From: Mycoavidus sp. HKI
GTDB taxonomy: Bacteria; Pseudomonadota; Gammaproteobacteria; Burkholderiales; Burkholderiaceae
NCBI RefSeq assembly: GCF_020023735.2
Contig: NZ_CP076444.2
Coordinates: forward strand, 1,379,501 to 1,443,500
Reading direction: 5' to 3'
Length of the DNA stretch: 64,000 nucleotides
The stretch's first letter is position 1. Every line of letters begins with the position of its first letter. The notes beneath the pieces were generated by a model, which saw only the letters and a program-made list of their open reading frames with translations, made no database searches and was not told the DNA's origin. Positions 1 to 64,000 of this stretch are shown here, in pieces. The position numbers and the translations under genes are program-made.

Positions 1-434
1 TCGCCAGCATCGAAAGTTTGATCCATGTCAGCTTCCGTGAAACCATAGAAAGCAGGATCAAGCTCAGCGATCTGCTGGCGTTCTTGGCGCTTAAGCGGAT
101 CAAGGTTAGCCCAGCGCGAACCTAGAAAACGATAGGCATCAATGAGTGATTGAACATGCACTTGCTTACGTGCAATCGCCAAATCAGCACTGCCTGCCCG
201 TTGCAAAAACGCATTTGCTTTAGCGCGTTGCGCAAAAGATTCAACGATTGGGCCATGGGCGACATCGTTTGCATTAGAACCATCAACAGCTGGCACGTTC
301 TGCAACGCATCGAAATAAGCGCGCCAATGATCTGACACTGAAGCGGGATTGTTGAGATAAGCCTCATAAAGCTCTTCAACATATGGCGCATTACCGCCAA
401 ATAAATACGAATTTGATTGAAATTGTTGCATCAT
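1..434 (-). CDS. sucA: 2-oxoglutarate dehydrogenase E1, N-terminal part (runs off the window)
   Basis: E1 of the 2-oxoglutarate dehydrogenase complex decarboxylates 2-oxoglutarate with thiamine diphosphate in the TCA cycle. Only the first 144 codons are in the window. They read MMQQFQSNSYLFGGN, followed by a segment with NAPYVEELYEAYL and then a DHWRAYF stretch. This is the N-terminal E2-binding helix and linker typical of betaproteobacterial SucA. Two in-frame ATG codons stand at 434 and 431; an AAGGTGAG element lies just upstream. The 195 bases between this start and fdx hold no other gene; a TTGATT/TACACA pair about 16 bases apart could be its promoter, but this is weak. The family assignment is sure, although the catalytic domain cannot be seen. 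Confidence 0.93.
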   Translation of the reverse strand, partial: MMQQFQSNSYLFGGNAPYVEELYEAYLNNPASVSDHWRAYFDALQNVPAVDGSNANDVAHGPIVESFAQRAKANAFLQRAGSADLAIARKQVHVQSLIDAYRFLGSRWANLDPLKRQERQQIAELDPAFYGFTEADMDQTFDAG

Positions 435-629
435 CTGACGCTCACCTTTCCTCAAGTTTGTCGAGAAATAGCGGGTTAATTAAACCTCCCGCAGCACGGC
501 CTGGCCATTTAGCGGATCGCAATTAGCGCCCAGGAAGGAGTGTGTAAACACACGACAGCTTCAATCAAATAACTGACAGAAGCTGCCTATCCATAGATTT
601 TAACATAGCAGACGACAGCACATATGCTC

Positions 630-977
630 TCAATGCTTTTCTTTTGCATGATTAATTGTATAACGTGGAATTTCAACCACAATATTAGCGTCAGCATCGG
701 CCGGGATAAGCGCTTGGCACGATAAGCGTGAAGTGGCTTCTAGACCCCATGCCATATCGAGTAAATCTTCTTCAATTTCATCGGGACGGCCAAGCTTATT
801 AAAGCCTTCACGCACAACCACATGACAGGTTGTACACGCGCACGATTTTTCGCAGGCGTGCTCGATCTCAACCCCGTTTTCAAGCAATGTATCGCAAATA
901 CTTTTCCCGGGTACCGCGTCAATGACGGCGCCCTCTGGGCATAATTCGAGATGAGGTAATACAATGACCTGAGGCAT
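630..977 (-). CDS. fdx: ISC-type [2Fe-2S] ferredoxin
   Basis: A 115-residue ferredoxin that supplies electrons to the ISC iron-sulfur assembly machinery in the cytoplasm. The cluster-binding cysteines are visible as ACEKSCACTTCH (Cys-x5-Cys-x2-Cys) near residue 41 and the fourth in RLSCQAL near residue 87, matching the adrenodoxin-like ISC ferredoxins. It is the last gene of the operon, 30 bases after hscA. The length is normal for the family and the start is an ATG at 977. Confidence 0.96.
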   Translation of the reverse strand: MPQVIVLPHLELCPEGAVIDAVPGKSICDTLLENGVEIEHACEKSCACTTCHVVVREGFNKLGRPDEIEEDLLDMAWGLEATSRLSCQALIPADADANIVVEIPRYTINHAKEKH

Positions 978-1007
978 CTAGTGTTCCAGTTTCGATTAAG
1001 AGTAATT

Positions 1008-2885
1008 TTATTGTTCAGTCAGCTCATCCACTTTGCGGCCAGCAAGCGCCGTGCGGATATTTTGGTTCATGCGCCGTGCGGCAAATTCATCGGTGGCGGC
1101 TGCTAAAACCTCAATGGCGCGCTCAAGGACATCGCTGTGCGCGCCATTTTTGACTTCCTGCAGCGCTTTTGTGGCGGTATCAATGGTTGCTCGCTCTGCC
1201 GCACTGAGCAAATCTGCATCGCGGGCTAAAGCGCTTGCTGTTGCGGCCAATAACCGTTCAGCGTCGACTTGTAGTTCGCGCAATGCACGCGCATGTTTAT
1301 CGATATTGGCCGCTTGGAAACTGTCATCAAGCATGCGACCGATCTCTTCATCGCTTAAGCCGTATGAGGGCTTAACTATGACTGAAGCAGCCACACCGGA
1401 TTGCATCTCACGCGCAAACACGGACAATAAACCATCGGCATCCACTTGATAGCTTACTTGAATCCGCGCAGCGCCAGCTGTCATTGGCGGGATCCCACGC
1501 AACTCAAAGCGCGCCAGCGAGCGGCAATCTGCCACGAGTTCACGCTCGCCCTGCACAACATGGATCGACATTGCCGTCTGGCCATCTTTGAAGGTTGTAA
1601 ACTCTTGCGCTCGCGCCACCGGAATGGCCGAGTTACGTGGAATAATTTTTTCCACCAAGCCACCCATCGTTTCCACTCCGAGCGAGAGCGGAATCACATC
1701 CAGCAGCAGCCAATCATCCTCATCACGCCGGTTACCCGCTAACAGATCCGCTTGAATCGCGGCCCCCAGCGCCACCACTTGGTCCGGATCAATGCCGGTG
1801 AGCACTGGCTGCCCAAAAAACAGTTCAACCGCGCGGCAAACCACTGGCATCCGCGTGGCGCCACCGACTAACACAATGCCTTGCACATCTTTTGCCGCAA
1901 TCTGCGCATCGCGCAAAGTTTTGCGCATGGTCACTAAGGTCCGCTGTACGAGCGGCTGAACGAGTTCAGCAAACTCGGCCTCGCTCACCGTCACGGCGAT
2001 CCGTACGCCATTTGAGAGCAGAAGATCAATACGGGTTTGTGGTGCACTCGATAACGCTTCTTTCGCGCTACGCGCAGCATCCAGCAACAGTCGCTTATCG
2101 CCAGCAGTTAATGTTGGTGTGTCTGGCGCCGCTTTGGCCAGCACATATTCCAATAATGCCTGGTCAAAATCGTCGCCGCCCAGCATTGAGTCGCCACCGG
2201 TGGCCAGTACCTCAAATACGCCTTGCGTCAACTGAAGAATCGACAAGTCAAAGGTGCCGCCACCTAGATCATAGACCGCATAGATTCCTTGCGCGCCACT
2301 CTCAAGACCATAGGCAATTGCGGCGGCAGTGGGTTCATTGAGCAAGCGCAAGACGTTAAGGCCGGCAAGCTCGGCCGCATCTTTGGTGGCTTGCCGTTGC
2401 GCCTCATCAAAATAAGCCGGCACCGTAATCACTGCGCCAACCAGCTCGCCCCCGAGCGAGGCTTGTGCACGTTGCTGCAAGGCGGCAAGAATTTCAGCCG
2501 AGACTTCGACCGGGCTTTTGACGCCAGCTACCGTTTTGATTTGCACCATGCCAGGCGCATCAACCAAGTCATACGGCACGTGCGCCGTATTTTCTATTTC
2601 TGCTTTGCCACGGCCCATTAAACGCTTGACCGAAACAATCGTATTTTTAGGGTCAAGTGCGGCCTGTTCCTTGGCCAATCGGCCGAGCTGCGGTTTACCC
2701 GTTGCTAGATAGCGCACCACGGAGGGCAATAATAACGCCCCGTCCAGATCAGGCAGTACCTCGGACACGCCATTACGCACCGCAGCAACTAATGAATGGG
2801 TTGTGCCAAGATCAATGCCAACCGCCAGCCGCCGCTCATGAGGTGCTGGCGCTAGACCGGGTTCGGAAATTTGTAATAGAGCCAT
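1008..2885 (-). CDS. hscA: Fe-S assembly chaperone HscA (Hsp70 family)
   Basis: A 625-residue specialised Hsp70 that, with HscB, releases the iron-sulfur cluster from the scaffold IscU by binding its LPPVK motif. The ATPase domain begins with the phosphate motif [12 protein letters not shown] and contains [11 protein letters not shown] and [11 protein letters not shown]. The substrate domain follows, with an alpha-helical lid in the last hundred residues. It lies 11 bases downstream of hscB in the same operon. Length and motifs are standard. Confidence 0.97.
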
Positions 2886-2896
2886 CAGATTGCCTT

Positions 2897-3427
2897 TTAC
2901 ATGTATTCAAGTTTTTCAATCTGAGCCTGCGCTTCGTGGACGACGCGTTCGATAAACATCAATTCGCGCACCACATCAGCCGCGGCTTGATCCATCTGAG
3001 TCTTAAACAGACTCGCGAGTTTTGCAAAACGCGTCGTGCGCGCGGCTTGCAATGTATCGAGCAACACCTCAAGCTCCGGCAGATTTTTTTCTAGTTTTGC
3101 GGCTTCAATAGATTCGCGCCATTCTAGCTGTAGCATTAGAAAGGCGCTTGCCATCACGGTGTTATTCTCGGCCTGCGTTTCAATACCGCGTAACTGCAAT
3201 ACATAAATCGCCCGTCGCAATGGATCTTTTAATGTGCGATAGGCATCGTTAGCCCGCGTCGCCCATTGCAAGGCAACCCGCTTTTGAGCCTCAGAATCCG
3301 CTGCGAAACGATCCGGGTGAGTATGCGCCTGCACCGTACGATAAGCACTAGCAAGTTTATCGTCATCAATTATGAAACTTGTAGGCAAGCCAAATAATTC
3401 GAAATGAGTACTGCTTAAAGATGACAT
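2897..3427 (-). CDS. hscB: Fe-S assembly co-chaperone HscB (J-domain)
   Basis: A 176-residue J-protein that delivers IscU to HscA and stimulates its ATPase. The N-terminal J domain has the essential HPD motif in [11 protein letters not shown], and the C-terminal part is the three-helix IscU-binding domain. The ATG at 3427 starts [15 protein letters not shown], the usual HscB opening. It is placed between iscA and hscA, as in other ISC operons. Confidence 0.96.
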
Positions 3428-3518
3428 GGAAATTAAGCCGCCAAGCTCTTAGCTAACGACAAAAAACTAGCATAAATCAGCGCTACGCTCAGATGCTAGA
3501 TTGGTTGCCGCTGCTGTT

Positions 3519-3842
3519 TTAAATTCGGAATGATTCACCGCACCCACATTCATCTTTGACATTTGGATTCTTGAATTTGAAACCTTCATTCAAGCCCTCC
3601 CGTGCAAAGTCCAATTCAGTACCGTCAATGTAAGCCAGGCTCTTTGGGTCAACTACGACTTTTATGCCATAACTTTCAAATACTTGGTCTTCTGGCGCCA
3701 GCGCATCCACATATTCAAGCTTATACGCAAGCCCAGAACAGCCCGTCGTACGCACGCCCAAGCGCAAGCCAACCCCTTTACCACGGCGTAGCAAATATTT
3801 TTCCACATGCTGCGCCGCTTTTTCAGTCAACGTAATGGCCAT
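3519..3842 (-). CDS. iscA: A-type iron-sulfur carrier IscA
   Basis: A 107-residue A-type carrier that moves iron or Fe-S clusters from the scaffold to target enzymes. The three ligand cysteines are in [12 protein letters not shown] and in [11 protein letters not shown] at the C terminus. The ATG at 3842 ([13 protein letters not shown]) gives the standard family length; an in-frame GTG six bases upstream is less likely. It sits between iscU and hscB on the minus strand. Confidence 0.95.
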
Positions 3843-3894
3843 CTTCACTCAGAAAAATGTAGGGCGTGTCGCCCTGCTTATTTGCCTTCTAAAA

Positions 3895-4311
3895 TTAAGC
3901 CGCTTGCTCAGGTGCAGTCAGCTCAGCCACTTTGCCATGACGCTCTTGATAATCTTTCACGGCAGCTTTAATCGCGTCTTCGGCCAGAATCGAACAATGA
4001 ATCTTCACTGGCGGCAGCGCCAATTCTTCAGCAATGTGCGTGTTCTTGATTGTCAACGCCTGATCAAGCGTCTTACCTTTAACCCATTCAGTCACCAGCG
4101 AGCTTGAGGCAATCGCTGAGCCACAGCCATAGGTCTTAAACTTTGCATCTTCAATCACGCCGTCAGCGCCCACTCGAATTTGCAGCTTCATCACATCCCC
4201 ACAGGCCGGCGCACCCACCATGCCAGTGCCAATGCCGTCCCCGCTTTTATCAAATGACCCAACGTTACGGGGATTCTCGTAATGATCGAGTACCTTATCA
4301 CTGTATGCCAT
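3895..4311 (-). CDS. iscU: Fe-S cluster scaffold protein IscU
   Basis: A 138-residue scaffold on which IscS-derived sulfur and iron form a [2Fe-2S] cluster. The three conserved cysteines are in GAPACGDVMKL, TYGCGSAIASSS and VKIHCSILAED, with the aspartate after the first cysteine. The HscA recognition motif LPPVK immediately precedes the third cysteine. It starts MAYSDKVLDHYENPRN, which is canonical. Confidence 0.97.
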   Translation of the reverse strand: MAYSDKVLDHYENPRNVGSFDKSGDGIGTGMVGAPACGDVMKLQIRVGADGVIEDAKFKTYGCGSAIASSSLVTEWVKGKTLDQALTIKNTHIAEELALPPVKIHCSILAEDAIKAAVKDYQERHGKVAELTAPEQAA

Positions 4312-4424
4312 GATCTAACTCCAAAAAAAACCTTTTATTGACTCAGCTAATTTCAGCCAAGTTACATACTGCATACCACTTTAGGCGAAGCGCAAATCGT
4401 TTATCGAATCGGCTCTAGCCGCCG

Positions 4425-5648
4425 TCAATGTGCTGCCCAGACGATCGAATTCAGATCGACCCCTGCTTGGTGCATTTCCCACAATGGCGACAAATCGCGC
4501 AACTTAGCAATTTTACTTTCCATCAAACGGATCACGTAATCCATTTCCTGTAACGTCGTAAAGCGCCCTACAGAAAACCGAATTGAACTGTGCGCCAGTT
4601 CATCATTACGCCCAAGCGCACGCAATACATAAGAAGGCTCAAGCGAGGCCGAGGTACAAGCAGAGCCAGATGATACGGCGATATCCTTGACCGCCATAAT
4701 CAACGATTCGCCCTCAACAAAATTAAAGCTAATGTTCAGATTGTGAGGCACGCGCTGCTGTGTATCGCCGTTTACATACACTTCTTCCATTTTACTTAGA
4801 CCCTGCAGCAGTCTGTCATAAAGCGCACGCGCATGCTTAGTGTCAGCGTCCATTTCTGCATGAGCTAGGCGAAAAGCTTCGCCCATGCCGACAATCTGGT
4901 GCGTCGGCAAAGTGCCTGAGCGCATGCCCCGCTCATGACCGCCGCCGTGCATCTGCGCTTCGATGCGCACGCGCGGTTTGCGGCGAATATACATCGCGCC
5001 AATGCCTTTAGGGCCATACGCCTTATGCGCAGAAAAAGACATCAAATCAACCTTTAAGCGGGCTAGATCAATCCCCACCTTACCTGCCGCTTGCGCTGCA
5101 TCCACATGAAAAATAATGCCTTTATCGCGACAAATCTCACCGATTTGCTCAATATCTTGGATCACACCGATTTCATTATTGACCATCATCACCGAAACTA
5201 AGATCGTATCGGGACGAAGCGCTTGCTTAAAGACATCAAGATCCAACAAGCCGTTTTCTAAAACCTCAAGATAAGTCACCTCAAAACCTTGTCGCTCAAG
5301 CTCACGACAGGTATCCAGCACAGCTTTGTGCTCGGTTTTAACGGTAATAATATGCTTACCTTTGCTTTGATAGAAATGCGCAGCGCCTTTTATAGCCAGG
5401 TTGTTCGACTCAGTCGCACCCGAAGTCCAAACAATTTCACGAGGATCGCAATTGGCCAAGGCCGCCACTTGCGCACGCGCGTCTTCTACCGCTTGCTCCG
5501 CCGTCCAACCATAAGAATGGCTGCGCGAAGCCGGATTGCCGAAATGCTCGCACAAATAAGGGATCATTTTGTCCGCAACCCGAGGATCAACAGGCGTAGT
5601 CGCGCTGTAATCCAGATAGATCGGAAGGCGGGGAAGAACGTTTTTCAT
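4425..5648 (-). CDS. iscS: Cysteine desulfurase IscS
   Basis: A 407-residue pyridoxal-phosphate enzyme that removes sulfur from cysteine as a persulfide and hands it to IscU and to tRNA thiolation. The PLP lysine lies in [12 protein letters not shown] and the catalytic cysteine loop in [17 protein letters not shown]. Group I NifS-like length and features are intact. The gene follows iscR by 17 bases and precedes iscU by 113 bases. Confidence 0.97.
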
Positions 5649-5665
5649 TAATGACTCCGAAAACC

Positions 5666-6145
5666 TTAAATTATATCCATCGTACTGACACGCTGGTCAC
5701 GTAATACGGTCAAGCGAGGCTCAGCAGACATAAACTGCTGAGCCACCAAATCTTGTAGTGATACTGAATCAAGGTACTCACGCATTCTTTGATTCAATGT
5801 CGACCATAATCTATGCGTCATGCAATGTCCTTCTTGATGAGAGGCATGATCGCAGCTACCTTTGCCACCGCAGCGTGTCGCATCAAGCGCTTCATCAGCT
5901 GCAATAACGATATCTGCGACTGTAATTTCTGCAACTTGCCGGCCAAGTTTATAGCCGCCACCTGGCCCACGCACACTCTCAACAATGCCATGCCGACGCA
6001 GCTTGCTAAATAATTGCTCAAGATACGACAGCGAAATGCGTTGCCGCTCGCTAATGACGGCAAGCGTAACAGGGCCTTTGGCGCGGTGTAACGCTAAATC
6101 TAGCATGGCGGTCACAGCGAAACGGCCTTTTGTCGTAAGTCTCAT
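5666..6145 (-). CDS. iscR: Rrf2-family Fe-S regulator IscR
   Basis: A 159-residue winged-helix regulator that senses Fe-S status with a [2Fe-2S] cluster and represses the isc operon when holo. The HTH begins [19 protein letters not shown] and ends in a wing with [11 protein letters not shown]. Cluster ligands are visible as [17 protein letters not shown]; the second spacing (nine residues between cysteines) is longer than in E. coli IscR. It is the first gene of the operon, and two operator-like sites lie about 90 to 145 bases upstream, so autoregulation is likely. Confidence 0.95.
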
Positions 6146-6236
6146 AGGTAAGCAAAAACATCAAAGCGGACAAAGTGATCAAATTAGGTTCAGTAGCCTA
6201 ACTATTTCTATGCACTGCACTCACTAAGTACACTCA

Positions 6237-6289
6237 ATAACCTGACTATCTTTGTCAAGTATAAATAACCTAGGAATTTAGTCAAGTAT
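6237..6289 (-). promoter_or_regulatory. isc operon promoter with two tandem IscR type 1-like sites
   Basis: Read on the minus strand, two copies of a site beginning ATACTTGAC stand in tandem, at 6289-6264 and 6262-6237. Both continue into a TAGGTTAT or AGGTTAT half-site, as in the E. coli IscR type 1 consensus; the second contains GATAGTC. The upstream copy includes a -35 box TTGACT and, 16 bases later, a -10 box TATACT formed at the junction with the second copy. IscR binding would therefore cover the promoter. The match was made by eye. Confidence 0.7.
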
Positions 6290-6359
6290 AGGAGGGCTTT
6301 TATTCGCTCGTTCTGTAAAAGAACCGGCAAAAAGCCAAAATTAAGCCGAGCCTAACAGC

Positions 6360-7244
6360 TCACTCTGTATCACTCTTTTCTGAAGGTTGCCGGTCTTTGG
6401 TGCTTGGATTGAACTTACCACGCAGCATACGAATTACCCAGAAGACATAGCCTGAAAGCCCATACAGAACAAATAAGCCAAACAACATAATTGGTGGGTC
6501 GGACGACACCAGCACAAAAGCCAGCACCACCAACAAAATCACCCCAAATGGCACGCGATATCGGATATCCAGGGTTTTGCCGCTGTAAAACGGCGCATTT
6601 GAGACCATTGTGATGCCGGCATAAAGCGTCAACGTAAAAGCCACCCAAGGCAGCCAACTGAGCTTCATCGGAATCCGGTTATCAATCACCAGCCAGACAA
6701 AACCCGCAATCAAGGCAGCCGCGGCGGGGCTTGGTAAACCTTGGAAAAAACGGCTGTCGATTTTATTCAGGTTGGTATTAAAGCGCGCTAAGCGTAATGC
6801 CGAGCCCGCACAATAGACAAAGGCCGCGAGCCAACCCCAACGCCCTAAATCCTTTAAGGCCCATTCATACATGACTAACGCAGGCGCCACGCCAAATGAC
6901 ACCATATCGGATATGCTGTCATATTGCTCACCAAAGGCACTTTGCGTTTTTGTCATACGCGCCACCCGGCCATCCATCCCATCGAGCACCATAGCTGCAA
7001 AAATCGCAATCGCAGCCATTTCAAATTGCTGATTCATCGCCTGCACAATGGCAAAAAATCCACAAAAAAGCGCCGCCGTGGTAAATGCATTCGGTAACAA
7101 ATAGATGCCCCGTTTGCGTAAGCGCCTTTGACGCTCAACCCTTAGCGTATCTTCATTATCAACCTCACCTTCGGCTTGACGGCGAAGCGAGCGCGGCAAA
7201 AACGTACCGTTTTGACGTACGCGGCGCAGCTTGGAAGCAGACAT
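6360..7244 (-). CDS. pssA: CDP-diacylglycerol-serine O-phosphatidyltransferase
   Basis: A 294-residue membrane enzyme that makes phosphatidylserine from CDP-diacylglycerol and serine, the step before phosphatidylethanolamine. The CDP-alcohol phosphotransferase signature is visible as DGMDGRVARMTKTQSAFGEQ followed by YDSISDMVSFG. Several hydrophobic segments follow. A charged N-terminal extension (about 45 residues) precedes the first membrane segment. The gene is downstream of psd, which acts next in the pathway. In Burkholderia the cluster usually continues into leuA, but here iscR follows. Confidence 0.94.
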   Translation of the reverse strand: MSASKLRRVRQNGTFLPRSLRRQAEGEVDNEDTLRVERQRRLRKRGIYLLPNAFTTAALFCGFFAIVQAMNQQFEMAAIAIFAAMVLDGMDGRVARMTKTQSAFGEQYDSISDMVSFGVAPALVMYEWALKDLGRWGWLAAFVYCAGSALRLARFNTNLNKIDSRFFQGLPSPAAAALIAGFVWLVIDNRIPMKLSWLPWVAFTLTLYAGITMVSNAPFYSGKTLDIRYRVPFGVILLVVLAFVLVSSDPPIMLFGLFVLYGLSGYVFWVIRMLRGKFNPSTKDRQPSEKSDTE

Positions 7245-7306
7245 TCAAATTCCTTTAAAAAAGCGCAGCTGATCTAACATTTCAGGTTATGCGATACCTT
7301 TGGGCC

Positions 7307-7334
7307 AGGGACTTGGGGCGTGCCACAAGTCCCT
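7307..7334. terminator. Inverted repeat between psd and pssA
   Basis: AGGGACTTG at 7307-7315 and CAAGTCCCT at 7326-7334 form a perfect nine-base-pair stem with a ten-base loop. No T-run follows on either strand, so it may be an mRNA-stabilising or attenuating hairpin rather than a terminator. Confidence 0.35.
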
Positions 7335-7365
7335 AGGTTAGGTAGGGGACGCTTGGTCGATTTCT

Positions 7366-8010
7366 TCAAGACTCAAATTCAGCCAGAATAGTCGAAGTAG
7401 CAAACACTTTCTCACCAATCGCAACTTTTGGGCGGCTGCCAAGCGGCAGATACACATCAACCCGCGAGCCAAAGCGGATAAAACCGTAACGTTGACCGCG
7501 CTTAACAGACTCATTCGTCGTCACATAGCACAGGATCCGGCGCGCCACGAGTCCGGCGACCTGAACCGCAGTCACGGTTTGTCCTGCCTCTGTTTCGATC
7601 ACCAACGCATTACGCTCATTCTCAAGCGAGGATTTATCCAGCGCTGCATTGAAAAATGCCCCAGGAAAATAAGCCGCTCTTTTAACCACGCCATCGACCG
7701 GCGAGCGCTGCGAATGGGCATTGAAAACATTCATAAATACACTAATCATCAATGCTTCACGCTCAGCGTAGGGGTCGCGGCAAGTTTGCACCGCCACCAC
7801 GCGGCCATCAGCTGGACTGAGCACAGCATTAGCTTGGCTTGGAATCGGGCGGGGCGGATCGCGGAAAAATTGCACCACAAATACGGTCAGCAGCCAAAAT
7901 GGCCAAGACCACGCAAAACCGGCAAAGATTTGCACGACGAGCGTCAAAACCGCGATAAATAACAAAAAAGGCCAGCCTTCGCGGGCAATAATTGGGTGAG
8001 GATAGTTCAT
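7366..8010 (-). CDS. psd: Phosphatidylserine decarboxylase (short type)
   Basis: A 214-residue proenzyme that cleaves itself to create a pyruvoyl group and converts phosphatidylserine to phosphatidylethanolamine at the inner membrane. The self-cleavage Gly-Ser is in [11 protein letters not shown] close to the C terminus. Two hydrophobic segments follow the N terminus ([14 protein letters not shown] and [12 protein letters not shown]). The length fits the short PSD family found with pssA. It lies nine bases downstream of ilvC, so it is probably cotranscribed. Confidence 0.94.
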
Positions 8011-8019
8011 ATATGTCGT

Positions 8020-9036
<1,017 letters not shown>

Positions 9037-9065
9037 TCATATTTCCTTATAAAATTTCAAGCCAT

Positions 9066-9557
9066 TTAAAGTTTGAGAATACGCTCGCCACGTCCAATGC
9101 CTGAAGCGCCGGTACGGACTGTTTCTAAAATCAAGCTGCGCTCAATGCTGTCGATAAAGGCATCAAGCTTGCCACTATCCCCAGTTAATTCAAGTGTGTA
9201 GGTTTTATCCGTTACGTCAATAATGCGGCCGCGGAAAATCTCAGCCATGCGCTTTATTTCCTCGCGCTCTTTGCCTACTGCCCTGACTTTGATCAGCATC
9301 AACTCACGCTCAAGATACGCGCCATCCGTCAAATCAATGACCTTCACGACCTCAATTAAGCGGTTGAGATGTTTCGTCATTTGTTCAACAATATCTTCCG
9401 AGCCAGCCGTCACTAAGGTCATGCGTGATAGCGAAGGATCTTCCGTTGGCGCTACCGTGAGCGTTTCGATATTGTATGCGCGCGCGGAAAAAAGCCCAAC
9501 CACACGCGACAATGCACCGGGCTCGTTTTCTAGCAAAATAGAAATGATGTGCTTCAT
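9066..9557 (-). CDS. ilvH: Acetolactate synthase small (regulatory) subunit
   Basis: A 163-residue regulatory subunit that gives acetolactate synthase its valine feedback inhibition. It starts MKHIISILLENEPGALSRVVGLF, an ACT domain, and has the C-terminal ACT-like domain. It lies eight bases after ilvB on the minus strand, in the usual ilvB-ilvH-ilvC order. Confidence 0.96.
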   Translation of the reverse strand: MKHIISILLENEPGALSRVVGLFSARAYNIETLTVAPTEDPSLSRMTLVTAGSEDIVEQMTKHLNRLIEVVKVIDLTDGAYLERELMLIKVRAVGKEREEIKRMAEIFRGRIIDVTDKTYTLELTGDSGKLDAFIDSIERSLILETVRTGASGIGRGERILKL

Positions 9558-9565
9558 AACAAAAA

Positions 9566-11353
9566 TTAAAGGTCTTCTGAGCCAAGCAACATTTCAGTAA
9601 TGCCCTTACCTGCTTGCACCATCGGCCAAACATTCTCGGTAGGATCCGTCTGAAAATCTAAAAAGACCGTACGATCTTTTAGCCGCAATGCCTCTTTCAA
9701 AGCAGGCTCAACATCGACGGTTTTCTCAATCCGTATGCCAACATGACCATACGCTTCCGCCAGCTTAACAAAGTCAGGTAGGGCTTCCATATAAGAGTGC
9801 GCATAACGCTTACTATACTCAACTTGTTGCCACTGACGCACCATGCCCAAGTAGCGGTTATTCAGCGAAACAATTTTCACCGGCGTATTATGCTGTAAGC
9901 AGGTAGATAGCTCCTGAATGCACATTTGGATCGAACCTTCGCCGGTGATGCAAACCACATCATCGTCAGGATACGCCATCTTCACGCCCATCGCTGCCGG
10001 CAAGCCAAACCCCATCGTACCAAGACCGCCAGAGTTGATCCAGCGGCGTGGCTTATCAAAGCGGTAATATTGCGCCGCCCACATCTGATGCTGGCCTACA
10101 TCTGAACAGACAAAGGCATTACCCTGGGTCAGTTGATACAGGGTTTCAATCACAAATTGCGGCTTAACGATCTCGCTTGTCCGATCATAGTTTAAGCAAT
10201 CAATGCTGCGCCATTGCTCAATTTGCGCCCACCAAGCAGCCAGGGCTTCGCGTTTGACCGGCAAGCGCCCGGCCTGCAATTGCCCGAGCATATCTTGCAA
10301 AATTTCTTTGACATCGCCGACAATCGGAATATCCACTTTGACTCGCTTGGCAATCGATGAAGGATCGATATCAATATGGATAATCTGGCGGGGGGCTGAC
10401 ATAAAATGCGCTGGATCGCCAATCACTCGATCATCAAAGCGCGCCCCAATGGCAATCAGTACATCACAATGCTGCATCGCCATATTCGCTTCATAGGTGC
10501 CATGCATGCCAAGCATGCCGAGAAATTTTCGATCAGAAGCACGAAAGCCGCCTAGCCCCATCAAGGTATTGGTGACCGGATAACCGAGTAAATCAGCAAA
10601 TTGATTAAGCTCAGCCGACGCATTGGCGAGAATAATGCCACCGCCGGCGTAAATATAGGGCCGTTGCGCAGACAGCAAAAGATTCAACGCTTTGCGGATT
10701 TGGCCAGCATGGCCCTTGGTAATGGGGTTATACGAGCGCAGCGTAAGGTTTTGCGGATACTCAAAACGGCACGGCATTTTTGAGATATCTTTTGGAATAT
10801 CAATTAAAACCGGGCCAGGCCGTCCGCTTCTTGCAATATAAAAGGCTTTGCATATCGTCGTTGCCAACTCATGCACATCTTTAACCAAAAAATTGTGCTT
10901 CACGCATGGACGTGTAATGCCAACTGTATCGCATTCTTGAAATGCGTCTTGTCCAATCGCCGTGGTCGGTACCTGCCCGCAGAGAATCACCAGCGGCACT
11001 GAATCCATATAGGCCGTGGCAATGCCGGTCACGGCATTGGTCACACCGGGCCCTGAGGTGACCAGACAAACACCCACCTTACCGGTTGCGCGCGCATAGG
11101 CATCGGCTGCATGGACCGCGGCCTGTTCATGACGCACTAGAATATGCGCAATCTTATCTTGTTTATATAGCTCATCGTAAATATAGAGAACCGAGCCGCC
11201 GGGATAGCCCCAAATATATTTAACCTGCTCTTGCTCAAGCGAACGGATCAGCACAGTCGCGCCAATCGAGTCACCTAGAGTAGGCGCATTTGACTCAGAC
11301 ACTGGAGAATTGGCGGCAGAAGATTGCTCGTTACGTTGATTGATTACACTCAT
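9566..11353 (-). CDS. ilvB: Acetolactate synthase large (catalytic) subunit
   Basis: A 595-residue thiamine-diphosphate enzyme that joins pyruvate with pyruvate or 2-oxobutyrate, the first common step to valine, leucine and isoleucine. The N-terminal TPP domain contains WGYPGGSVLYIYDEL and the catalytic glutamate in VRHEQAAVHAADAYAR. The C-terminal domain has GLPAAMGVKMAYPD and the TPP motif beginning CITGEGSIQM. The start at 11353 is preceded by GGTGAG. A leader of more than 400 bases separates it from the divergent tetR gene. Confidence 0.97.
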   Translation of the reverse strand: MSVINQRNEQSSAANSPVSESNAPTLGDSIGATVLIRSLEQEQVKYIWGYPGGSVLYIYDELYKQDKIAHILVRHEQAAVHAADAYARATGKVGVCLVTSGPGVTNAVTGIATAYMDSVPLVILCGQVPTTAIGQDAFQECDTVGITRPCVKHNFLVKDVHELATTICKAFYIARSGRPGPVLIDIPKDISKMPCRFEYPQNLTLRSYNPITKGHAGQIRKALNLLLSAQRPYIYAGGGIILANASAELNQFADLLGYPVTNTLMGLGGFRASDRKFLGMLGMHGTYEANMAMQHCDVLIAIGARFDDRVIGDPAHFMSAPRQIIHIDIDPSSIAKRVKVDIPIVGDVKEILQDMLGQLQAGRLPVKREALAAWWAQIEQWRSIDCLNYDRTSEIVKPQFVIETLYQLTQGNAFVCSDVGQHQMWAAQYYRFDKPRRWINSGGLGTMGFGLPAAMGVKMAYPDDDVVCITGEGSIQMCIQELSTCLQHNTPVKIVSLNNRYLGMVRQWQQVEYSKRYAHSYMEALPDFVKLAEAYGHVGIRIEKTVDVEPALKEALRLKDRTVFLDFQTDPTENVWPMVQAGKGITEMLLGSEDL

Positions 11354-11790
11354 TTCTCACCATTTCCAATTTTTGGTAAAAATCGATCAGGTACTTTGCT
11401 CGGGGCCAGCTTATGGCTAGCCCAAGCAACTGAGGCTCTCTCATGTCTCAAGGGATGGTGCGGTGGCGTCAATGGCCAGTTTTCAACAGCCCTTTGAGAT
11501 CCACAACACACAATTTTTTACAATAAGAGAGCACTTTTTACTTAGAACCCAGGACGATAGCTTGCTACTATGCGTCGGTCAAGCAGAAATTTACGCCTTG
11601 CTTGGTAGAGCAGATGAGCGCACACAATAATGGTTCTCATTACGCCCCTCAAAATCATTGAGGCTCGTTGTACAAGCACGACACAAGGCCCCGCCTAACT
11701 GTGCTTAAGCTCACTATAATGGCTTATAGTCCCGTAATAGATCCAAGCCGCTCTTCTTAGACTTATCTAAATTTAAAATAGGGATATAAA
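11354..11790. promoter_or_regulatory. Long ilvB leader / divergent ilvB-tetR intergenic region
   Basis: The 437 bases between ilvB and the divergent tetR gene are too long for a simple promoter. On the minus strand a short ORF (11542-11640) lies in the leader. Downstream of it are two stem-forming stretches: GGGCTAGC with GCTGGCCC at 11403-11423 (one G-U pair), and TCTCAAAGGG with CCCTTGAGA further up. No classic terminator T-run was found. A TATAAT at 11715-11720 on the plus strand is a possible -10 for the tetR gene, with no clear -35 box. Confidence 0.45.
11542..11640 (-). CDS. Possible ilvB leader (attenuator) peptide
   Basis: A 32-codon ORF starting MRTIIVCAHLLYQARR, with an AGGGG ribosome-binding site four bases before the ATG. 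It is enriched in branched-chain residues: IIV at positions 4-6, LL at 11-12, a second LL near 20 and IV near 25. Its place in the ilvB leader, about 190 bases before ilvB, fits attenuation by branched-chain amino acid supply. There is no run of identical codons as in the E. coli ilv leaders, so the call is tentative. Confidence 0.35.
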   Translation of the reverse strand: MRTIIVCAHLLYQARRKFLLDRRIVASYRPGF

Positions 11791-12522
11791 ATGATAGACG
11801 CAAAACCACCTCGCCGCACGCGTGAGCGCATTCTTGAACTTTCTTTAAAACTTTTTAATGAAATTGGGGAGCCCAACGTCACGACAACCACCATTGCTGA
11901 CGAAATGGAAATTAGTCCGGGCAACCTTTATTATCATTTTCGCAATAAAGATGACATTATCAACAGCATCTTTACACAGTTTGAACAAGAAATCGAGAAA
12001 CGCCTGCGTTTTCCAGAAAATCATCGGACGACCATCGATGAAGTGTGGGCCTATCTACAATATATGACCAATTTTCTTTGGCGCTACCGGTTTCTGTACC
12101 GCGACCTGAATGACCTGCTGGCACGCAATCGCACACTTGAGACGCATTTCAAACAAATTATGGAACATAAGGTGCGCTTTGCGCGGGATTTATGCGAGTT
12201 GCTGGTCGCTGACGGCGAGATGGCAGCCACGCCGGCGGAGATCGAGACCATGTCAACCAATATGTGCGTGCTGGCGACTTATTGGCTGTCCTATCAATTT
12301 GTCATGAATCCGCGTAAATATAATGACCAAGCCGCGATTGGCGCAGAGCTAAATCAAGCAAGCCGGCATATTTTATCAGTCATCGCGCCTTATTTACGTG
12401 GCCGCTCACGCCAGCTCTTCGATGACCTGCTCAGCGGAAAAATTCCGCCGAAAGAATATGTTTCCCCTGCCAAAGCCGCGAGTCAACAAAATGAGAGTTC
12501 AATTTTGAAGACAGTTCATTAA
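11791..12522 (+). CDS. TetR/AcrR-family transcriptional regulator
   Basis: A 243-residue regulator of unknown target. The N-terminal HTH reads RTRERILELSLKLFNEIGEP followed by TTTTIADEMEISPGNLYYHFRNKDDI, the TetR signature. The remainder is an alpha-helical ligand domain with WRYRFLYRDLNDLL. It is transcribed away from ilvB. Its stop overlaps the stop of the convergent hemY by four bases. Neither its ligand nor its regulon can be inferred from the sequence. Confidence 0.9.
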   Translation: MIDAKPPRRTRERILELSLKLFNEIGEPNVTTTTIADEMEISPGNLYYHFRNKDDIINSIFTQFEQEIEKRLRFPENHRTTIDEVWAYLQYMTNFLWRYRFLYRDLNDLLARNRTLETHFKQIMEHKVRFARDLCELLVADGEMAATPAEIETMSTNMCVLATYWLSYQFVMNPRKYNDQAAIGAELNQASRHILSVIAPYLRGRSRQLFDDLLSGKIPPKEYVSPAKAASQQNESSILKTVH

Positions 12523-13751
12523 GGAATATTAGGGTACCCCCCCATTTTCAATTCAAACACAAGCGCGCTGGCTCGATAGTGCTCGCTCGCCTGATCACGC
12601 TGACCCAGCTCTTCGTGCAAACGAGCCAGCGCCCGATGCGCTTCTGCGCGCAACATAACGCTATCCTCGCTGCGGCTGGCAAGGCGCAATGCTGTTTCCA
12701 GAAAAGCTTGCGCTTTGCCCCATAGTTTTTGCTGCTGGCACAACCCCCCCAGCGTAAACAGCAAATCAGGGTCGTCTGGGTGCTCAAGTTGCCATGCCTC
12801 TGCTCGTTGAATTAAAGGCAAAGGATCCTGGCCCGCGCATTGAATATAACGCCGTAACAAACACGCATCCCAATGCTCAGCAAGCACTTCCTCAATAATG
12901 CGCCGAGCCTCTTTATGCCGCTCTAAAGCAATCAGTAGCTGCGCCGCCAAATCCGCTGTGCGTGGCCTCTGTTGTTCCGAGAGAGGCAGGCTATGCCAAC
13001 CCATAAGAAGCGCTTGTGCCTCATAACGGCATTCATGCAAAACGTGCTCTGCCGCCACCTGCTGCAAGCGCTGCCACGAACTGGCGAAGGGGTGCAACGC
13101 TTCATGCGCATTGAGGGCTTTGATCACCTGTAACACTTGTGGCCAATGCTTAAGCTGTTGGTGCGCACGTAGGGCAATGTGCTGAGCCGAGAAACGGCGC
13201 GCGCTTTGAGCTGGCATCTCACTGAGTGCTGCCAAAGCCCCTTCTGCATCATGCGCATCGATGCACATTTTAGCGCTGGACAACAGCCTAGCTTCTTGCC
13301 ACTGACTTGCAGTGGCCTGCGCCAACCATTCATCGCGGCGGGCATATTCATGCAGTTGATGCGCAGCACGTGCGCCAATCAACGCTGCAGCATCTTTATT
13401 TTCCACACTCAGAGAGGCGGTACGAGCCGCTTTTTCCGCCCGGGTAAAGCGGCCAGCAAAAAGGTGACTCACCGCAGAGGACAGCGCATCACGCGCCTTA
13501 GCCGCACGTAAACGCATACGATATGCCGCTAAACGTGCGGGCATTTGGAATAAATGAGCCAGCAAACGGAGCAGTAGGTAGAATGCAATAAATGCGGCCA
13601 CCAGCATCACGCCGAATAAATGGATCGACATATCGATGCGGTAAGGCGCCTGGATAATCAGCACTTGCCCCGTGCCCAAACTGCCCAGCACCGCAATCAA
13701 AACAGCTGCCGTAAATAAGAAAGCCAGCCATAAAAGCCCTCGGATTGCCAT
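12519..13751 (-). CDS. hemY: HemY-like TPR membrane protein
   Basis: A 410-residue inner-membrane protein of the HemY_N family encoded with haem genes. It is not the protoporphyrinogen oxidase of Bacillus that has the same name. Two membrane segments lie in the first 75 residues, and the rest is helical with TPR-like repeats, for example in the last 120 residues (HPDDPDLLFTLGGLCQQQKLWGKAQ). It lies four bases after hemX as the last gene of hemC-hemD-hemX-hemY. Confidence 0.9.
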   Translation of the reverse strand: MAIRGLLWLAFLFTAAVLIAVLGSLGTGQVLIIQAPYRIDMSIHLFGVMLVAAFIAFYLLLRLLAHLFQMPARLAAYRMRLRAAKARDALSSAVSHLFAGRFTRAEKAARTASLSVENKDAAALIGARAAHQLHEYARRDEWLAQATASQWQEARLLSSAKMCIDAHDAEGALAALSEMPAQSARRFSAQHIALRAHQQLKHWPQVLQVIKALNAHEALHPFASSWQRLQQVAAEHVLHECRYEAQALLMGWHSLPLSEQQRPRTADLAAQLLIALERHKEARRIIEEVLAEHWDACLLRRYIQCAGQDPLPLIQRAEAWQLEHPDDPDLLFTLGGLCQQQKLWGKAQAFLETALRLASRSEDSVMLRAEAHRALARLHEELGQRDQASEHYRASALVFELKMGGYPNIP

Positions 13752-13754
13752 CGC

Positions 13755-14861
13755 TTAGCTCCCGCTTTTTTGTTGACGCACAGCTTGCAAGCTGGCCTCT
13801 AAACTTGGTAACGCCACGTCGGCAGAAGCTTGTTCAATCTGTTTGATTGACTCAAGCGCACTACTCGTATGCGCTGAGGCCGCATCGAAATAACGCGTCA
13901 GAGCAGCTGTCACCCCCTGCACATCCGCTTTTAACTGGACCGCATTACGCGCAAAAAGCGATAAACGTGCCGCTAACAGCCTTAGCTTTAAATTCTCACG
14001 TAAAAAATAACCTTGATCCGGCGCAACGAATAAAGTGTCAGCATGATCAAGCCGGCGCACTTGTACGAAACTCGCTAGCTGCTGCATCACGCCGGCCTTA
14101 AAACGCTGCCAGCCAATTTGCCACAGGGGCGGCTTGCGCTCAGTCGGACTCTCGCTATTCGCTGTTGGCACGGCTAACGGCACGGCCGCCTCGCCCGCCA
14201 GCGGCAACGTATCAACCAGCGCCAAGACCGCATCCAGTTTGAGCGCAAGTCCCATCAGGTCAATATGCGGCGTTGCTTTTAACGCTTCCAGGTCCCGCCC
14301 AAGCGCTTTACGCACCGCCAACGCTCGCGGTGAAGTGCTGGCGGCCAATTGCGTATCGGCATTGTGCAGTGTCACCAAAACCCGCTGAGCATTGCCGGTC
14401 AGCTGCAACTGCTCATTGGCAAACGCTAAGGTCTGCTCGACTTCAGCTAACATCCAATCATCCCGGCTTTGCGTCAATTTTTGCGAAAGACTCTCCAAGG
14501 CCTGCTGTCGAGTTTGAGTTTCGTCCAACTTGCCCGTCAACTGCACCAATTGCATTTGCACCTGGCCTAGCGTATCAAGTGCTTGCTGGCTCTTGATACC
14601 CGCTTCAATCAACGCGCGCTCATTGGTCTGTTGGCGCTCAATAAGTTGGGTATTTTCAGATTTAAATTTTTGGTGCAAGACGTAGCCGCCAGCAAGCCCG
14701 CCGGCCACCGTCAATAACCAGATCAACCAAAGCCAAAGCATGCCAGCCGCGCGTTGCGGCTTAGTTGCCGCAGGCGCAGAAAGAAATGGCTGCGCGCCGC
14801 TGGCTGGTTTTGCTGGAACTTTCGATGAAGCTTCTTGCGTCAGATTTTTATGATCAGTCAT
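13755..14861 (-). CDS. hemX: HemX-like membrane protein (uroporphyrin-III methylase-like family)
   Basis: A 368-residue protein with a short cytoplasmic N terminus, one membrane segment (LWLWLIWLLTVAGGLAGGYV) and a long coiled-coil region rich in Gln, Leu and Ala. The family is annotated as a uroporphyrinogen-III C-methyltransferase, but no methyltransferase motif is visible, so a role supporting haem synthesis at the membrane is more likely. It lies between hemD and hemY. Confidence 0.88.
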   Translation of the reverse strand: MTDHKNLTQEASSKVPAKPASGAQPFLSAPAATKPQRAAGMLWLWLIWLLTVAGGLAGGYVLHQKFKSENTQLIERQQTNERALIEAGIKSQQALDTLGQVQMQLVQLTGKLDETQTRQQALESLSQKLTQSRDDWMLAEVEQTLAFANEQLQLTGNAQRVLVTLHNADTQLAASTSPRALAVRKALGRDLEALKATPHIDLMGLALKLDAVLALVDTLPLAGEAAVPLAVPTANSESPTERKPPLWQIGWQRFKAGVMQQLASFVQVRRLDHADTLFVAPDQGYFLRENLKLRLLAARLSLFARNAVQLKADVQGVTAALTRYFDAASAHTSSALESIKQIEQASADVALPSLEASLQAVRQQKSGS

Positions 14862-14879
14862 GCTTATACGCCTATAGCG

Positions 14880-15686
14880 CTAACTTGTGGAAAAAAGCAA
14901 AGCACGCGCAATCGATTCATCGCCCGCGTGACATTGCGTAATCGTAACAAAACCCGCCGCATCCGCACATTCGGCAATCCGTGCGTGCGGCACAATGATC
15001 GGGGAGCGCTTCAGCGCGCTTTGCTCAGCCTCACTTAAATGGGCTTGAGCTAAGCGCTCCAAGTTACGCACCCCTTGCGAACTCGTCAACAGCCAAGCAT
15101 GCGGCTCACCCGCCAGCAATGCGCGTACGCGTGTCCATTGAGCTAGCGTAGGCACAGGCAGCGCGCGGCGGTAGGCGCTGACCACCTCAATCTGAGCGCC
15201 CTCTGCACGTAAGGTATCAGCCAGCCATTCACGGCCGCTGTCGCCGCGTACAATCAGCACGCTACGCCCGTTTAATGAGGCCAAGCCAAGCGTTTGATCG
15301 AGGGCTGCTGCCAGCGCCTCAGAGTCATATCGCACCGCTTGGTCTGCGCTCCGCTGAGCCGGTGCAATGACGCGCTGTAATGGCGCGGCAATGCCGTACT
15401 GCTTAAGCGCGCGGACACTGCCTGGCCCGACCACAGCGATGGGCACCATCGCTGGCCATTGTAGCGGCAAATGAGCCGAGGCAAATTCAATCGCCGCCGG
15501 CGACACAAAAATAACCAGTGCATATTGCTCCAGCACAGCAAATGCCTTAGCCAACAGCGTATGGTCATTCGTTGAGAAAATCTCGATCAGCGGAAACTCA
15601 AAGGCCTCCATGCCAGCTACCGCCAATGCCTGGAGCAGGCTAACAGATTGCCCTCGTGAGCCAGTAAGCACAGCGGTACGCGTCAT
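14880..15686 (-). CDS. hemD: Uroporphyrinogen-III synthase
   Basis: A 268-residue enzyme that cyclises hydroxymethylbilane with inversion of ring D. The N terminus MTRTAVLTGSRGQSVSLLQAL is the usual HemD opening; the second domain contains WLLTSSQGVRNLERL. The ATG at 15686 is preferred over a TTG at 15722 because the family begins with this strand. Sequence is poorly conserved in the family, so position in the hem operon contributes to the call. Confidence 0.88.
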   Translation of the reverse strand: MTRTAVLTGSRGQSVSLLQALAVAGMEAFEFPLIEIFSTNDHTLLAKAFAVLEQYALVIFVSPAAIEFASAHLPLQWPAMVPIAVVGPGSVRALKQYGIAAPLQRVIAPAQRSADQAVRYDSEALAAALDQTLGLASLNGRSVLIVRGDSGREWLADTLRAEGAQIEVVSAYRRALPVPTLAQWTRVRALLAGEPHAWLLTSSQGVRNLERLAQAHLSEAEQSALKRSPIIVPHARIAECADAAGFVTITQCHAGDESIARALLFSTS

Positions 15687-15766
15687 AGCCTGCAGCGGCA
15701 TACACATCATTGGATTAAACAATGGTAAAGCACGCTACGCCCACGCGCCATTAAAAAACTGCCCAT

Positions 15767-16750
15767 CTATTCGCCATGCGCCGGGGCGGCAGGCGAACTC
15801 AGCGCTTGCACAATCTCATGCGCGCCCTGCCTACCTAATTCAGCGGCGACACTCTGCCCAAGCGCTACCGCCTGCGCCAGCGTACTTGGCGTTGCTTGAC
15901 CTTGCGCGCACAGAACCCGCCCACCATCAGGCGTTGCCACCTTCGCCTCTAAATGCAACAGCTCCCCCTCCCATTGAGCAAAAGCCGCCAATGGCACGTC
16001 ACAACTACCGCCAAGCGAGCAAGACACAGCCCGTTCAGCCTCAACTGCGAAGGCCGTGCGGTGATGATGCAACGGCGCAAGCCAAGCTTCGACATCAGCA
16101 CGCTCTGCACAAATTTCAATCCCCAGTGCGCCTTGTCCAGCAGCCGGCAAACTCTCACTCGGCTCCAGCAACAGGCGAATACGTTCACTCAAATCAAGCC
16201 GGATTAAGCCCGCAGCCGCCACGATAATCGCCGCATATTCACCGGCATCCAATTTATTCAGGCGGGTATCCAAATTGCCACGCAACGGGTGCACTTTAAG
16301 GTGCGGATAGCGCGCGCGCACCATTGCCTCGCGGCGCAAACTCGAGGTGCCAACCACGCTACCCGCTGGCAATCCAGCCAGCGACTCGTAATAAGGAGAA
16401 ACAAAAGCATCGCGCGGATCCGCTCGCTCCAAAATAGCCGCCAGCTTAAGCCCCTCTGGCAATAACATCGGCACATCCTTTAACGAATGCACCGCAAGGT
16501 GAGCCCGGCCATCGGCCAGTGCATATTCAAGCTCTTTAACAAAAAGGCTCTTGCCACCGACCTTCGAGAGGGCACGGTCGAGAATCCGATCACCGCGCGT
16601 TGTCATGCCCAGGATTTCAATCTTTGTCGCTGGATATAATTTTTGCAACGCATCGCTGACATATTGAGCTTGCCACAGGGCTAAACGGCTTTGTCGCGAA
16701 GCAATCACTAGCGTGCTAGGTGCTCGTAACGGAGTTGACTTAGAATGCAT
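15767..16750 (-). CDS. hemC: Hydroxymethylbilane synthase (porphobilinogen deaminase)
   Basis: A 327-residue enzyme that assembles four porphobilinogens on a covalent dipyrromethane cofactor. The cofactor cysteine is in [15 protein letters not shown]. Substrate-binding arginines occur in ATRQSRLAL-like [12 protein letters not shown] and in [18 protein letters not shown]. It is the first gene of the hem cluster and is divergent from argH. Confidence 0.96.
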
Positions 16751-16884
16751 TGCAACACAGGTAAATTAAAAATGAATGGTAGCACGCACTCGCTGCCTTT
16801 TTGCAAAAGAGCCGCTTAACTTTGTTCAGTTCACTAAGCTTTACAAACTCTTTCTATATGGATGATAAGCCACGCAGGGCTTGT

Positions 16885-16890
16885 TATAAT
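16885..16890 (+). promoter_or_regulatory. argH: Probable -10 box of argH
   Basis: TATAAT lies 58 bases upstream of the ATG at 16948. No good -35 box is visible. Its position inside the longer upstream reading frame starting at 16801 argues that translation starts at 16948 rather than earlier. Confidence 0.4.
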
Positions 16891-16947
16891 CTAAAAATCT
16901 TTGAACTGCATAGGCCAGGTGGCCTATCCCCTCTATTGGCGATCTCA

Positions 16948-18354
16948 ATGACCTCTCAGCTTAATAAAAAAGGCGAAGCATGGTCGGCTCGTTTTTCCGA
17001 ACCGTTATCCGAACTCGTCCAGCGCTACACTTCATCGGTTTTTTTTGATAAACGGCTTGCCTTCGTCGATATCGAAGCGTCACTCGCCCACGCCACGATG
17101 CTGGCGGAATGCGCCATCATCAGCCTGGACGACCTCAACCAGATCAAGCGTGGGATGGCGCAAATCCGAGACGAAATAGAAGGCGGTGAATTCAACTGGC
17201 AGCTTATTTTAGAAGATGTCCATTTAAATATTGAAGCGCGCCTCACTACACTGATTGGCGACGCGGGTAAACGCTTGCATACTGGCCGCTCGCGCAATGA
17301 TCAAATCGCGACGGATATGCGGCTCTGGTTACGCGGTGAAATCGATCACATCCATACGCTGCTAATTGAGTTGCGGCGTGTTCTGATCGACCTTGCCCAA
17401 CATCACGTGGCGACGATTTTGCCCGGTTTTACGCATTTGCAAGTGGCTCAGCCCGTCACCTTTGGCCACCATTTACTGGCTTATGTCGAAATGCTGGCGC
17501 GCGACAGCGAACGTTTACTGGATTGCCGCAAGCGCGTTAACCATCTGCCCTTAGGCGCTGCTGCTCTGGCCGGCACCAGTTACCCGATTGATCGGCAGCG
17601 GGTTGCCGACTTACTTGGCTTTGATAAGCTATGCGCCAATTCACTCGATGCCGTTTCCGATCGAGATTTTACGATTGAATTCACAGCCGCAGCCGCTCTG
17701 ATTATGACTCACCTCTCGCGTTTCTCTGAAGAACTGGTGCTGTGGATGAGCCCGCGCGTGGGGTTTATTGATTTAGCTGACCGTTTTTGTACCGGCTCAT
17801 CGATCATGCCGCAAAAGAAGAACCCAGATATCCCCGAGCTCGCCCGTGGCAAGACTGGTCGCGTCAACGGCAACCTGATAGCGTTATTGACCTTGGTTAA
17901 AGGGCAGCCGCTGGCCTATAACAAAGACAATCAAGAAGATAAAGAGCCCCTATTTGATACCGTTGATACCATAACCGATACCTTGCGAATCTTTGCAGAT
18001 ATGGTAAGCGGCATTGAGGTCAAACCCGCAGCCATGCGCGCAGCAGCATTACAAGGGTATGCGACGGCCACGGATTTAGCCGATTATTTGGTCAAGCGCG
18101 GCGTACCGTTTCGCGATGCGCATGAAGCCGTGGCGCATGCAGTACGCGTTTGCGTCGAACGCGATTGTAATCTGACCGATCTCACACTGGCTGAGTTACG
18201 CGGTATCCTGCCGGAGAATGCATCCTTAATCGAGCCAGAGGTGTTTAGCTATTTAACGCTCGAAGGCTCAGTCGCAAGCCGCCGGCATCCAGGTGGCACC
18301 GCACCGGAACAAGTCCAGTTGGCACTTAATGCCGCTCGTGAAGCGCTTAAGTAA
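16948..18354 (+). CDS. argH: Argininosuccinate lyase
   Basis: A 468-residue enzyme of the fumarase/aspartase superfamily that releases arginine and fumarate from argininosuccinate. The superfamily signature [16 protein letters not shown] is intact, and the N-terminal substrate segment reads [14 protein letters not shown]. The ATG at 16948 ([16 protein letters not shown]) gives the normal length; the frame is open for 49 codons further upstream, but those residues do not look like the family. It is a single plus-strand gene, divergent from hemC and convergent with the decarboxylase. Confidence 0.96.
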
Positions 18355-18463
18355 CGTCAGTGCAAGTTGCCGCTTGCAAAGCGCTAAGTAACATCAGTGC
18401 AGATTGCCGCTTGCAAAGCGCCTAAGTAACGTCAGTTCGGATAGTGTAACCTGACGTTACTTA
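18341..18463. repeat. Three partial direct repeats ending in a hairpin after argH
   Basis: Units beginning AAGCGCTTAAGTAACGTCAG-like start at 18341, 18379 and 18416, with 37- or 38-base period. The first overlaps the argH stop codon. The third unit carries TAAGTAACGTCAG at 18423-18435, which pairs perfectly with CTGACGTTACTTA at 18451-18463. The repeats therefore multiply the left arm of the stem. It lies between convergent argH and the decarboxylase, so it may act as a bidirectional terminator, although no long T-run follows. Confidence 0.6.
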
Positions 18464-18495
18464 AACTTAATTCAACACTCTATTTGATGCACAGG

Positions 18496-20769
18496 TCATG
18501 CGCTGCGCACACAATCGACAAAATATTCAGCGCGCCCATTCACGGTCTCTGCCACCAGACCGTGAATATCCGTATAAAAACCCGGAAAATGCTGGTTAAA
18601 TTCACGCGCAAATTGTAAATAACGGACAATCGCACGATTGAAGCGCTCGCCTGGGATTAACAATGGAATGCCCGGCGGATAAGGCGTTAATAGTACGCTC
18701 GTGACGCGGCCTTCGAGTTCATTAATCGGCACCCGATCGATTTCGCGGTGCGCGAGTTTGGCAAACGCATCAGCCGGCTTCATCGCAGGCTCCATATTGG
18801 ACAGATACATCTCAGTGGTCATCCGGGCCACATCGTTTGACTTATAGACCGTATGAATCTGTTGACACAAATCCTGCAAGCCGACTTTTTCATAGGCCGG
18901 ATAGCTGGCCACAAACTCCGGCAAGATGCGCCATAGCGGCTGATTACTGTCGTAGTCATCCTTAAATTGCTGGAGTTCGGTCACCATACTATTCCAGCGG
19001 CCTTTCGTAATGCCAATGGTAAACATGATGAAAAAAGAATAGAGTCCGGTTTTTTCAACAATGATGCCATGCTCAGCAAGATAGCGCGTTACTATCGCAG
19101 CGGGGATACCCGTCTCGCCAAATTCTCCGTCTACATTAAGACCTGGCGTGATAATCGTCGCCTTGATCGGGTCCAACATATTAAAACCTTCGGCAAGCGC
19201 GCCAAAGCCATGCCAACGGTCATTCGGCGCCAGCATCCAATCTTCACGGTCCCCGATGCCTTCTTCAGCTAAAGCGCCTGGCCCCCAAACCTCAAACCAC
19301 CAATCAGCCTCATAGTCAGCCCCCACTTTGCGCATGGCACGGCGAAAATCAAGCGCCTCGGCAATCGATTCCTCGACCAGCGCAGTGCCACCAGGCGGCT
19401 CCATCATTGCAGCCGCCACATCACACGAGGCGATAATCGCGTATTGCGGGCTGGTTGAGGTATGCATCAGATACGCTTCGTTAAAGCGATGCCGATCAAA
19501 CGTAGAATGCTCCGAATCTTGCACCACAATCTGCGATGCTTGCGAAATACCCGCCAGTAATTTATGCGTTGAATGCGTCGCAAAAACCAGTGCACCGGTG
19601 CGTGCGCGGCCAGCGCCAATCGCATGCATATCCCGGTAAAAGGGGTGAAACTCGGCATGTGGCAACCAAGCTTCGTCAAAATGCAACGTGTCCAGCAGAT
19701 CTCCAAGCAGCTCTTTAATCATTTCAACGTTGTACACCACCCCATCATAGGTGCTTTGCGTGATGGTCAAGATCCGCGGCCGCACGAGTGGATTTTGCTT
19801 GAGCACCTCACGTGCAAACGGGTTAGCTTCAATCTTGCGGCGAATGTTTTCTGGCTTAAATTCATCCCGTGGAATGGGGCCGATAATCCCATAGTGATTG
19901 CGTGTGGGCGTTAAAAACACGGGGATCGCACCGGTCATTGTAATCGCGTGCAAAATCGATTTATGGCAATTGCGGTCAACCAAAACAATATCATCAGGCG
20001 CCACGGTTGCATGCCAAACAATCTTGTTAGAAGTCGATGTGCCGTTGGTGACAAAGAACACATGATCGGCGTTAAAAATGCGCGCGGCATTATGTTCAGA
20101 GGCGGCCACTGGACCCGTATGATCAAGTAATTGGCCCAATTCATCGACAGCATTGCACACATCAGCACGCAGCATGTTCTCACCAAAAAACTGATGGAAC
20201 ATCTGACCAATCGGACTTTTTAAAAACGCGACGCCCCCCGAGTGTCCTGGGCAATGCCATGAATATGAACTATCCGCAGCATAGTGGGTCAACGCCCGAA
20301 AAAACGGCGGCGCCAGCGAATTAAGGTAGCTTTTCGCCTCACGTATAATATGGCGCGCCACAAACTCCGGCGTGTCTTCAAACATATGAATAAAGCCGTG
20401 CAACTCGCGCAAGATATCGTTTGGAATATGCCGCGAGGTGCGCGTCTCGCCATACAAAAAAATCGGCAGATCGGCATTACGCCGGCGCACCTCGGCGATG
20501 AAAGCACGCAAGGCAATCAAAGCGCCCATGATTTCGCCATTTTCATCGACACCGCTGGCGCTGATTTCATCGTCATCAATTGAAAGAATGAAACACGAGG
20601 CGCGACTTGACTGTTGCGCAAAGGATGTCAGATCACCGTAACTCGTTAAGCCAAGCACCTCCATGCCTGCGCCTTCAATTGCTTCAGCCAATGCACGAAT
20701 ACCAGAGCCCGAAATATTTTCGGAGCGAAAATCTTCATCGATAATAACGACGGGAAAACGAAATTTCAT
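18496..20769 (-). CDS. Ornithine/lysine/arginine decarboxylase (class III, PLP)
   Basis: A 757-residue fold-type I PLP decarboxylase with an N-terminal receiver-like wing domain (residues 1 to about 130, starting MKFRFPVVIIDEDFRSENI). The large PLP domain has the cofactor lysine in FATHSTHKLLAG and the HFDEAWLPHAEFHPFY segment. The C-terminal domain ends the protein. These enzymes make putrescine, cadaverine or agmatine and can resist acid. The substrate cannot be decided from the sequence, so no symbol is given. Confidence 0.9.
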   Translation of the reverse strand: MKFRFPVVIIDEDFRSENISGSGIRALAEAIEGAGMEVLGLTSYGDLTSFAQQSSRASCFILSIDDDEISASGVDENGEIMGALIALRAFIAEVRRRNADLPIFLYGETRTSRHIPNDILRELHGFIHMFEDTPEFVARHIIREAKSYLNSLAPPFFRALTHYAADSSYSWHCPGHSGGVAFLKSPIGQMFHQFFGENMLRADVCNAVDELGQLLDHTGPVAASEHNAARIFNADHVFFVTNGTSTSNKIVWHATVAPDDIVLVDRNCHKSILHAITMTGAIPVFLTPTRNHYGIIGPIPRDEFKPENIRRKIEANPFAREVLKQNPLVRPRILTITQSTYDGVVYNVEMIKELLGDLLDTLHFDEAWLPHAEFHPFYRDMHAIGAGRARTGALVFATHSTHKLLAGISQASQIVVQDSEHSTFDRHRFNEAYLMHTSTSPQYAIIASCDVAAAMMEPPGGTALVEESIAEALDFRRAMRKVGADYEADWWFEVWGPGALAEEGIGDREDWMLAPNDRWHGFGALAEGFNMLDPIKATIITPGLNVDGEFGETGIPAAIVTRYLAEHGIIVEKTGLYSFFIMFTIGITKGRWNSMVTELQQFKDDYDSNQPLWRILPEFVASYPAYEKVGLQDLCQQIHTVYKSNDVARMTTEMYLSNMEPAMKPADAFAKLAHREIDRVPINELEGRVTSVLLTPYPPGIPLLIPGERFNRAIVRYLQFAREFNQHFPGFYTDIHGLVAETVNGRAEYFVDCVRSA

Positions 20770-20893
20770 TAAAGAGGTTTCTCAAAGACGAGGGAGAGAA
20801 TTTCAAAGCGTGGATACCGGGTAGGTCTGCCCAAGATAGCAAGCACGCAGCGTTTTACTCAAACTTCAGCGGCCAAAGCCGCACATTAAACGC

Positions 20894-21463
20894 TTAAGCT
20901 TTGGGCAAAGTCACGCCTCTTTGCCCTTGATATTTTCCGTCACGATCACGATATGAGACCTCACATACCTCGTCGCTCTCAAAAAATAATACCTGCGCCA
21001 CGCCTTCATTAGCGTAAATCTTGGCGGGCAGCGGTGTCGTATTAGAAAACTCCAGCGTCACAAAACCTTCCCATTCTGGCTCAAACGGCGTCACATTAAC
21101 GATAATGCCACAGCGCGCATAGGTCGATTTTCCTAGGCAAACCGTCAAGACACTGCGCGGAATCCGAAAATACTCAACCGTACGCGCCAGCGCAAACGAA
21201 TTGGGCGGAATAATACAAACGTCTCCCCTAAAATCAACAAACGATTTTTCATCAAAATTTTTCGGATCGACGATCGTTGAATTGATATTGGTGAAGATTT
21301 TAAATTCGTCCGCACACCGGATATCGTAGCCATAGCTTGAGGTGCCATAGCTGACAATCTTTTGGCCATCTTCGCCGAGACGAACTTGGTTCGCTGAAAA
21401 CGGCTCGATCATCTTATGCGTTTCGGCCATACGCCGAATCCATTTATCGGATTTAATTGTCAT
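20894..21463 (-). CDS. dcd: dCTP deaminase
   Basis: A 189-residue enzyme that deaminates dCTP to dUTP for thymidylate synthesis. Family motifs [33 protein letters not shown] and the C-terminal [12 protein letters not shown] are intact. Start is ATG at 21463. It stands alone between the decarboxylase and the lasso cluster. Confidence 0.96.
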
Positions 21464-21533
21464 TCGATGTGCTGAGAAGAGAAGTAAAAGCGACTATTTT
21501 ACTTGATTGAAGCAGCTTGGTGGGACCCGCTAC

Positions 21534-21581
21534 ACATTCGCCGGCCTGGCGCTGAATGTGGTGCCTCGCTGCCGGCACCAC
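21534..21581. terminator. Two overlapping hairpins after the lasso operon
   Basis: ACATTC at 21534 pairs with GAATGT at 21554-21559. GTGGTGCC at 21558-21565 pairs with GGCACCAC at 21574-21581. The stems share two bases and would be mutually exclusive if both formed fully. They lie 94 bases past the stop of the lasso transporter gene, so they may end that transcript. No T-run is visible. Confidence 0.35.
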
Positions 21582-21674
21582 CGCTGGCTGACTGCGGCTT
21601 AGCTTAACGCAGGTCCACGCTATAAAACAATAGCATGATTGCGCTTAATGCTTGCGCTGCCACTACCTGCCACT

Positions 21675-23471
21675 TCAAAACGCGGCGCTGACTTGACGCT
21701 GTTCAAGCATAGGGGACCCAACCTGCTTATGCCAAAGGCTCGCATAAATGCCATTTTTCGCCAACAAACTACCATGCGTGCCTTGCTCAGCAATCGCGCC
21801 ATCTTTTAACACTAGGATCAAATCCGCATGTTGAATGGCTGATAGCCGATGAGCGATGATAAGCCGGGTGGTTTGAAGATAACGTTCATGCAAATGCTTA
21901 AAAATCGTCGCTTCAGTTTGCCCATCAAGGGCGGCTGTTGGCTCGTCTAAAAGGAGTAAATGACTTTGCCTCAAAAGTGCGCGGGCCAGCGTGACACGCT
22001 GCCGTTCCCCGCCTGAGAGTTTGTTACCGCGCTCACCAATTTGAGTTTCGAGCCCAGCAGCTGCAGCCGCAATCACTGGCGTGAGCGCCGCTGTGCTGAT
22101 GGCCCGCGTAAGCTCTGCCTCTGATGCATGCGGACAAGCAAAATTGATGTTTTCGCGTAACGACCGATCGAGCAAATGCGCGTCCTGAGTGGCATAACTG
22201 ACCGACTGACGCAACTTTTGCTCAGAAAACGATTCGATCGGTCGACCATCAATCAAAATCGCTCCGCTATCCAATGAATACAAACGCAATAACAACTTCA
22301 TCAAGGTCGACTTACCAGCGCCAGTCGGGCCGACAATCGCACAAAATGCACCGGCTGGAACGGTAAAGCTCGCATCTCGCAAAACGTATTTACTCGGAGC
22401 ATGGCTAAAACTCGCCTGCTTAAATTGGATCGATGGCGCTCGCTCAAACAGCGCATCACTAGCAGACTTGAAATCCCAGCGGGTCTCCAATTTATCCAGC
22501 AGCTCTTCGAGATTGAACAAACCAAGCCGTGCTTCACGGATGGCATAACCAAAAGAACTCAATGGCAGGGTGAATTGCAAAAGGTAACCATTTAACAGCG
22601 CGAAGTCGCCCACGGTAAACCGCTGCGCAAAGATATCTCGGCACGCCATACTCGTCAGCGTAGCGAGCCCAATGCCAACAATCAGTAACTGCAGCACGCC
22701 GAAGATTTCCATTTTTCGAGCAAGCTGGACACTCGCTTGTTCTCGCGCCTTGTAAACTCGGTCAAGCTGTCTCAATTCGCCCGCTTCATTTGAAAAAGCT
22801 TTGACCGTATCGGCATGCGTGAGGGTATCAATCAGCACAGTTGAGGCACGGTCCGAAGCCAGATTTTTCTGACGCTGTAAGCCCGTATAATAGGAAATCG
22901 TTAGGGTCGTGGAATACAGATACGCCGATAAAAATCCGAGTAGGACAAAAGCATAAACCGCGCCAAACATAAAAAATACGACAATGCAAGCTAGGCTAAT
23001 TTCAATGCAAAGTGGCGCAATATGCCAAAAAATCCCAATCAGAGCACGCATCACACTGTCTTGTGCGCGGCTTACCTCGCTCGCCGAAGCACCGCTTTGG
23101 TGGTCACTCAGCGCAGCAGCGGGACGGTTAAGGACTTGGCTAACATAATTGACCGTGATCGACCGTTTGATGCGCTCATTGATTGCCGTCACCAGATACT
23201 GCTCACCACGCCGCAACGCTTGTGAGAAAAACCACGCACAGCCATACGCTATACACAGCGCATAAGCGGTGATTGATGAAGTCGATAAATTAGAAAAATC
23301 GTCAATCAACAATTTAAGCAGCACTGGCGTCACCACGGCCAGACCAATTGAAAATCCGGTACATCCGGTAGCTGCAATCACTTGCCAGCGCGCATACCGC
23401 TCAGCGGTCCATAAGCAGCTAAACAGAAAACGAATCGCCTTAAAGGCTTTAGGCATTTTGACTAATTTCAT
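21675..23471 (-). CDS. Lasso peptide ABC exporter (D protein)
   Basis: A 598-residue fused ABC transporter that would export the mature lasso peptide and give self-immunity. The N-terminal half has several membrane segments. The nucleotide-binding domain has Walker A GPTGAGKST, signature LSGGERQRVTLARAL, Walker B HLLLLDEPTAALDG and the H-loop in IIAHRLSAI. It starts three bases after the stop of the C gene, so the two are translationally linked. There is no peptidase domain, as expected, since leader removal is done by the B protein. Codon use looks like that of its neighbours. Confidence 0.88.
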   Translation of the reverse strand: MKLVKMPKAFKAIRFLFSCLWTAERYARWQVIAATGCTGFSIGLAVVTPVLLKLLIDDFSNLSTSSITAYALCIAYGCAWFFSQALRRGEQYLVTAINERIKRSITVNYVSQVLNRPAAALSDHQSGASASEVSRAQDSVMRALIGIFWHIAPLCIEISLACIVVFFMFGAVYAFVLLGFLSAYLYSTTLTISYYTGLQRQKNLASDRASTVLIDTLTHADTVKAFSNEAGELRQLDRVYKAREQASVQLARKMEIFGVLQLLIVGIGLATLTSMACRDIFAQRFTVGDFALLNGYLLQFTLPLSSFGYAIREARLGLFNLEELLDKLETRWDFKSASDALFERAPSIQFKQASFSHAPSKYVLRDASFTVPAGAFCAIVGPTGAGKSTLMKLLLRLYSLDSGAILIDGRPIESFSEQKLRQSVSYATQDAHLLDRSLRENINFACPHASEAELTRAISTAALTPVIAAAAAGLETQIGERGNKLSGGERQRVTLARALLRQSHLLLLDEPTAALDGQTEATIFKHLHERYLQTTRLIIAHRLSAIQHADLILVLKDGAIAEQGTHGSLLAKNGIYASLWHKQVGSPMLEQRQVSAAF

Positions 23472-23474
23472 TGG

Positions 23475-25223
23475 CTATTGCCATCCTTGAATAAAGAGTT
23501 CTGCGGCATAAAGATGAAGAATATCCATAAAATATTCGCTACGACCTTTGCAACTTTCCTGGATTGCGTGACGGGTTTTAATTGGGTCGATATACCCTTG
23601 CTTAACAAGAAAACCCTCAAGACAGTGCGCCATCACATGATCCTTATGTTGGCGTATGCCGAGCAAATCGATACCGGAGGTTTCACCTTTGTTACGCCGC
23701 CAGAGATGTGGATAGCCGGTTGCCTCGGAGACGGCTTGCCGCACGATAATCCGATTATGGGGACCATCAAAATGACGGTAGCTGGGTATCGACAGCGCAT
23801 ATTCGACCATTGGCTGGCAAAGAAATGGATAATGCGTACCCTTTTTGAATGGATACGCTGGCGTCCTGACATCATCAAGCGCCAAATAGGCGAGGAATAA
23901 TTGGTATAACTTGCCAGGCAAGCGAGTCTTGGTTTTTTGCATAAACGGATGCAAATGAGAGCGGCCATCAAGGGGGGGTAATTGGGCCGCGTCAGAGATT
24001 AAGCCAAATGTGCCGCTCACGCCCTCGGAGGGGTCCGCAGCGAGTGCAGACTTGATAGCCTGCCACCCAATGTGCGCGAGCGATGTTCTACGGATCAACG
24101 CCAAATCCATCGCAATCCGAAACAACTGCCGCCAGCGCAACGTGAGCATGGCATCGGCCAGCACGCCAAAAGGCGGCGGTGCTAGAAAGAGCGAATCCCC
24201 GCCATGTCCGCTAATCAAAACACTATTTTCACGCTCTTCGAGCCGGCTCGCAAAATGCTGATTAAAGGCCAGCAAGCAATATCGGATATGCGGCTTGGCA
24301 ACACGCGGCAGATCTTTGACCGGCGCAAACGATAAAACGTCAGTGTCGATTTCACCGAGCTGAGCACCGGCGCTTTGGGCGACGCGGCGGGCATGCTCAA
24401 GTTCGTTAGACGAGCCCACCGCCGAATTGTAATAATGAGCGCAAGCAATCCGCTGCTGAGCAGGCGCTACCGCGCGCAATGCCAATAAAACAGAGCTCGA
24501 CTCTAAGCCGCCTGAAAGTTCTAATACCGGCCGCTCATCGTTTGGCATCTGCAAGCTCAGGTAGTTTTTCAAAATCTCATACGGATTTTGAGAGGCTAAG
24601 CCATCTGTCGCGCTCATCAGCGGATTCCAAACCGGCAACATTTCCGGCTTATGTCCATGCGTATAGAAAATAGCGCATCCTGGTGGCAGCTCCGAGACAC
24701 CCTCAAATGGCAACTCGCCACTTTGCACTGAACCGGTTCGCAGCCAAGTGGTAAAAAACGAGGTATTCCATCCCGGGCGCTCGCCCCTCTCCTTGAGCGT
24801 CTGATGCAAGCAGGTCATGCTGTCTGAAAACAACAACCCGTGGCGCTCAGACCATGACCAATAGATTGCCCACTGGTTACTCGGATCGCAACAGCAAATG
24901 AATTTCTTGGCTACCTTATCAAAGCAGACAAATAAATACCGCCCCCAAAATTTAGCGGTTAATAAAGACGGGCCTTTTAAGGCAATCTCACGCAAGTCAT
25001 TTTCATTAATTTCAGTATTGTCTTGCTTTGAAAAAGCTTGCCCATAAAAGCCATAGAAATACGCTTCGCTCTCACGATACAGAGTGCATGTAGTATGGCG
25101 CTCGTCTGCTTCCTGCCATAACGCACCGGCTATTTGGCCGGTTTTATCTTGAGTTAAAACCCAGTCCCGGTTTGGCGTTAAAAATTCCTGTGTTTGGGGA
25201 TAAATGATGCCGAGAACGGTCAT
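23475..25223 (-). CDS. Lasso cyclase, asparagine-synthetase-like (C protein)
   Basis: About 582 residues. Lasso C proteins adenylate the ring Asp or Glu side chain so the core N terminus can attack it, forming the macrolactam. An N-terminal glutaminase-like domain is followed by a synthetase domain with the ATP loop LELSGGLESSSVLLAL; the usual SGGxDS aspartate is Glu here. A second motif SGHGGDSLFLA is typical of asparagine synthetases. The ATG at 25223 (MTVLGIIYPQTQEF) is chosen; a TTG at 25256 would add 11 residues. It overlaps the B gene by 80 bases in another frame. Confidence 0.88.
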   Translation of the reverse strand: MTVLGIIYPQTQEFLTPNRDWVLTQDKTGQIAGALWQEADERHTTCTLYRESEAYFYGFYGQAFSKQDNTEINENDLREIALKGPSLLTAKFWGRYLFVCFDKVAKKFICCCDPSNQWAIYWSWSERHGLLFSDSMTCLHQTLKERGERPGWNTSFFTTWLRTGSVQSGELPFEGVSELPPGCAIFYTHGHKPEMLPVWNPLMSATDGLASQNPYEILKNYLSLQMPNDERPVLELSGGLESSSVLLALRAVAPAQQRIACAHYYNSAVGSSNELEHARRVAQSAGAQLGEIDTDVLSFAPVKDLPRVAKPHIRYCLLAFNQHFASRLEERENSVLISGHGGDSLFLAPPPFGVLADAMLTLRWRQLFRIAMDLALIRRTSLAHIGWQAIKSALAADPSEGVSGTFGLISDAAQLPPLDGRSHLHPFMQKTKTRLPGKLYQLFLAYLALDDVRTPAYPFKKGTHYPFLCQPMVEYALSIPSYRHFDGPHNRIIVRQAVSEATGYPHLWRRNKGETSGIDLLGIRQHKDHVMAHCLEGFLVKQGYIDPIKTRHAIQESCKGRSEYFMDILHLYAAELFIQGWQ

Positions 25224-25956
25224 AGGGTAATTCCAAGAGCGGTGTTGGAAATTCAAGAATGACGGACAGCTCCTTTCTTCTCAGAGCACTGTCGCCAATG
25301 ATCGCATGGTCAGTTTCCGACCACGCATGCGCATAAAATGGGAAAGATTGGACGCCAATTAGCAGCTTTGATGCCAGGCCGGCACGCGCACACACGAGCG
25401 TTAGCGCTGCAGACCACTCCAGGCATTTAGTGGGTTTTGGATAGAATAAACACGCCCAATTGAGTGCATTCACAAAAGGCGTGTATTCTTCTGTTTGCCC
25501 AAAACGCAAATCATTTTGCCCAATAGCTTGAGAACACAGTTGCAAGACGCCAGTGAGCCCCTGCTTTGTAGCGTGCTTGTGTACCGCTCTTAGGTCAAGC
25601 ATCGCTCTTATAATCCAGCGCCAAGCAGGCCTATGCTCAAAAGCATTATCCGCCAGCTTCCACCCATTAGCAGACATCCCTCCTGTTTGCGGGGAAGGAC
25701 TGACCGAATTTAATTTGGGATCGACTGCCGGAAAGGTTTGCTCTGTGACTAAATGGGCCTCAATTAATTTTTGCAAAATACTGGTATTGGAGGCAACATT
25801 CACTTCAAAAGAAGCCGAATCAAGGCCAAGATAAGGAGCGACTGCGGCTGACTGCCCATGAGATAAAACGACGTACCGATCACGGATCACGTCGAGCACA
25901 ATAATTTGCCCTGAAAAACAAGCCCCAAAAATATTGGGCATCAAATGATGAGGCAT
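25144..25956 (-). CDS. Lasso leader peptidase with RRE domain (fused B protein)
   Basis: A 270-residue protein that binds the leader and cuts it from the core. The first 85 or so residues resemble the PqqD-like RiPP recognition element (GQIIVLDVIRDRYVVLS). The C-terminal half is a transglutaminase-like cysteine protease with candidate catalytic Cys in TKCLEWSAALTL, His in FYAHAWSETD and Asp in AIIGDSA. Fusion of both parts is the usual proteobacterial form. The start at 25956 has only a weak ribosome-binding site; a hairpin lies between it and the first precursor gene. Confidence 0.87.
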   Translation of the reverse strand: MPHHLMPNIFGACFSGQIIVLDVIRDRYVVLSHGQSAAVAPYLGLDSASFEVNVASNTSILQKLIEAHLVTEQTFPAVDPKLNSVSPSPQTGGMSANGWKLADNAFEHRPAWRWIIRAMLDLRAVHKHATKQGLTGVLQLCSQAIGQNDLRFGQTEEYTPFVNALNWACLFYPKPTKCLEWSAALTLVCARAGLASKLLIGVQSFPFYAHAWSETDHAIIGDSALRRKELSVILEFPTPLLELPYDRSRHHLSPNTGIFNAKPGLGFNSR

Positions 25957-25988
25957 CTATCTTTTTTATGTAATTGTTTTCCAAAAAC

Positions 25989-26032
25989 GCCAGACAAAGC
26001 ACCTAAGAGTAGATTAAGTGCTTGTGTCTGGC
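25989..26032 (-). terminator. Attenuator-like hairpin between lasso precursor and B gene
   Basis: GCCAGACAAAGCAC at 25989-26002 pairs with GTGCTTGTGTCTGGC at 26018-26032 with one bulged base. On the minus strand the stem is followed by GTTTTTGG. It starts about 25 bases after the precursor stop codon. A partial terminator here would keep precursor transcripts more abundant than those of the enzyme genes, as reported for other proteobacterial lasso operons. Confidence 0.65.
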
Positions 26033-26051
26033 ACCTCCCTTATGAGCCGAT

Positions 26052-26107
26052 GATCCTTATAGGAACCGACCAACGCCAGCTTCTCTATATTGTCCTGAGC
26101 CACCCAT
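26052..26107 (-). repeat. 56-base exact repeat, copy 1 (lasso core)
   Basis: Identical over 56 bases to 26287-26342. It covers the codons for the last leader Met, the whole 15-residue core, the stop codon and five bases beyond. Confidence 0.95.
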
Positions 26108-26191
26108 GGTTGCTTCAGAAGCGCTAAATTGCGTTAACGCTTCATCATCTAATTGGATAGCTTGCGAATTGAGTTCTTGATTCTTAATCAT
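26057..26191 (-). CDS. Lasso peptide precursor 1 (burhizin-like)
   Basis: A 44-residue precursor. The leader has 29 residues and ends in SASEATM; the core is GGSGQYREAGVGRFL. The conserved Thr at leader position -2 places the cut after Met, giving Gly1. Glu8 is the only acidic residue in the core, so a Gly1-Glu8 macrolactam with an eight-residue ring and a seven-residue tail is predicted. The ring resembles burhizin (GGAGQYKE, from memory). A GGGGAG ribosome-binding site stands before the ATG at 26191. The core is identical to that of precursor 2, while the leader differs. It is too short for routine gene calling. Confidence 0.9.
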   Translation of the reverse strand: MIKNQELNSQAIQLDDEALTQFSASEATMGGSGQYREAGVGRFL

Positions 26192-26218
26192 GGTTTTCTC
26201 CCCATTTTTTCGTTGAAA

Positions 26219-26268
26219 GAATGCCAGGCAAGTCATTTATTTGCTTCTAGAATACTGGCCTGGCATTC
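26219..26268 (-). terminator. Hairpin between the two lasso precursor genes
   Basis: GAATGCCAGGC at 26219-26229 and GCCTGGCATTC at 26258-26268 form a perfect 11-base-pair stem; AGT/ACT adds three pairs after a mismatch. It begins about 23 bases after the stop of precursor 2, the same relative place as the hairpin after precursor 1. Only a short T-run follows on the minus strand, so it may slow or stabilise rather than terminate. Confidence 0.6.
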
Positions 26269-26286
26269 GTTAGGCGACGATCAGTC

Positions 26287-26342
26287 GATCCTTATAGGAA
26301 CCGACCAACGCCAGCTTCTCTATATTGTCCTGAGCCACCCAT
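26287..26342 (-). repeat. 56-base exact repeat, copy 2 (lasso core)
   Basis: Identical to 26052-26107. The sequences diverge immediately on both sides: leaders upstream and 3-prime untranslated parts downstream differ. Confidence 0.95.
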
Positions 26343-26426
26343 TGTCGATTCGGAAGCACAAAACTCGGTGAGAGCTTCGTCTTTCAATTGGGTATCTTGT
26401 GTGGTGGTTTTTTTGCTATCGGTCAT
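26292..26426 (-). CDS. Lasso peptide precursor 2 (same core as precursor 1)
   Basis: A 44-residue precursor, first gene of the operon. The leader is MTDSKKTTTQDTQLKDEALT followed by EFCASESTM, and the core is GGSGQYREAGVGRFL. The leaders of the two precursors share the pattern DEALTxFxASExTM but differ at most other positions. Thr at -2 and Gly1 are present, and the Gly1-Glu8 ring is predicted. A GAGGAAG ribosome-binding site precedes the ATG at 26426, and a promoter lies about 130 bases upstream. Confidence 0.9.
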   Translation of the reverse strand: MTDSKKTTTQDTQLKDEALTEFCASESTMGGSGQYREAGVGRFL

Positions 26427-26551
26427 GATTACTTCCTCATTCTAATAATGAAAAATAAACCGCCCCATACTGCAGACGGATGACATCTGCTGCACACGGA
26501 TGGAATCATCACAAACGAGGATTACCTCTAAATTCCATCACGTGTTTTCGT

Positions 26552-26580
26552 ACTATAGAAGGTTAAAAAAAATTATGCAA
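26552..26580 (-). promoter_or_regulatory. Predicted sigma-70 promoter of the lasso operon
   Basis: On the minus strand TTGCAT (26580-26575) and TATAGT (26557-26552) are separated by exactly 17 bases. The spacer is A/T-rich. It lies in the intergenic region upstream of precursor 2 and points into the operon. The 5-prime untranslated region would be about 120 bases. Confidence 0.65.
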
Positions 26581-26622
26581 TAAATTTTTTGAGTTTTTTT
26601 AACCAAAATAGACTACCTACAC

Positions 26623-27156
26623 CTACCGTCGAATCACGCCACAAGCAAGCCGTGATTTTCCTACAGAAGTATCCTCATCATGCAGCACAACAACCGAGCG
26701 GCCGATCACTGAACGAATACCGTCCAATGTCAATTCAGTGACCACCACAAAACCCGTTGCGACACCATTTGTGTCCGCTTTAATATTGGGCATATTGCCT
26801 GCTGGGCGCGCGTTACCCGGTGTGCCACTCCAACTCAAGCGACTCGGGTCGAACACTTGACCAGTATTGCGTGCAGTGAATGCATCGCAGTGGCCCCGTT
26901 CATAAATTTGAAATCTGTAATCACTGTTTGGCGGTAAGTCCACGATATTGTAGGTGACCTGCATACCATCTGCACGCTCAACAAAATTAACCGTACCGCG
27001 TGCAGTACCCCCCACCACCGGCAGAAGTATCGCGTGCGCGCTCTTTTCACGCGGCCCGAATAAAGTCGAACATCCGGCATTCAGCACACTGAAAACACCC
27101 ACTATCATCAGCATGATAAAAACCGGAGAAAGCACCTTGCCTGATTGGTTTTTCAT
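26623..27156 (-). CDS. SodC-like Cu/Zn superoxide dismutase family protein, metal ligands lost
   Basis: A 177-residue exported protein. The N terminus is a signal segment ending VLNAGC, a possible but atypical lipobox. The body follows the Cu/Zn SOD fold: VNFVERADGMQVTYNI, the disulphide cysteine in ERGHCDAF and the ending SRLACGVIRR. The copper-ligand motif that normally reads GxHxH is YRFQIYE here, and the bridging and zinc histidines are also absent from the GTPGNARPAGNMPN region; only VVLHDEDT keeps one His. It is therefore unlikely to dismutate superoxide in the usual way. It lies between the lasso promoter and apbC. Confidence 0.75.
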   Translation of the reverse strand: MKNQSGKVLSPVFIMLMIVGVFSVLNAGCSTLFGPREKSAHAILLPVVGGTARGTVNFVERADGMQVTYNIVDLPPNSDYRFQIYERGHCDAFTARNTGQVFDPSRLSWSGTPGNARPAGNMPNIKADTNGVATGFVVVTELTLDGIRSVIGRSVVVLHDEDTSVGKSRLACGVIRR

Positions 27157-27287
27157 GCAATCCTCTAATACTCGTACTGCGATAAAATGCGGTCTTTATG
27201 AAAAAAATTAGCCCCCCATCACGCTAACTCAAACATCATAATACTGCTTTCGAGGCAGAATATGGGAAAATTGTACTCGCTAAGACG

Positions 27288-28376
27288 CTAGGTATTTTGC
27301 ACCACAATATCTGGAAACTTTGAGCGCATATCGCGCGCCTTACGCGCAATAGCAATGGCAACTTTGCGAGCAATTTCACGATAAATGCCTGCATTGTGAC
27401 CTTGCGGCTGCGCCACCACAGTTGGACACCCCGCATCGGTGCGCTCACGAATACTGATATCAAGCGGCAAACTACCCACCAGTTCAACGCCGTATTGAGC
27501 GCACATTTGCGCTGCACCGCCCGCGCCAAAAATAGGCTCTGCATGCCCACATTGAGTACAAATATGCGTACTCATATTCTCCACAATGCCAAGAATTGGA
27601 ATCCCCACTTTCTCGAACATTTTTAGCCCTCTTTTAGCGTCAAGTAAGGCAATATCTTGCGGCGTAGTCACAATCACCGCGCCAGTCACTGGCACCCGCT
27701 GCGCTAGCGTCAACTGGATATCCCCAGTACCCGGCGGCATGTCGATAACTAAATAGTCTAGTTCACGCCAGTTGGTTTGCTTTAGCAACTGATCAAATGC
27801 AGACGTGACCATTGGCCCCCGCCAAACCATTGGCGTATCCGTGCCAACCAAAAAACCAATCGAATTCACTTGAATGCCATAGCGCTCAAGCGGCTCCATC
27901 GATTTGCCGTCTTTTGATTCAGGCTTGCCCTCAAGGCCAAGCATCATCGGCTGGGATGGGCCATAGATATCGGCATCCAGCAGGCCAACGCTCGCTCCTT
28001 CGGCCGCCAGCGCCAGCGCTAGGTTAACGGCTGTGGTGCTTTTACCCACCCCACCTTTGCCAGATGCGACGGCAATGATATTTTTCACATTGGGGAGTAA
28101 TTTAATACCGTGCTGAACCGCGTGTGCGGTAATTTGCTGCGAAATAGTGATGTCAACACTCTCCACCCCAGGCAAGGCAGAAAGCGCATGGGTAATGCGA
28201 GTATGCAGCGCCTCAAACTGACTTTGCGCCGGATAGTTGAGCACCACATCAACCGTCACGCAGCCTTTTTCGATCGCACTATGGTGAATGCTTTTTGTTG
28301 AGATCAGGTCCTCGCCCATATGCGGATCGATAATCTGAGCGAGTGCAGCTTGAATCTGAGCGTTATCAATACTCAT
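27288..28376 (-). CDS. apbC: Mrp/ApbC family iron-sulfur carrier ATPase
   Basis: A 362-residue P-loop ATPase that carries Fe-S clusters to target proteins. An N-terminal MIP18-like domain (about 100 residues) is followed by the deviant Walker A IIAVASGKGGVGKSTTAVNL and DYLVIDMPPGTGDIQLTL. The CxxC pair is in STHICTQCGHAEPIFG. In E. coli the homologue mrp is divergent from and adjacent to metG; here metG lies 13.7 kb away. Confidence 0.94.
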   Translation of the reverse strand: MSIDNAQIQAALAQIIDPHMGEDLISTKSIHHSAIEKGCVTVDVVLNYPAQSQFEALHTRITHALSALPGVESVDITISQQITAHAVQHGIKLLPNVKNIIAVASGKGGVGKSTTAVNLALALAAEGASVGLLDADIYGPSQPMMLGLEGKPESKDGKSMEPLERYGIQVNSIGFLVGTDTPMVWRGPMVTSAFDQLLKQTNWRELDYLVIDMPPGTGDIQLTLAQRVPVTGAVIVTTPQDIALLDAKRGLKMFEKVGIPILGIVENMSTHICTQCGHAEPIFGAGGAAQMCAQYGVELVGSLPLDISIRERTDAGCPTVVAQPQGHNAGIYREIARKVAIAIARKARDMRSKFPDIVVQNT

Positions 28377-28751
28377 AAAATTTCTATCTCATTCATTGTA
28401 ACGGTAGCGGGCCTATTGGGCCGCAGGGTAAAACTACGCAGCACAAACCTGCCATAGCCCTATCCCTTAAGCTTAATAACAGCGGCTCGAAATCATTCAT
28501 CATAACGCGAGATCAAGGCAAATTGGATAATTCAAACTGATACAAAGCATTCAGGTGATGCGCAATTCAGACAATGACCGAAGAAATATCAAAATATATT
28601 GCACAAAACGCTCGCTCTAGAGCAACCTTAATCTATTCACACTCAGACAGTAACTCAAACTGATGCTTGTGTGAAGGTCATCCTTACAGTTAGGGTTGCG
28701 CCAGTGGCGGCAACAAACTTTAGCGCCATAACTTAATCTCCGGAGTGTATT
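28377..28751. other. Divergent apbC-ompA intergenic region
   Basis: A 375-base gap between divergent genes. A clear ribosome-binding site (CCGGAG) precedes the lipoprotein ATG at 28752. TTGCGC and TTTAGC, 17 bases apart just upstream, may be its promoter, but the match is poor. I see no RNA gene or further ORF of note in it. Confidence 0.4.
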
Positions 28752-29492
28752 ATGAACATTAACTCAAAAAAAATCGTCCAACCTTTGGCTTCTTGCCTAC
28801 TCGTTAGCGCACTTTTGGCAGGTTGTGCAGCGCCTGCTGGGCAACAAAACAATGCCGCGCTAGGCACTGGCATCGGTGCTGCAACGGGCGCTGGCTTGGG
28901 CGCGCTAATTGGCAACTCGGAAGGCGCAATGATCGGCGGTGCAATCGGCGCCGTAGCGGGCGGTATGACGGCTTACAACTGGTCAGCTATTAAGCAACGC
29001 TTAGCAGGCGCCACACAAGGCACTGGCACGCAAATCACTGAACAACAAGACGGTTCGCTCAAAGTCAATATTCCGAGTTCAGTCTCTTTTGCAACGAATA
29101 GCTATCAAATCCGGCCAACATTTACGCCGGCTCTTGATGAGGTGGCGCGCACCTTAGTGCAAAATCCAGAGTTGGTCGCCCGGATCATTGGTCACACCGA
29201 TAATACCGGCGCGGTCCCTTACAATATGACGCTCTCACAAAGCCGCTCACTAGCGGTGGTTAACTTTCTCGTCAGCCGCGGCGTTGCCTCTGGCCGGCTC
29301 TCCTCTGAAGGGCGCGGGCAAGCTCAACCCATTGCGGACAACCTCACACCGACTGGCCGCGCGCAAAACCGGCGGGTCGAAATTTTCTTGTACCCGCTGC
29401 AAGCAAAACCTATCCAGTCGGTCCTGAATAAATCGTTTTGCGTACTATGTGATCTAAAAACTCAAACCAACAGTAAAGGTATGACGGAATAA
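28752..29492 (+). CDS. OmpA-family lipoprotein with IS-altered C terminus
   Basis: An outer-membrane lipoprotein of the YfiB/Pal-like OmpA group that binds peptidoglycan. The signal peptide ends in LLAGC at residues 21 to 25. A glycine-zipper segment (GTGIGAATGAGLGALIGN and MIGGAIGAVAGG) follows, then the OmpA domain with IIGHTDNTGAVPYNMTLSQ and NRRVEIFLYP. The native protein would have had 222 residues, ending KPIQ. An insertion sequence sits in the last codon, so the frame now runs 24 residues into the element. The OmpA domain itself is complete, so the protein is probably still functional. Confidence 0.88.
   Translation: MNINSKKIVQPLASCLLVSALLAGCAAPAGQQNNAALGTGIGAATGAGLGALIGNSEGAMIGGAIGAVAGGMTAYNWSAIKQRLAGATQGTGTQITEQQDGSLKVNIPSSVSFATNSYQIRPTFTPALDEVARTLVQNPELVARIIGHTDNTGAVPYNMTLSQSRSLAVVNFLVSRGVASGRLSSEGRGQAQPIADNLTPTGRAQNRRVEIFLYPLQAKPIQSVLNKSFCVLCDLKTQTNSKGMTE
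29416..29431 (+). repeat. Left terminal inverted repeat of the IS
   Basis: AGTCGGTCCTGAATAA, the exact reverse complement of the right end. It also encodes part of the lipoprotein extension. Confidence 0.92.
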
Positions 29493-30776
29493 AACGGATA
29501 AAAGAAAGACGTAAAAAAGCCGAAGCTTTCTGAGGATCATACGTAAGTTATGCCCAGCACCACAGAGCACCGCGTGCATGGCATCGCCTAACGCGCCTTT
29601 GAGCCAATTTCGGTCTAGTTTCCCATCCGCTTTCATATGGCCAATAGTGGGCTCAATGGCACTGCGTCGTTTGATGACCGCGCGTAGCGTACGTGTGATA
29701 CCCCGACGCATACCAGAGTGATAGATTTTTACGCCATCGATCTCAATGCCTTTGTAACCGCGATCAACGATCGCAACCTCTGGAGTCACATCACACAGGA
29801 TCGCTGCTTGTTCTAGTGCTTCGGCCAGCGTATGACCGTCATAAGGATTTCCTGGCATTGAGCGTGCGCCAACCACCAACCCTTCCTGGTGAGTCGTCGT
29901 GATCGATACTTTCACACCGAACTCGTAAGGCTTACGCGCCTTGCCCTTGGCTATGCATTCCACTTCTGGGGCATGCAGAGCATAGAGTTTGTCTTTATCC
30001 TTGGGCCTTTGCGAAATGATTCGTTTTGTGCGGGATATCAACTCTCTCAATGCATCACGGCCTTGTACGGCCACTGACTCGATTTGTCTCTCAACGTCAC
30101 GCATCACTCGCCCCACTCGCGAACGTAGTGTACCCAACGCCTTGTTCATTCGTTTGTACTGCTTCGCGTGCGCATAACGGCTGATCTGGGTTGATAGGCG
30201 AGGCGCAATTCGGTTGTAGTTTTGCCGTAACTTTAAACCGTATTGTGCCGCCACTTTCACCAGATGCTCTCGGCAACGCTCTAGCAATCGCGAATCGGTA
30301 GGATGCGATATCGCCTTCTCCATCACCGTGGTGTCAACGATCACTCGTTTTACGCTCGATGCTTTGATGACATCACTACGTTTGGCCGCTTCGATCGTCT
30401 CCGCTAATAGCTCTTCTACGCCCGCTTCACCAAGCCGATTACGCCAACGCGTTAGACTTGACGGGTCAATCGGTGCCTCAGTTTGAAGGTACGTTTCCCC
30501 TGTAAAAAATTGTTGGTAGGGGTTTTCCAGCCAACCCAACACCACCTCTTCATCAGACAAATTGAATGCGTATTGCAGATACAGTAAGCCGGCTATGAGC
30601 CGCGGCGAGGTCGCAGGTCGACCTCTGTTTGAGGTGAAGCTCTCACTCATCAACGCGCTAAGCTGATCCCAGTTGATTAAACCCGCCAGTCGCACCAACG
30701 GATGCTTCATATTGATCTGTTCGTTTAGCGGATGCCGGAATAAATCTCCTGTGCTCGCCGTTGCCTTTGGACCCAT
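29454..30776 (-). CDS. IS5-family DDE transposase
   Basis: A 440-residue transposase. The N-terminal domain contains GRPATSPRLIAGLLYLQYAFNLSDEEVV, common in IS5 transposases. The DDE residues can be placed in VIVDTTVMEKA, AIVDRGYKGIE and RSAIEPTIGHMK; the last has the R-x3-E-x6-K signature of IS4/IS5 enzymes. The frame is intact, with a GAGG ribosome-binding site before the ATG at 30776, so the element may be active. The C-terminal tail continues close to the left inverted repeat. Confidence 0.93.
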   Translation of the reverse strand: MGPKATASTGDLFRHPLNEQINMKHPLVRLAGLINWDQLSALMSESFTSNRGRPATSPRLIAGLLYLQYAFNLSDEEVVLGWLENPYQQFFTGETYLQTEAPIDPSSLTRWRNRLGEAGVEELLAETIEAAKRSDVIKASSVKRVIVDTTVMEKAISHPTDSRLLERCREHLVKVAAQYGLKLRQNYNRIAPRLSTQISRYAHAKQYKRMNKALGTLRSRVGRVMRDVERQIESVAVQGRDALRELISRTKRIISQRPKDKDKLYALHAPEVECIAKGKARKPYEFGVKVSITTTHQEGLVVGARSMPGNPYDGHTLAEALEQAAILCDVTPEVAIVDRGYKGIEIDGVKIYHSGMRRGITRTLRAVIKRRSAIEPTIGHMKADGKLDRNWLKGALGDAMHAVLCGAGHNLRMILRKLRLFYVFLLSVLFRHTFTVGLSF

Positions 30777-30884
30777 TCTTGCCTCATCACAAATTGCAGG
30801 ATTTATTTTCTTAATATGCCATTTTCTTGCAATTTATGCCACCCTATCTCGACGCAAAACCTTTACCACAAAAGAACTTACGAA

Positions 30885-30900
30885 TTATTCAGGACCGACT
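30885..30900 (-). repeat. Right terminal inverted repeat of the IS
   Basis: TTATTCAGGACCGACT on the plus strand, exact reverse complement of the left end; followed by the ATCC target copy at 30901-30904. Confidence 0.92.
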
Positions 30901-30969
30901 ATCCAGTGAAATCAACAAAATTGCCAAAGAAATTGAGAGCTTAACGGGTAGTCTTCTGACAAACCTTTC

Positions 30970-31003
30970 GGCGCACAGAGAGAATCATTCTCTCTGTGCC
31001 GCC
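30970..31003 (+). terminator. Terminator of the OmpA-like gene, displaced by the IS
   Basis: GCACAGAGAGAA at 30973-30984 pairs perfectly with TTCTCTCTGTGC at 30988-30999. A GGC/GCC extension with one bulged C lengthens the stem. The T-rich stretch TTCTTCTCTTG follows. It lies about 60 bases after the displaced native TGA stop at 30907. Confidence 0.7.
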
Positions 31004-31023
31004 TTCTTCTCTTGTTTCTTATT

Positions 31024-31047
31024 ACGGGGCTTTAGTCCCGTTTTTTT
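31024..31047 (+). terminator. Rho-independent terminator
   Basis: ACGGGGC and GTCCCGT form a seven-base-pair stem (one G-U) around a TTTA loop, immediately followed by seven T residues. It would stop transcripts coming from the OmpA-like gene or from the IS. Confidence 0.75.
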
Positions 31048-31106
31048 GTCTCTCGAGTTTGGGCCGCTGTAAGCACGGGCGCACTGACCGAAACCGTCAA
31101 ACCCAT
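31032..31106 (-). pseudogene. Orphan fragment of the haemagglutinin gene
   Basis: Bases 31063-31104 match 34655-34696 inside the large haemagglutinin gene at 41 of 42 positions. The same reading frame is kept: GLTVSVSAPVLTAAQT here against GLTVSVSAPVLAAAQT there. This fragment runs from ATG 31106 to TAA 31034-31032, 24 residues, and is not preceded by a clear ribosome-binding site. It is a displaced piece of a cdiA-like gene lying downstream of the candidate immunity gene. Confidence 0.6.
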
Positions 31107-31205
31107 GTTTTTCTGCAGGAATCAATTCATTTTCGTTTTAAGGCGCCACCAGTAGAGACTGCTTTGGTCATCCAAAGCGAAACTCACCTTGCCCTACGGC
31201 CTAGC

Positions 31206-31997
31206 TTATTCTTCATAATTATAGTGCGCTGGCACTTTATAATCTTCCGGGAAATCGGGCCCAAATCGTTCATCTAAGCAGGCATTTACTAGCGCCTTTC
31301 TAACTGCACTAGAAAAATTATAAAGTTGAAAATTTATTAACCTAATTCTTTGAAGGATTGCTCGAACTGCTCGCAAATCCTCTTGTATAGATGCTTTTTC
31401 ATATGCATCAAAAGCAATCTGCAAAGCTAACAGTTTCTCATTGAAAATTTGATTAAAGTCACTTTTTAGGTTGATGCCCCATATTAAATTCCTCGTTCGT
31501 TTATCCATGCGCTCTAATTCCTCATCCTTCACACCATGAGACCGAACTAGATCCATTAAGATATTTCTAATTATATTTAAATTTACTAATCTTTCTTGAG
31601 TAACTTCATTTTTTTCTTTATGGAAATATTTGCTTGGAATAGTGTAACCTTTTTTAAAAGAAGGCCAATTGAAACTTTTATTGTTAAGCACCCTTGTTAA
31701 ATCGTATGAAATTGCATCGAATGGACTACTTGCCAATGATCCAATTCTTAAATATACATCCATCAGGCCTGCCTTAGCCGCCAGCATATCTTTTTCTGGT
31801 AACGCTTTGTTATATAACTCGATCGCTCTCTCTATTTTTTCAAAATCCCTCTTAAAAGATTTGTTATAATCAGCTCTCCAATCAATATACGACGCATATC
31901 CAGTTCTTTTATGCGAAGCCTTCAGATCAGCATATGTCAAACCATGAGATTGAAGAAATTCCATTAAACGTGCTTTAAATTTATTAAAATCCAACAT
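31206..31997 (-). CDS. Candidate immunity protein built of two homologous repeats
   Basis: A 263-residue, mostly helical, charged protein with no recognised family. It begins ten bases after the stop of the haemagglutinin gene, with a strong AAAGGGG ribosome-binding site, the place of CdiI immunity genes. Residues 11-125 and 147-259 are homologous: LMEFLQSHG against LMDLVRSHG, then KRT, D[YF]NxxF, Y[NE]KA and a final TIPSKYF/KVPAHY. The DNA is very AT-rich, like the toxin end of the neighbouring gene and unlike the core genes. Role in immunity is inferred from position and composition only. No signal peptide or membrane segment is seen. Confidence 0.6.
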   Translation of the reverse strand: MLDFNKFKARLMEFLQSHGLTYADLKASHKRTGYASYIDWRADYNKSFKRDFEKIERAIELYNKALPEKDMLAAKAGLMDVYLRIGSLASSPFDAISYDLTRVLNNKSFNWPSFKKGYTIPSKYFHKEKNEVTQERLVNLNIIRNILMDLVRSHGVKDEELERMDKRTRNLIWGINLKSDFNQIFNEKLLALQIAFDAYEKASIQEDLRAVRAILQRIRLINFQLYNFSSAVRKALVNACLDERFGPDFPEDYKVPAHYNYEE

Positions 31998-32007
31998 TAC
32001 ATCCCCT

Positions 32008-35000
32008 TTATTTTACCAATCTTCTACCCTCTGCCTTTCGCGTTTTATCCCGATTAATTGTTCTATCAAGATTTAAAACGTGCTTGGAAACTCTATTCCT
32101 AGAATATACTTCCAAATGATTTCTATGCAGTTTATCTAAATACATCAAATCACCATTTTTTATTTCATCTCCAATTCCTTCAGTTGCTCTGTATATCCTC
32201 TCCCCATTATAGAACTCGTTAGTAGGAATAGTCACGCGCTTTACTTCCTTACCAAACTCTGTTCCATTAAAAAACTGCTCCATATTATCCACAGAACCAG
32301 CATTCGGCACATAATCCTTATCTCTATTGGCTTTCACCCCCTTACTAAAAATAACCGTGTCAAATATATCTAACCCTTCGGCAATCGGCGTCTCCATCAC
32401 ATTACCTGCTGATTGAACCTCTCTTGGCCTCGCCAAAGGCTGAACGATATGCTCTCCAGATTGATTAGGCATGCCTTCAAGCCGCACTTCTTCATCCTGA
32501 TGCCATGCCATGCCGGGAAGCAGGGGCGGCTGCTCTGGTTCTATCAGCGTTATCATCGGCGGCGGAGGCGGTTGCACTAACTGATTACCGTCTTCTCCAG
32601 GCTGTTCGGTATTTGTTGCCCGCTTTTTATACTCTTCATAAAAATCCATGGCTCCTTTCGTCACCACCGCACCTGCAGCCACTGCGCCTAATAAGCCTAA
32701 TAAAGCAAGTCCAGGTGGGGTTGCCACTAACGGTGCTGCCAGCACCATGGCATTATTTTCTATTTCAATCTGCGCCGCATGCTGCGCGGATGTCGCATCA
32801 ACCCCTCCTGCATCCGCAAGCCCCGCCACTAGGCTAGTGACTATATTCTTGCGCGCGTCTTTCTCTTCTTCAGACACGCCTTCTACAGGACCTAACAGAG
32901 TATTCACCAACACACTTGCGCTCGCGCCCAAGGCCGCTGCGCCACCCGATTGCCCCCGCGCGACTGCGCCGCCATAAGCTAATGCCCCATGCAAGGCGGC
33001 ACGCACCGTTTCATCATGCAGGCTATCTGCAATATACTTGATTTTTTCGGCACCCAGGCTTTGCAAATAGTTGAGCGCCGCTGCCTGGGTAAATTGCGCG
33101 CTCGTCCCAGTCACATTGCCCGATGCCGCTGCCGTCAGCGCAGTGACGATGCGACGGTAGGTGCCTCCTGCTCCCCATTGCTTATTCAAATTCTGCGCCT
33201 GCGCCCGTAACTCAGCCGCGACTTCCAGCAATTCCTGCCGCTGCGCTACAGGCATGAACTCATCATTGGCCAGCGTCTCTATATTTTTGGCCCGCTCAAG
33301 CTTATGATCCGCTTCCCGGGCTCTATTGACGATAAAGGTACCCGCTTCCCGACCTAATGCATTGACGATATCAAAGCTAGCCTCAATCTCAGCCCGGTTA
33401 AAAATCGGCGCTAACGTTTGATGACTCTGTGCCGGATGACGGTTTAGGTCTGCAATCGTCTCTGCCGCACTGTGCCCCGTCAGTTCCATTTGCCGGGCCT
33501 CATCCGTAATCACAATCTCCGCACCACTAATCGCACTGCGGGTTGTGGACTGCGCCTGACCAGAGGCACTCATCACAATCGGTATCGCAGCACTCATGCC
33601 ACCCCGGCTCGCCAACTGATTACCACTATGGGCAGGCGTTGTCACTTCTCCCGATTGCTTCGAGCCCACCCCTTTGCCACTTTGACTGTACCCTCCACCT
33701 AAACTGATACTGCTTGCATCATAGCTCGCTTGATTCGTCAGATCAGTCTGTTGCAGGGTTCCTGTCATTAGAGTGTTCCTCCCTGCCCGCACTGCCTGTT
33801 CAGCCCCTGCAATCACGCCACCGACAAGCTTCGTATCACCCTTAACGGTTACCTGAAAACCTCCCTCTCCCGCCTGAATCCCCGCCTGTTCCGCGACGCT
33901 CAGATAATGACTGTCCATCCTACGTTGCGAGAAATGCAGGCTGGCCGCTGAGACAGAACCTGCTGTTACGCTGCCACTGATACTTTGAGAGTGGCTATGG
34001 TAAGTCGCCGTGTTTTGCACACTTTCTATTTCAAGATCCCCCTCAATCTGCGCTGTAACCTGCTCCCCAGCTATCTGCGCGCCTTTTAGGCGCACATCGC
34101 TTTGTGCCTTGAGCGTCAGCTTGCCACCCGCTTGGATCAAGGTCGGCGTATAGCTGATTTGCGCCCCATCTGCATGGCCATGCCCAACGCTCACCGCCAG
34201 CGAGGCCCCCACTGAGTTCTGGCGGCCAAGCGTTGTCGCCATCCCCACTGCAAAACTCCGGCTCTGCTGCTGACTCTGCTCAATCAAGCTATTCGGCGCA
34301 GCTTCCACATTCAGTCGACCTTCTACGTTAAGCGTAATATCCTGTTTTGCTTCTATGCGGGCACCAATCAGATCCAGCGTGGACTCTTCTCCTAAGCCAC
34401 TGACCTGGATCGATATATTCCCACCTGCCGCCAGTGTGCTGTTCAGCGCCGTCTTGCTCAGCTGCGTCTGCTCTGTTTCATAACGATCTTCGCCAATCAT
34501 GGCGCTCACTGTCGCGCCACCCACCGCTTTGGGATCCGCCTGGATCGCATCGTAGGCATTTTTCATCGCCAGTGCACCTGCGCCTGCCGCTAACGCCTGC
34601 ATCCGTGGATCACTGACCTGGGTACTGGCCTGCAGCATCTGCTGATTCGTTTGCGCCGCTGCAAGCACGGGCGCACTGACCGAAACCGTCAAACCCGATT
34701 GCTGCCATTCACTACGCTGCCAGACCCTGCTCTCCTCATAGGCCACATCGATCTTGGCCTTGCCAGCTTGAATCTGGATATCGCCTATCGGCACAACCAG
34801 CTGACTGCCGCTTTGCTCGTATTCATGGCCGGCAAAGGCTCTAACATGGCCAGATACACTGCCTATCACCGAACCAATCTGGGGCGTGTGCTCATTTTCT
34901 TGAGCGTCTTTTTGTGTCCGCGTGCCCACCGTCACTCCGAATTTCCCGCTATCTAATAAGCCTGAGCGTTCTTTAACGGAATAGTGCTGGCCTCTCTCAG

Positions 35001-38000
35001 CCTGCTCGACAGCTTTTTGCTTGATATTGTTGGCCGCATGGAGATCCACATCGTGCATCCCGATCACGTTTGAGCCCATGATATTCAGGTCATGTCCGGC
35101 TTCTATCTGTACCGTGCCCCCGGATAAGGTACTGCTCAATGCTTGTTTTCTATACAGTTTGTTTTGCGTTAATTCGCTCGAAGAAGAGAATGCAGTGCTC
35201 GATTCACGATAATGAGACTCCTCAAAATCCGTCTCTTCATAGGCTGCCTCCACGTTAATATCTCGATCCGCTTTGACAGAAAGTCCTTTTCCAGCATTCA
35301 CATAAGCGCCAGCCGCATGGATATCCCGACCCGCCTTAAGTTCAAGTGAACCGCCCGTTTCAATTTGCGTGCCGATTTCTGTTTTTCTGCTTAGGCTTAA
35401 GTCATTGTGTTCATCCCAGACTAATTGGTGTTGAGCACCTACAGTGGCGGTACCTAGTGTGAGGTCGCCTTTGGCTTCTAAACGGGCGTTTTCAGCCACC
35501 TTGATTTGAGTCGAGGCCAAATGAATATCCGACTCGGCATACGCGTCCAACTGCTCGGCTTGGACCCGGGTGACACCATCTAGCGCCGTCTGGCTGCCGC
35601 TGATGGCATGGGTCGTATGGGTTTGGCTTTGGAGATGGATATCCTGTCCAGCTTTTAAAGTCATTTTTTTGACGGCAATCAACTGGCCAGCGCGACTATC
35701 GATGTTATGGCTCGCCTGCATCGAGAGGGTGTCCAAGCTGACGATTGCGCCGCGCTGGTTATCAATATTGCGTGCAGTGAGAGCCATCTTGCCGCGGCTG
35801 ATCATCGTGCCGGCATTTTTAAATGGGCGGTCGCTGTGCAGTTCAATGGCGTTGGCTGAAATCAGCGAGCCGCCCAGCGGAACTGGACTGGCATCTCTTT
35901 TCGCGAGATAGACTTTGGGCGTCAGGACCGTCTGTTCTGAGCCGTCGGGTAATTTAACGCTTTGATTCACCAGCCAAACTGGGCTCGCGCTTAAGGCGGC
36001 AATTTGCTGCGGCGTGGGCTCTATGCCGAGGGTCAGATGGTGTTGCTTGGCCCAGTTTGCCCCCCTATGCATTAACGCTTTGAATTCAGCAATTGGGTTT
36101 CGATAGCCGGATAGATAGTAGTGACCCGTCAAGCCAATGATCTGGTCACGAATCAGTTGCTGTTCATAAAAGCCATCTCCTAAGCGTTTGGGCACGTGTT
36201 GGGGGTCGAGATTGAGTAAATTCAGCAAGAAATTGCTAGAAACGGTATCGCTGTTACGCGTAAAACGGGGATCGGTTTGAATTAGATACGCTCGATCAGG
36301 ATCGAACTGAAAGTGCTGTAAGCCACTATTTAAGAAAGGGCTGCTGCGGGTTAAGGCAGAGGTGCTCAGCACTAACGCTGTAGAGGGCGCTTGCTGGTCA
36401 ACCGCGGTGTATTGTTGAGAGACGGCTACATTCAGAGTGTGGTGTTCTATCACCGGAGCGGGATGGTAGGGTACGTGCCCGCTCCAATCACGAGTCCAGC
36501 CCCGACTGAACATGCCACCATGCCAGTCTCTGTCTGACCATTGCGATGTTCCCTGATCGGTCGTGATACGCCGACCGTTGGCATCACGGTTATTAATCTG
36601 AGCCACTCCACCTTCGAGGTCACTGAGCGCTCCCCCTGCAATAATCCGGCTTTTATCATTAAAAACCGCTCCCGATAAGCGGATCGCCCCACCCGCTTGA
36701 ATTTTACCGGGTTCGCTGTGCGTGACCACGGTCGTTGACACACGACGGGTAAAGTTATAGTTAGTAAAACAAAACACTTCTGTACCGGAGTGGTGCACTC
36801 GGTAAAGGCCCCCTACGTCACCATGCCATCCGATTTGAGATCCATCGTAGCGTTGGTTGGTATGCTGATCCTGACATTCGTGTATCTCCCGCTCTTCGAT
36901 CAGCCTTTCTTGGGTCTCGAACCTCGAATTTTGATTGATCAACTTTTTTGCATGGATCGAGAGATCACCTACCGCATCAATCGTTGATCCATTATTGAGG
37001 ATGCGTTCACTGCTGACCTGCGCTGTGGACTGAGCATCCAACTCACCGCCAATGGCTAAACTACCGCCGCTATAGAGCACGCCGCGCTCTAAGTTTTGAA
37101 CCTCCTTAACACCGATTTTAAGACTGTTTTGCGCGAAGATCACACCAGCCATGTTAAGCAACATAGAGTTGAGCCTATCATGCGCGCCGATTGAAACCGT
37201 ATCGCCAACAATCAAAGCCGAGCCTGGTTTCAACACGTGCCTTTGAGGAGGCTGCATAGTTTTGTAATTGTCGTTCCATCCCTGTTTATTATTCTCTATC
37301 TGGTCACCCTCGATCAAGACTTGACCCTTGCCGTGCAAAATACCATCGTTGATTAAACGATCTACTGAAACATAGAGATCTCCATCACTTTGTAAGACCC
37401 CTTCTATACAATTCAAAAAATTTTTACTTTTCAGCGATAATCTGTCGCTTGCAGACACTGTACCGTTGAGGTTGGCGAAAGATTGTTCTGCTTGCAGATT
37501 GACATTCTTCCCTGAAATCTGACTGTTAGCCCCATTGAAGATACCTTGCGCCTCCAGCATGACTCCGCCTTGAGCACTGATCAGGCCGCCTTGTGTTTCT
37601 GGATCTATACTCTCGCCATTTTTGATGGTATCCGAGAAAATCTTTATTTCACCTATACCGGTGTTGATGATCTGACCTTCATCATGGTTTAACACTTTCT
37701 TCGCATGCACTTCAAGCAAGTTAGCGTTATGGGTGGGTTGCGATGGGTGCGCCTCATCCGACCCTACAATGATTTTTCCTTTAAGGTTATTTAAGCCGAT
37801 GGTGTCAATCTCGATTTTTTGGCTGGCCGATAACGTGCCAGCTTGATTACTTAAAAAAGAGGAGGCTTTTATTTTGAGCGCTTGATTCGAAAGAATTTTC
37901 CCGCCTTCAATATTCGCTATTTTAGGTGAGGTGACAGAAAGAAGGCCTTGAGCAAAGATTAAACCGGCTCCTTTTTCACCTTCATCATCGCCATTCATTA

Positions 38001-41000
38001 TTGCGTAGTGGGCCACAATCTGAGCCTGTCCTGTGCCAGTATGGAGCAGCCGGCCTGCGGTATTGTCAATCATGTTGACCTGTATATCTAATACGCTTTG
38101 ATCGCCATTGGCTTCTATATGGCCCTGCGTATTATCAAGATTTTTACTCCTCAGAATAAGATCCGCACTCGTTGTGATTTGCCCATTTTGATTGTCCAAA
38201 TGATCGGCTTGGATCAATAGCTTATCTCTTGACTCAATGGTGGCAGACGTGGTGTTGTTTAGAGTCTGTGCTGAACCTTCTACTTTGTGCTGAGCATTGA
38301 GGGAGCCCCCTATCGTCAATTCGCCATCGCTATGCACCAAGCCATGTTCTTGGTTGTGTAGGGTCTGTGCGCCGATGGCAAGCTGGCGGCGCGCCATGAT
38401 GGCCCCTGCTTGATGCGCGTCGGTATCCTCGCTACCATCATTGACTAGGCTCTGCGCACTGATAACTACAGTGCTGCCTTGGATTACTCCATCATTTCTA
38501 AGCTGATCGTGTAGGATTAGCGTCAAAAATCGTCCGTCGATCAAAGCGCTTGCTTGATTCTCTAGGGATCTCGCCTTAAGAGAAATATCGCCCTCTATTT
38601 TTAACTCCCCTTGATTCAGTAAGCTACCCGAACTCGAAATCGATAGGTTGCCGCTTGCATACATCTTGGCCTGTTGGAATACAGTCAGCCCGCTTTGGCT
38701 AGGTTGCGCTTCCTTATCTGGAGGCTGTGTACTGACTGTACCCTTCCAAGAGCTTGCCTCCGTGTCACAAACTTGACTGACTCCGCTTAGCAGGTGAATA
38801 CTCTGCGCCTGCACTACGCCCTTTATTTTGAAAATGTACGCCATTAAATCCAATGTATCGCTTGCAAATACCGTACTGCCAGCGTCGAAAAAAAGTTCTT
38901 TTGCATTCAAACTCACATTTTTCGCTAAAATCTGACTTTTATTTCCATTGAAGATTTTTTCTGCTTCCATCTCGATCTTGCCCTGCAAACGGATCAGACC
39001 ACCTTGCGTCTCACCTTTATCCAGCATGTTACGCACTTCCTTCGCCTGCACTGTAAGCACGCCCGCGTAATGGGTAAGGTTATCCGGACTATGGGCGCCA
39101 GTCGAGGTCGCCGTCTTGGCTGCTTCTTCCGTTCCTACACTAATGAGCCCTCCAGCGTAGTTGTTTAAGCTACTGGTGTTAATGTCGATTTTTTGGCAGG
39201 CCGATAAGGTAGCAAATTTATTGTACACATAGTCGGCAGCTTTTATTTCGAGGGTTTGGTTCGAAAAAATGACCCCTCCTTTGTCATTGACTATTTGAGA
39301 GGAGGTGACACTCACAGGGCCTTTGCCGAAAATAAATCCCCTCCCTTTTACCGCATCCATATTGCGATTCAGTATTGTCTGACGGGCCACAATTTGAGTC
39401 TGTCCTGCACTTGTATTCAGCAGTCGGCCAGAGGCATTGTTAATCAGGTTGACCTGCACGTCCAATACGCTTTGATCCCCCCTGGTTTCGATATGAACTT
39501 CTTGATTGTCAAGCACCTGACTTTTCAGAACAAGATCTGAATTCGCTATGATTTGCCCTTTCAGATTGCCCAACTCATCATTCACTGAAATATGGAAATC
39601 GCCCTCACTTTGCAAAATCCCTTTATCTAAATTGACAAGAGAATGAGCCTTCAGCGAAAACTTGTCGCTTGCGTACACCGTGCTCGCAGCGTTGGAGATG
39701 AGTTCTTTTGAGTTCAGATCCACCTCCTTCCCTAAAATCTGACTTTTATTCGCATTGTAGATTTTCTGTGCTTCTATCACTACCTTGCCCTGAACACGAA
39801 TTAAACTCTCTTGGGCTTTTTCACCCGTATACGCAGTGTTGATGACCTCCTGAGCATTCACTTCAAGTACGCCTACTAAGTCAGGAGCGTGACGGGATGG
39901 ACCTTGTACGCTATGGGAAGCCTCCGCCTTGAATTTCTCATCTTCGCCAACAGTTATCAAGCCTCCTACATTCTGTAATTTATCGGTGTCAATCTCTATT
40001 TTCTGGCCAGCCGATAAGGTGCTCAATTGATTGCCCAAGTAGGGGGTTTTTATTTTGAGCCTTTGATCCGAAATAATTGCTCCGCCTTCATAATTTACTA
40101 TTTTTGGGGAGTGAATCGTAACCGGACCTTTACCAAAGATTAAGCCAGCCCCTGTTATCGCTTTAGTATTGAAATTCGCTATCGTTACCTGCGCCACAAT
40201 CTGAGTCTGCCCCATTCCTGTATGAAGCAGCCATCCGGAAGTATTATTAATCGCAGCAGTGTAAACATCTAACACGCTTTGATCCCCCTGAGCTTTTATG
40301 CGCCCTTCCTGGTTTAGAATGACTTGACTGTTTAGGATAAGGTCAGAATGTGCTGTGATTTGTCCATTTTGATTGTTTAACTCACCGACTTGGATCGAGA
40401 GTTTTTCTTTTGACTCAATCATAGAAGAGCCGGAATTCACCAGCACTTGGGTTGAGTCAGTCAATTTGCGTTGGGAACCGAGGGCATCTCCTATAGTCAG
40501 TTCGCCATCGCTGCGCACTAATCCTTGTTCTTGGTTGCGCAGACTCTGTGCTTTAATTGTAATATGACGGCGCGCCAGTATTGCACCAGCTTGATGCTCC
40601 TCGGTATTATTCGTGCCATCATTGACCAGGTGCTGCGTATCAATAACCACAGCGCTGCCTTGAATGACTCCGTAGTTTATAAGCCGATCTTCTGCTTTGA
40701 GCGTAAGGTAAACGCCATCTATCAAAGACTTTGATTGATTCTCAAGCTCTTTTGCCTCTAGGGTTATTTCACCTTGAGTCTGTAGAGTACCTTGATTAAT
40801 TAAGCGCTTAGTCGTCGAAATCGATAGATGACGGCCGGCACTCAATTGATTTTTATGTGTATAGTCTTCTTCAAGCTTTGCGGCAAGATCAAGCGCCGCG
40901 CTCAGCGTTCCCGCACCCGTAAAATTGACCGCTTTGACGGTTAAATTACCGTTTGATTGAATCCGAGGGCTGGCATTATCTAGCGTATCAGCTTGAATAT

Positions 41001-41706
41001 TCAGATGCTCTTTAGCCCACACTCTAGCTGTCTCGATGAAGTGCAAGCGACTCGCGCGTCGCGAACCTTGATCGGTCTCGCTACGTGCGATGGAGAGTTC
41101 CTGTTGCCGCGTAATCATGGGCAGACCCGTATTCGCGTAATTGATTTCGTGCGTCCCTGTGCTAATGTTGATCTTATTGGCGGACAATTCTCCCTCTACT
41201 TTAATGGAGTACGCAATCAGGTCAATTTGCTCAAACTGTTTGAGTGTCGTGTTGCTTTTGATCGTAATTTGACCTGCCTTTACGCGAAAGGCCTGAAGCT
41301 CGCCATCACTATTTAAAATAGGCTCGCCTGTGCTGAGCACAAGATGTTTGGTATTGAGAAAATTACATCCCCAACACTCAATACCGTTAGCATTGGAAAA
41401 AACGAGTTGAGCCGGCTCCCCGGCGATTTTTATCACGCTATTCAGTTGAGAAAGCGTGCGCCCTATCACGTGATTCAAAATAATCCGAACAGTAGAGCCG
41501 TTCTGCAAGGTTACGCCGGGTGGATCAACGTTGAAATTTGGGTGTTCGTTATATGAAATGCCTGCCGCATTGGGCTGGGCGGTATTCACAGTCGGCGAGT
41601 CTACTTCCTCACTAGGGTGGGGTGTTATTGGCTCTTGTCTGTTAGGGGCAATAGAAGCAGATCGAATTTGTTGAATCGAAACCCCATTAATTGGTCTTAA
41701 CATCAT
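32008..41706 (-). CDS. CdiA/FhaB-like filamentous haemagglutinin with C-terminal toxin
   Basis: A 3232-residue protein of the contact-dependent inhibition type. Residues about 50-165 resemble the two-partner secretion domain (GISYNEHPNFNVDPPGV, FSNANGIECWGCNFLNT), but it is shortened and no N-terminal signal peptide is visible. FHA-type repeats fill residues 170 to 1700. Residues about 1790-1935 are the conserved CdiA block with KRLGDGFYEQQLIRDQI and PVWLVNQSVKLPDG. More repeats follow to about 2600. A pretoxin end with a VENN-like IEIENN is at 2980. The last 110 residues are a probable toxin with Asp3191-x2-His3194 and LEVY. DNA beyond about 32350 is AT-rich. No cdiB transporter gene is in the window. 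The uninterrupted 9.7 kb frame suggests the gene is still maintained. Confidence 0.85.
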   Translation of the reverse strand: MMLRPINGVSIQQIRSASIAPNRQEPITPHPSEEVDSPTVNTAQPNAAGISYNEHPNFNVDPPGVTLQNGSTVRIILNHVIGRTLSQLNSVIKIAGEPAQLVFSNANGIECWGCNFLNTKHLVLSTGEPILNSDGELQAFRVKAGQITIKSNTTLKQFEQIDLIAYSIKVEGELSANKINISTGTHEINYANTGLPMITRQQELSIARSETDQGSRRASRLHFIETARVWAKEHLNIQADTLDNASPRIQSNGNLTVKAVNFTGAGTLSAALDLAAKLEEDYTHKNQLSAGRHLSISTTKRLINQGTLQTQGEITLEAKELENQSKSLIDGVYLTLKAEDRLINYGVIQGSAVVIDTQHLVNDGTNNTEEHQAGAILARRHITIKAQSLRNQEQGLVRSDGELTIGDALGSQRKLTDSTQVLVNSGSSMIESKEKLSIQVGELNNQNGQITAHSDLILNSQVILNQEGRIKAQGDQSVLDVYTAAINNTSGWLLHTGMGQTQIVAQVTIANFNTKAITGAGLIFGKGPVTIHSPKIVNYEGGAIISDQRLKIKTPYLGNQLSTLSAGQKIEIDTDKLQNVGGLITVGEDEKFKAEASHSVQGPSRHAPDLVGVLEVNAQEVINTAYTGEKAQESLIRVQGKVVIEAQKIYNANKSQILGKEVDLNSKELISNAASTVYASDKFSLKAHSLVNLDKGILQSEGDFHISVNDELGNLKGQIIANSDLVLKSQVLDNQEVHIETRGDQSVLDVQVNLINNASGRLLNTSAGQTQIVARQTILNRNMDAVKGRGFIFGKGPVSVTSSQIVNDKGGVIFSNQTLEIKAADYVYNKFATLSACQKIDINTSSLNNYAGGLISVGTEEAAKTATSTGAHSPDNLTHYAGVLTVQAKEVRNMLDKGETQGGLIRLQGKIEMEAEKIFNGNKSQILAKNVSLNAKELFFDAGSTVFASDTLDLMAYIFKIKGVVQAQSIHLLSGVSQVCDTEASSWKGTVSTQPPDKEAQPSQSGLTVFQQAKMYASGNLSISSSGSLLNQGELKIEGDISLKARSLENQASALIDGRFLTLILHDQLRNDGVIQGSTVVISAQSLVNDGSEDTDAHQAGAIMARRQLAIGAQTLHNQEHGLVHSDGELTIGGSLNAQHKVEGSAQTLNNTTSATIESRDKLLIQADHLDNQNGQITTSADLILRSKNLDNTQGHIEANGDQSVLDIQVNMIDNTAGRLLHTGTGQAQIVAHYAIMNGDDEGEKGAGLIFAQGLLSVTSPKIANIEGGKILSNQALKIKASSFLSNQAGTLSASQKIEIDTIGLNNLKGKIIVGSDEAHPSQPTHNANLLEVHAKKVLNHDEGQIINTGIGEIKIFSDTIKNGESIDPETQGGLISAQGGVMLEAQGIFNGANSQISGKNVNLQAEQSFANLNGTVSASDRLSLKSKNFLNCIEGVLQSDGDLYVSVDRLINDGILHGKGQVLIEGDQIENNKQGWNDNYKTMQPPQRHVLKPGSALIVGDTVSIGAHDRLNSMLLNMAGVIFAQNSLKIGVKEVQNLERGVLYSGGSLAIGGELDAQSTAQVSSERILNNGSTIDAVGDLSIHAKKLINQNSRFETQERLIEEREIHECQDQHTNQRYDGSQIGWHGDVGGLYRVHHSGTEVFCFTNYNFTRRVSTTVVTHSEPGKIQAGGAIRLSGAVFNDKSRIIAGGALSDLEGGVAQINNRDANGRRITTDQGTSQWSDRDWHGGMFSRGWTRDWSGHVPYHPAPVIEHHTLNVAVSQQYTAVDQQAPSTALVLSTSALTRSSPFLNSGLQHFQFDPDRAYLIQTDPRFTRNSDTVSSNFLLNLLNLDPQHVPKRLGDGFYEQQLIRDQIIGLTGHYYLSGYRNPIAEFKALMHRGANWAKQHHLTLGIEPTPQQIAALSASPVWLVNQSVKLPDGSEQTVLTPKVYLAKRDASPVPLGGSLISANAIELHSDRPFKNAGTMISRGKMALTARNIDNQRGAIVSLDTLSMQASHNIDSRAGQLIAVKKMTLKAGQDIHLQSQTHTTHAISGSQTALDGVTRVQAEQLDAYAESDIHLASTQIKVAENARLEAKGDLTLGTATVGAQHQLVWDEHNDLSLSRKTEIGTQIETGGSLELKAGRDIHAAGAYVNAGKGLSVKADRDINVEAAYEETDFEESHYRESSTAFSSSSELTQNKLYRKQALSSTLSGGTVQIEAGHDLNIMGSNVIGMHDVDLHAANNIKQKAVEQAERGQHYSVKERSGLLDSGKFGVTVGTRTQKDAQENEHTPQIGSVIGSVSGHVRAFAGHEYEQSGSQLVVPIGDIQIQAGKAKIDVAYEESRVWQRSEWQQSGLTVSVSAPVLAAAQTNQQMLQASTQVSDPRMQALAAGAGALAMKNAYDAIQADPKAVGGATVSAMIGEDRYETEQTQLSKTALNSTLAAGGNISIQVSGLGEESTLDLIGARIEAKQDITLNVEGRLNVEAAPNSLIEQSQQQSRSFAVGMATTLGRQNSVGASLAVSVGHGHADGAQISYTPTLIQAGGKLTLKAQSDVRLKGAQIAGEQVTAQIEGDLEIESVQNTATYHSHSQSISGSVTAGSVSAASLHFSQRRMDSHYLSVAEQAGIQAGEGGFQVTVKGDTKLVGGVIAGAEQAVRAGRNTLMTGTLQQTDLTNQASYDASSISLGGGYSQSGKGVGSKQSGEVTTPAHSGNQLASRGGMSAAIPIVMSASGQAQSTTRSAISGAEIVITDEARQMELTGHSAAETIADLNRHPAQSHQTLAPIFNRAEIEASFDIVNALGREAGTFIVNRAREADHKLERAKNIETLANDEFMPVAQRQELLEVAAELRAQAQNLNKQWGAGGTYRRIVTALTAAASGNVTGTSAQFTQAAALNYLQSLGAEKIKYIADSLHDETVRAALHGALAYGGAVARGQSGGAAALGASASVLVNTLLGPVEGVSEEEKDARKNIVTSLVAGLADAGGVDATSAQHAAQIEIENNAMVLAAPLVATPPGLALLGLLGAVAAGAVVTKGAMDFYEEYKKRATNTEQPGEDGNQLVQPPPPPMITLIEPEQPPLLPGMAWHQDEEVRLEGMPNQSGEHIVQPLARPREVQSAGNVMETPIAEGLDIFDTVIFSKGVKANRDKDYVPNAGSVDNMEQFFNGTEFGKEVKRVTIPTNEFYNGERIYRATEGIGDEIKNGDLMYLDKLHRNHLEVYSRNRVSKHVLNLDRTINRDKTRKAEGRRLVK

Positions 41707-41853
41707 TCACCCCGTCTAATAATAATTAATTAGGAGTTTAAATGATGGTCTTTAATATAACAAATAATTTTTTAATTTTAATTGTATGATAATTTCATTT
41801 ATTTAAATAATATTTTTAATAAATGTGATTTTCTAAAACTTACTCTCGATGCT
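41707..41853 (-). promoter_or_regulatory. AT-rich upstream region of the haemagglutinin gene
   Basis: About 145 bases of strongly A/T-rich DNA, with GGGGTGA just before the ATG pair at 41706. Several TATATT/TATTAA-like -10 candidates exist, but none has a convincing -35 box. Such composition is common for horizontally acquired genes. Confidence 0.4.
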
Positions 41854-42036
41854 TTAATCCTCACCCGCAACCACTTCTAGTAGCTGTGTCCCAAAGCGCT
41901 CCAGTTTGAGAGCGCCAACACCCGATACTGCGCGTAACTCACTCATTGTCGAGGGAGCAAGCTGGGCCAGTTCAACTAAGGTGCTATCGTGGGAAATAAT
42001 GTAAGTAGGCACGCATACAAAGCAACTTAAATCGCA
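41854..42036 (-). pseudogene. recQ: Remnant of recQ (HRDC domain end)
   Basis: The minus strand encodes VPTYIISHDSTLVELAQL, then a segment with SGVGALKLERFG and LLEVVAGED, ending at TAA 41856-41854. This is the C-terminal HRDC domain of RecQ helicases. The reading frame is closed by a stop at about 42037 and no helicase domain is present upstream, where metG begins. The gene has therefore been truncated to about 50 codons, probably during the rearrangement that placed the haemagglutinin locus here. Confidence 0.7.
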
Positions 42037-42090
42037 CTAGGTACACTCGGGCTTTGCTAGAATCGATGCTTTGCCTGATTGAACGCCCCT

Positions 42091-43791
42091 ATGCCCACTC
42101 GCCGCATTCTTGTCACTTCTGCCCTTCCCTACGCCAACGGCCAAATTCATATTGGTCACTTAGTTGAATATATACAAACCGATATTTGGGCTCGAGCCTT
42201 GCGTATGCACGGCCATCAGGTGTACTACGTAGGGGCCGATGATACGCACGGCACACCCGTTATGCTGCGCGCAGAAAAAGAGGGGGTCACGCCGCAAGCC
42301 TTGATCAAACGAGTTTGGGCCGAACACAAACGGGATTTCGATGACTTTGGGATTTCTTTTGATCATTATGATTCGACCGATTCCGCCGCCAACCAACAGC
42401 TTTGTGAGCAAGTTTATCTGACCCTGGCGGACGCTGGCTTAATCGATACGCGCGAAATCGAGCAAGCGTATGATCCAGTCCGCTCGATGTTTTTGCCTGA
42501 CCGTTTTATTAAGGGTACCTGCCCCAAATGTCAGGCTCAAGATCAGTATGGCGATTCATGCGAAGTATGCGGCTCGACCTATCAATCCACCGAACTGGTG
42601 AACCCTTATTCAGTGGTTTCCGGCGCGACGCCAATCCGCAAAGTTTCAACTCACTATTTTTTCCGGCTCTCCGATCCGCGCTGCGAAAATTTTCTGCGGC
42701 AATGGGTGGCTCAGCTGGCGCAGCCTGAAGCCCGCAATAAGATGAGCGAATGGTTGGGCAGCGGCGCCGAGAGTCAAGACGGTCATACCACTCAACTCGC
42801 TGATTGGGATATTTCACGCGACGCACCCTACTTTGGCTTTGAGATTCCCAATGCGCCAGGTAAGTATTTTTATGTCTGGCTTGATGCGCCGCTTGGCTAT
42901 TATGCAAGCTTTAAAGCGTTATGCGATCAACGGGGACTGGATTTTGATGCTTGGGTTAAACCCGGTAGCACCGCTGAGCAGTATCATTTTATTGGCAAAG
43001 ATATCTTATATTTTCATACGTTGTTTTGGCCAGCGATGCTAGAGTTTTCCGGTTACCGCACGCCAACCAATGTATTTGCGCATGGTTTTCTGACCGTCGA
43101 TGGGCAAAAAATGTCGAAGTCACGCGGTACCTTCATTACTGCACATAGTTATATTCAAGCAGGACTCGACCCAGAATGGCTGCGCTATTATTTCGCGACT
43201 AAGCTGAATGGCTCGCTAGAAGATCTTGACTTGAATTTTGATGACTTCATCCTGCGTGTCAATAGTGACTTGGTGGGTAAGTATGTCAATATTGCCAGCC
43301 GCACTGCTGGTTTTTTAGCTAAGCGCTTTAATGGTTGCGTACTAGACAGCGCCATGCATCATCCATTACTGGTGCAACTACGCACTGCGCTGCCGACCAT
43401 CGCCGCCCACTACGAAAGCCGCGATAGCGCACGCGCATTACGCATCACCATGGAACAAGCCGATGCGGTCAATCTTTATATTGATACAACCAAGCCCTGG
43501 AGTCTGGCGAAAGACCCTACCCAAACAACCACATTACATGAAACATGTAGTGTCAGTTTAGAAGCGTTCCGCTTGCTCACGCTTGCGCTCAAACCTGTTT
43601 TGCCGGGCTTAGCCGCTAAAGTTGAGGCTTTCCTTAGCATTGAACCCCTGACCTGGTCGCATGATTTAACTCCGCTCACGGCTAAGCAACCGCTTCAACC
43701 CTACCAGCATTTAATGACACGTGTTGAAGCTAAGCAAATTGAGGCGTTATTAGCGGCCAACCAGAGTTCACTCAATCAAAGCGCCGGTTAA
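42091..43791 (+). CDS. metG: Methionyl-tRNA synthetase lacking the C-terminal tRNA-binding domain
   Basis: A 566-residue class I synthetase that charges tRNA-Met. The HIGH motif is in [14 protein letters not shown], the zinc-binding knuckle in [20 protein letters not shown] and the KMSKS motif in [12 protein letters not shown]. The anticodon-binding helical domain is complete and ends with [16 protein letters not shown]. coli and Burkholderia enzymes continue with a Trbp111/EMAP-like dimerisation and tRNA-binding domain of about 110 residues; here a stop follows after 17 more residues. The 3-prime end overlaps that of the convergent tamB by 20 bases. The ATG at 42091 is preferred over a TTG at 42079. 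Confidence 0.93.
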
Positions 43792-46700
43792 AGAGCAAAT
43801 CAATGCCATTGAGCGTTCCAGTATGGGCCGTCAGTGACCAACTGCGAGAAAATTGCCAAGTCGCTTTGAAAATGCTGGCCGCGGTTGTGAGCCCTTGTTC
43901 ATAGCCCAGGACAAAACGTTCATTCAGCGCCTTGGCAAGGTTAGCGACCTGCGGATCGGTTAGCCCGGCCTCACTTTGACCAATCGAAAATTCGTCGAGA
44001 CCAATCGTTTGCGCGATCCGCTTGCCGCCAACGCCGCCTAGTAATGCAAAGGCTGCCGCGGCGGTATTTGTTTGCCCCAGATTCATGCTGTCACTGCTGC
44101 CATGCCCAAATAGCAGCCAAGAAATTTTTTCACTGTCAGGTAAATTGGGTTCTGAAACCAACCGTGCGTTCGGCATACGTAAGGTACCGCTGACCTGCAC
44201 GCCAACTTCAACTTCCTGATTACGCCGCATCGCAAGAACATTAATACTTGGATTAGCAATCGGTCCATTAAATCCAAAATAGCCATTTTCAATCGCAAGC
44301 TTGCGACCAAATGCTTCATAGGTTGAACCCTGAGCGACCCGAATATCGCCAACGGCATGGAGTGGTTGGTTAAATTCACTGGTTACGCCTAATTTGCCAC
44401 GTAGTTTTAAATCTGCGCCAGCGCCATGAAAACGAAAATCACGGCCGAGATCGATATGGATTTTTGCCGCCGGCAAAAAACGACCGGCGGACCGCTCGCC
44501 ATCTGGCGCGACAAGGTTCAGTGCGGCCCCTGCTAGCTCGTCATTGGCGCGGATAATCACCACATCATCGCCCAGTTTAGGTGCTGACGTGGCCGGCAAA
44601 TCAAACAGCGCATGATCTATCTTAAAGTCGCCGTCGATCGCTAACCCGCCTGCGGCATCATGATTGGCGAGCACGGCCTGGCCAGAGAGGGATAACTGTT
44701 TGTCTGGCGTGGCAAAGAGTTCGAATTTATCCGCGACGATCTTGGCCGATAAAGCAGGGTTGACATGATCCAGTGCAATGCTCCCAAGAATGCGCAAGGT
44801 ACCTTCCACACCATGAAATTCAACCTGCCGAAAATCAACCCGATTCTCAGATAGCGCAATGCGCACAATACCTCGCGTCAATGCAATCTCATCATCGAGC
44901 AAGTTTGCGGCTAGGTCATCACCGCTTAATAGGCCCGAAAATTTAGGTTTGGCAATCTGTCCGGCCAGAGTCAAGTCCATCGCTAAACGCCCCTCAAACA
45001 CATATTGCGGGCCAAGCAAAGCGCTCATGGTTTTGAGCGAAGGCAGTGACGCGGTGATCCGTCCTGACAGCGGCGCCTCAGGCGCAATCGACAACTGGCC
45101 CTGATTTAAACTCAGTGATGAATGTAAATTCGCCTCCAATACACCAAGCCGCGCAGCGTGTGCGCGCAGGCTGAGATGAGCCTGCCGCTGGCCAGATAAA
45201 TCGACGCGTGCTGACAGGAGATCAAGGCCAAGCGCGGTGAATTTCCGGCTAGCATTGAGCCTTACATCGCCTGTTCGACGCATCAATTGTAAATAGCCAG
45301 TCGCCCTCTCGCCTAATGAAAAATCCCAATCACCATCCAAGACAAGGTCGGTTTTGAAAGCATCCATCTTACCGGTTAAGGCCTGCTCAAGACGCAATAA
45401 CCAACTCGCATCAATCCCTTTTAGCGTTCCTGCTGAACGAATCAGGCCCGGCTCGTAAACCAATGCGCGTAAATCAAGCATTGCTTGCTCAATCTCTAAT
45501 TGCATCGCTCCAAGGCTGAAACGTTTAGGCTCGATGCTGATGGCAACAGGTGCGACGAGGCGTAGAATGGGCAAGCCCGCGGCTACATTGAGTAGCGAGC
45601 CACGGTTTTCAAACTGGGTCAGCGTACCGTGCCAACTCATCTTCGCTAAGGTGCTTTGTAAGCTGCCATGCGCAGCCATACTTAGATCGAACGGCTTTTT
45701 ACTGGCCTGGCCGACTGCATTTGCAGTCAATCGATGGCGCTCGCGCGTACCCGCCACCCGTGCTTTCAGGGTTTGCACCGTCACGCCGGGCATCACGAGA
45801 TTACGCCCATCCAGGTTCAATACGAGGGCGCTATTGGCCGCCTCATGCATCTCGATCTGCCCCGTTGCCTGTTCAATGCGAGTTTGGCCCAATCCAAGCG
45901 ACGCAGCTTGATAACTCGCAACAATATTAGGCTTGGCAAAATGCCCACTTAAATGCCCTTTTGCTTTGAATCTGCCACTTAAACCAGAATAAAATGCTGC
46001 CAGCCGTTCAAGGTGAGGCGCATTCAGCTCAAACAACAACTGGTCGCCTGGCTGGCCTAAGCTACCTTGCCAAACCGTTGTATTGCCCGCAATCGAGAGT
46101 TGTACTGAGTTTAACAAGACGCGTTCTGCGCCTAATTGCACAATGCCCGAGCCGGTGAGCGGCAGGCCGGCATAAACGCTATCATATAACTTAAATTTTA
46201 ACTCCGCCGCCGCTTCTACAGATGACGCTGAAAATGGCGGCGTGATTTCAATCCGAGCATGGCTTACCAGTTTGGCACCTAGTGCGTCCACATCGATGAT
46301 CATCTGCTCAAGCGAACCCGATAAACGCAGATGCACTTGTTGGATTGGCCAAACAGATTTAGGGTGCAACCGGCTTAAGAAATGAGCCGTGCCAGTCAGC
46401 GCAAAAGGTTGGCGAGCATCAAGCTGGAACTCCCCTTTAAGCTCGCCAAAGGGTGTGATGAGTTGCTCAACGGTAAGTTGATGGCGATCACGATTGCTAC
46501 GAGCGCGCACAGCCAACTCGCTGAATTCAGTCACCGAGGCGCTTGCTTTGCCTGTTTCATCGGTAATGTGCGGTGTATCTGGCGGCACCTGATGTAAACG
46601 CAAACGGTCAACGCGCAGCTCTAGAATCTCAAATGCGCACGGCAGCGCAAGCTTCTTTGACAGTGATGGCAAGCTCGATGTTTTAGCCGTTTTGGGGGTA

Positions 46701-47032
46701 GGGGCAAAATGTGCGTCCACCGTGCCGATACGCAGCCAATCTACTTTCAAGCGCCATGGCTTGCGCGCAAAACCCCACTGACCATCGATCCGGTCAATGT
46801 AGATTTGCTTGCCTTTAGCCCGCCATGCGAGTTGTTGCACATGCAAGCCGCTAGCCAGAGTGCCGCCGTCTAGGGCACCGCTTAAACGGCCGCCCGACAG
46901 CATGAGCGCAATTTGCCAGAGAGAACGAGTTCCTTTTTCGGTATGGCTGGCATACAAAAGTGTACCTGCCATCAATACGGCGATTGCCAAGATACCTGGC
47001 ACCAGCCAACCGAGTACGCGCCACCCCCTCAT
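43772..47032 (-). CDS. tamB: Translocation and assembly module protein TamB
   Basis: A 1086-residue inner-membrane-anchored protein spanning the periplasm, which works with TamA in moving proteins or phospholipids to the outer membrane. The N-terminal anchor is [21 protein letters not shown]. The long middle consists of AsmA-like beta repeats, and the C-terminal DUF490 domain contains [19 protein letters not shown] and ends [22 protein letters not shown]. It shares one base with the tamA stop (TGATG). Many Burkholderia TamB proteins are longer. Confidence 0.9.
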
Positions 47033-48819
47033 CAGAATGCAATGCCAAGTGTTAAATAGGGCCGAATCCTACGATCCCGCAAACCATACCCCAAATCCAA
47101 GTTAATCGGCCCTACCGGGCTACGCCATCGCATTCCTATGCCCATCCCTTGATAAAAGGTTTTTTCTGTCCATTTGTCGGTGGCGGTTCCTAGATCATAA
47201 AATACGGCCGCGCCCCAATCCCGATTAAACCAATGCTGATATTCACTGCTTGCCGTAACTAAATGCTTCGCCGGCAGGACCGAGCCGGCTACTTCATGGC
47301 CAATACTTTGATAGCCATAGCCGCGGACCGAATTAACCCCGCCCGCCCGGAATAACAACGAAGCTGGAATACCCGTTGAACCACCCGCAGTCAAAACACT
47401 ACCTAATTCTGCACGAAACAAAACGAGATCGTTTTTGCCAAGCGGAAAATACTGGCGCCCATGCATATAGAAACGTCCAAACGATTGCTCCGTCATCAAA
47501 TCTTTCACAGCAAACCCGGCCGATAACGAAACAATATTACCTCGACGGGCAAACATCGGGTCATCGACATCTCGGCGCGTCCATGACCAAGTTGGCACAA
47601 GCGCACGGCTCACATCTGGCGCGCTGGCATTTTGGCTTAGCTGATCTTCGTAATACAGCAGTGACCAAGCATAATCATAATTCTCTAATGAGCGTGCGCG
47701 TTGAGCACCAAGACGCAGGCTGCGAATATCCGTATCTTCAATGTTAGTGCGGGTGTGAGTCGCTAATAAGCTGTTGGTATAAGCTTTGCGATCAGGCGGC
47801 ATCGATAGACGCAGGGCAATGTTTTGCTGGTGCTGCTCGAATTGGCCTTGCGCATTCAAGATCCAACTGCGGCCAAACATATTGTTATAGACATAGTTAC
47901 CTTGCACCCGAGCGCCTGTATCGGATGAATACCCAATCCCTGAACGAATTGAATGCCATGGATATTCACTGACTTTCACTTTTACCGGCACGTGGTGCGG
48001 CTGGCTTGCATCGTTTGCCACATCGACTGCGACACTGGCAAAGTAAGTTGTGTTTTGCACCTGCCTTTGCAATTCAAGTAGCCGCTCCACGCTATACAGC
48101 TCACCCGGCTGCAGCGGGTTCACATGATGAATGATTTTTGCAGGATACCGCTTTAAGCCACTAATTTCGATCGCTCCCATGGTAAAAGTCGGGCCGCTAT
48201 CGAACGTGGCCGCCAGCCTAGCCTGCTCACTACGAGGGTCAATCAACGCTTGCGCGTGGAGAATTTTGGCCGCGGCATAGCGTTTTGCTTGCAACGCTTT
48301 TAATGAAGCGTTTTTAGCTCCCTCCCAAGCAGACTGACTAAATGCATCACCGCGGCGCAATGTCCAGGCACGACGCACCAGATCCTCACGCGCAGGCTCT
48401 TCGGTTTGGATAGCTCCCGTAAAATTGAGCGCCACCGATGAAATCGCCGTGCACGGGCCAGGCTCAAGGCTGATGGTAACCTCCGGCTGATTGCCAAGCG
48501 TGACGACATCTGTCGTCACCACGGCACTAAAGTATCCTTCTGTTTCAGCGAGCTCACGCGCTTGTTGAGGCGCGGCCGTCACTAAAAACTCAAACTGTTC
48601 ATCACTGATATCAGCGCGCTTGGCAAAGCGCGCCAAATCCAAATGCTTTTTAAGCAAGGCTTTGAGCTTGCGAGGCGCTTCAATATCAACGGTATATTCT
48701 GCTTGTGCAGACACGGGTAAACAGGCCAAGATGATGACCAGTCCAATGCCACATACCCCTTGCCAATCGCGCACTCGTTTGCTTATTTGTTGTCCGATCT
48801 TGCTCAAACTGGGTTCCAA
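47032..48819 (-). CDS. tamA: Translocation and assembly module outer-membrane protein TamA
   Basis: A 595-residue Omp85-family protein: signal peptide (GIGLVIILACLPVSAQA), three POTRA domains to about residue 290 and a C-terminal 16-strand barrel that ends in the aromatic beta-signal YLTLGIAF. The motif LLFRAGGVNSVRGYGYQSIG is the conserved barrel loop VRGY. The frame opens with TTG at 48819; a GTG at 48774 would give a more compact signal peptide, so the start is uncertain. Confidence 0.9.
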   Translation of the reverse strand: MEPSLSKIGQQISKRVRDWQGVCGIGLVIILACLPVSAQAEYTVDIEAPRKLKALLKKHLDLARFAKRADISDEQFEFLVTAAPQQARELAETEGYFSAVVTTDVVTLGNQPEVTISLEPGPCTAISSVALNFTGAIQTEEPAREDLVRRAWTLRRGDAFSQSAWEGAKNASLKALQAKRYAAAKILHAQALIDPRSEQARLAATFDSGPTFTMGAIEISGLKRYPAKIIHHVNPLQPGELYSVERLLELQRQVQNTTYFASVAVDVANDASQPHHVPVKVKVSEYPWHSIRSGIGYSSDTGARVQGNYVYNNMFGRSWILNAQGQFEQHQQNIALRLSMPPDRKAYTNSLLATHTRTNIEDTDIRSLRLGAQRARSLENYDYAWSLLYYEDQLSQNASAPDVSRALVPTWSWTRRDVDDPMFARRGNIVSLSAGFAVKDLMTEQSFGRFYMHGRQYFPLGKNDLVLFRAELGSVLTAGGSTGIPASLLFRAGGVNSVRGYGYQSIGHEVAGSVLPAKHLVTASSEYQHWFNRDWGAAVFYDLGTATDKWTEKTFYQGMGIGMRWRSPVGPINLDLGYGLRDRRIRPYLTLGIAF

Positions 48820-49052
48820 TAGAATTTTCCGATCGCTTACATAGATTCAGAAATTGCCGCAAGCAATAGCATTGGAACACATTTATACCGCCAATTTCAC
48901 CCCCAAAGACCTAAAAATTAACCTAAAGCCGGCATTCAAGGGCAATTTAATATAAGATTGAACCCGATTGAACCCTAATGAAGTCGATCGCTCGTTAAGC
49001 TTACGACTGCGTTAAGCCTTAACTGCGAGAGCTATCCAATATTTTGCTTAAA

Positions 49053-49238
49053 ATGAGTCGCCACTACCAATCCGAGATTACTCAGTTTATTCACCAGCTC
49101 AAACAGCAACAGCCTGCGCTGGAAGAAGCACAGCGTCGCGGGCGCATGTTATTGTGGGATAAATCCCCGCTCAACCTTGACGAGCGGGCGCGGCAGCAGA
49201 CCTCCCGTATCCAGCAAAAGCCCTACGTCTATTATTAA
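49053..49238 (+). CDS. DUF3460 family small protein
   Basis: A 61-residue hydrophilic protein, MSRHYQSEITQFIHQLKQQ then a segment with RRGRMLLWDKSP. It matches the small DUF3460 family of betaproteobacteria, encoded upstream of scpA. Function is unknown. The ATG at 49053 is chosen over a TTG nine bases earlier. It lies 13 bases before scpA, so it is likely cotranscribed. Confidence 0.75.
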   Translation: MSRHYQSEITQFIHQLKQQQPALEEAQRRGRMLLWDKSPLNLDERARQQTSRIQQKPYVYY

Positions 49239-49251
49239 AGTGACTTAAGTC

Positions 49252-51020
<1,769 letters not shown>

Positions 51021-51129
51021 AGCAAGTGCAATCAACAGAGCCAAGATAGATCTCCACCTCCTTTGGCTTTGATCTTTTGCCGGATTCCCTTTATTATCTT
51101 CCTATCATTCATTTTATTAAGGACTGTCT

Positions 51130-51516
51130 ATGCAACGCGTTATGCTGAAATCAAAAATTCATCGCGCCGCAGTCACTCACTGCGAGTTGCACTATGAAGG
51201 CTCATGCGCGATCGATGAAAATTTACTCGAAGCCGCCAACATTATAGAAAACGAAAAAATCGATGTTTGGAATATCAATAATGGCGAGCGTTTTTCGACT
51301 TACGCGATACGCGCCGAGCGCGGCAGCGGCACGATTTCATTGAACGGCTCAGCGGCACGGCGCGCGCAGTTAGGCGACCTGGTGATCATCGCAGCATTTG
51401 GCTTTTTTGATGATACTGATATACGTGCAGGCAATGTTAAGCCTAATTTGGTGTTTGTGGATCATAACAACCGCATCAAGGGCAGCCGTGACCATGTACC
51501 GGTACAAGTATCGTAG
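51130..51516 (+). CDS. panD: Aspartate 1-decarboxylase
   Basis: A 128-residue pyruvoyl enzyme that makes beta-alanine. The self-cleavage site Gly-Ser is in [12 protein letters not shown] at residue 24-25. [17 protein letters not shown] is also conserved. It follows panC by 109 bases, so pantothenate synthesis from pantoate is encoded here. Confidence 0.96.
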
Positions 51517-51580
51517 CCGAATTAGTTGCTTGGGTCATTTGTCAGTCAGTTAGGCGGGATAATACTGAGCTTGCAACGAA

Positions 51581-52492
51581 ATGCGCTTACATAAAAATTT
51601 GATCCAACTACTGATTAGCGTGCTAGCAATAACACCCTATAGTGCCTCTGCAAATATCCAAGTGACAGACGATGTCGGCACAGTAGTCACGCTTACCACA
51701 CCGGCCAAACGGGTGATTAGCCTAGCACCGCATCTCACTGAATTAATTTACGCAGCCGGCGGCGGATCTGTATTGCGCGGTACTGTCAAGCATAGCGATT
51801 ACCCAAATGCCGCGAGACAGTTACCGCGAGTGGGCGATTACCAAGCACTTGATTTGGAGCAAATCATTGCGTTGCGACCTGATTTGGTGGTGGCTTGGCA
51901 GCATGGCAATGTGGAGCGTCAGTTGAACGCCCTGCGCAAATTACATATTCCGATTTTTTATAACGCGCCACGCCAACTCAACGATATTTCTATCACGCTT
52001 GAAAAATTTGGCATTTTATTTGACACCCGCGCCACCGCCGATTCAGCCGCGGCTCGATTGCGTGCAGACATTGCAGCGTTACGCACACGCTATGCGCAAC
52101 GCGCACCGGTACGGGTGTTTTATCAAGTATCTGATCAGCCTTTGATCACGCTGAACGGCAAGCAAATAGCCAGCGATGTGATTAGAGTATGCGGCGGCCA
52201 TAATGTGTTTGCTGATTTAGCACCAGAGGTCCCTGTTATTTCGCTAGAAGCGGTGCTGGCAGCTGACCCGCAGGCAATTATTGTGTCGCGCCCTAGCGCA
52301 ATCGCAACCGGTCAAGCCCTACCCAGCTTAGAGCGCTGGCGCAATTGGCCGCAACTGAGCGCCACTCAGCATAATGCTCTTTTTGCGATTGATGCAGATT
52401 TACTCGACCGCCCCGCCCCACGCATTGCGCAAGGTGCCGCACGACTGTGCAAAGCACTTGATACCGCACGCAATCGGCTTAAGCAGGAATAG
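51581..52492 (+). CDS. Periplasmic cobalamin-binding protein (BtuF-like)
   Basis: A 303-residue class III periplasmic binding protein. The signal peptide is LIQLLISVLAITPYSASA. The PF01497-like body has VISLAPHLTELIYAAGGGSV and LRPDLVVAWQHGN, resembling BtuF, so it probably binds vitamin B12 or a related chelate. No permease or ATPase genes adjoin it, so the transporter must be encoded elsewhere or be absent. Confidence 0.8.
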   Translation: MRLHKNLIQLLISVLAITPYSASANIQVTDDVGTVVTLTTPAKRVISLAPHLTELIYAAGGGSVLRGTVKHSDYPNAARQLPRVGDYQALDLEQIIALRPDLVVAWQHGNVERQLNALRKLHIPIFYNAPRQLNDISITLEKFGILFDTRATADSAAARLRADIAALRTRYAQRAPVRVFYQVSDQPLITLNGKQIASDVIRVCGGHNVFADLAPEVPVISLEAVLAADPQAIIVSRPSAIATGQALPSLERWRNWPQLSATQHNALFAIDADLLDRPAPRIAQGAARLCKALDTARNRLKQE

Positions 52493-52505
52493 GATTATAG
52501 CGGGC

Positions 52506-53606
52506 TTATCTCGCTGAAGCAGCAATACGCGGCGTTAACACCTGCACGTCACCGCACTGTGCGCGATGACGCAGCACATGATCCATCAATACCAAGGCGA
52601 GCATTGCTTCAGCAATTGGCGTGGCGCGAATGCCAACACAGGGGTCATGCCGCCCAAAGGTCTCAACTATCGCCGGAGCACCAGTTTTATCAATCGACTG
52701 GCGTGGCGTGCGAATGCTCGAAGTCGGCTTAATGGCAAGAGAGACGGTGATATCTTGGCCACTCGTAATGCCGCCAAGAATACCCCCGGCATGATTACTC
52801 ATAAAGCCAGCCGGAGTCAGTTCATCACCATGCTGCGAGCCACGCTGGGCGATGCTGGCGAAACCAGCGCCAATTTCAACCCCTTTAACGGCATTAATGC
52901 CCATCATCGCATGCGCAATATCCGCGTCTAGTCTATCAAAAACGGGCTCACCCAGGCCAACTGGTACGCCACTTGCGATGACCGTGATGCGTGCACCGAT
53001 TGAATCGCCTTCTTTACGCAGTTGATCCATATAAGCTTCTAGCTGCGGCACAATCTCTGCATTAGGGGAAAAAAATGGATTTTCTGGCACATAGGCCCAA
53101 TCAATGAATGGAATATTAATCTCGCCAAGCGCGGCCATATAGGCTTGTATTTTGATTTTTAGATGCTCGTGCAGCCATTTTTTTGCGACGGCGCCTGCCG
53201 CTACCAAGGGCGCTGTTAAGCGTGCCGATGAACGGCCGCCACCGCGATAGTCGCGCAGACCATATTTATGCCAGTAAGTATAATCTGCGTGGCCAGGACG
53301 AAAAGTATCGACAAGATTGCCGTAATCTTTGCTCCGTTGATCCGTATTACGGATCAACAGTCCAATTGGCGCACCCGTCGTGATGCCCTCGAAGACACCG
53401 GAAAGAATTTCAACACTATCGTCTTCTTTGCGCTGCGTCACATGACGCGACGTGCCAGGCTTACGGCGATCTAACTCAAGCTGAATATCATTTTGCGTCA
53501 GGGTCAGTCCAGGCGGACAGCCATCGATGACACAGCCAATCGCCGGACCGTGGGATTCGCCAAAGGTGGTAACCGTGAAAAGCGTACCAAGAGTGTTACC
53601 GGACAT
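52506..53606 (-). CDS. aroC: Chorismate synthase
   Basis: A 366-residue FMN-dependent enzyme, last step of the shikimate pathway. Signatures [18 protein letters not shown] near the N terminus, [12 protein letters not shown] in the middle and [22 protein letters not shown] near the end are intact. It is convergent with the B12-binding protein gene, with 13 bases between stops. Confidence 0.97.
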
Positions 53607-53688
53607 ATCCGCTGGCCTAAAAAATTAAACGGAGAATTGAGAAAAGCGGCATTGCCGGCCCAGTGTACATCATCTCAAGGCAGCCATT

Positions 53689-54135
53689 TCATTGGCTTTC
53701 GGTTTCAGGCCAATCCCGAATATAGGCTTTGAGCATGCGGTTTTCAAAACCTTGCTCCTCAACCACGGCTTTAGCCACATCGTAAAACGAAATCACCCCC
53801 ATTAAGGTGCGCTCATTTAACACCGGCAAATAGCGTGCATGTCGTTCTAGCATCATGCGGCGGACCACATTAACATCCGTCTCGGGCGAACAAACCAATG
53901 GACTGCTATTCATAACGTCACGGATAGTGGTGGCGCCAATCACGCCGTCACTTGCTCGCAAAGTCAGAATAATCTCTCGGAAGGTGAGAAGACCCACCAG
54001 ATTACCCTCTTCCATCACGACCAACGAACCAATATCGTGCGTCGCCATGGTATCCACCGCTTCGAGCAACGGTGTCTCAGGCCTTACCGTGAAAAGCGTA
54101 TTCCCTTTGACTTTCAGTATGTCACAGACTTGCAT
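53689..54135 (-). CDS. CBS-domain pair protein
   Basis: A 148-residue protein made of two CBS domains (residues 5-60 and 70-130), which in this family bind adenine nucleotides. Motifs MATHDIGSLVVMEEGNLVG and MLERHARYLPVLNERTLMGVIS are clear. No effector domain is attached. Its target is unknown. Confidence 0.88.
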   Translation of the reverse strand: MQVCDILKVKGNTLFTVRPETPLLEAVDTMATHDIGSLVVMEEGNLVGLLTFREIILTLRASDGVIGATTIRDVMNSSPLVCSPETDVNVVRRMMLERHARYLPVLNERTLMGVISFYDVAKAVVEEQGFENRMLKAYIRDWPETESQ

Positions 54136-54215
54136 AGATCCCTTCCTTGGGCTGACTCAATGTCTGGATGCTAACGGAAAGCTTAGCAAAGATAAAGTAG
54201 GCTGTTCGGCCAAGG

Positions 54216-55667
54216 CTATTTCTTTCGTTGCGCAGGTAAGTCGGTGCAGACGCCTTCAAACAGTTCGGCCGCCATGCCAATTGATTCGCTGAGCGTCGGA
54301 TGGGGATGAATCGTTTTACCTATATCGGCTGCGTCTGCCCCCATCTCAATTGCCAGGCAAAGCTCGCCAATCAGATCTCCCGCGCTGGTACCGACAATCC
54401 CGCCGCCAATCACACGGTGCGTAGTTTGGTCAAAAATCAGTTTGGTAAGACCTTCATCGCGGCCATTGGCAACGGCGCGGCCGGAAGCGGCCCACGGAAA
54501 CACTGCTTTGCCATATTGAATGCCTTCTGCTTGACACTGGGCTTCCGTTTTGCCCGTCCACGCCACTTCTGGATCCGTATAGGCAACCGAAGGGATCTGA
54601 TACGCATCAAAATAAGCTTTCTGGCCGGCGGCGACTTCCGCCGCAATATGCCCTTCGTGCACAGCTTTATGGGCCAACATAGGCTGACCCACGACATCGC
54701 CAATTGCAAAAATATGCGGCACATTGGTGCGTTGCTGTTGGTCAACGAGGATAAAGCCGCGCTCATTGACCTGGACGCCGGCTTTGTCGGCGCCGATTTG
54801 ATGGCCATTAGGCTTGCGCCCGACGGCTACCAGCACCAGGTCATAACATTGTGCACTGCTAGGCGCCTGTGCGCCTTCAAAACTAACATGAATCCCATCA
54901 TTTTTTGCTTCGGCTTGAACCGTTTTGGTTTTGAGCATGATCTGCCCAAAGCGAGGGGCATTAAATTTCTCCCATACTTTGACCAAATCACGATCGGCCC
55001 CGGCCATCAGGGTATCCGACATTTCAACAATATCAACTTGCGCGCCAAGCGCTGAATAAACGGTTGCCATTTCAAGGCCGATGATGCCACCGCCAATCAC
55101 CAACATGCGCTGTGGAATCTGCCGCAATTCAAGTGCGCCCGTTGAATCAACGATGCGCGGGTCAGCCGGCATAAAAGGCAACGGTATTGACTGCGAGCCC
55201 GCCGCAATAATGGCATGCTTGAATTTGACCTGGCGCACCTGACCGGCGTCAGCTTGGACGGCCAGTTGGTGAGGGCTAGTAAATTCACCTACCCCATTTA
55301 TAACTTGCACTTTACGCGCTTTGGCCATCTGCGCTAAGCCGCCGGTTAGCTTATCGATCACCCCAGATTTAAAGGCACGCAGTTTATTTAAATCGATTTG
55401 TGCTTCGCCAAACGAGATACCGTGCGCCGCCAAGGCTTTCACTTCCGCACTAATTTGCGCGGTATGGAGCAAGGCTTTCGACGGAATGCAGCCGACATTT
55501 AAACAGACCCCGCCAAGCGTTGGGTAACGTTCAACCAGTACCGTGTGCAAGCCAAGATCAGCGGCTCGAAACGCTGCAGCATAGCCACCGGGCCCAGCAC
55601 CTAGTACCAGTAAATCACACTCCACCGGATCCGCTGCTAGCGGCTGTTTAGTTTCAATTGAACTCAT
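54216..55667 (-). CDS. lpdA: Dihydrolipoamide dehydrogenase (E3)
   Basis: A 483-residue FAD enzyme that reoxidises dihydrolipoyl groups of the pyruvate dehydrogenase complex. FAD motif LVLGAGPGGYAAAFRAAD, redox disulphide GGVCLNVGCIPSKALLH and the C-terminal HPHPTLSE with the catalytic His-Glu pair are present. It has no lipoyl domain of its own. It is 14 bases downstream of aceF. Confidence 0.96.
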   Translation of the reverse strand: MSSIETKQPLAADPVECDLLVLGAGPGGYAAAFRAADLGLHTVLVERYPTLGGVCLNVGCIPSKALLHTAQISAEVKALAAHGISFGEAQIDLNKLRAFKSGVIDKLTGGLAQMAKARKVQVINGVGEFTSPHQLAVQADAGQVRQVKFKHAIIAAGSQSIPLPFMPADPRIVDSTGALELRQIPQRMLVIGGGIIGLEMATVYSALGAQVDIVEMSDTLMAGADRDLVKVWEKFNAPRFGQIMLKTKTVQAEAKNDGIHVSFEGAQAPSSAQCYDLVLVAVGRKPNGHQIGADKAGVQVNERGFILVDQQQRTNVPHIFAIGDVVGQPMLAHKAVHEGHIAAEVAAGQKAYFDAYQIPSVAYTDPEVAWTGKTEAQCQAEGIQYGKAVFPWAASGRAVANGRDEGLTKLIFDQTTHRVIGGGIVGTSAGDLIGELCLAIEMGADAADIGKTIHPHPTLSESIGMAAELFEGVCTDLPAQRKK

Positions 55668-55681
55668 CTATCAAACCTTTA

Positions 55682-57052
55682 CTACAGGGTTACACGGCGG
55701 AAATCGGCTAGCACAGCAGCCAGATAGGCGTTAAAACGAGCCGCTTCAGCGCCATCGATAACGCGATGGTCATACGATAAAGAAAGCGGCAGCATGAGAC
55801 GTGGCATGAACTGCTGACCATCCCATACCGGGCTTAGCGCACTACGGCAAACGCCCAAAATAGCCACTTCAGGCGCGTTGATAATGGGCGTGAAGTAGGT
55901 GCCGCCAATACCGCCTAACGAAGAAATTGAAAAGCAGCCACCCTGCATCTGGTCAGATTTTAGCTTGCCTTCGCGGGCGAGTTGAGCCAGTTCTGCGGTC
56001 TCTTGTGCAATTTCCTGCACCCCTTTTTGATCGGCATCTCGAATCACCGGCACCACCAGACCATTCGGGGTATCTACCGCAAAGCCAATGTGATAGTACT
56101 GTTTATAAATCAGGTTATCGCCATCCAGACTAGTATTAAAGCTGGGGTATTGTTTAAGCGCCGCAACGCTGGCTTTGATTAAAAAAGCCAGCATGGTGAC
56201 CTTGGCGGCAGTTTTATTATTTTCTTGGTTTAGCTTTACCCGGAAAGCTTCAAGCTCTGTAATATCAGCATCTTCATTGCTCGTCACATGGGGAATCATG
56301 ACCCAATTGCGATGCAGGTTAGCGCCTGCAATTTTTTTGATACGCGATAAGGGCTTGGCTTCGACTGGGCCAAATTTTGTGAAGGCAACTTGTGGCCAGG
56401 GGAGTAAATTGAGGCCACCACCGGCGCCGCTCGCTACCGCGCCCGAGGCCGGCAATCCACCTTGCAATGCAGCCTTTACGTAAGCGCGCACATCGTCTTG
56501 TGTGATACGTCCTTTAGGCCCGCTGCCGCTAATCTGCTGCACATCGACCCCAAGCTCGCGCGCAAATTGGCGTACTGAAGGACTGGCATGGCTTGCCGTG
56601 CGGTCTGCTGGCGGGCTGGCTACGCCAGTTAGAGCCGTTGCCTCTGCTGACGTTGGTGCTAACGCGGGGCAAGGCGGCTGGCTCGAGTTGGCTGAGACTG
56701 CTCCCTGCTGCTCAGTGGGCGCACCTACTGTACTCTGCGCTACCGGCAATTGAGGGCGATTCGTGGCCGCTTCTTGAGCCGGCGACGCGTGCTCGGCTAG
56801 CGGAGCTTCAGCCACGCTCTCAAGCAAGACAATCACTGTGCCCTGAGAAACACGCGCGCCGGGTTTCACTTTGATTTCTTTGACCCGACCAGCGCTGGGA
56901 CTCGGGATATCCATCGTGGCTTTGTCCGACTCGAGACTCAGCAAAGACTGCTCTTCCTCAACCATGTCTCCTGGACCCACCAGCACTTCAATGACTGGCA
57001 CGTCAGCGTAGTCGCCAATGTCCGGTACTTTAATTTCAATGATTTGACTCAT
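55682..57052 (-). CDS. aceF: Pyruvate dehydrogenase E2, dihydrolipoamide acetyltransferase
   Basis: A 456-residue E2 core. One lipoyl domain (residues 1-80) carries the lipoyl lysine in LESDKATMDIPSP. A Ala/Pro/Gln-rich linker, an E3-binding domain (SPSVRQFARELGVDVQQISG) and the catalytic domain with SYDHRVIDGAEAARF follow. E. coli E2 has three lipoyl domains. The ATG at 57052 (MSQIIEIKVPDIGDY) is chosen; the upstream extension to 57100 is not family-like. Confidence 0.95.
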   Translation of the reverse strand: MSQIIEIKVPDIGDYADVPVIEVLVGPGDMVEEEQSLLSLESDKATMDIPSPSAGRVKEIKVKPGARVSQGTVIVLLESVAEAPLAEHASPAQEAATNRPQLPVAQSTVGAPTEQQGAVSANSSQPPCPALAPTSAEATALTGVASPPADRTASHASPSVRQFARELGVDVQQISGSGPKGRITQDDVRAYVKAALQGGLPASGAVASGAGGGLNLLPWPQVAFTKFGPVEAKPLSRIKKIAGANLHRNWVMIPHVTSNEDADITELEAFRVKLNQENNKTAAKVTMLAFLIKASVAALKQYPSFNTSLDGDNLIYKQYYHIGFAVDTPNGLVVPVIRDADQKGVQEIAQETAELAQLAREGKLKSDQMQGGCFSISSLGGIGGTYFTPIINAPEVAILGVCRSALSPVWDGQQFMPRLMLPLSLSYDHRVIDGAEAARFNAYLAAVLADFRRVTL

Positions 57053-57135
57053 TATGTGTTCTCTAAGAGGAGGATATGCAACCCGTATAAGGGGCTGCAC
57101 TATATCCTATCCATACATCGATATGAACAGGCCTA

Positions 57136-59829
57136 CTAAACGGTCATTGGGTTAGGTTTAGCCGGATCGAGCTGATATTTGGCTAATGCTTCAGCCACCA
57201 GCTGTGGCTTAATCGCGCCTTCATCCGCCAAGGCTTTGAGCGCCGCCACGGTGACCCAATAGCGATCAACCTCAAAGAAGTGGCGCAGCTTCTCGCGTGT
57301 ATCCGAGCGGCCAAAACCATCTGTCCCCAAGACCACATAGCGACCTGGCACAAAAGCCCGGATTTGCTCAGCAAAGGCGCGTACATAATCCGTTGCCGCA
57401 ATCACTGGGCCTTTGGCGTCTTTTAGCAATGTCTCAACGTGAGAGTGCTTTGGCGCCTCAGCAGGATGGAGTAGATTGTGTCGCTCAGTGGCTTGCCCAT
57501 CTCGAGCAAGCTCAGTAAAGCTTGGGCACCCCCATAGATCGGCAACCACCCCCCAATCTTTTGCTAGTAGGTCGGCAGCCGCAATCACTTCATTGAAAAT
57601 GGTACCTGAACCGAGCAGTTGCACGCGGGGCATTGTGTCCTGCTGAGAATCGGCTTTCTTAAAGCAATACATGCCTTTCACAATATCTTGCTCAATACCT
57701 GCCGGCAATGCCGGATGCTCGTAGTTTTCATTCATTACCGTAATATAGTAATAAACGTCTTCTTGCTCCTGCACCATCCGGCGCAAGCCATCTTGCATAA
57801 TGACCGCGAGCTCATAGCCAAATGTCGGATCATAGCTTACGCAGTTTGGAATCCCGGCTGAAAACAGATGCGAATGGCCATCTTCGTGTTGCAACCCTTC
57901 GCCATTGAGCGTCGTGCGTCCAGCTGTCGCGCCCAGCAAAAAGCCACGCGAGCGCATATCGGCAGCAGCCCATGCCAGATCGCCAACGCGCTGAAAGCCA
58001 AACATCGAATAAAAGATATAGAAGGGAATCATCTGCTCGCCGTGCGTTGAATACGCCGTTGCCGCCGCGATCCAGTCGCACATCCCGCCCGCTTCGTTAA
58101 TCCCTTCTTGTAAAATCTGGCCAGTTTTTGATTCTTTATAAAACATCAGCTGATCAGAATCCTCCGGCACATATTTTTGGCCGTCCTGATTCCAAATACC
58201 AATCTGCCGGAACAAACCTTCCATGCCGAACGTCCGCGACTCATCCGGCACAATCGGCACGATCCGCTTACCCAACGCTTTATCTTTGAGCAAGATATTT
58301 AAAATCCGCACAAAAGCCATCGTCGTTGAAATCTCGCGGCCTTCTCCGGTTCCTTTTAAAACCGGTTCAAAACTAGTTAACGCGGGCACTGGCAACGGCT
58401 CAGCCTTAGCGCGGCGAGCCGGCAAATAACCGCCTAACGCCATGCGCTGCTGCCGCATATAGGTCAGCTCTTTTGAACCCTCTTCAAATTTCAGGTAAGG
58501 GACATCGGCCAGGGCTTCATCTGTAATCGGCAGACGGAATTGATCACGGAATTTTTTCAGTGCATCAATCGGCATTTTCTTTTGCTGATGGGTGATATTC
58601 ATCGCTTGACCTGCTTCACCCATGCCATAGCCTTTAATTGTTTTGGCTAAAATTACGGTGGGTTGGCCACACGCTTGCGACGCTGCGGAGAAAGCTGCAT
58701 AAATTTTATGCGGATCGTGTCCGCCACGATTTAAGTTCCAAATATCGTCATCTGACCAATCTGAAACTAATGCTTTGAGCTCTGGTGTATTGAAAAAATG
58801 CTCGCGCACATAAGCGCCGCTTTCAGATTTGTAAGTTTGGTATTCGCCATCAACGACTGCCCTCATGCGGCGCATCAGTACACCCGTTTTATCACGGGCA
58901 AACAAAGCATCCCAGCGGCTGCCCCAAACGATCTTAATCACATTCCAGCCCGCGCCACGAAAAGAAGACTCCAATTCCTGGATAATCGAGCCACTGCCGC
59001 GCACAGGACCATCGAGCCGCTGTAGATTGCAGTTCACCACAAACACCAAATTATCGAGCCGTTCGCGGCCGGCCATGCCAATCGCACCGAGGGACTCGGG
59101 CTCATCGGTCTCGCCATCGCCCAAAAAGGCCCATACTTTGCGCCCTTCGGTTTGAACGATGCCACGCATCGCTAGGTACTTCATGAAGCGCGCCTGATAA
59201 ATAGACATAATTGGCCCCAACCCCATCGACACGGTTGGGAATTGCCAAAAATTCGGCATTAACCATGGATGCGGATAAGACGAAATGCCGTTGCCCCCCA
59301 CCTCTTGGCGGAAATTATCCAGTTGCTCTTGCGTCAGCCGGCCCAACAAAAAGGCTCGCGAATAAATGCCCGGCGACGAATGGCCCTGCATAAAAATCAA
59401 ATCGCCCCCATGCTCCTTAGAAGGCGCATGCCAGAAATGGTTAAAGCCCACGTCATACAGCGTAGCGGCGGAGGCAAAGGAGGCGATATGGCCACCTACG
59501 TTCGTCTCTTTACCCGCGCGCAAGACCATCGCAACGGCATTCCAGCGCGTATAGGATCGAATGCGGTGTTCAATGTCCGAGTCCCCAGGATATTGCACTT
59601 GCTGCTCAACTGGAATCGTATTGATATAAGGCGTGGTTGCCGAAAATGGCAAATGAGCGCCACGCAAGCGGGCGAGCTCAATCTGTTTTTCAATCAAATA
59701 GTGAGCACGTTGCGGGCCAACACTGGCCAGCACGCCTTCAAGCGCCTCTAGCCACTCACCCGTTTCTTCGGGATCTTCATCGTGTTCGACAGCAATATAT
59801 TTCAACACTTCCTTGGGTACGGCAGACAT
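57136..59829 (-). CDS. aceE: Pyruvate dehydrogenase E1 (homodimeric)
   Basis: An 898-residue TPP enzyme that decarboxylates pyruvate and acetylates the E2 lipoyl group. The TPP motif is FLGDGETDEPES followed by VNCNLQRLDGPVRG. EGLQHEDGHSHLF and YDPTFGYELAVIMQDG lie in the C-terminal half. The ATG at 59829 (MSAVPKEVLKYIAVE) has an AGGAGA ribosome-binding site, so the upstream extension to 59934 is rejected. Confidence 0.96.
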   Translation of the reverse strand: MSAVPKEVLKYIAVEHDEDPEETGEWLEALEGVLASVGPQRAHYLIEKQIELARLRGAHLPFSATTPYINTIPVEQQVQYPGDSDIEHRIRSYTRWNAVAMVLRAGKETNVGGHIASFASAATLYDVGFNHFWHAPSKEHGGDLIFMQGHSSPGIYSRAFLLGRLTQEQLDNFRQEVGGNGISSYPHPWLMPNFWQFPTVSMGLGPIMSIYQARFMKYLAMRGIVQTEGRKVWAFLGDGETDEPESLGAIGMAGRERLDNLVFVVNCNLQRLDGPVRGSGSIIQELESSFRGAGWNVIKIVWGSRWDALFARDKTGVLMRRMRAVVDGEYQTYKSESGAYVREHFFNTPELKALVSDWSDDDIWNLNRGGHDPHKIYAAFSAASQACGQPTVILAKTIKGYGMGEAGQAMNITHQQKKMPIDALKKFRDQFRLPITDEALADVPYLKFEEGSKELTYMRQQRMALGGYLPARRAKAEPLPVPALTSFEPVLKGTGEGREISTTMAFVRILNILLKDKALGKRIVPIVPDESRTFGMEGLFRQIGIWNQDGQKYVPEDSDQLMFYKESKTGQILQEGINEAGGMCDWIAAATAYSTHGEQMIPFYIFYSMFGFQRVGDLAWAAADMRSRGFLLGATAGRTTLNGEGLQHEDGHSHLFSAGIPNCVSYDPTFGYELAVIMQDGLRRMVQEQEDVYYYITVMNENYEHPALPAGIEQDIVKGMYCFKKADSQQDTMPRVQLLGSGTIFNEVIAAADLLAKDWGVVADLWGCPSFTELARDGQATERHNLLHPAEAPKHSHVETLLKDAKGPVIAATDYVRAFAEQIRAFVPGRYVVLGTDGFGRSDTREKLRHFFEVDRYWVTVAALKALADEGAIKPQLVAEALAKYQLDPAKPNPMTV

Positions 59830-59916
59830 TTTGTCTCCTGATGAAAGAACTGCTTCCCTGTTTGACGTATTTCGCTTTAGACAGCGATTTAAGCCGAAAC
59901 AGGTCTTAACGGCCAA

Positions 59917-59946
59917 ATTGTAAAGAGCGCACATTCAGCAATGCAA
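59917..59946 (-). promoter_or_regulatory. aceE: Predicted aceE promoter
   Basis: TTGCAT (59946-59941) and TACAAT (59922-59917) are 18 bases apart on the minus strand, giving a leader of about 80 bases before the ATG at 59829. The rest of the 375-base aceE-folD gap holds a weak folD promoter candidate (TTTTGT with TACAAT at 60164-60169) and no other gene. Confidence 0.55.
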
Positions 59947-60204
59947 GAAGAATTTCCAAATTACGGGACATATTCCCATAATGTGAAAAATTATTGCATT
60001 GCAGCATAAAATTGAGGGCAAAACAAAGCTCGGTGAGCGCCGCCCGCGACAGAGATCAAACATGCGTTGAGAATAACCATGCCTCTTTGCAGCAATGACA
60101 TAGCCAGTATAATGTGTTGCTTTCCATCAACAAGGTATTTGTTTTGTAGCCTCATCGACACTCTACAATTTTGCCAGACTACAAAACTCGCCCTCTACTA
60201 TCTC

Positions 60205-61080
60205 ATGACCGCTACTTTAATTAACGGCAACGCCCTCTCAAAAATTGTCCGCGCTGACGTCGCCGCGCGCGCTGCTACTCTTGCCCAACAAGGATGCCGG
60301 CCTGGGCTGGCGGTGATATTAGTCGGCGACAATCCAGCCAGTGCTGTCTATGTCCGCAATAAAGTGAAAGCCTGTGAGGAACATGGCCTGCACTCTTCAT
60401 GCGACCGTTACCCAGCAAATCTCAGTGAAGCCGAGTTGCTAGCGCGCATTGAGATGCTCAATCGCGACCCAGCCATTCACGGCATTTTGGTGCAATTACC
60501 TCTGCCGGCACATATTAACAGCCATAAAGTGATTGAAGCCATTGCCGCCGCTAAAGACGTGGATGGCTTTCATATTGCCAACGCCGGCGCCTTACTCACT
60601 GGCCAACCGCGCTTTCGACCCTGTACGCCATACGGCGTTATGAAGATGCTGCAAGCTTCACAGATTCCGCTGAGCGGCGCCGAGGCGGTCGTGATTGGCC
60701 GCTCAAATATTGTCGGCAAACCGATGGCGCTGCTGTTACTTGAGGCTGGCGCCACGGTCACCATCTGCCATAGCAAAACGCGGGACCTGGCCGCTCATAC
60801 GCGCACAGCGGATATCGTGATTGCAGCTGCCGGTCAGCGCAATCTCCTGACGGCCGATATGGTTAAACCCGGTGCGACCGTCATTGATGTTGGCATGAAC
60901 CGTGATGAAGCAGGTAAACTTTGCGGTGATGTTGATTTTGAACAGGTCAAAGAAGTGGCTGGCCACATCACGCCGGTACCTGGCGGCGTCGGTCCAATGA
61001 CCATCACCATGTTGCTTGTGAATACCGTTGAAGCGGCCGAACAAGCATGTACAGATCACCTCAATTCACAGATCGCTTAA
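60205..61080 (+). CDS. folD: Methylenetetrahydrofolate dehydrogenase / cyclohydrolase
   Basis: A 291-residue bifunctional enzyme interconverting methylene- and formyl-tetrahydrofolate. Motifs [12 protein letters not shown] (catalytic Lys), [28 protein letters not shown] and [14 protein letters not shown] are intact. The ATG at 60205 ([15 protein letters not shown]) gives the family length. The stop is seven bases before prlC. Confidence 0.96.
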
Positions 61081-61087
61081 AAATTTT

Positions 61088-63163
61088 ATGAAATCTGATA
61101 ATCCGCTGCTCGACTTTTCCGATTTACCACGCTTTGCGCAGATTCGCGCCGAACACGTCACGCCCGCGCTGGATGAGTTGCTCGCCAATGCAACCGCCGC
61201 CATTGAGCGTGCCAGTGCAACTGACACGCCGGCTGACTGGCAAAATATAGTGGCGGCCGTCGAGCGCGCAACCGAGCCGCTGTCGCGCGCGTGGGGCGTA
61301 ATTGGTCACCTCAATGCGGTGGCTGACACCCCAGAGCTACGTGCAGCGCACAGCGAAAACCTCCCACGTGTCACTGAATTCTGGACCAACGTCGGCCAAA
61401 ATTTAGCGCTCTACGAAAAATATAAGGCGATTGCGGCAAACCCCGATAACTCAGACTTATCTGCGGCACGTAAAAAAATCCTCGATAATGCGCTACGCGA
61501 ATTCAGGCTTGCCGGCGCTGAGCTAGATGACGCCAGCAAGCCACGTTTTGCGGCCTTGCAAGAGCGTCAAGCGAATTTATCAAAAGCCTTTTCTGACCAC
61601 GTGCTTGATGCCACCAATGCCTATTCATATCTAGTGACCAATGAGGCTGAGTTGGCCGGCTTGCCCGCCGATGTGCGCGAGAGCGCGCGTCACCTGGCGA
61701 CTAAAAATGGTCAAGCAGGCTGGGCCTTTAGCTTGCATTTCCCGTCGTATTTCCCGGTGATGCAATCTGCTCAACATCGGCCACTGCGCGAGGCAATGTA
61801 CCGGGCATATCATAGCCGGGCATCAGAATTGGGCGTCCAATACAGCAACGGTAAGCTTGAGTGGGACAATACCCAAAATATCATCGAACAGCTTACCCTG
61901 CGCGCCGAAGAAGCGCATATGCTCGGTTACGCCAATTTCGCTGAAGTGTCACTGGCCTCCAAAATGGCCGAGTCCCCAGCGCAAGTCAAACAGTTTCTTG
62001 ATGATCTAGCGCAACGCGCCCGCCCCTATGCAGAAAAAGACTGGCAGCAATTACAAGATTTTGCCGCCAGCGAGCTTGGCTTGGCCGAGTTGGCGCCATG
62101 GGATATTACCTTTGCCTCTGAAAAATTGCGTGAGCAGCGCTATGCGTTTTCTGAAAATGAAGTCAAACAGTATTTCCCTGAAAATACCGTACTTGCCGGT
62201 CTATTCAAAGTTGCCGAAACGCTTTTTAATATTACTTTACGCGCTGACCACGCGCCGGCCTGGCACCCCGATGTACGATTTTTCCGCATCGAAAACGCCA
62301 GTGGCCAATTAATCGCCCACTTCTACCTTGATCTTTACGCCCGCGAAGGCAAACGTGGCGGCGCCTGGATGGATGATGCCCGGGCTCGTTGCCGCCAGCA
62401 AGATGGTGCCATCCAAACGCCGGCTGCCTACCTAGTATGTAATTTCTCAGCACCGATCGGCGACAAACCTGCCTGCTTCACGCACGATGACGTGATTACC
62501 CTGTTCCATGAATTTGGCCACGGGCTGCACCATATGCTCACGCGCATTGATGAACTCGCCGTCTCCGGCATTAATGGCGTTGAATGGGATGCGGTTGAAT
62601 TGCCGTCGCAATTTATGGAAAATTTCTGCTGGGAATGGGAAGTATTGCACGCCATGAGCGCGCATATTGATACTGGCGAGCCACTACCTCGAACTCTGTT
62701 TGACAAAATGCTGGCCGCCAAAAATTTTCAAAGTGGTTTAGGCACGCTCAGGCAGGTCGTTTTGTCGATGTTTGATTTGCATTTACATACTGACTTTGAC
62801 CCGACTGGTACCACCCGCGTCGACGAACTGGCACGCGCTCTGAATGACACCTACCATGTCATCTCGCAGGCCCCGTTCTCGCGCTGGCCAAATACCTTCA
62901 GCCATATTTTTGCAGGCGGCTATGCGGCTGGCTATTACAGCTATAAATGGGCCGAAGTGTTATCCGCCGATGCTTATGCGGCATTCGAAGAAGCCGCGCA
63001 AGCCCAAAATGGCAACGTCCTTGACCCGATTATCGGCGCTCGCTACCGCACAGAAATACTTGAAACCGGGGGCAGCCGGCCCGCGATGGCGTCATTCACA
63101 GCGTTTCGCGGTCGTGAACCCACGCTTGATGCGTTGTTGCGCCACCATGGGATGAACGTTTAA
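61088..63163 (+). CDS. prlC: Oligopeptidase A (M3 metallopeptidase)
   Basis: A 691-residue cytoplasmic zinc peptidase that degrades short peptides, including signal peptides. The zinc motif is LFHEFGHGLHHML, with the third ligand in the ELPSQFMENFCWEW segment. The ATG at 61088 (MKSDNPLLDFSDLPRF) is chosen over an upstream extension that overlaps folD. Confidence 0.95.
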   Translation: MKSDNPLLDFSDLPRFAQIRAEHVTPALDELLANATAAIERASATDTPADWQNIVAAVERATEPLSRAWGVIGHLNAVADTPELRAAHSENLPRVTEFWTNVGQNLALYEKYKAIAANPDNSDLSAARKKILDNALREFRLAGAELDDASKPRFAALQERQANLSKAFSDHVLDATNAYSYLVTNEAELAGLPADVRESARHLATKNGQAGWAFSLHFPSYFPVMQSAQHRPLREAMYRAYHSRASELGVQYSNGKLEWDNTQNIIEQLTLRAEEAHMLGYANFAEVSLASKMAESPAQVKQFLDDLAQRARPYAEKDWQQLQDFAASELGLAELAPWDITFASEKLREQRYAFSENEVKQYFPENTVLAGLFKVAETLFNITLRADHAPAWHPDVRFFRIENASGQLIAHFYLDLYAREGKRGGAWMDDARARCRQQDGAIQTPAAYLVCNFSAPIGDKPACFTHDDVITLFHEFGHGLHHMLTRIDELAVSGINGVEWDAVELPSQFMENFCWEWEVLHAMSAHIDTGEPLPRTLFDKMLAAKNFQSGLGTLRQVVLSMFDLHLHTDFDPTGTTRVDELARALNDTYHVISQAPFSRWPNTFSHIFAGGYAAGYYSYKWAEVLSADAYAAFEEAAQAQNGNVLDPIIGARYRTEILETGGSRPAMASFTAFRGREPTLDALLRHHGMNV

Positions 63164-63332
63164 AGATAGCCGAGACAGCCTCTAAAATCAGAGGCTGTTT
63201 AGCAGCGTCAGCATAGTTGCGCGGCACACTACTTTGCTCACGCGCCTCAAGAAAGGCGCTGACGAAGGCCTTCAGCCGGGTTAAATCAAACACATGGCGG
63301 TTGCCCCTGCTGCCACACCAAAAATCATACAC
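63154..63332 (-). pseudogene. Possible remnant of an oxidoreductase gene
   Basis: The minus strand reads DLTRLKAFVSAFLEAR followed by VPRNYADAAKQPLILEAVS. This looks like the C-terminal end of a Gfo/Idh/MocA-type dehydrogenase, but it is short and runs into prlC on the opposite strand. No Rossmann domain is present. It could be a chance reading frame; the hairpin at 63175 lies within it. Confidence 0.25.
63175..63198 (+). terminator. Terminator after prlC
   Basis: ACAGCCTCT and AGAGGCTGT form a perfect nine-base-pair stem with a six-base loop, 12 bases after the prlC stop. A short T-run follows. Confidence 0.55.
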
Positions 63333-63420
63333 AAAAATTGCATCAATAAGCTTGCGCTCTCAATTAAAACCAAATAGAATAAATATAACTTTAATAGGTT
63401 AAATAGATGGAGATTAAATA

Positions 63421-63657
63421 ATGCGAGTAGTCGATATTTATGAAGCACAAATCAAGTTATGCGGCCTCATTGAGGCGGCGCTGGCGGGCGAGCAAATTGT
63501 AATTGCCGATGGCAGTCGTTTTTTAGTTAAGCTCGTGCCGTGGAAGCAAAATGCCAACATGCACTATAAACCTGGCTTAATGCCTCAAAAGCATTCGCCT
63601 CTGAGAAGGTTACCCGAACAAATATATGCACTGTTTAAACGGAGAGAGGTTGCATAG
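63421..63657 (+). CDS. Phd/YefM-type antitoxin
   Basis: A 78-residue protein, MRVVDIYEAQIKLCGLIEAA then a segment with GEQIVIADGSRFLVKLVP, matching the DNA-binding half of Phd/YefM antitoxins. GGAG precedes the ATG. No PIN or RelE-like toxin gene follows: the next frame begins 56 bases downstream and encodes a coiled coil. It may be a solitary antitoxin left from a toxin-antitoxin pair. Confidence 0.7.
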   Translation: MRVVDIYEAQIKLCGLIEAALAGEQIVIADGSRFLVKLVPWKQNANMHYKPGLMPQKHSPLRRLPEQIYALFKRREVA

Positions 63658-63713
63658 TGCTTACCAGCAACAAATACGAATATGCTACATTAACTCAATA
63701 TAGGACGCTTCTC

Positions 63714-64000
63714 ATGAGTAAATTAATCTTTGACACTTACGAGTTCATCAAGCGGCTGACTGCAGCCGGCATGCCGCTCGAGCAGGCGGAAACTTTATCC
63801 GGCCTGCAAGCGCAGCTTATCGATGAGAGATTAGCCACAAAAGACGATTTAGCCCAGCTTGAAGTTCGGGTAGATGAAAAATTTTCTCATGTGCATAAAG
63901 ATATCAGTGAATTACGCAAAGATATAGATACCCGCTTTGAACTTGCAAGCAAAGATACGGATATCAAGCTTTCCAAGCTAAGAGATACTTTAGTGGCCTG
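63714..64000 (+). CDS. Coiled-coil protein, CCDC90/DUF1640-like (runs off the window)
   Basis: The first 95 codons of a protein starting MSKLIFDTYEFIKRLTAAGM. A heptad-rich stretch follows (QLEVRVDEKFSHVHKDISEL and beyond). It resembles the DUF1640 family, which typically ends in a single membrane segment; that part is outside the window. Function is unknown. Confidence 0.65.
   Translation, partial: MSKLIFDTYEFIKRLTAAGMPLEQAETLSGLQAQLIDERLATKDDLAQLEVRVDEKFSHVHKDISELRKDIDTRFELASKDTDIKLSKLRDTLVA

Follow-up and report, generated by a model that had tools for sequence, protein, structure and literature searches.

The operon in the window (the whole 64,000-nucleotide stretch analysed, from a Mycoavidus species) has two precursor genes for a single lasso peptide, GGSGQYREAGVGRFL, which it would make and export. 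The peptide sequence is that of an orphan precursor that we take to encode mycetohabin-15 in Mycetohabitans rhizoxinica HKI 454, a related bacterium that lives within fungi (rough probability of this whole reading, 0.93). By analogy with known lasso peptides, the B protein would bind the leader through its N-terminal part and use its B2 domain to cut after the residue that follows Thr(-2). The C protein would activate Glu8 with ATP and join it to the amine of Gly1, which would close an eight-residue ring around the threaded tail with Arg13 and Phe14 as the likely plugs, and the D protein would export the product.

Operon organization and biosynthetic proteins

We confirmed that the cluster is a complete burhizin-family lasso peptide operon. 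Its five genes are aligned in the order A, A, B, C, D on the minus strand, as the first-pass annotation had stated, and all frames are open and full length (Table 1). The end of B and the start of C overlap by 80 bases. The Pfam matches agree with the earlier assignment of C as an asparagine-synthetase-like protein and of D as an ABC exporter, and D also matches ABCB-type transporters in a sequence search against solved structures; no solved relatives of B and C were found by sequence at the limits used. A defence system was considered and rejected, since among the three proteins submitted to PADLOC only the exporter gave matches, which we regard as generic ATPase matches. Carriage on a phage or plasmid was likewise dismissed because the operon DNA had no match in the phage collection (near mode) and a precursor had none in the plasmid collection.

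Table 1. Features of the lasso peptide operon (positions in the window)
Feature	Position	Strand	Evidence
Possible weak promoter, TTGCAT-17-TATAGT	26552..26580	-	Read by eye, 8/12 consensus letters
Upstream lasso precursor gene (44 aa)	26292..26426	-	NCBIfam lasso_burhizin 93.7 bits, Pfam DUF5967
Core of upstream precursor	26339-26295	-	
Hairpin between the two precursor genes	26219..26268	-	97-base spacer RNA fold -29.8 kcal/mol, z -3.9
Downstream lasso precursor gene (44 aa)	26057..26191	-	NCBIfam lasso_burhizin 88.4 bits
Core of downstream precursor	26104-26060	-	
Hairpin between last precursor and B	25989..26032	-	RNA fold z -4.25
B protein, tentatively RRE-like N-terminal part and B2 leader protease	25144..25956	-	lasso_biosyn_B2 63.1 bits
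C protein, asparagine-synthetase-like lasso cyclase	23475..25223	-	Pfam Asn_synthase 63.3 bits
D protein, ABC exporter, transmembrane and ATPase domains	21675..23471	-	Pfam ABC_membrane and ABC_tran

B had been read as an RRE fused to a protease, and the protease half of this assignment stands: the lasso_biosyn_B2 score lies above the cut-off of 33 bits, and a genome-wide search at E 0.001 gave no other B2 match. Cys178, His210, and Asp222, which we take to be the Cys-His-Asp catalytic triad of the B2 protease, are invariant in all eight aligned B proteins. The RRE half is more tentative. None of the eight B proteins matched an RRE family at E up to 10, while a predicted model of poor confidence (mean pLDDT 47.7) places three strands followed by three helices in the N-terminal part, which also gave a weak pairwise match to the Robbsia B protein (E 3e-4) and a profile match to B1-like N-termini with 37% probability over 46 columns. 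As for C, SGGLESS, the ATP-binding motif of an asparagine-synthetase-like cyclase, is invariant in 11 of 11 aligned proteins. The best NCBIfam cyclase model, macrolact_Ik_Al, scored 99 bits against window C, under its 300-bit cut-off, and a first contig scan with C as the query confirmed nothing.

Precursors and core peptide

Both A proteins exceed the curated cut-off of 45 bits for NCBIfam lasso_burhizin (NF042427) and contain the core GGSGQYREAGVGRFL in the arrangement Thr-Met/Gly1...Glu8, that is, with Thr at -2, a residue 1 with a free amine, and an acidic residue within the interval 7-9 at which lasso precursors have Asp or Glu. The two precursors and the eight-residue ring predicted earlier from Gly1 and Glu8 were thus recovered, and the hand-calculated mass (near 1534.76, ion at 1535.77) was reproduced by computation, which gave a predicted lasso mass of 1534.764 and an [M+H]+ of 1535.771.

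The two precursors have different leaders but cores of identical DNA (45/45), a pattern suggestive of core-centred gene conversion. The window holds two perfect copies of a 50-base tract that covers the core, and none of 100 shuffles produced a match at ≤3 mismatches. Counterparts of the upstream precursor gene were found in M. cysteinexigens and B2-EB.

Relationship to mycetohabin-15 and burhizin

The core is identical at 15 of 15 residues to those of precursors from M. cysteinexigens, B2-EB, Mycetohabitans B8, and HKI 454. The last of these strains (contig 2755309) encodes three precursors of the family, with cores of 23, 16, and 15 residues, and the precursor with the 15-residue core is an orphan: the 14 kb fetched for its locus (L033) showed no match to B, C, or D. 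Judging from its length and by elimination, this orphan should be the precursor of mycetohabin-15, which Bratovanov et al. reportedly described from M. rhizoxinica HKI 454 in 2020. In excerpts from the review literature, the printed burhizin sequence is the 23-residue core of HKI 454, and mycetohabin-15 and -16 are stated to have been obtained from E. coli BL21. The window peptide is almost certainly already known as a peptide.

The first-pass annotation had held that no described peptide has this sequence, in which case the cluster would make a previously undescribed lasso peptide. Neither the 15-residue string nor its first ten residues was found in the literature text searched, and no Mycoavidus lasso product is described in the excerpts of the literature naming Mycoavidus together with lasso peptides. 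This reading nevertheless fails because HKI 454 already encodes the same core, found residue for residue in a precursor that fits mycetohabin-15 by length and orphan position, and the core recurs in several genera; with mycetohabin-15 already obtained according to the review excerpt, we consider a novel product very improbable. The tail had rightly been distinguished from that of burhizin despite the burhizin-like ring, but the difference marks the already described mycetohabin branch, not novelty.

Compared with mycetohabin-15, the window shares the 15-residue core (that of the presumed producing gene), the leader class, and the B-C-D type; the HKI 454 gene stands without B, C, or D within the fetched region, whereas the window has two copies inside the operon. 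Mycetohabin-16, which we assign to the HKI 454 core GGSGKYKEAGVGRFLD, shares 13 of the first 15 positions and has adjoining B, C, and D matches, but differs by having Lys5 and Lys7 and an additional Asp16. Burhizin (burhizin-23) belongs to the same family model and shares Gly1, Gly2, Gly4, Gln5, Tyr6, Glu8, Gly12, and Arg13 with the window core, but has the tail VEAGRWSDRIDSDDE and a total of 23 residues.

Second locus and integrity of the operon

A remote precursor in the same genome, with the core GAVGEKNEAGFGKYDDDAV and its own C and D, has a predicted lasso mass of 1922.865 (computed). This second locus contains no B gene, and its M. cysteinexigens counterpart retains scraps of B only, with D unmatched in the 14 kb fetched. 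The window cluster might likewise be a productless relic, decaying within the reduced genome of an endosymbiont, but this is extremely improbable: all five window genes are open and full length, C shares 88-90% identity with the corresponding proteins of two sister species, and core codons change only synonymously between the exact-core copies of Mycoavidus and Mycetohabitans. We withdrew a "B remnant" at the second locus because nearly all of the 27-residue match (L025 8308-8228) falls within the first part of C, read in a different frame. In the window, B and C overlap at the corresponding position.

Occurrence of the core in other bacteria

Lasso peptide cores usually vary fast. Robbsia andropogonis and Streptomyces gobitricini also encode the exact 15-residue core, while Streptomyces iconiensis and a precursor with a Bacillus-type leader have 14 of its 15 residues; the leaders that precede the shared core differ strongly between these bacteria. 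The operons of R. andropogonis (L037; core 15/15) and S. iconiensis (L050; core 14/15) both have Thr at -2 and a leader very different from those of the window, and in local alignments their cyclases are 27% (607 columns) and 23% (267 columns, E 0.006) identical to window C, respectively. The Streptomyces operon has separate B1 and B2 proteins (B1 named by eye). In these two cases, the core codons differ from those of the window mostly silently, while the enzymes are distant. We withdrew the description of the Robbsia leader as unrelated: the burhizin model matches the last 15 core and 8 leader residues, and the leader end ...ACGETQ is similar to ...CASSETL, which would allow for a distant tie.

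The mature peptide seems to be conserved while the leader and machinery change. On a tentative reading, to which we give somewhat less than even odds, a single mature lasso peptide, GGSGxYREAGVGRFL, is encoded in two phyla or more (Pseudomonadota, Actinomycetota, and probably also Bacillota), its leaders being very different and its enzymes, in the cases compared, distant. Selection on the mature peptide would then keep the core while leader and machinery are exchanged, with gene conversion centred on the core keeping the window copies identical; this would point to one widely shared molecular target, not to an endosymbiont-specific function. The odds were lowered for the possible tie of the Robbsia leader and because no named Bacillus was found with the exact core. 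The cross-phylum grouping itself is not new because Pfam DUF5967 already holds several such proteins across phyla, with no function given. Among the literature matches listed, as excerpted, the sharing of lasso cores across phyla was not found, and in such excerpts the ecological role of these lasso peptides is described as unknown. What may be of consequence is the distribution of the peptide: to within one residue, the core is shared by fungal endosymbionts, Robbsia, Streptomyces, and an apparently Bacillus-type source. If the core is kept across phyla, the mature molecule would have one conserved partner, and a natural set of producers would be available for finding it.

Promoter and RNA hairpins

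The promoter proposed ahead of the operon could be read by eye (Table 1) but falls below the threshold of our sigma-70 scan (9 of 12 consensus letters), which found no site on the operon strand; its single site lies on the opposite strand, and shuffled sequences gave a mean of 1.9. No Rfam element was found at gathering score in 21000-27500. The hairpin between the last precursor and B has a 10-pair stem over nine aligned spacers, in which 80 of 90 cells are paired and 14 have changed on both sides; none of 500 shuffles reached these pairing counts or the covariation score. This hairpin is possibly an attenuator or a stabiliser of an mRNA 3' end.

Organization of the lasso peptide loci

The window operon was confirmed as a lasso operon, as the first-pass annotation had observed, by its open frames and by family matches of the precursors, B, C and D (Table). 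Both precursors scored above the curated cut-off of the NCBIfam burhizin family model and share the predicted 15-residue core GGSGQYREAGVGRFL, and B exceeded the curated cut-off of NCBIfam lasso_biosyn_B2. C reached 99 bits against the NCBIfam macrolactam cyclase model, under the cut-off of 300, and 63.3 bits against Pfam Asn_synthase, above the gathering score of 21; D is an ABC exporter. The predicted lasso mass of the peptide is 1534.764, in agreement with the earlier hand calculation.

Table. Coordinates of the lasso loci and neighboring features
Location	Positions	Strand	Feature	Remarks
Window	21675-26426	minus	Two precursor genes, B, C and D	All frames open
Window	25144-25223		B/C overlap	80 bases
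Window	26623-27156	minus	Copper/zinc superoxide dismutase-like gene	Immediate upstream neighbor of the operon, same strand
Window	29454-30776	minus	Transposase-like ORF	Roughly 3 kb upstream of the lasso genes; assigned by eye from sequence
L025, second locus of the same genome (G000:C1)	4746-8552		Third precursor, C and D	Core GAVGEKNEAGFGKYDDDAV; C and D intact
L035, Mycetohabitans rhizoxinica HKI 454	4331-8570		16-residue-core operon	Matches to both B and D are split into two fragments in separate frames, through either a sequencing error or a genuine break
L037, Robbsia andropogonis	2343-6282		Lasso operon encoding four very small precursors	Cores GMNGVVLEGTQGRFSV, GLIGLVPESSTGYFLFEGGQ, GLIGLVPESGHGLFLLEGSQ, GGSGQYREAGVGRFL

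The genome (2,254,889 bases, one contig) possesses a second locus, L025, about 0.44 Mb from the window. No B lies between its C and D genes, the only B2 match found by a genome search was the B of the window, and this protein likely serves both loci. In the counterpart of the second locus in Mycoavidus cysteinexigens (L027), C is present and B occurs only as scraps. Separately, the B frame in three Mycoavidus operons extends beyond the part common to Mycetohabitans.

Identity of the peptide

Mycetohabitans rhizoxinica HKI 454, which we take to be the type strain B1 of the species, encodes three burhizin-family precursors, whose cores have 23, 16 and 15 residues. The longest core is the sequence given for burhizin in a review table, the precursor of the 16-residue core adjoins B, C and D matches, and the precursor of the 15-residue core has no B, C or D match in the 14-kb region analyzed. 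Published accounts attribute mycetohabin-15 to M. rhizoxinica or to its strain B1, and a review reports that this peptide was obtained in E. coli BL21. The first-pass annotation had regarded the window peptide as undescribed; this claim was not borne out, as the HKI 454 orphan precursor encodes the identical core. Mycetohabin-15 reportedly derives, according to the abstract of the original mycetohabin paper, from an orphan gene distant from the cluster, and a literature search for the GGSGQYREAGVGRFL string gave no match. The window peptide belongs to a known kind and is itself almost certainly one already known. In the literature searched, no lasso product from Mycoavidus was described.

Occurrence of the core in and beyond the family

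Mycoavidus, the genus of the host, comprises endosymbionts of Mortierella and related fungi; its two other genomes in the collection are those of sp. B2-EB (1,876,900 bases) and M. cysteinexigens (2,795,004 bases). When the burhizin model was searched against 299 sampled genomes of the family (25 genera) at E 0.001, eight genomes in three genera matched, seven of them over the cut-off: three Mycoavidus and four of the genus represented by Mycetohabitans (three of these so named), of which at least one further, small genome had no match in this survey. The eighth, below the cut-off, was Robbsia andropogonis ICMP2807.

The spread of the core beyond the window is unexpected. A degenerate pattern covering the core and close variants was searched against 84,980 species genomes, a collection that may omit near relatives of the window, and found six stretches: four in Mycetohabitans, one in Robbsia and one in Streptomyces iconiensis. 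Among 54 protein clusters, 13 have the exact core, including those of Robbsia and S. gobitricini, and two others share one leader and carry GGSGDYREAGVGRFL (14/15 of the core) and GGSGEHRESGVGRFF (Bacillus sp. CGMCC 1.60114, 11/15).

In Robbsia, the GGSGQYREAGVGRFL core follows a leader ending in ACGETQ and is the last of four small precursors, located after B and C. NCBI already labels this precursor as burhizin family; the burhizin model gave it 35.1 bits (cut-off 45), and the match includes eight leader residues, so this leader may be distantly related. By reading, the other three cores have Gly1, Gly4, Glu8, Gly12 and Phe14 in common with GGSGQYREAGVGRFL, and one also Arg13; these residues may reflect demands of the fold, and the remaining sequence is not forced by the operon. 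A 2021 survey lists zero lassopeptide clusters in its single Robbsia species.

In S. iconiensis, the core GGSGKYREAGVGRFL stands behind an actinobacterial leader (lasso_leader_L3, 29.4 bits, cut-off 19), and the burhizin model (29.6 bits) matches the core end only. The precursor is followed by a cyclase gene and then B1 (by eye), with matches to B and D. With the S. gobitricini precursor as query at E 1e-10, S. iconiensis alone matched among 392 sampled genomes of its genus, which indicates a patchy distribution.

Origin of the shared core

Between Robbsia and the exact cores of Mycoavidus and Mycetohabitans, the 15 codons show 10 to 14 differences with zero amino acid changes, which is near saturation of the approximately 12 silent sites, and comparison with S. 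iconiensis gives 7 to 11 silently changed codons and one altered residue. In local alignments, identity to the window C is 27% for the Robbsia cyclase and 23% for that of S. iconiensis. In these two cases, a recent transfer of the whole cluster does not account for the shared core, which is either old and kept by selection, or moved between leaders, or converged; convergence seems unlikely for 15/15 positions.

Relationship between the two window precursors

The core DNA of the two window precursors is identical (45/45 bases), whereas their leaders agree at 55/87. The upstream leader matches that of M. cysteinexigens at 70/87 (cores 40/45) and that of B2-EB at 74/87 (cores 39/45), and the downstream leader matches those of two M. 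cysteinexigens genes at 75/84 and 76/84 (cores 41/45 and 39/45). Since leaders are closer between species and cores closer within the genome, both types of leader seem to be older than the separation of the species, and the identity of the cores fits gene conversion. Support for conversion is moderate because the identical tract is short: it begins one codon ahead of the core and ends five bases past the stop. In M. cysteinexigens, the identity of the upstream and middle precursor genes also extends through the 90 bases that follow the stop, and the middle and downstream leaders show one difference in 84 bases, which looks like recent duplication.

Hairpins downstream of the precursor genes

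RNA folding placed a hairpin after each window precursor gene. In nine aligned Mycoavidus and Mycetohabitans spacers between the last precursor and B, a 10-pair stem, placed by reading the alignment, which favors the stem, had 80/90 cells paired, 14 of them altered on both sides; slid versions paired 30–40% of cells. None of 500 shuffles attained its number of paired cells, its number of cells altered on both sides or its covariation score, and two of five measures were not above shuffles, namely pairs changed on both sides (reached by 129/500) and further pair types (468/500). Single-sequence folds of six relatives' spacers gave z of -2.1 to -4.9, and the best fold of the HKI 454 burhizin spacer differs from the 10-pair stem. 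The hairpin before B probably determines how much precursor is made relative to the enzymes.
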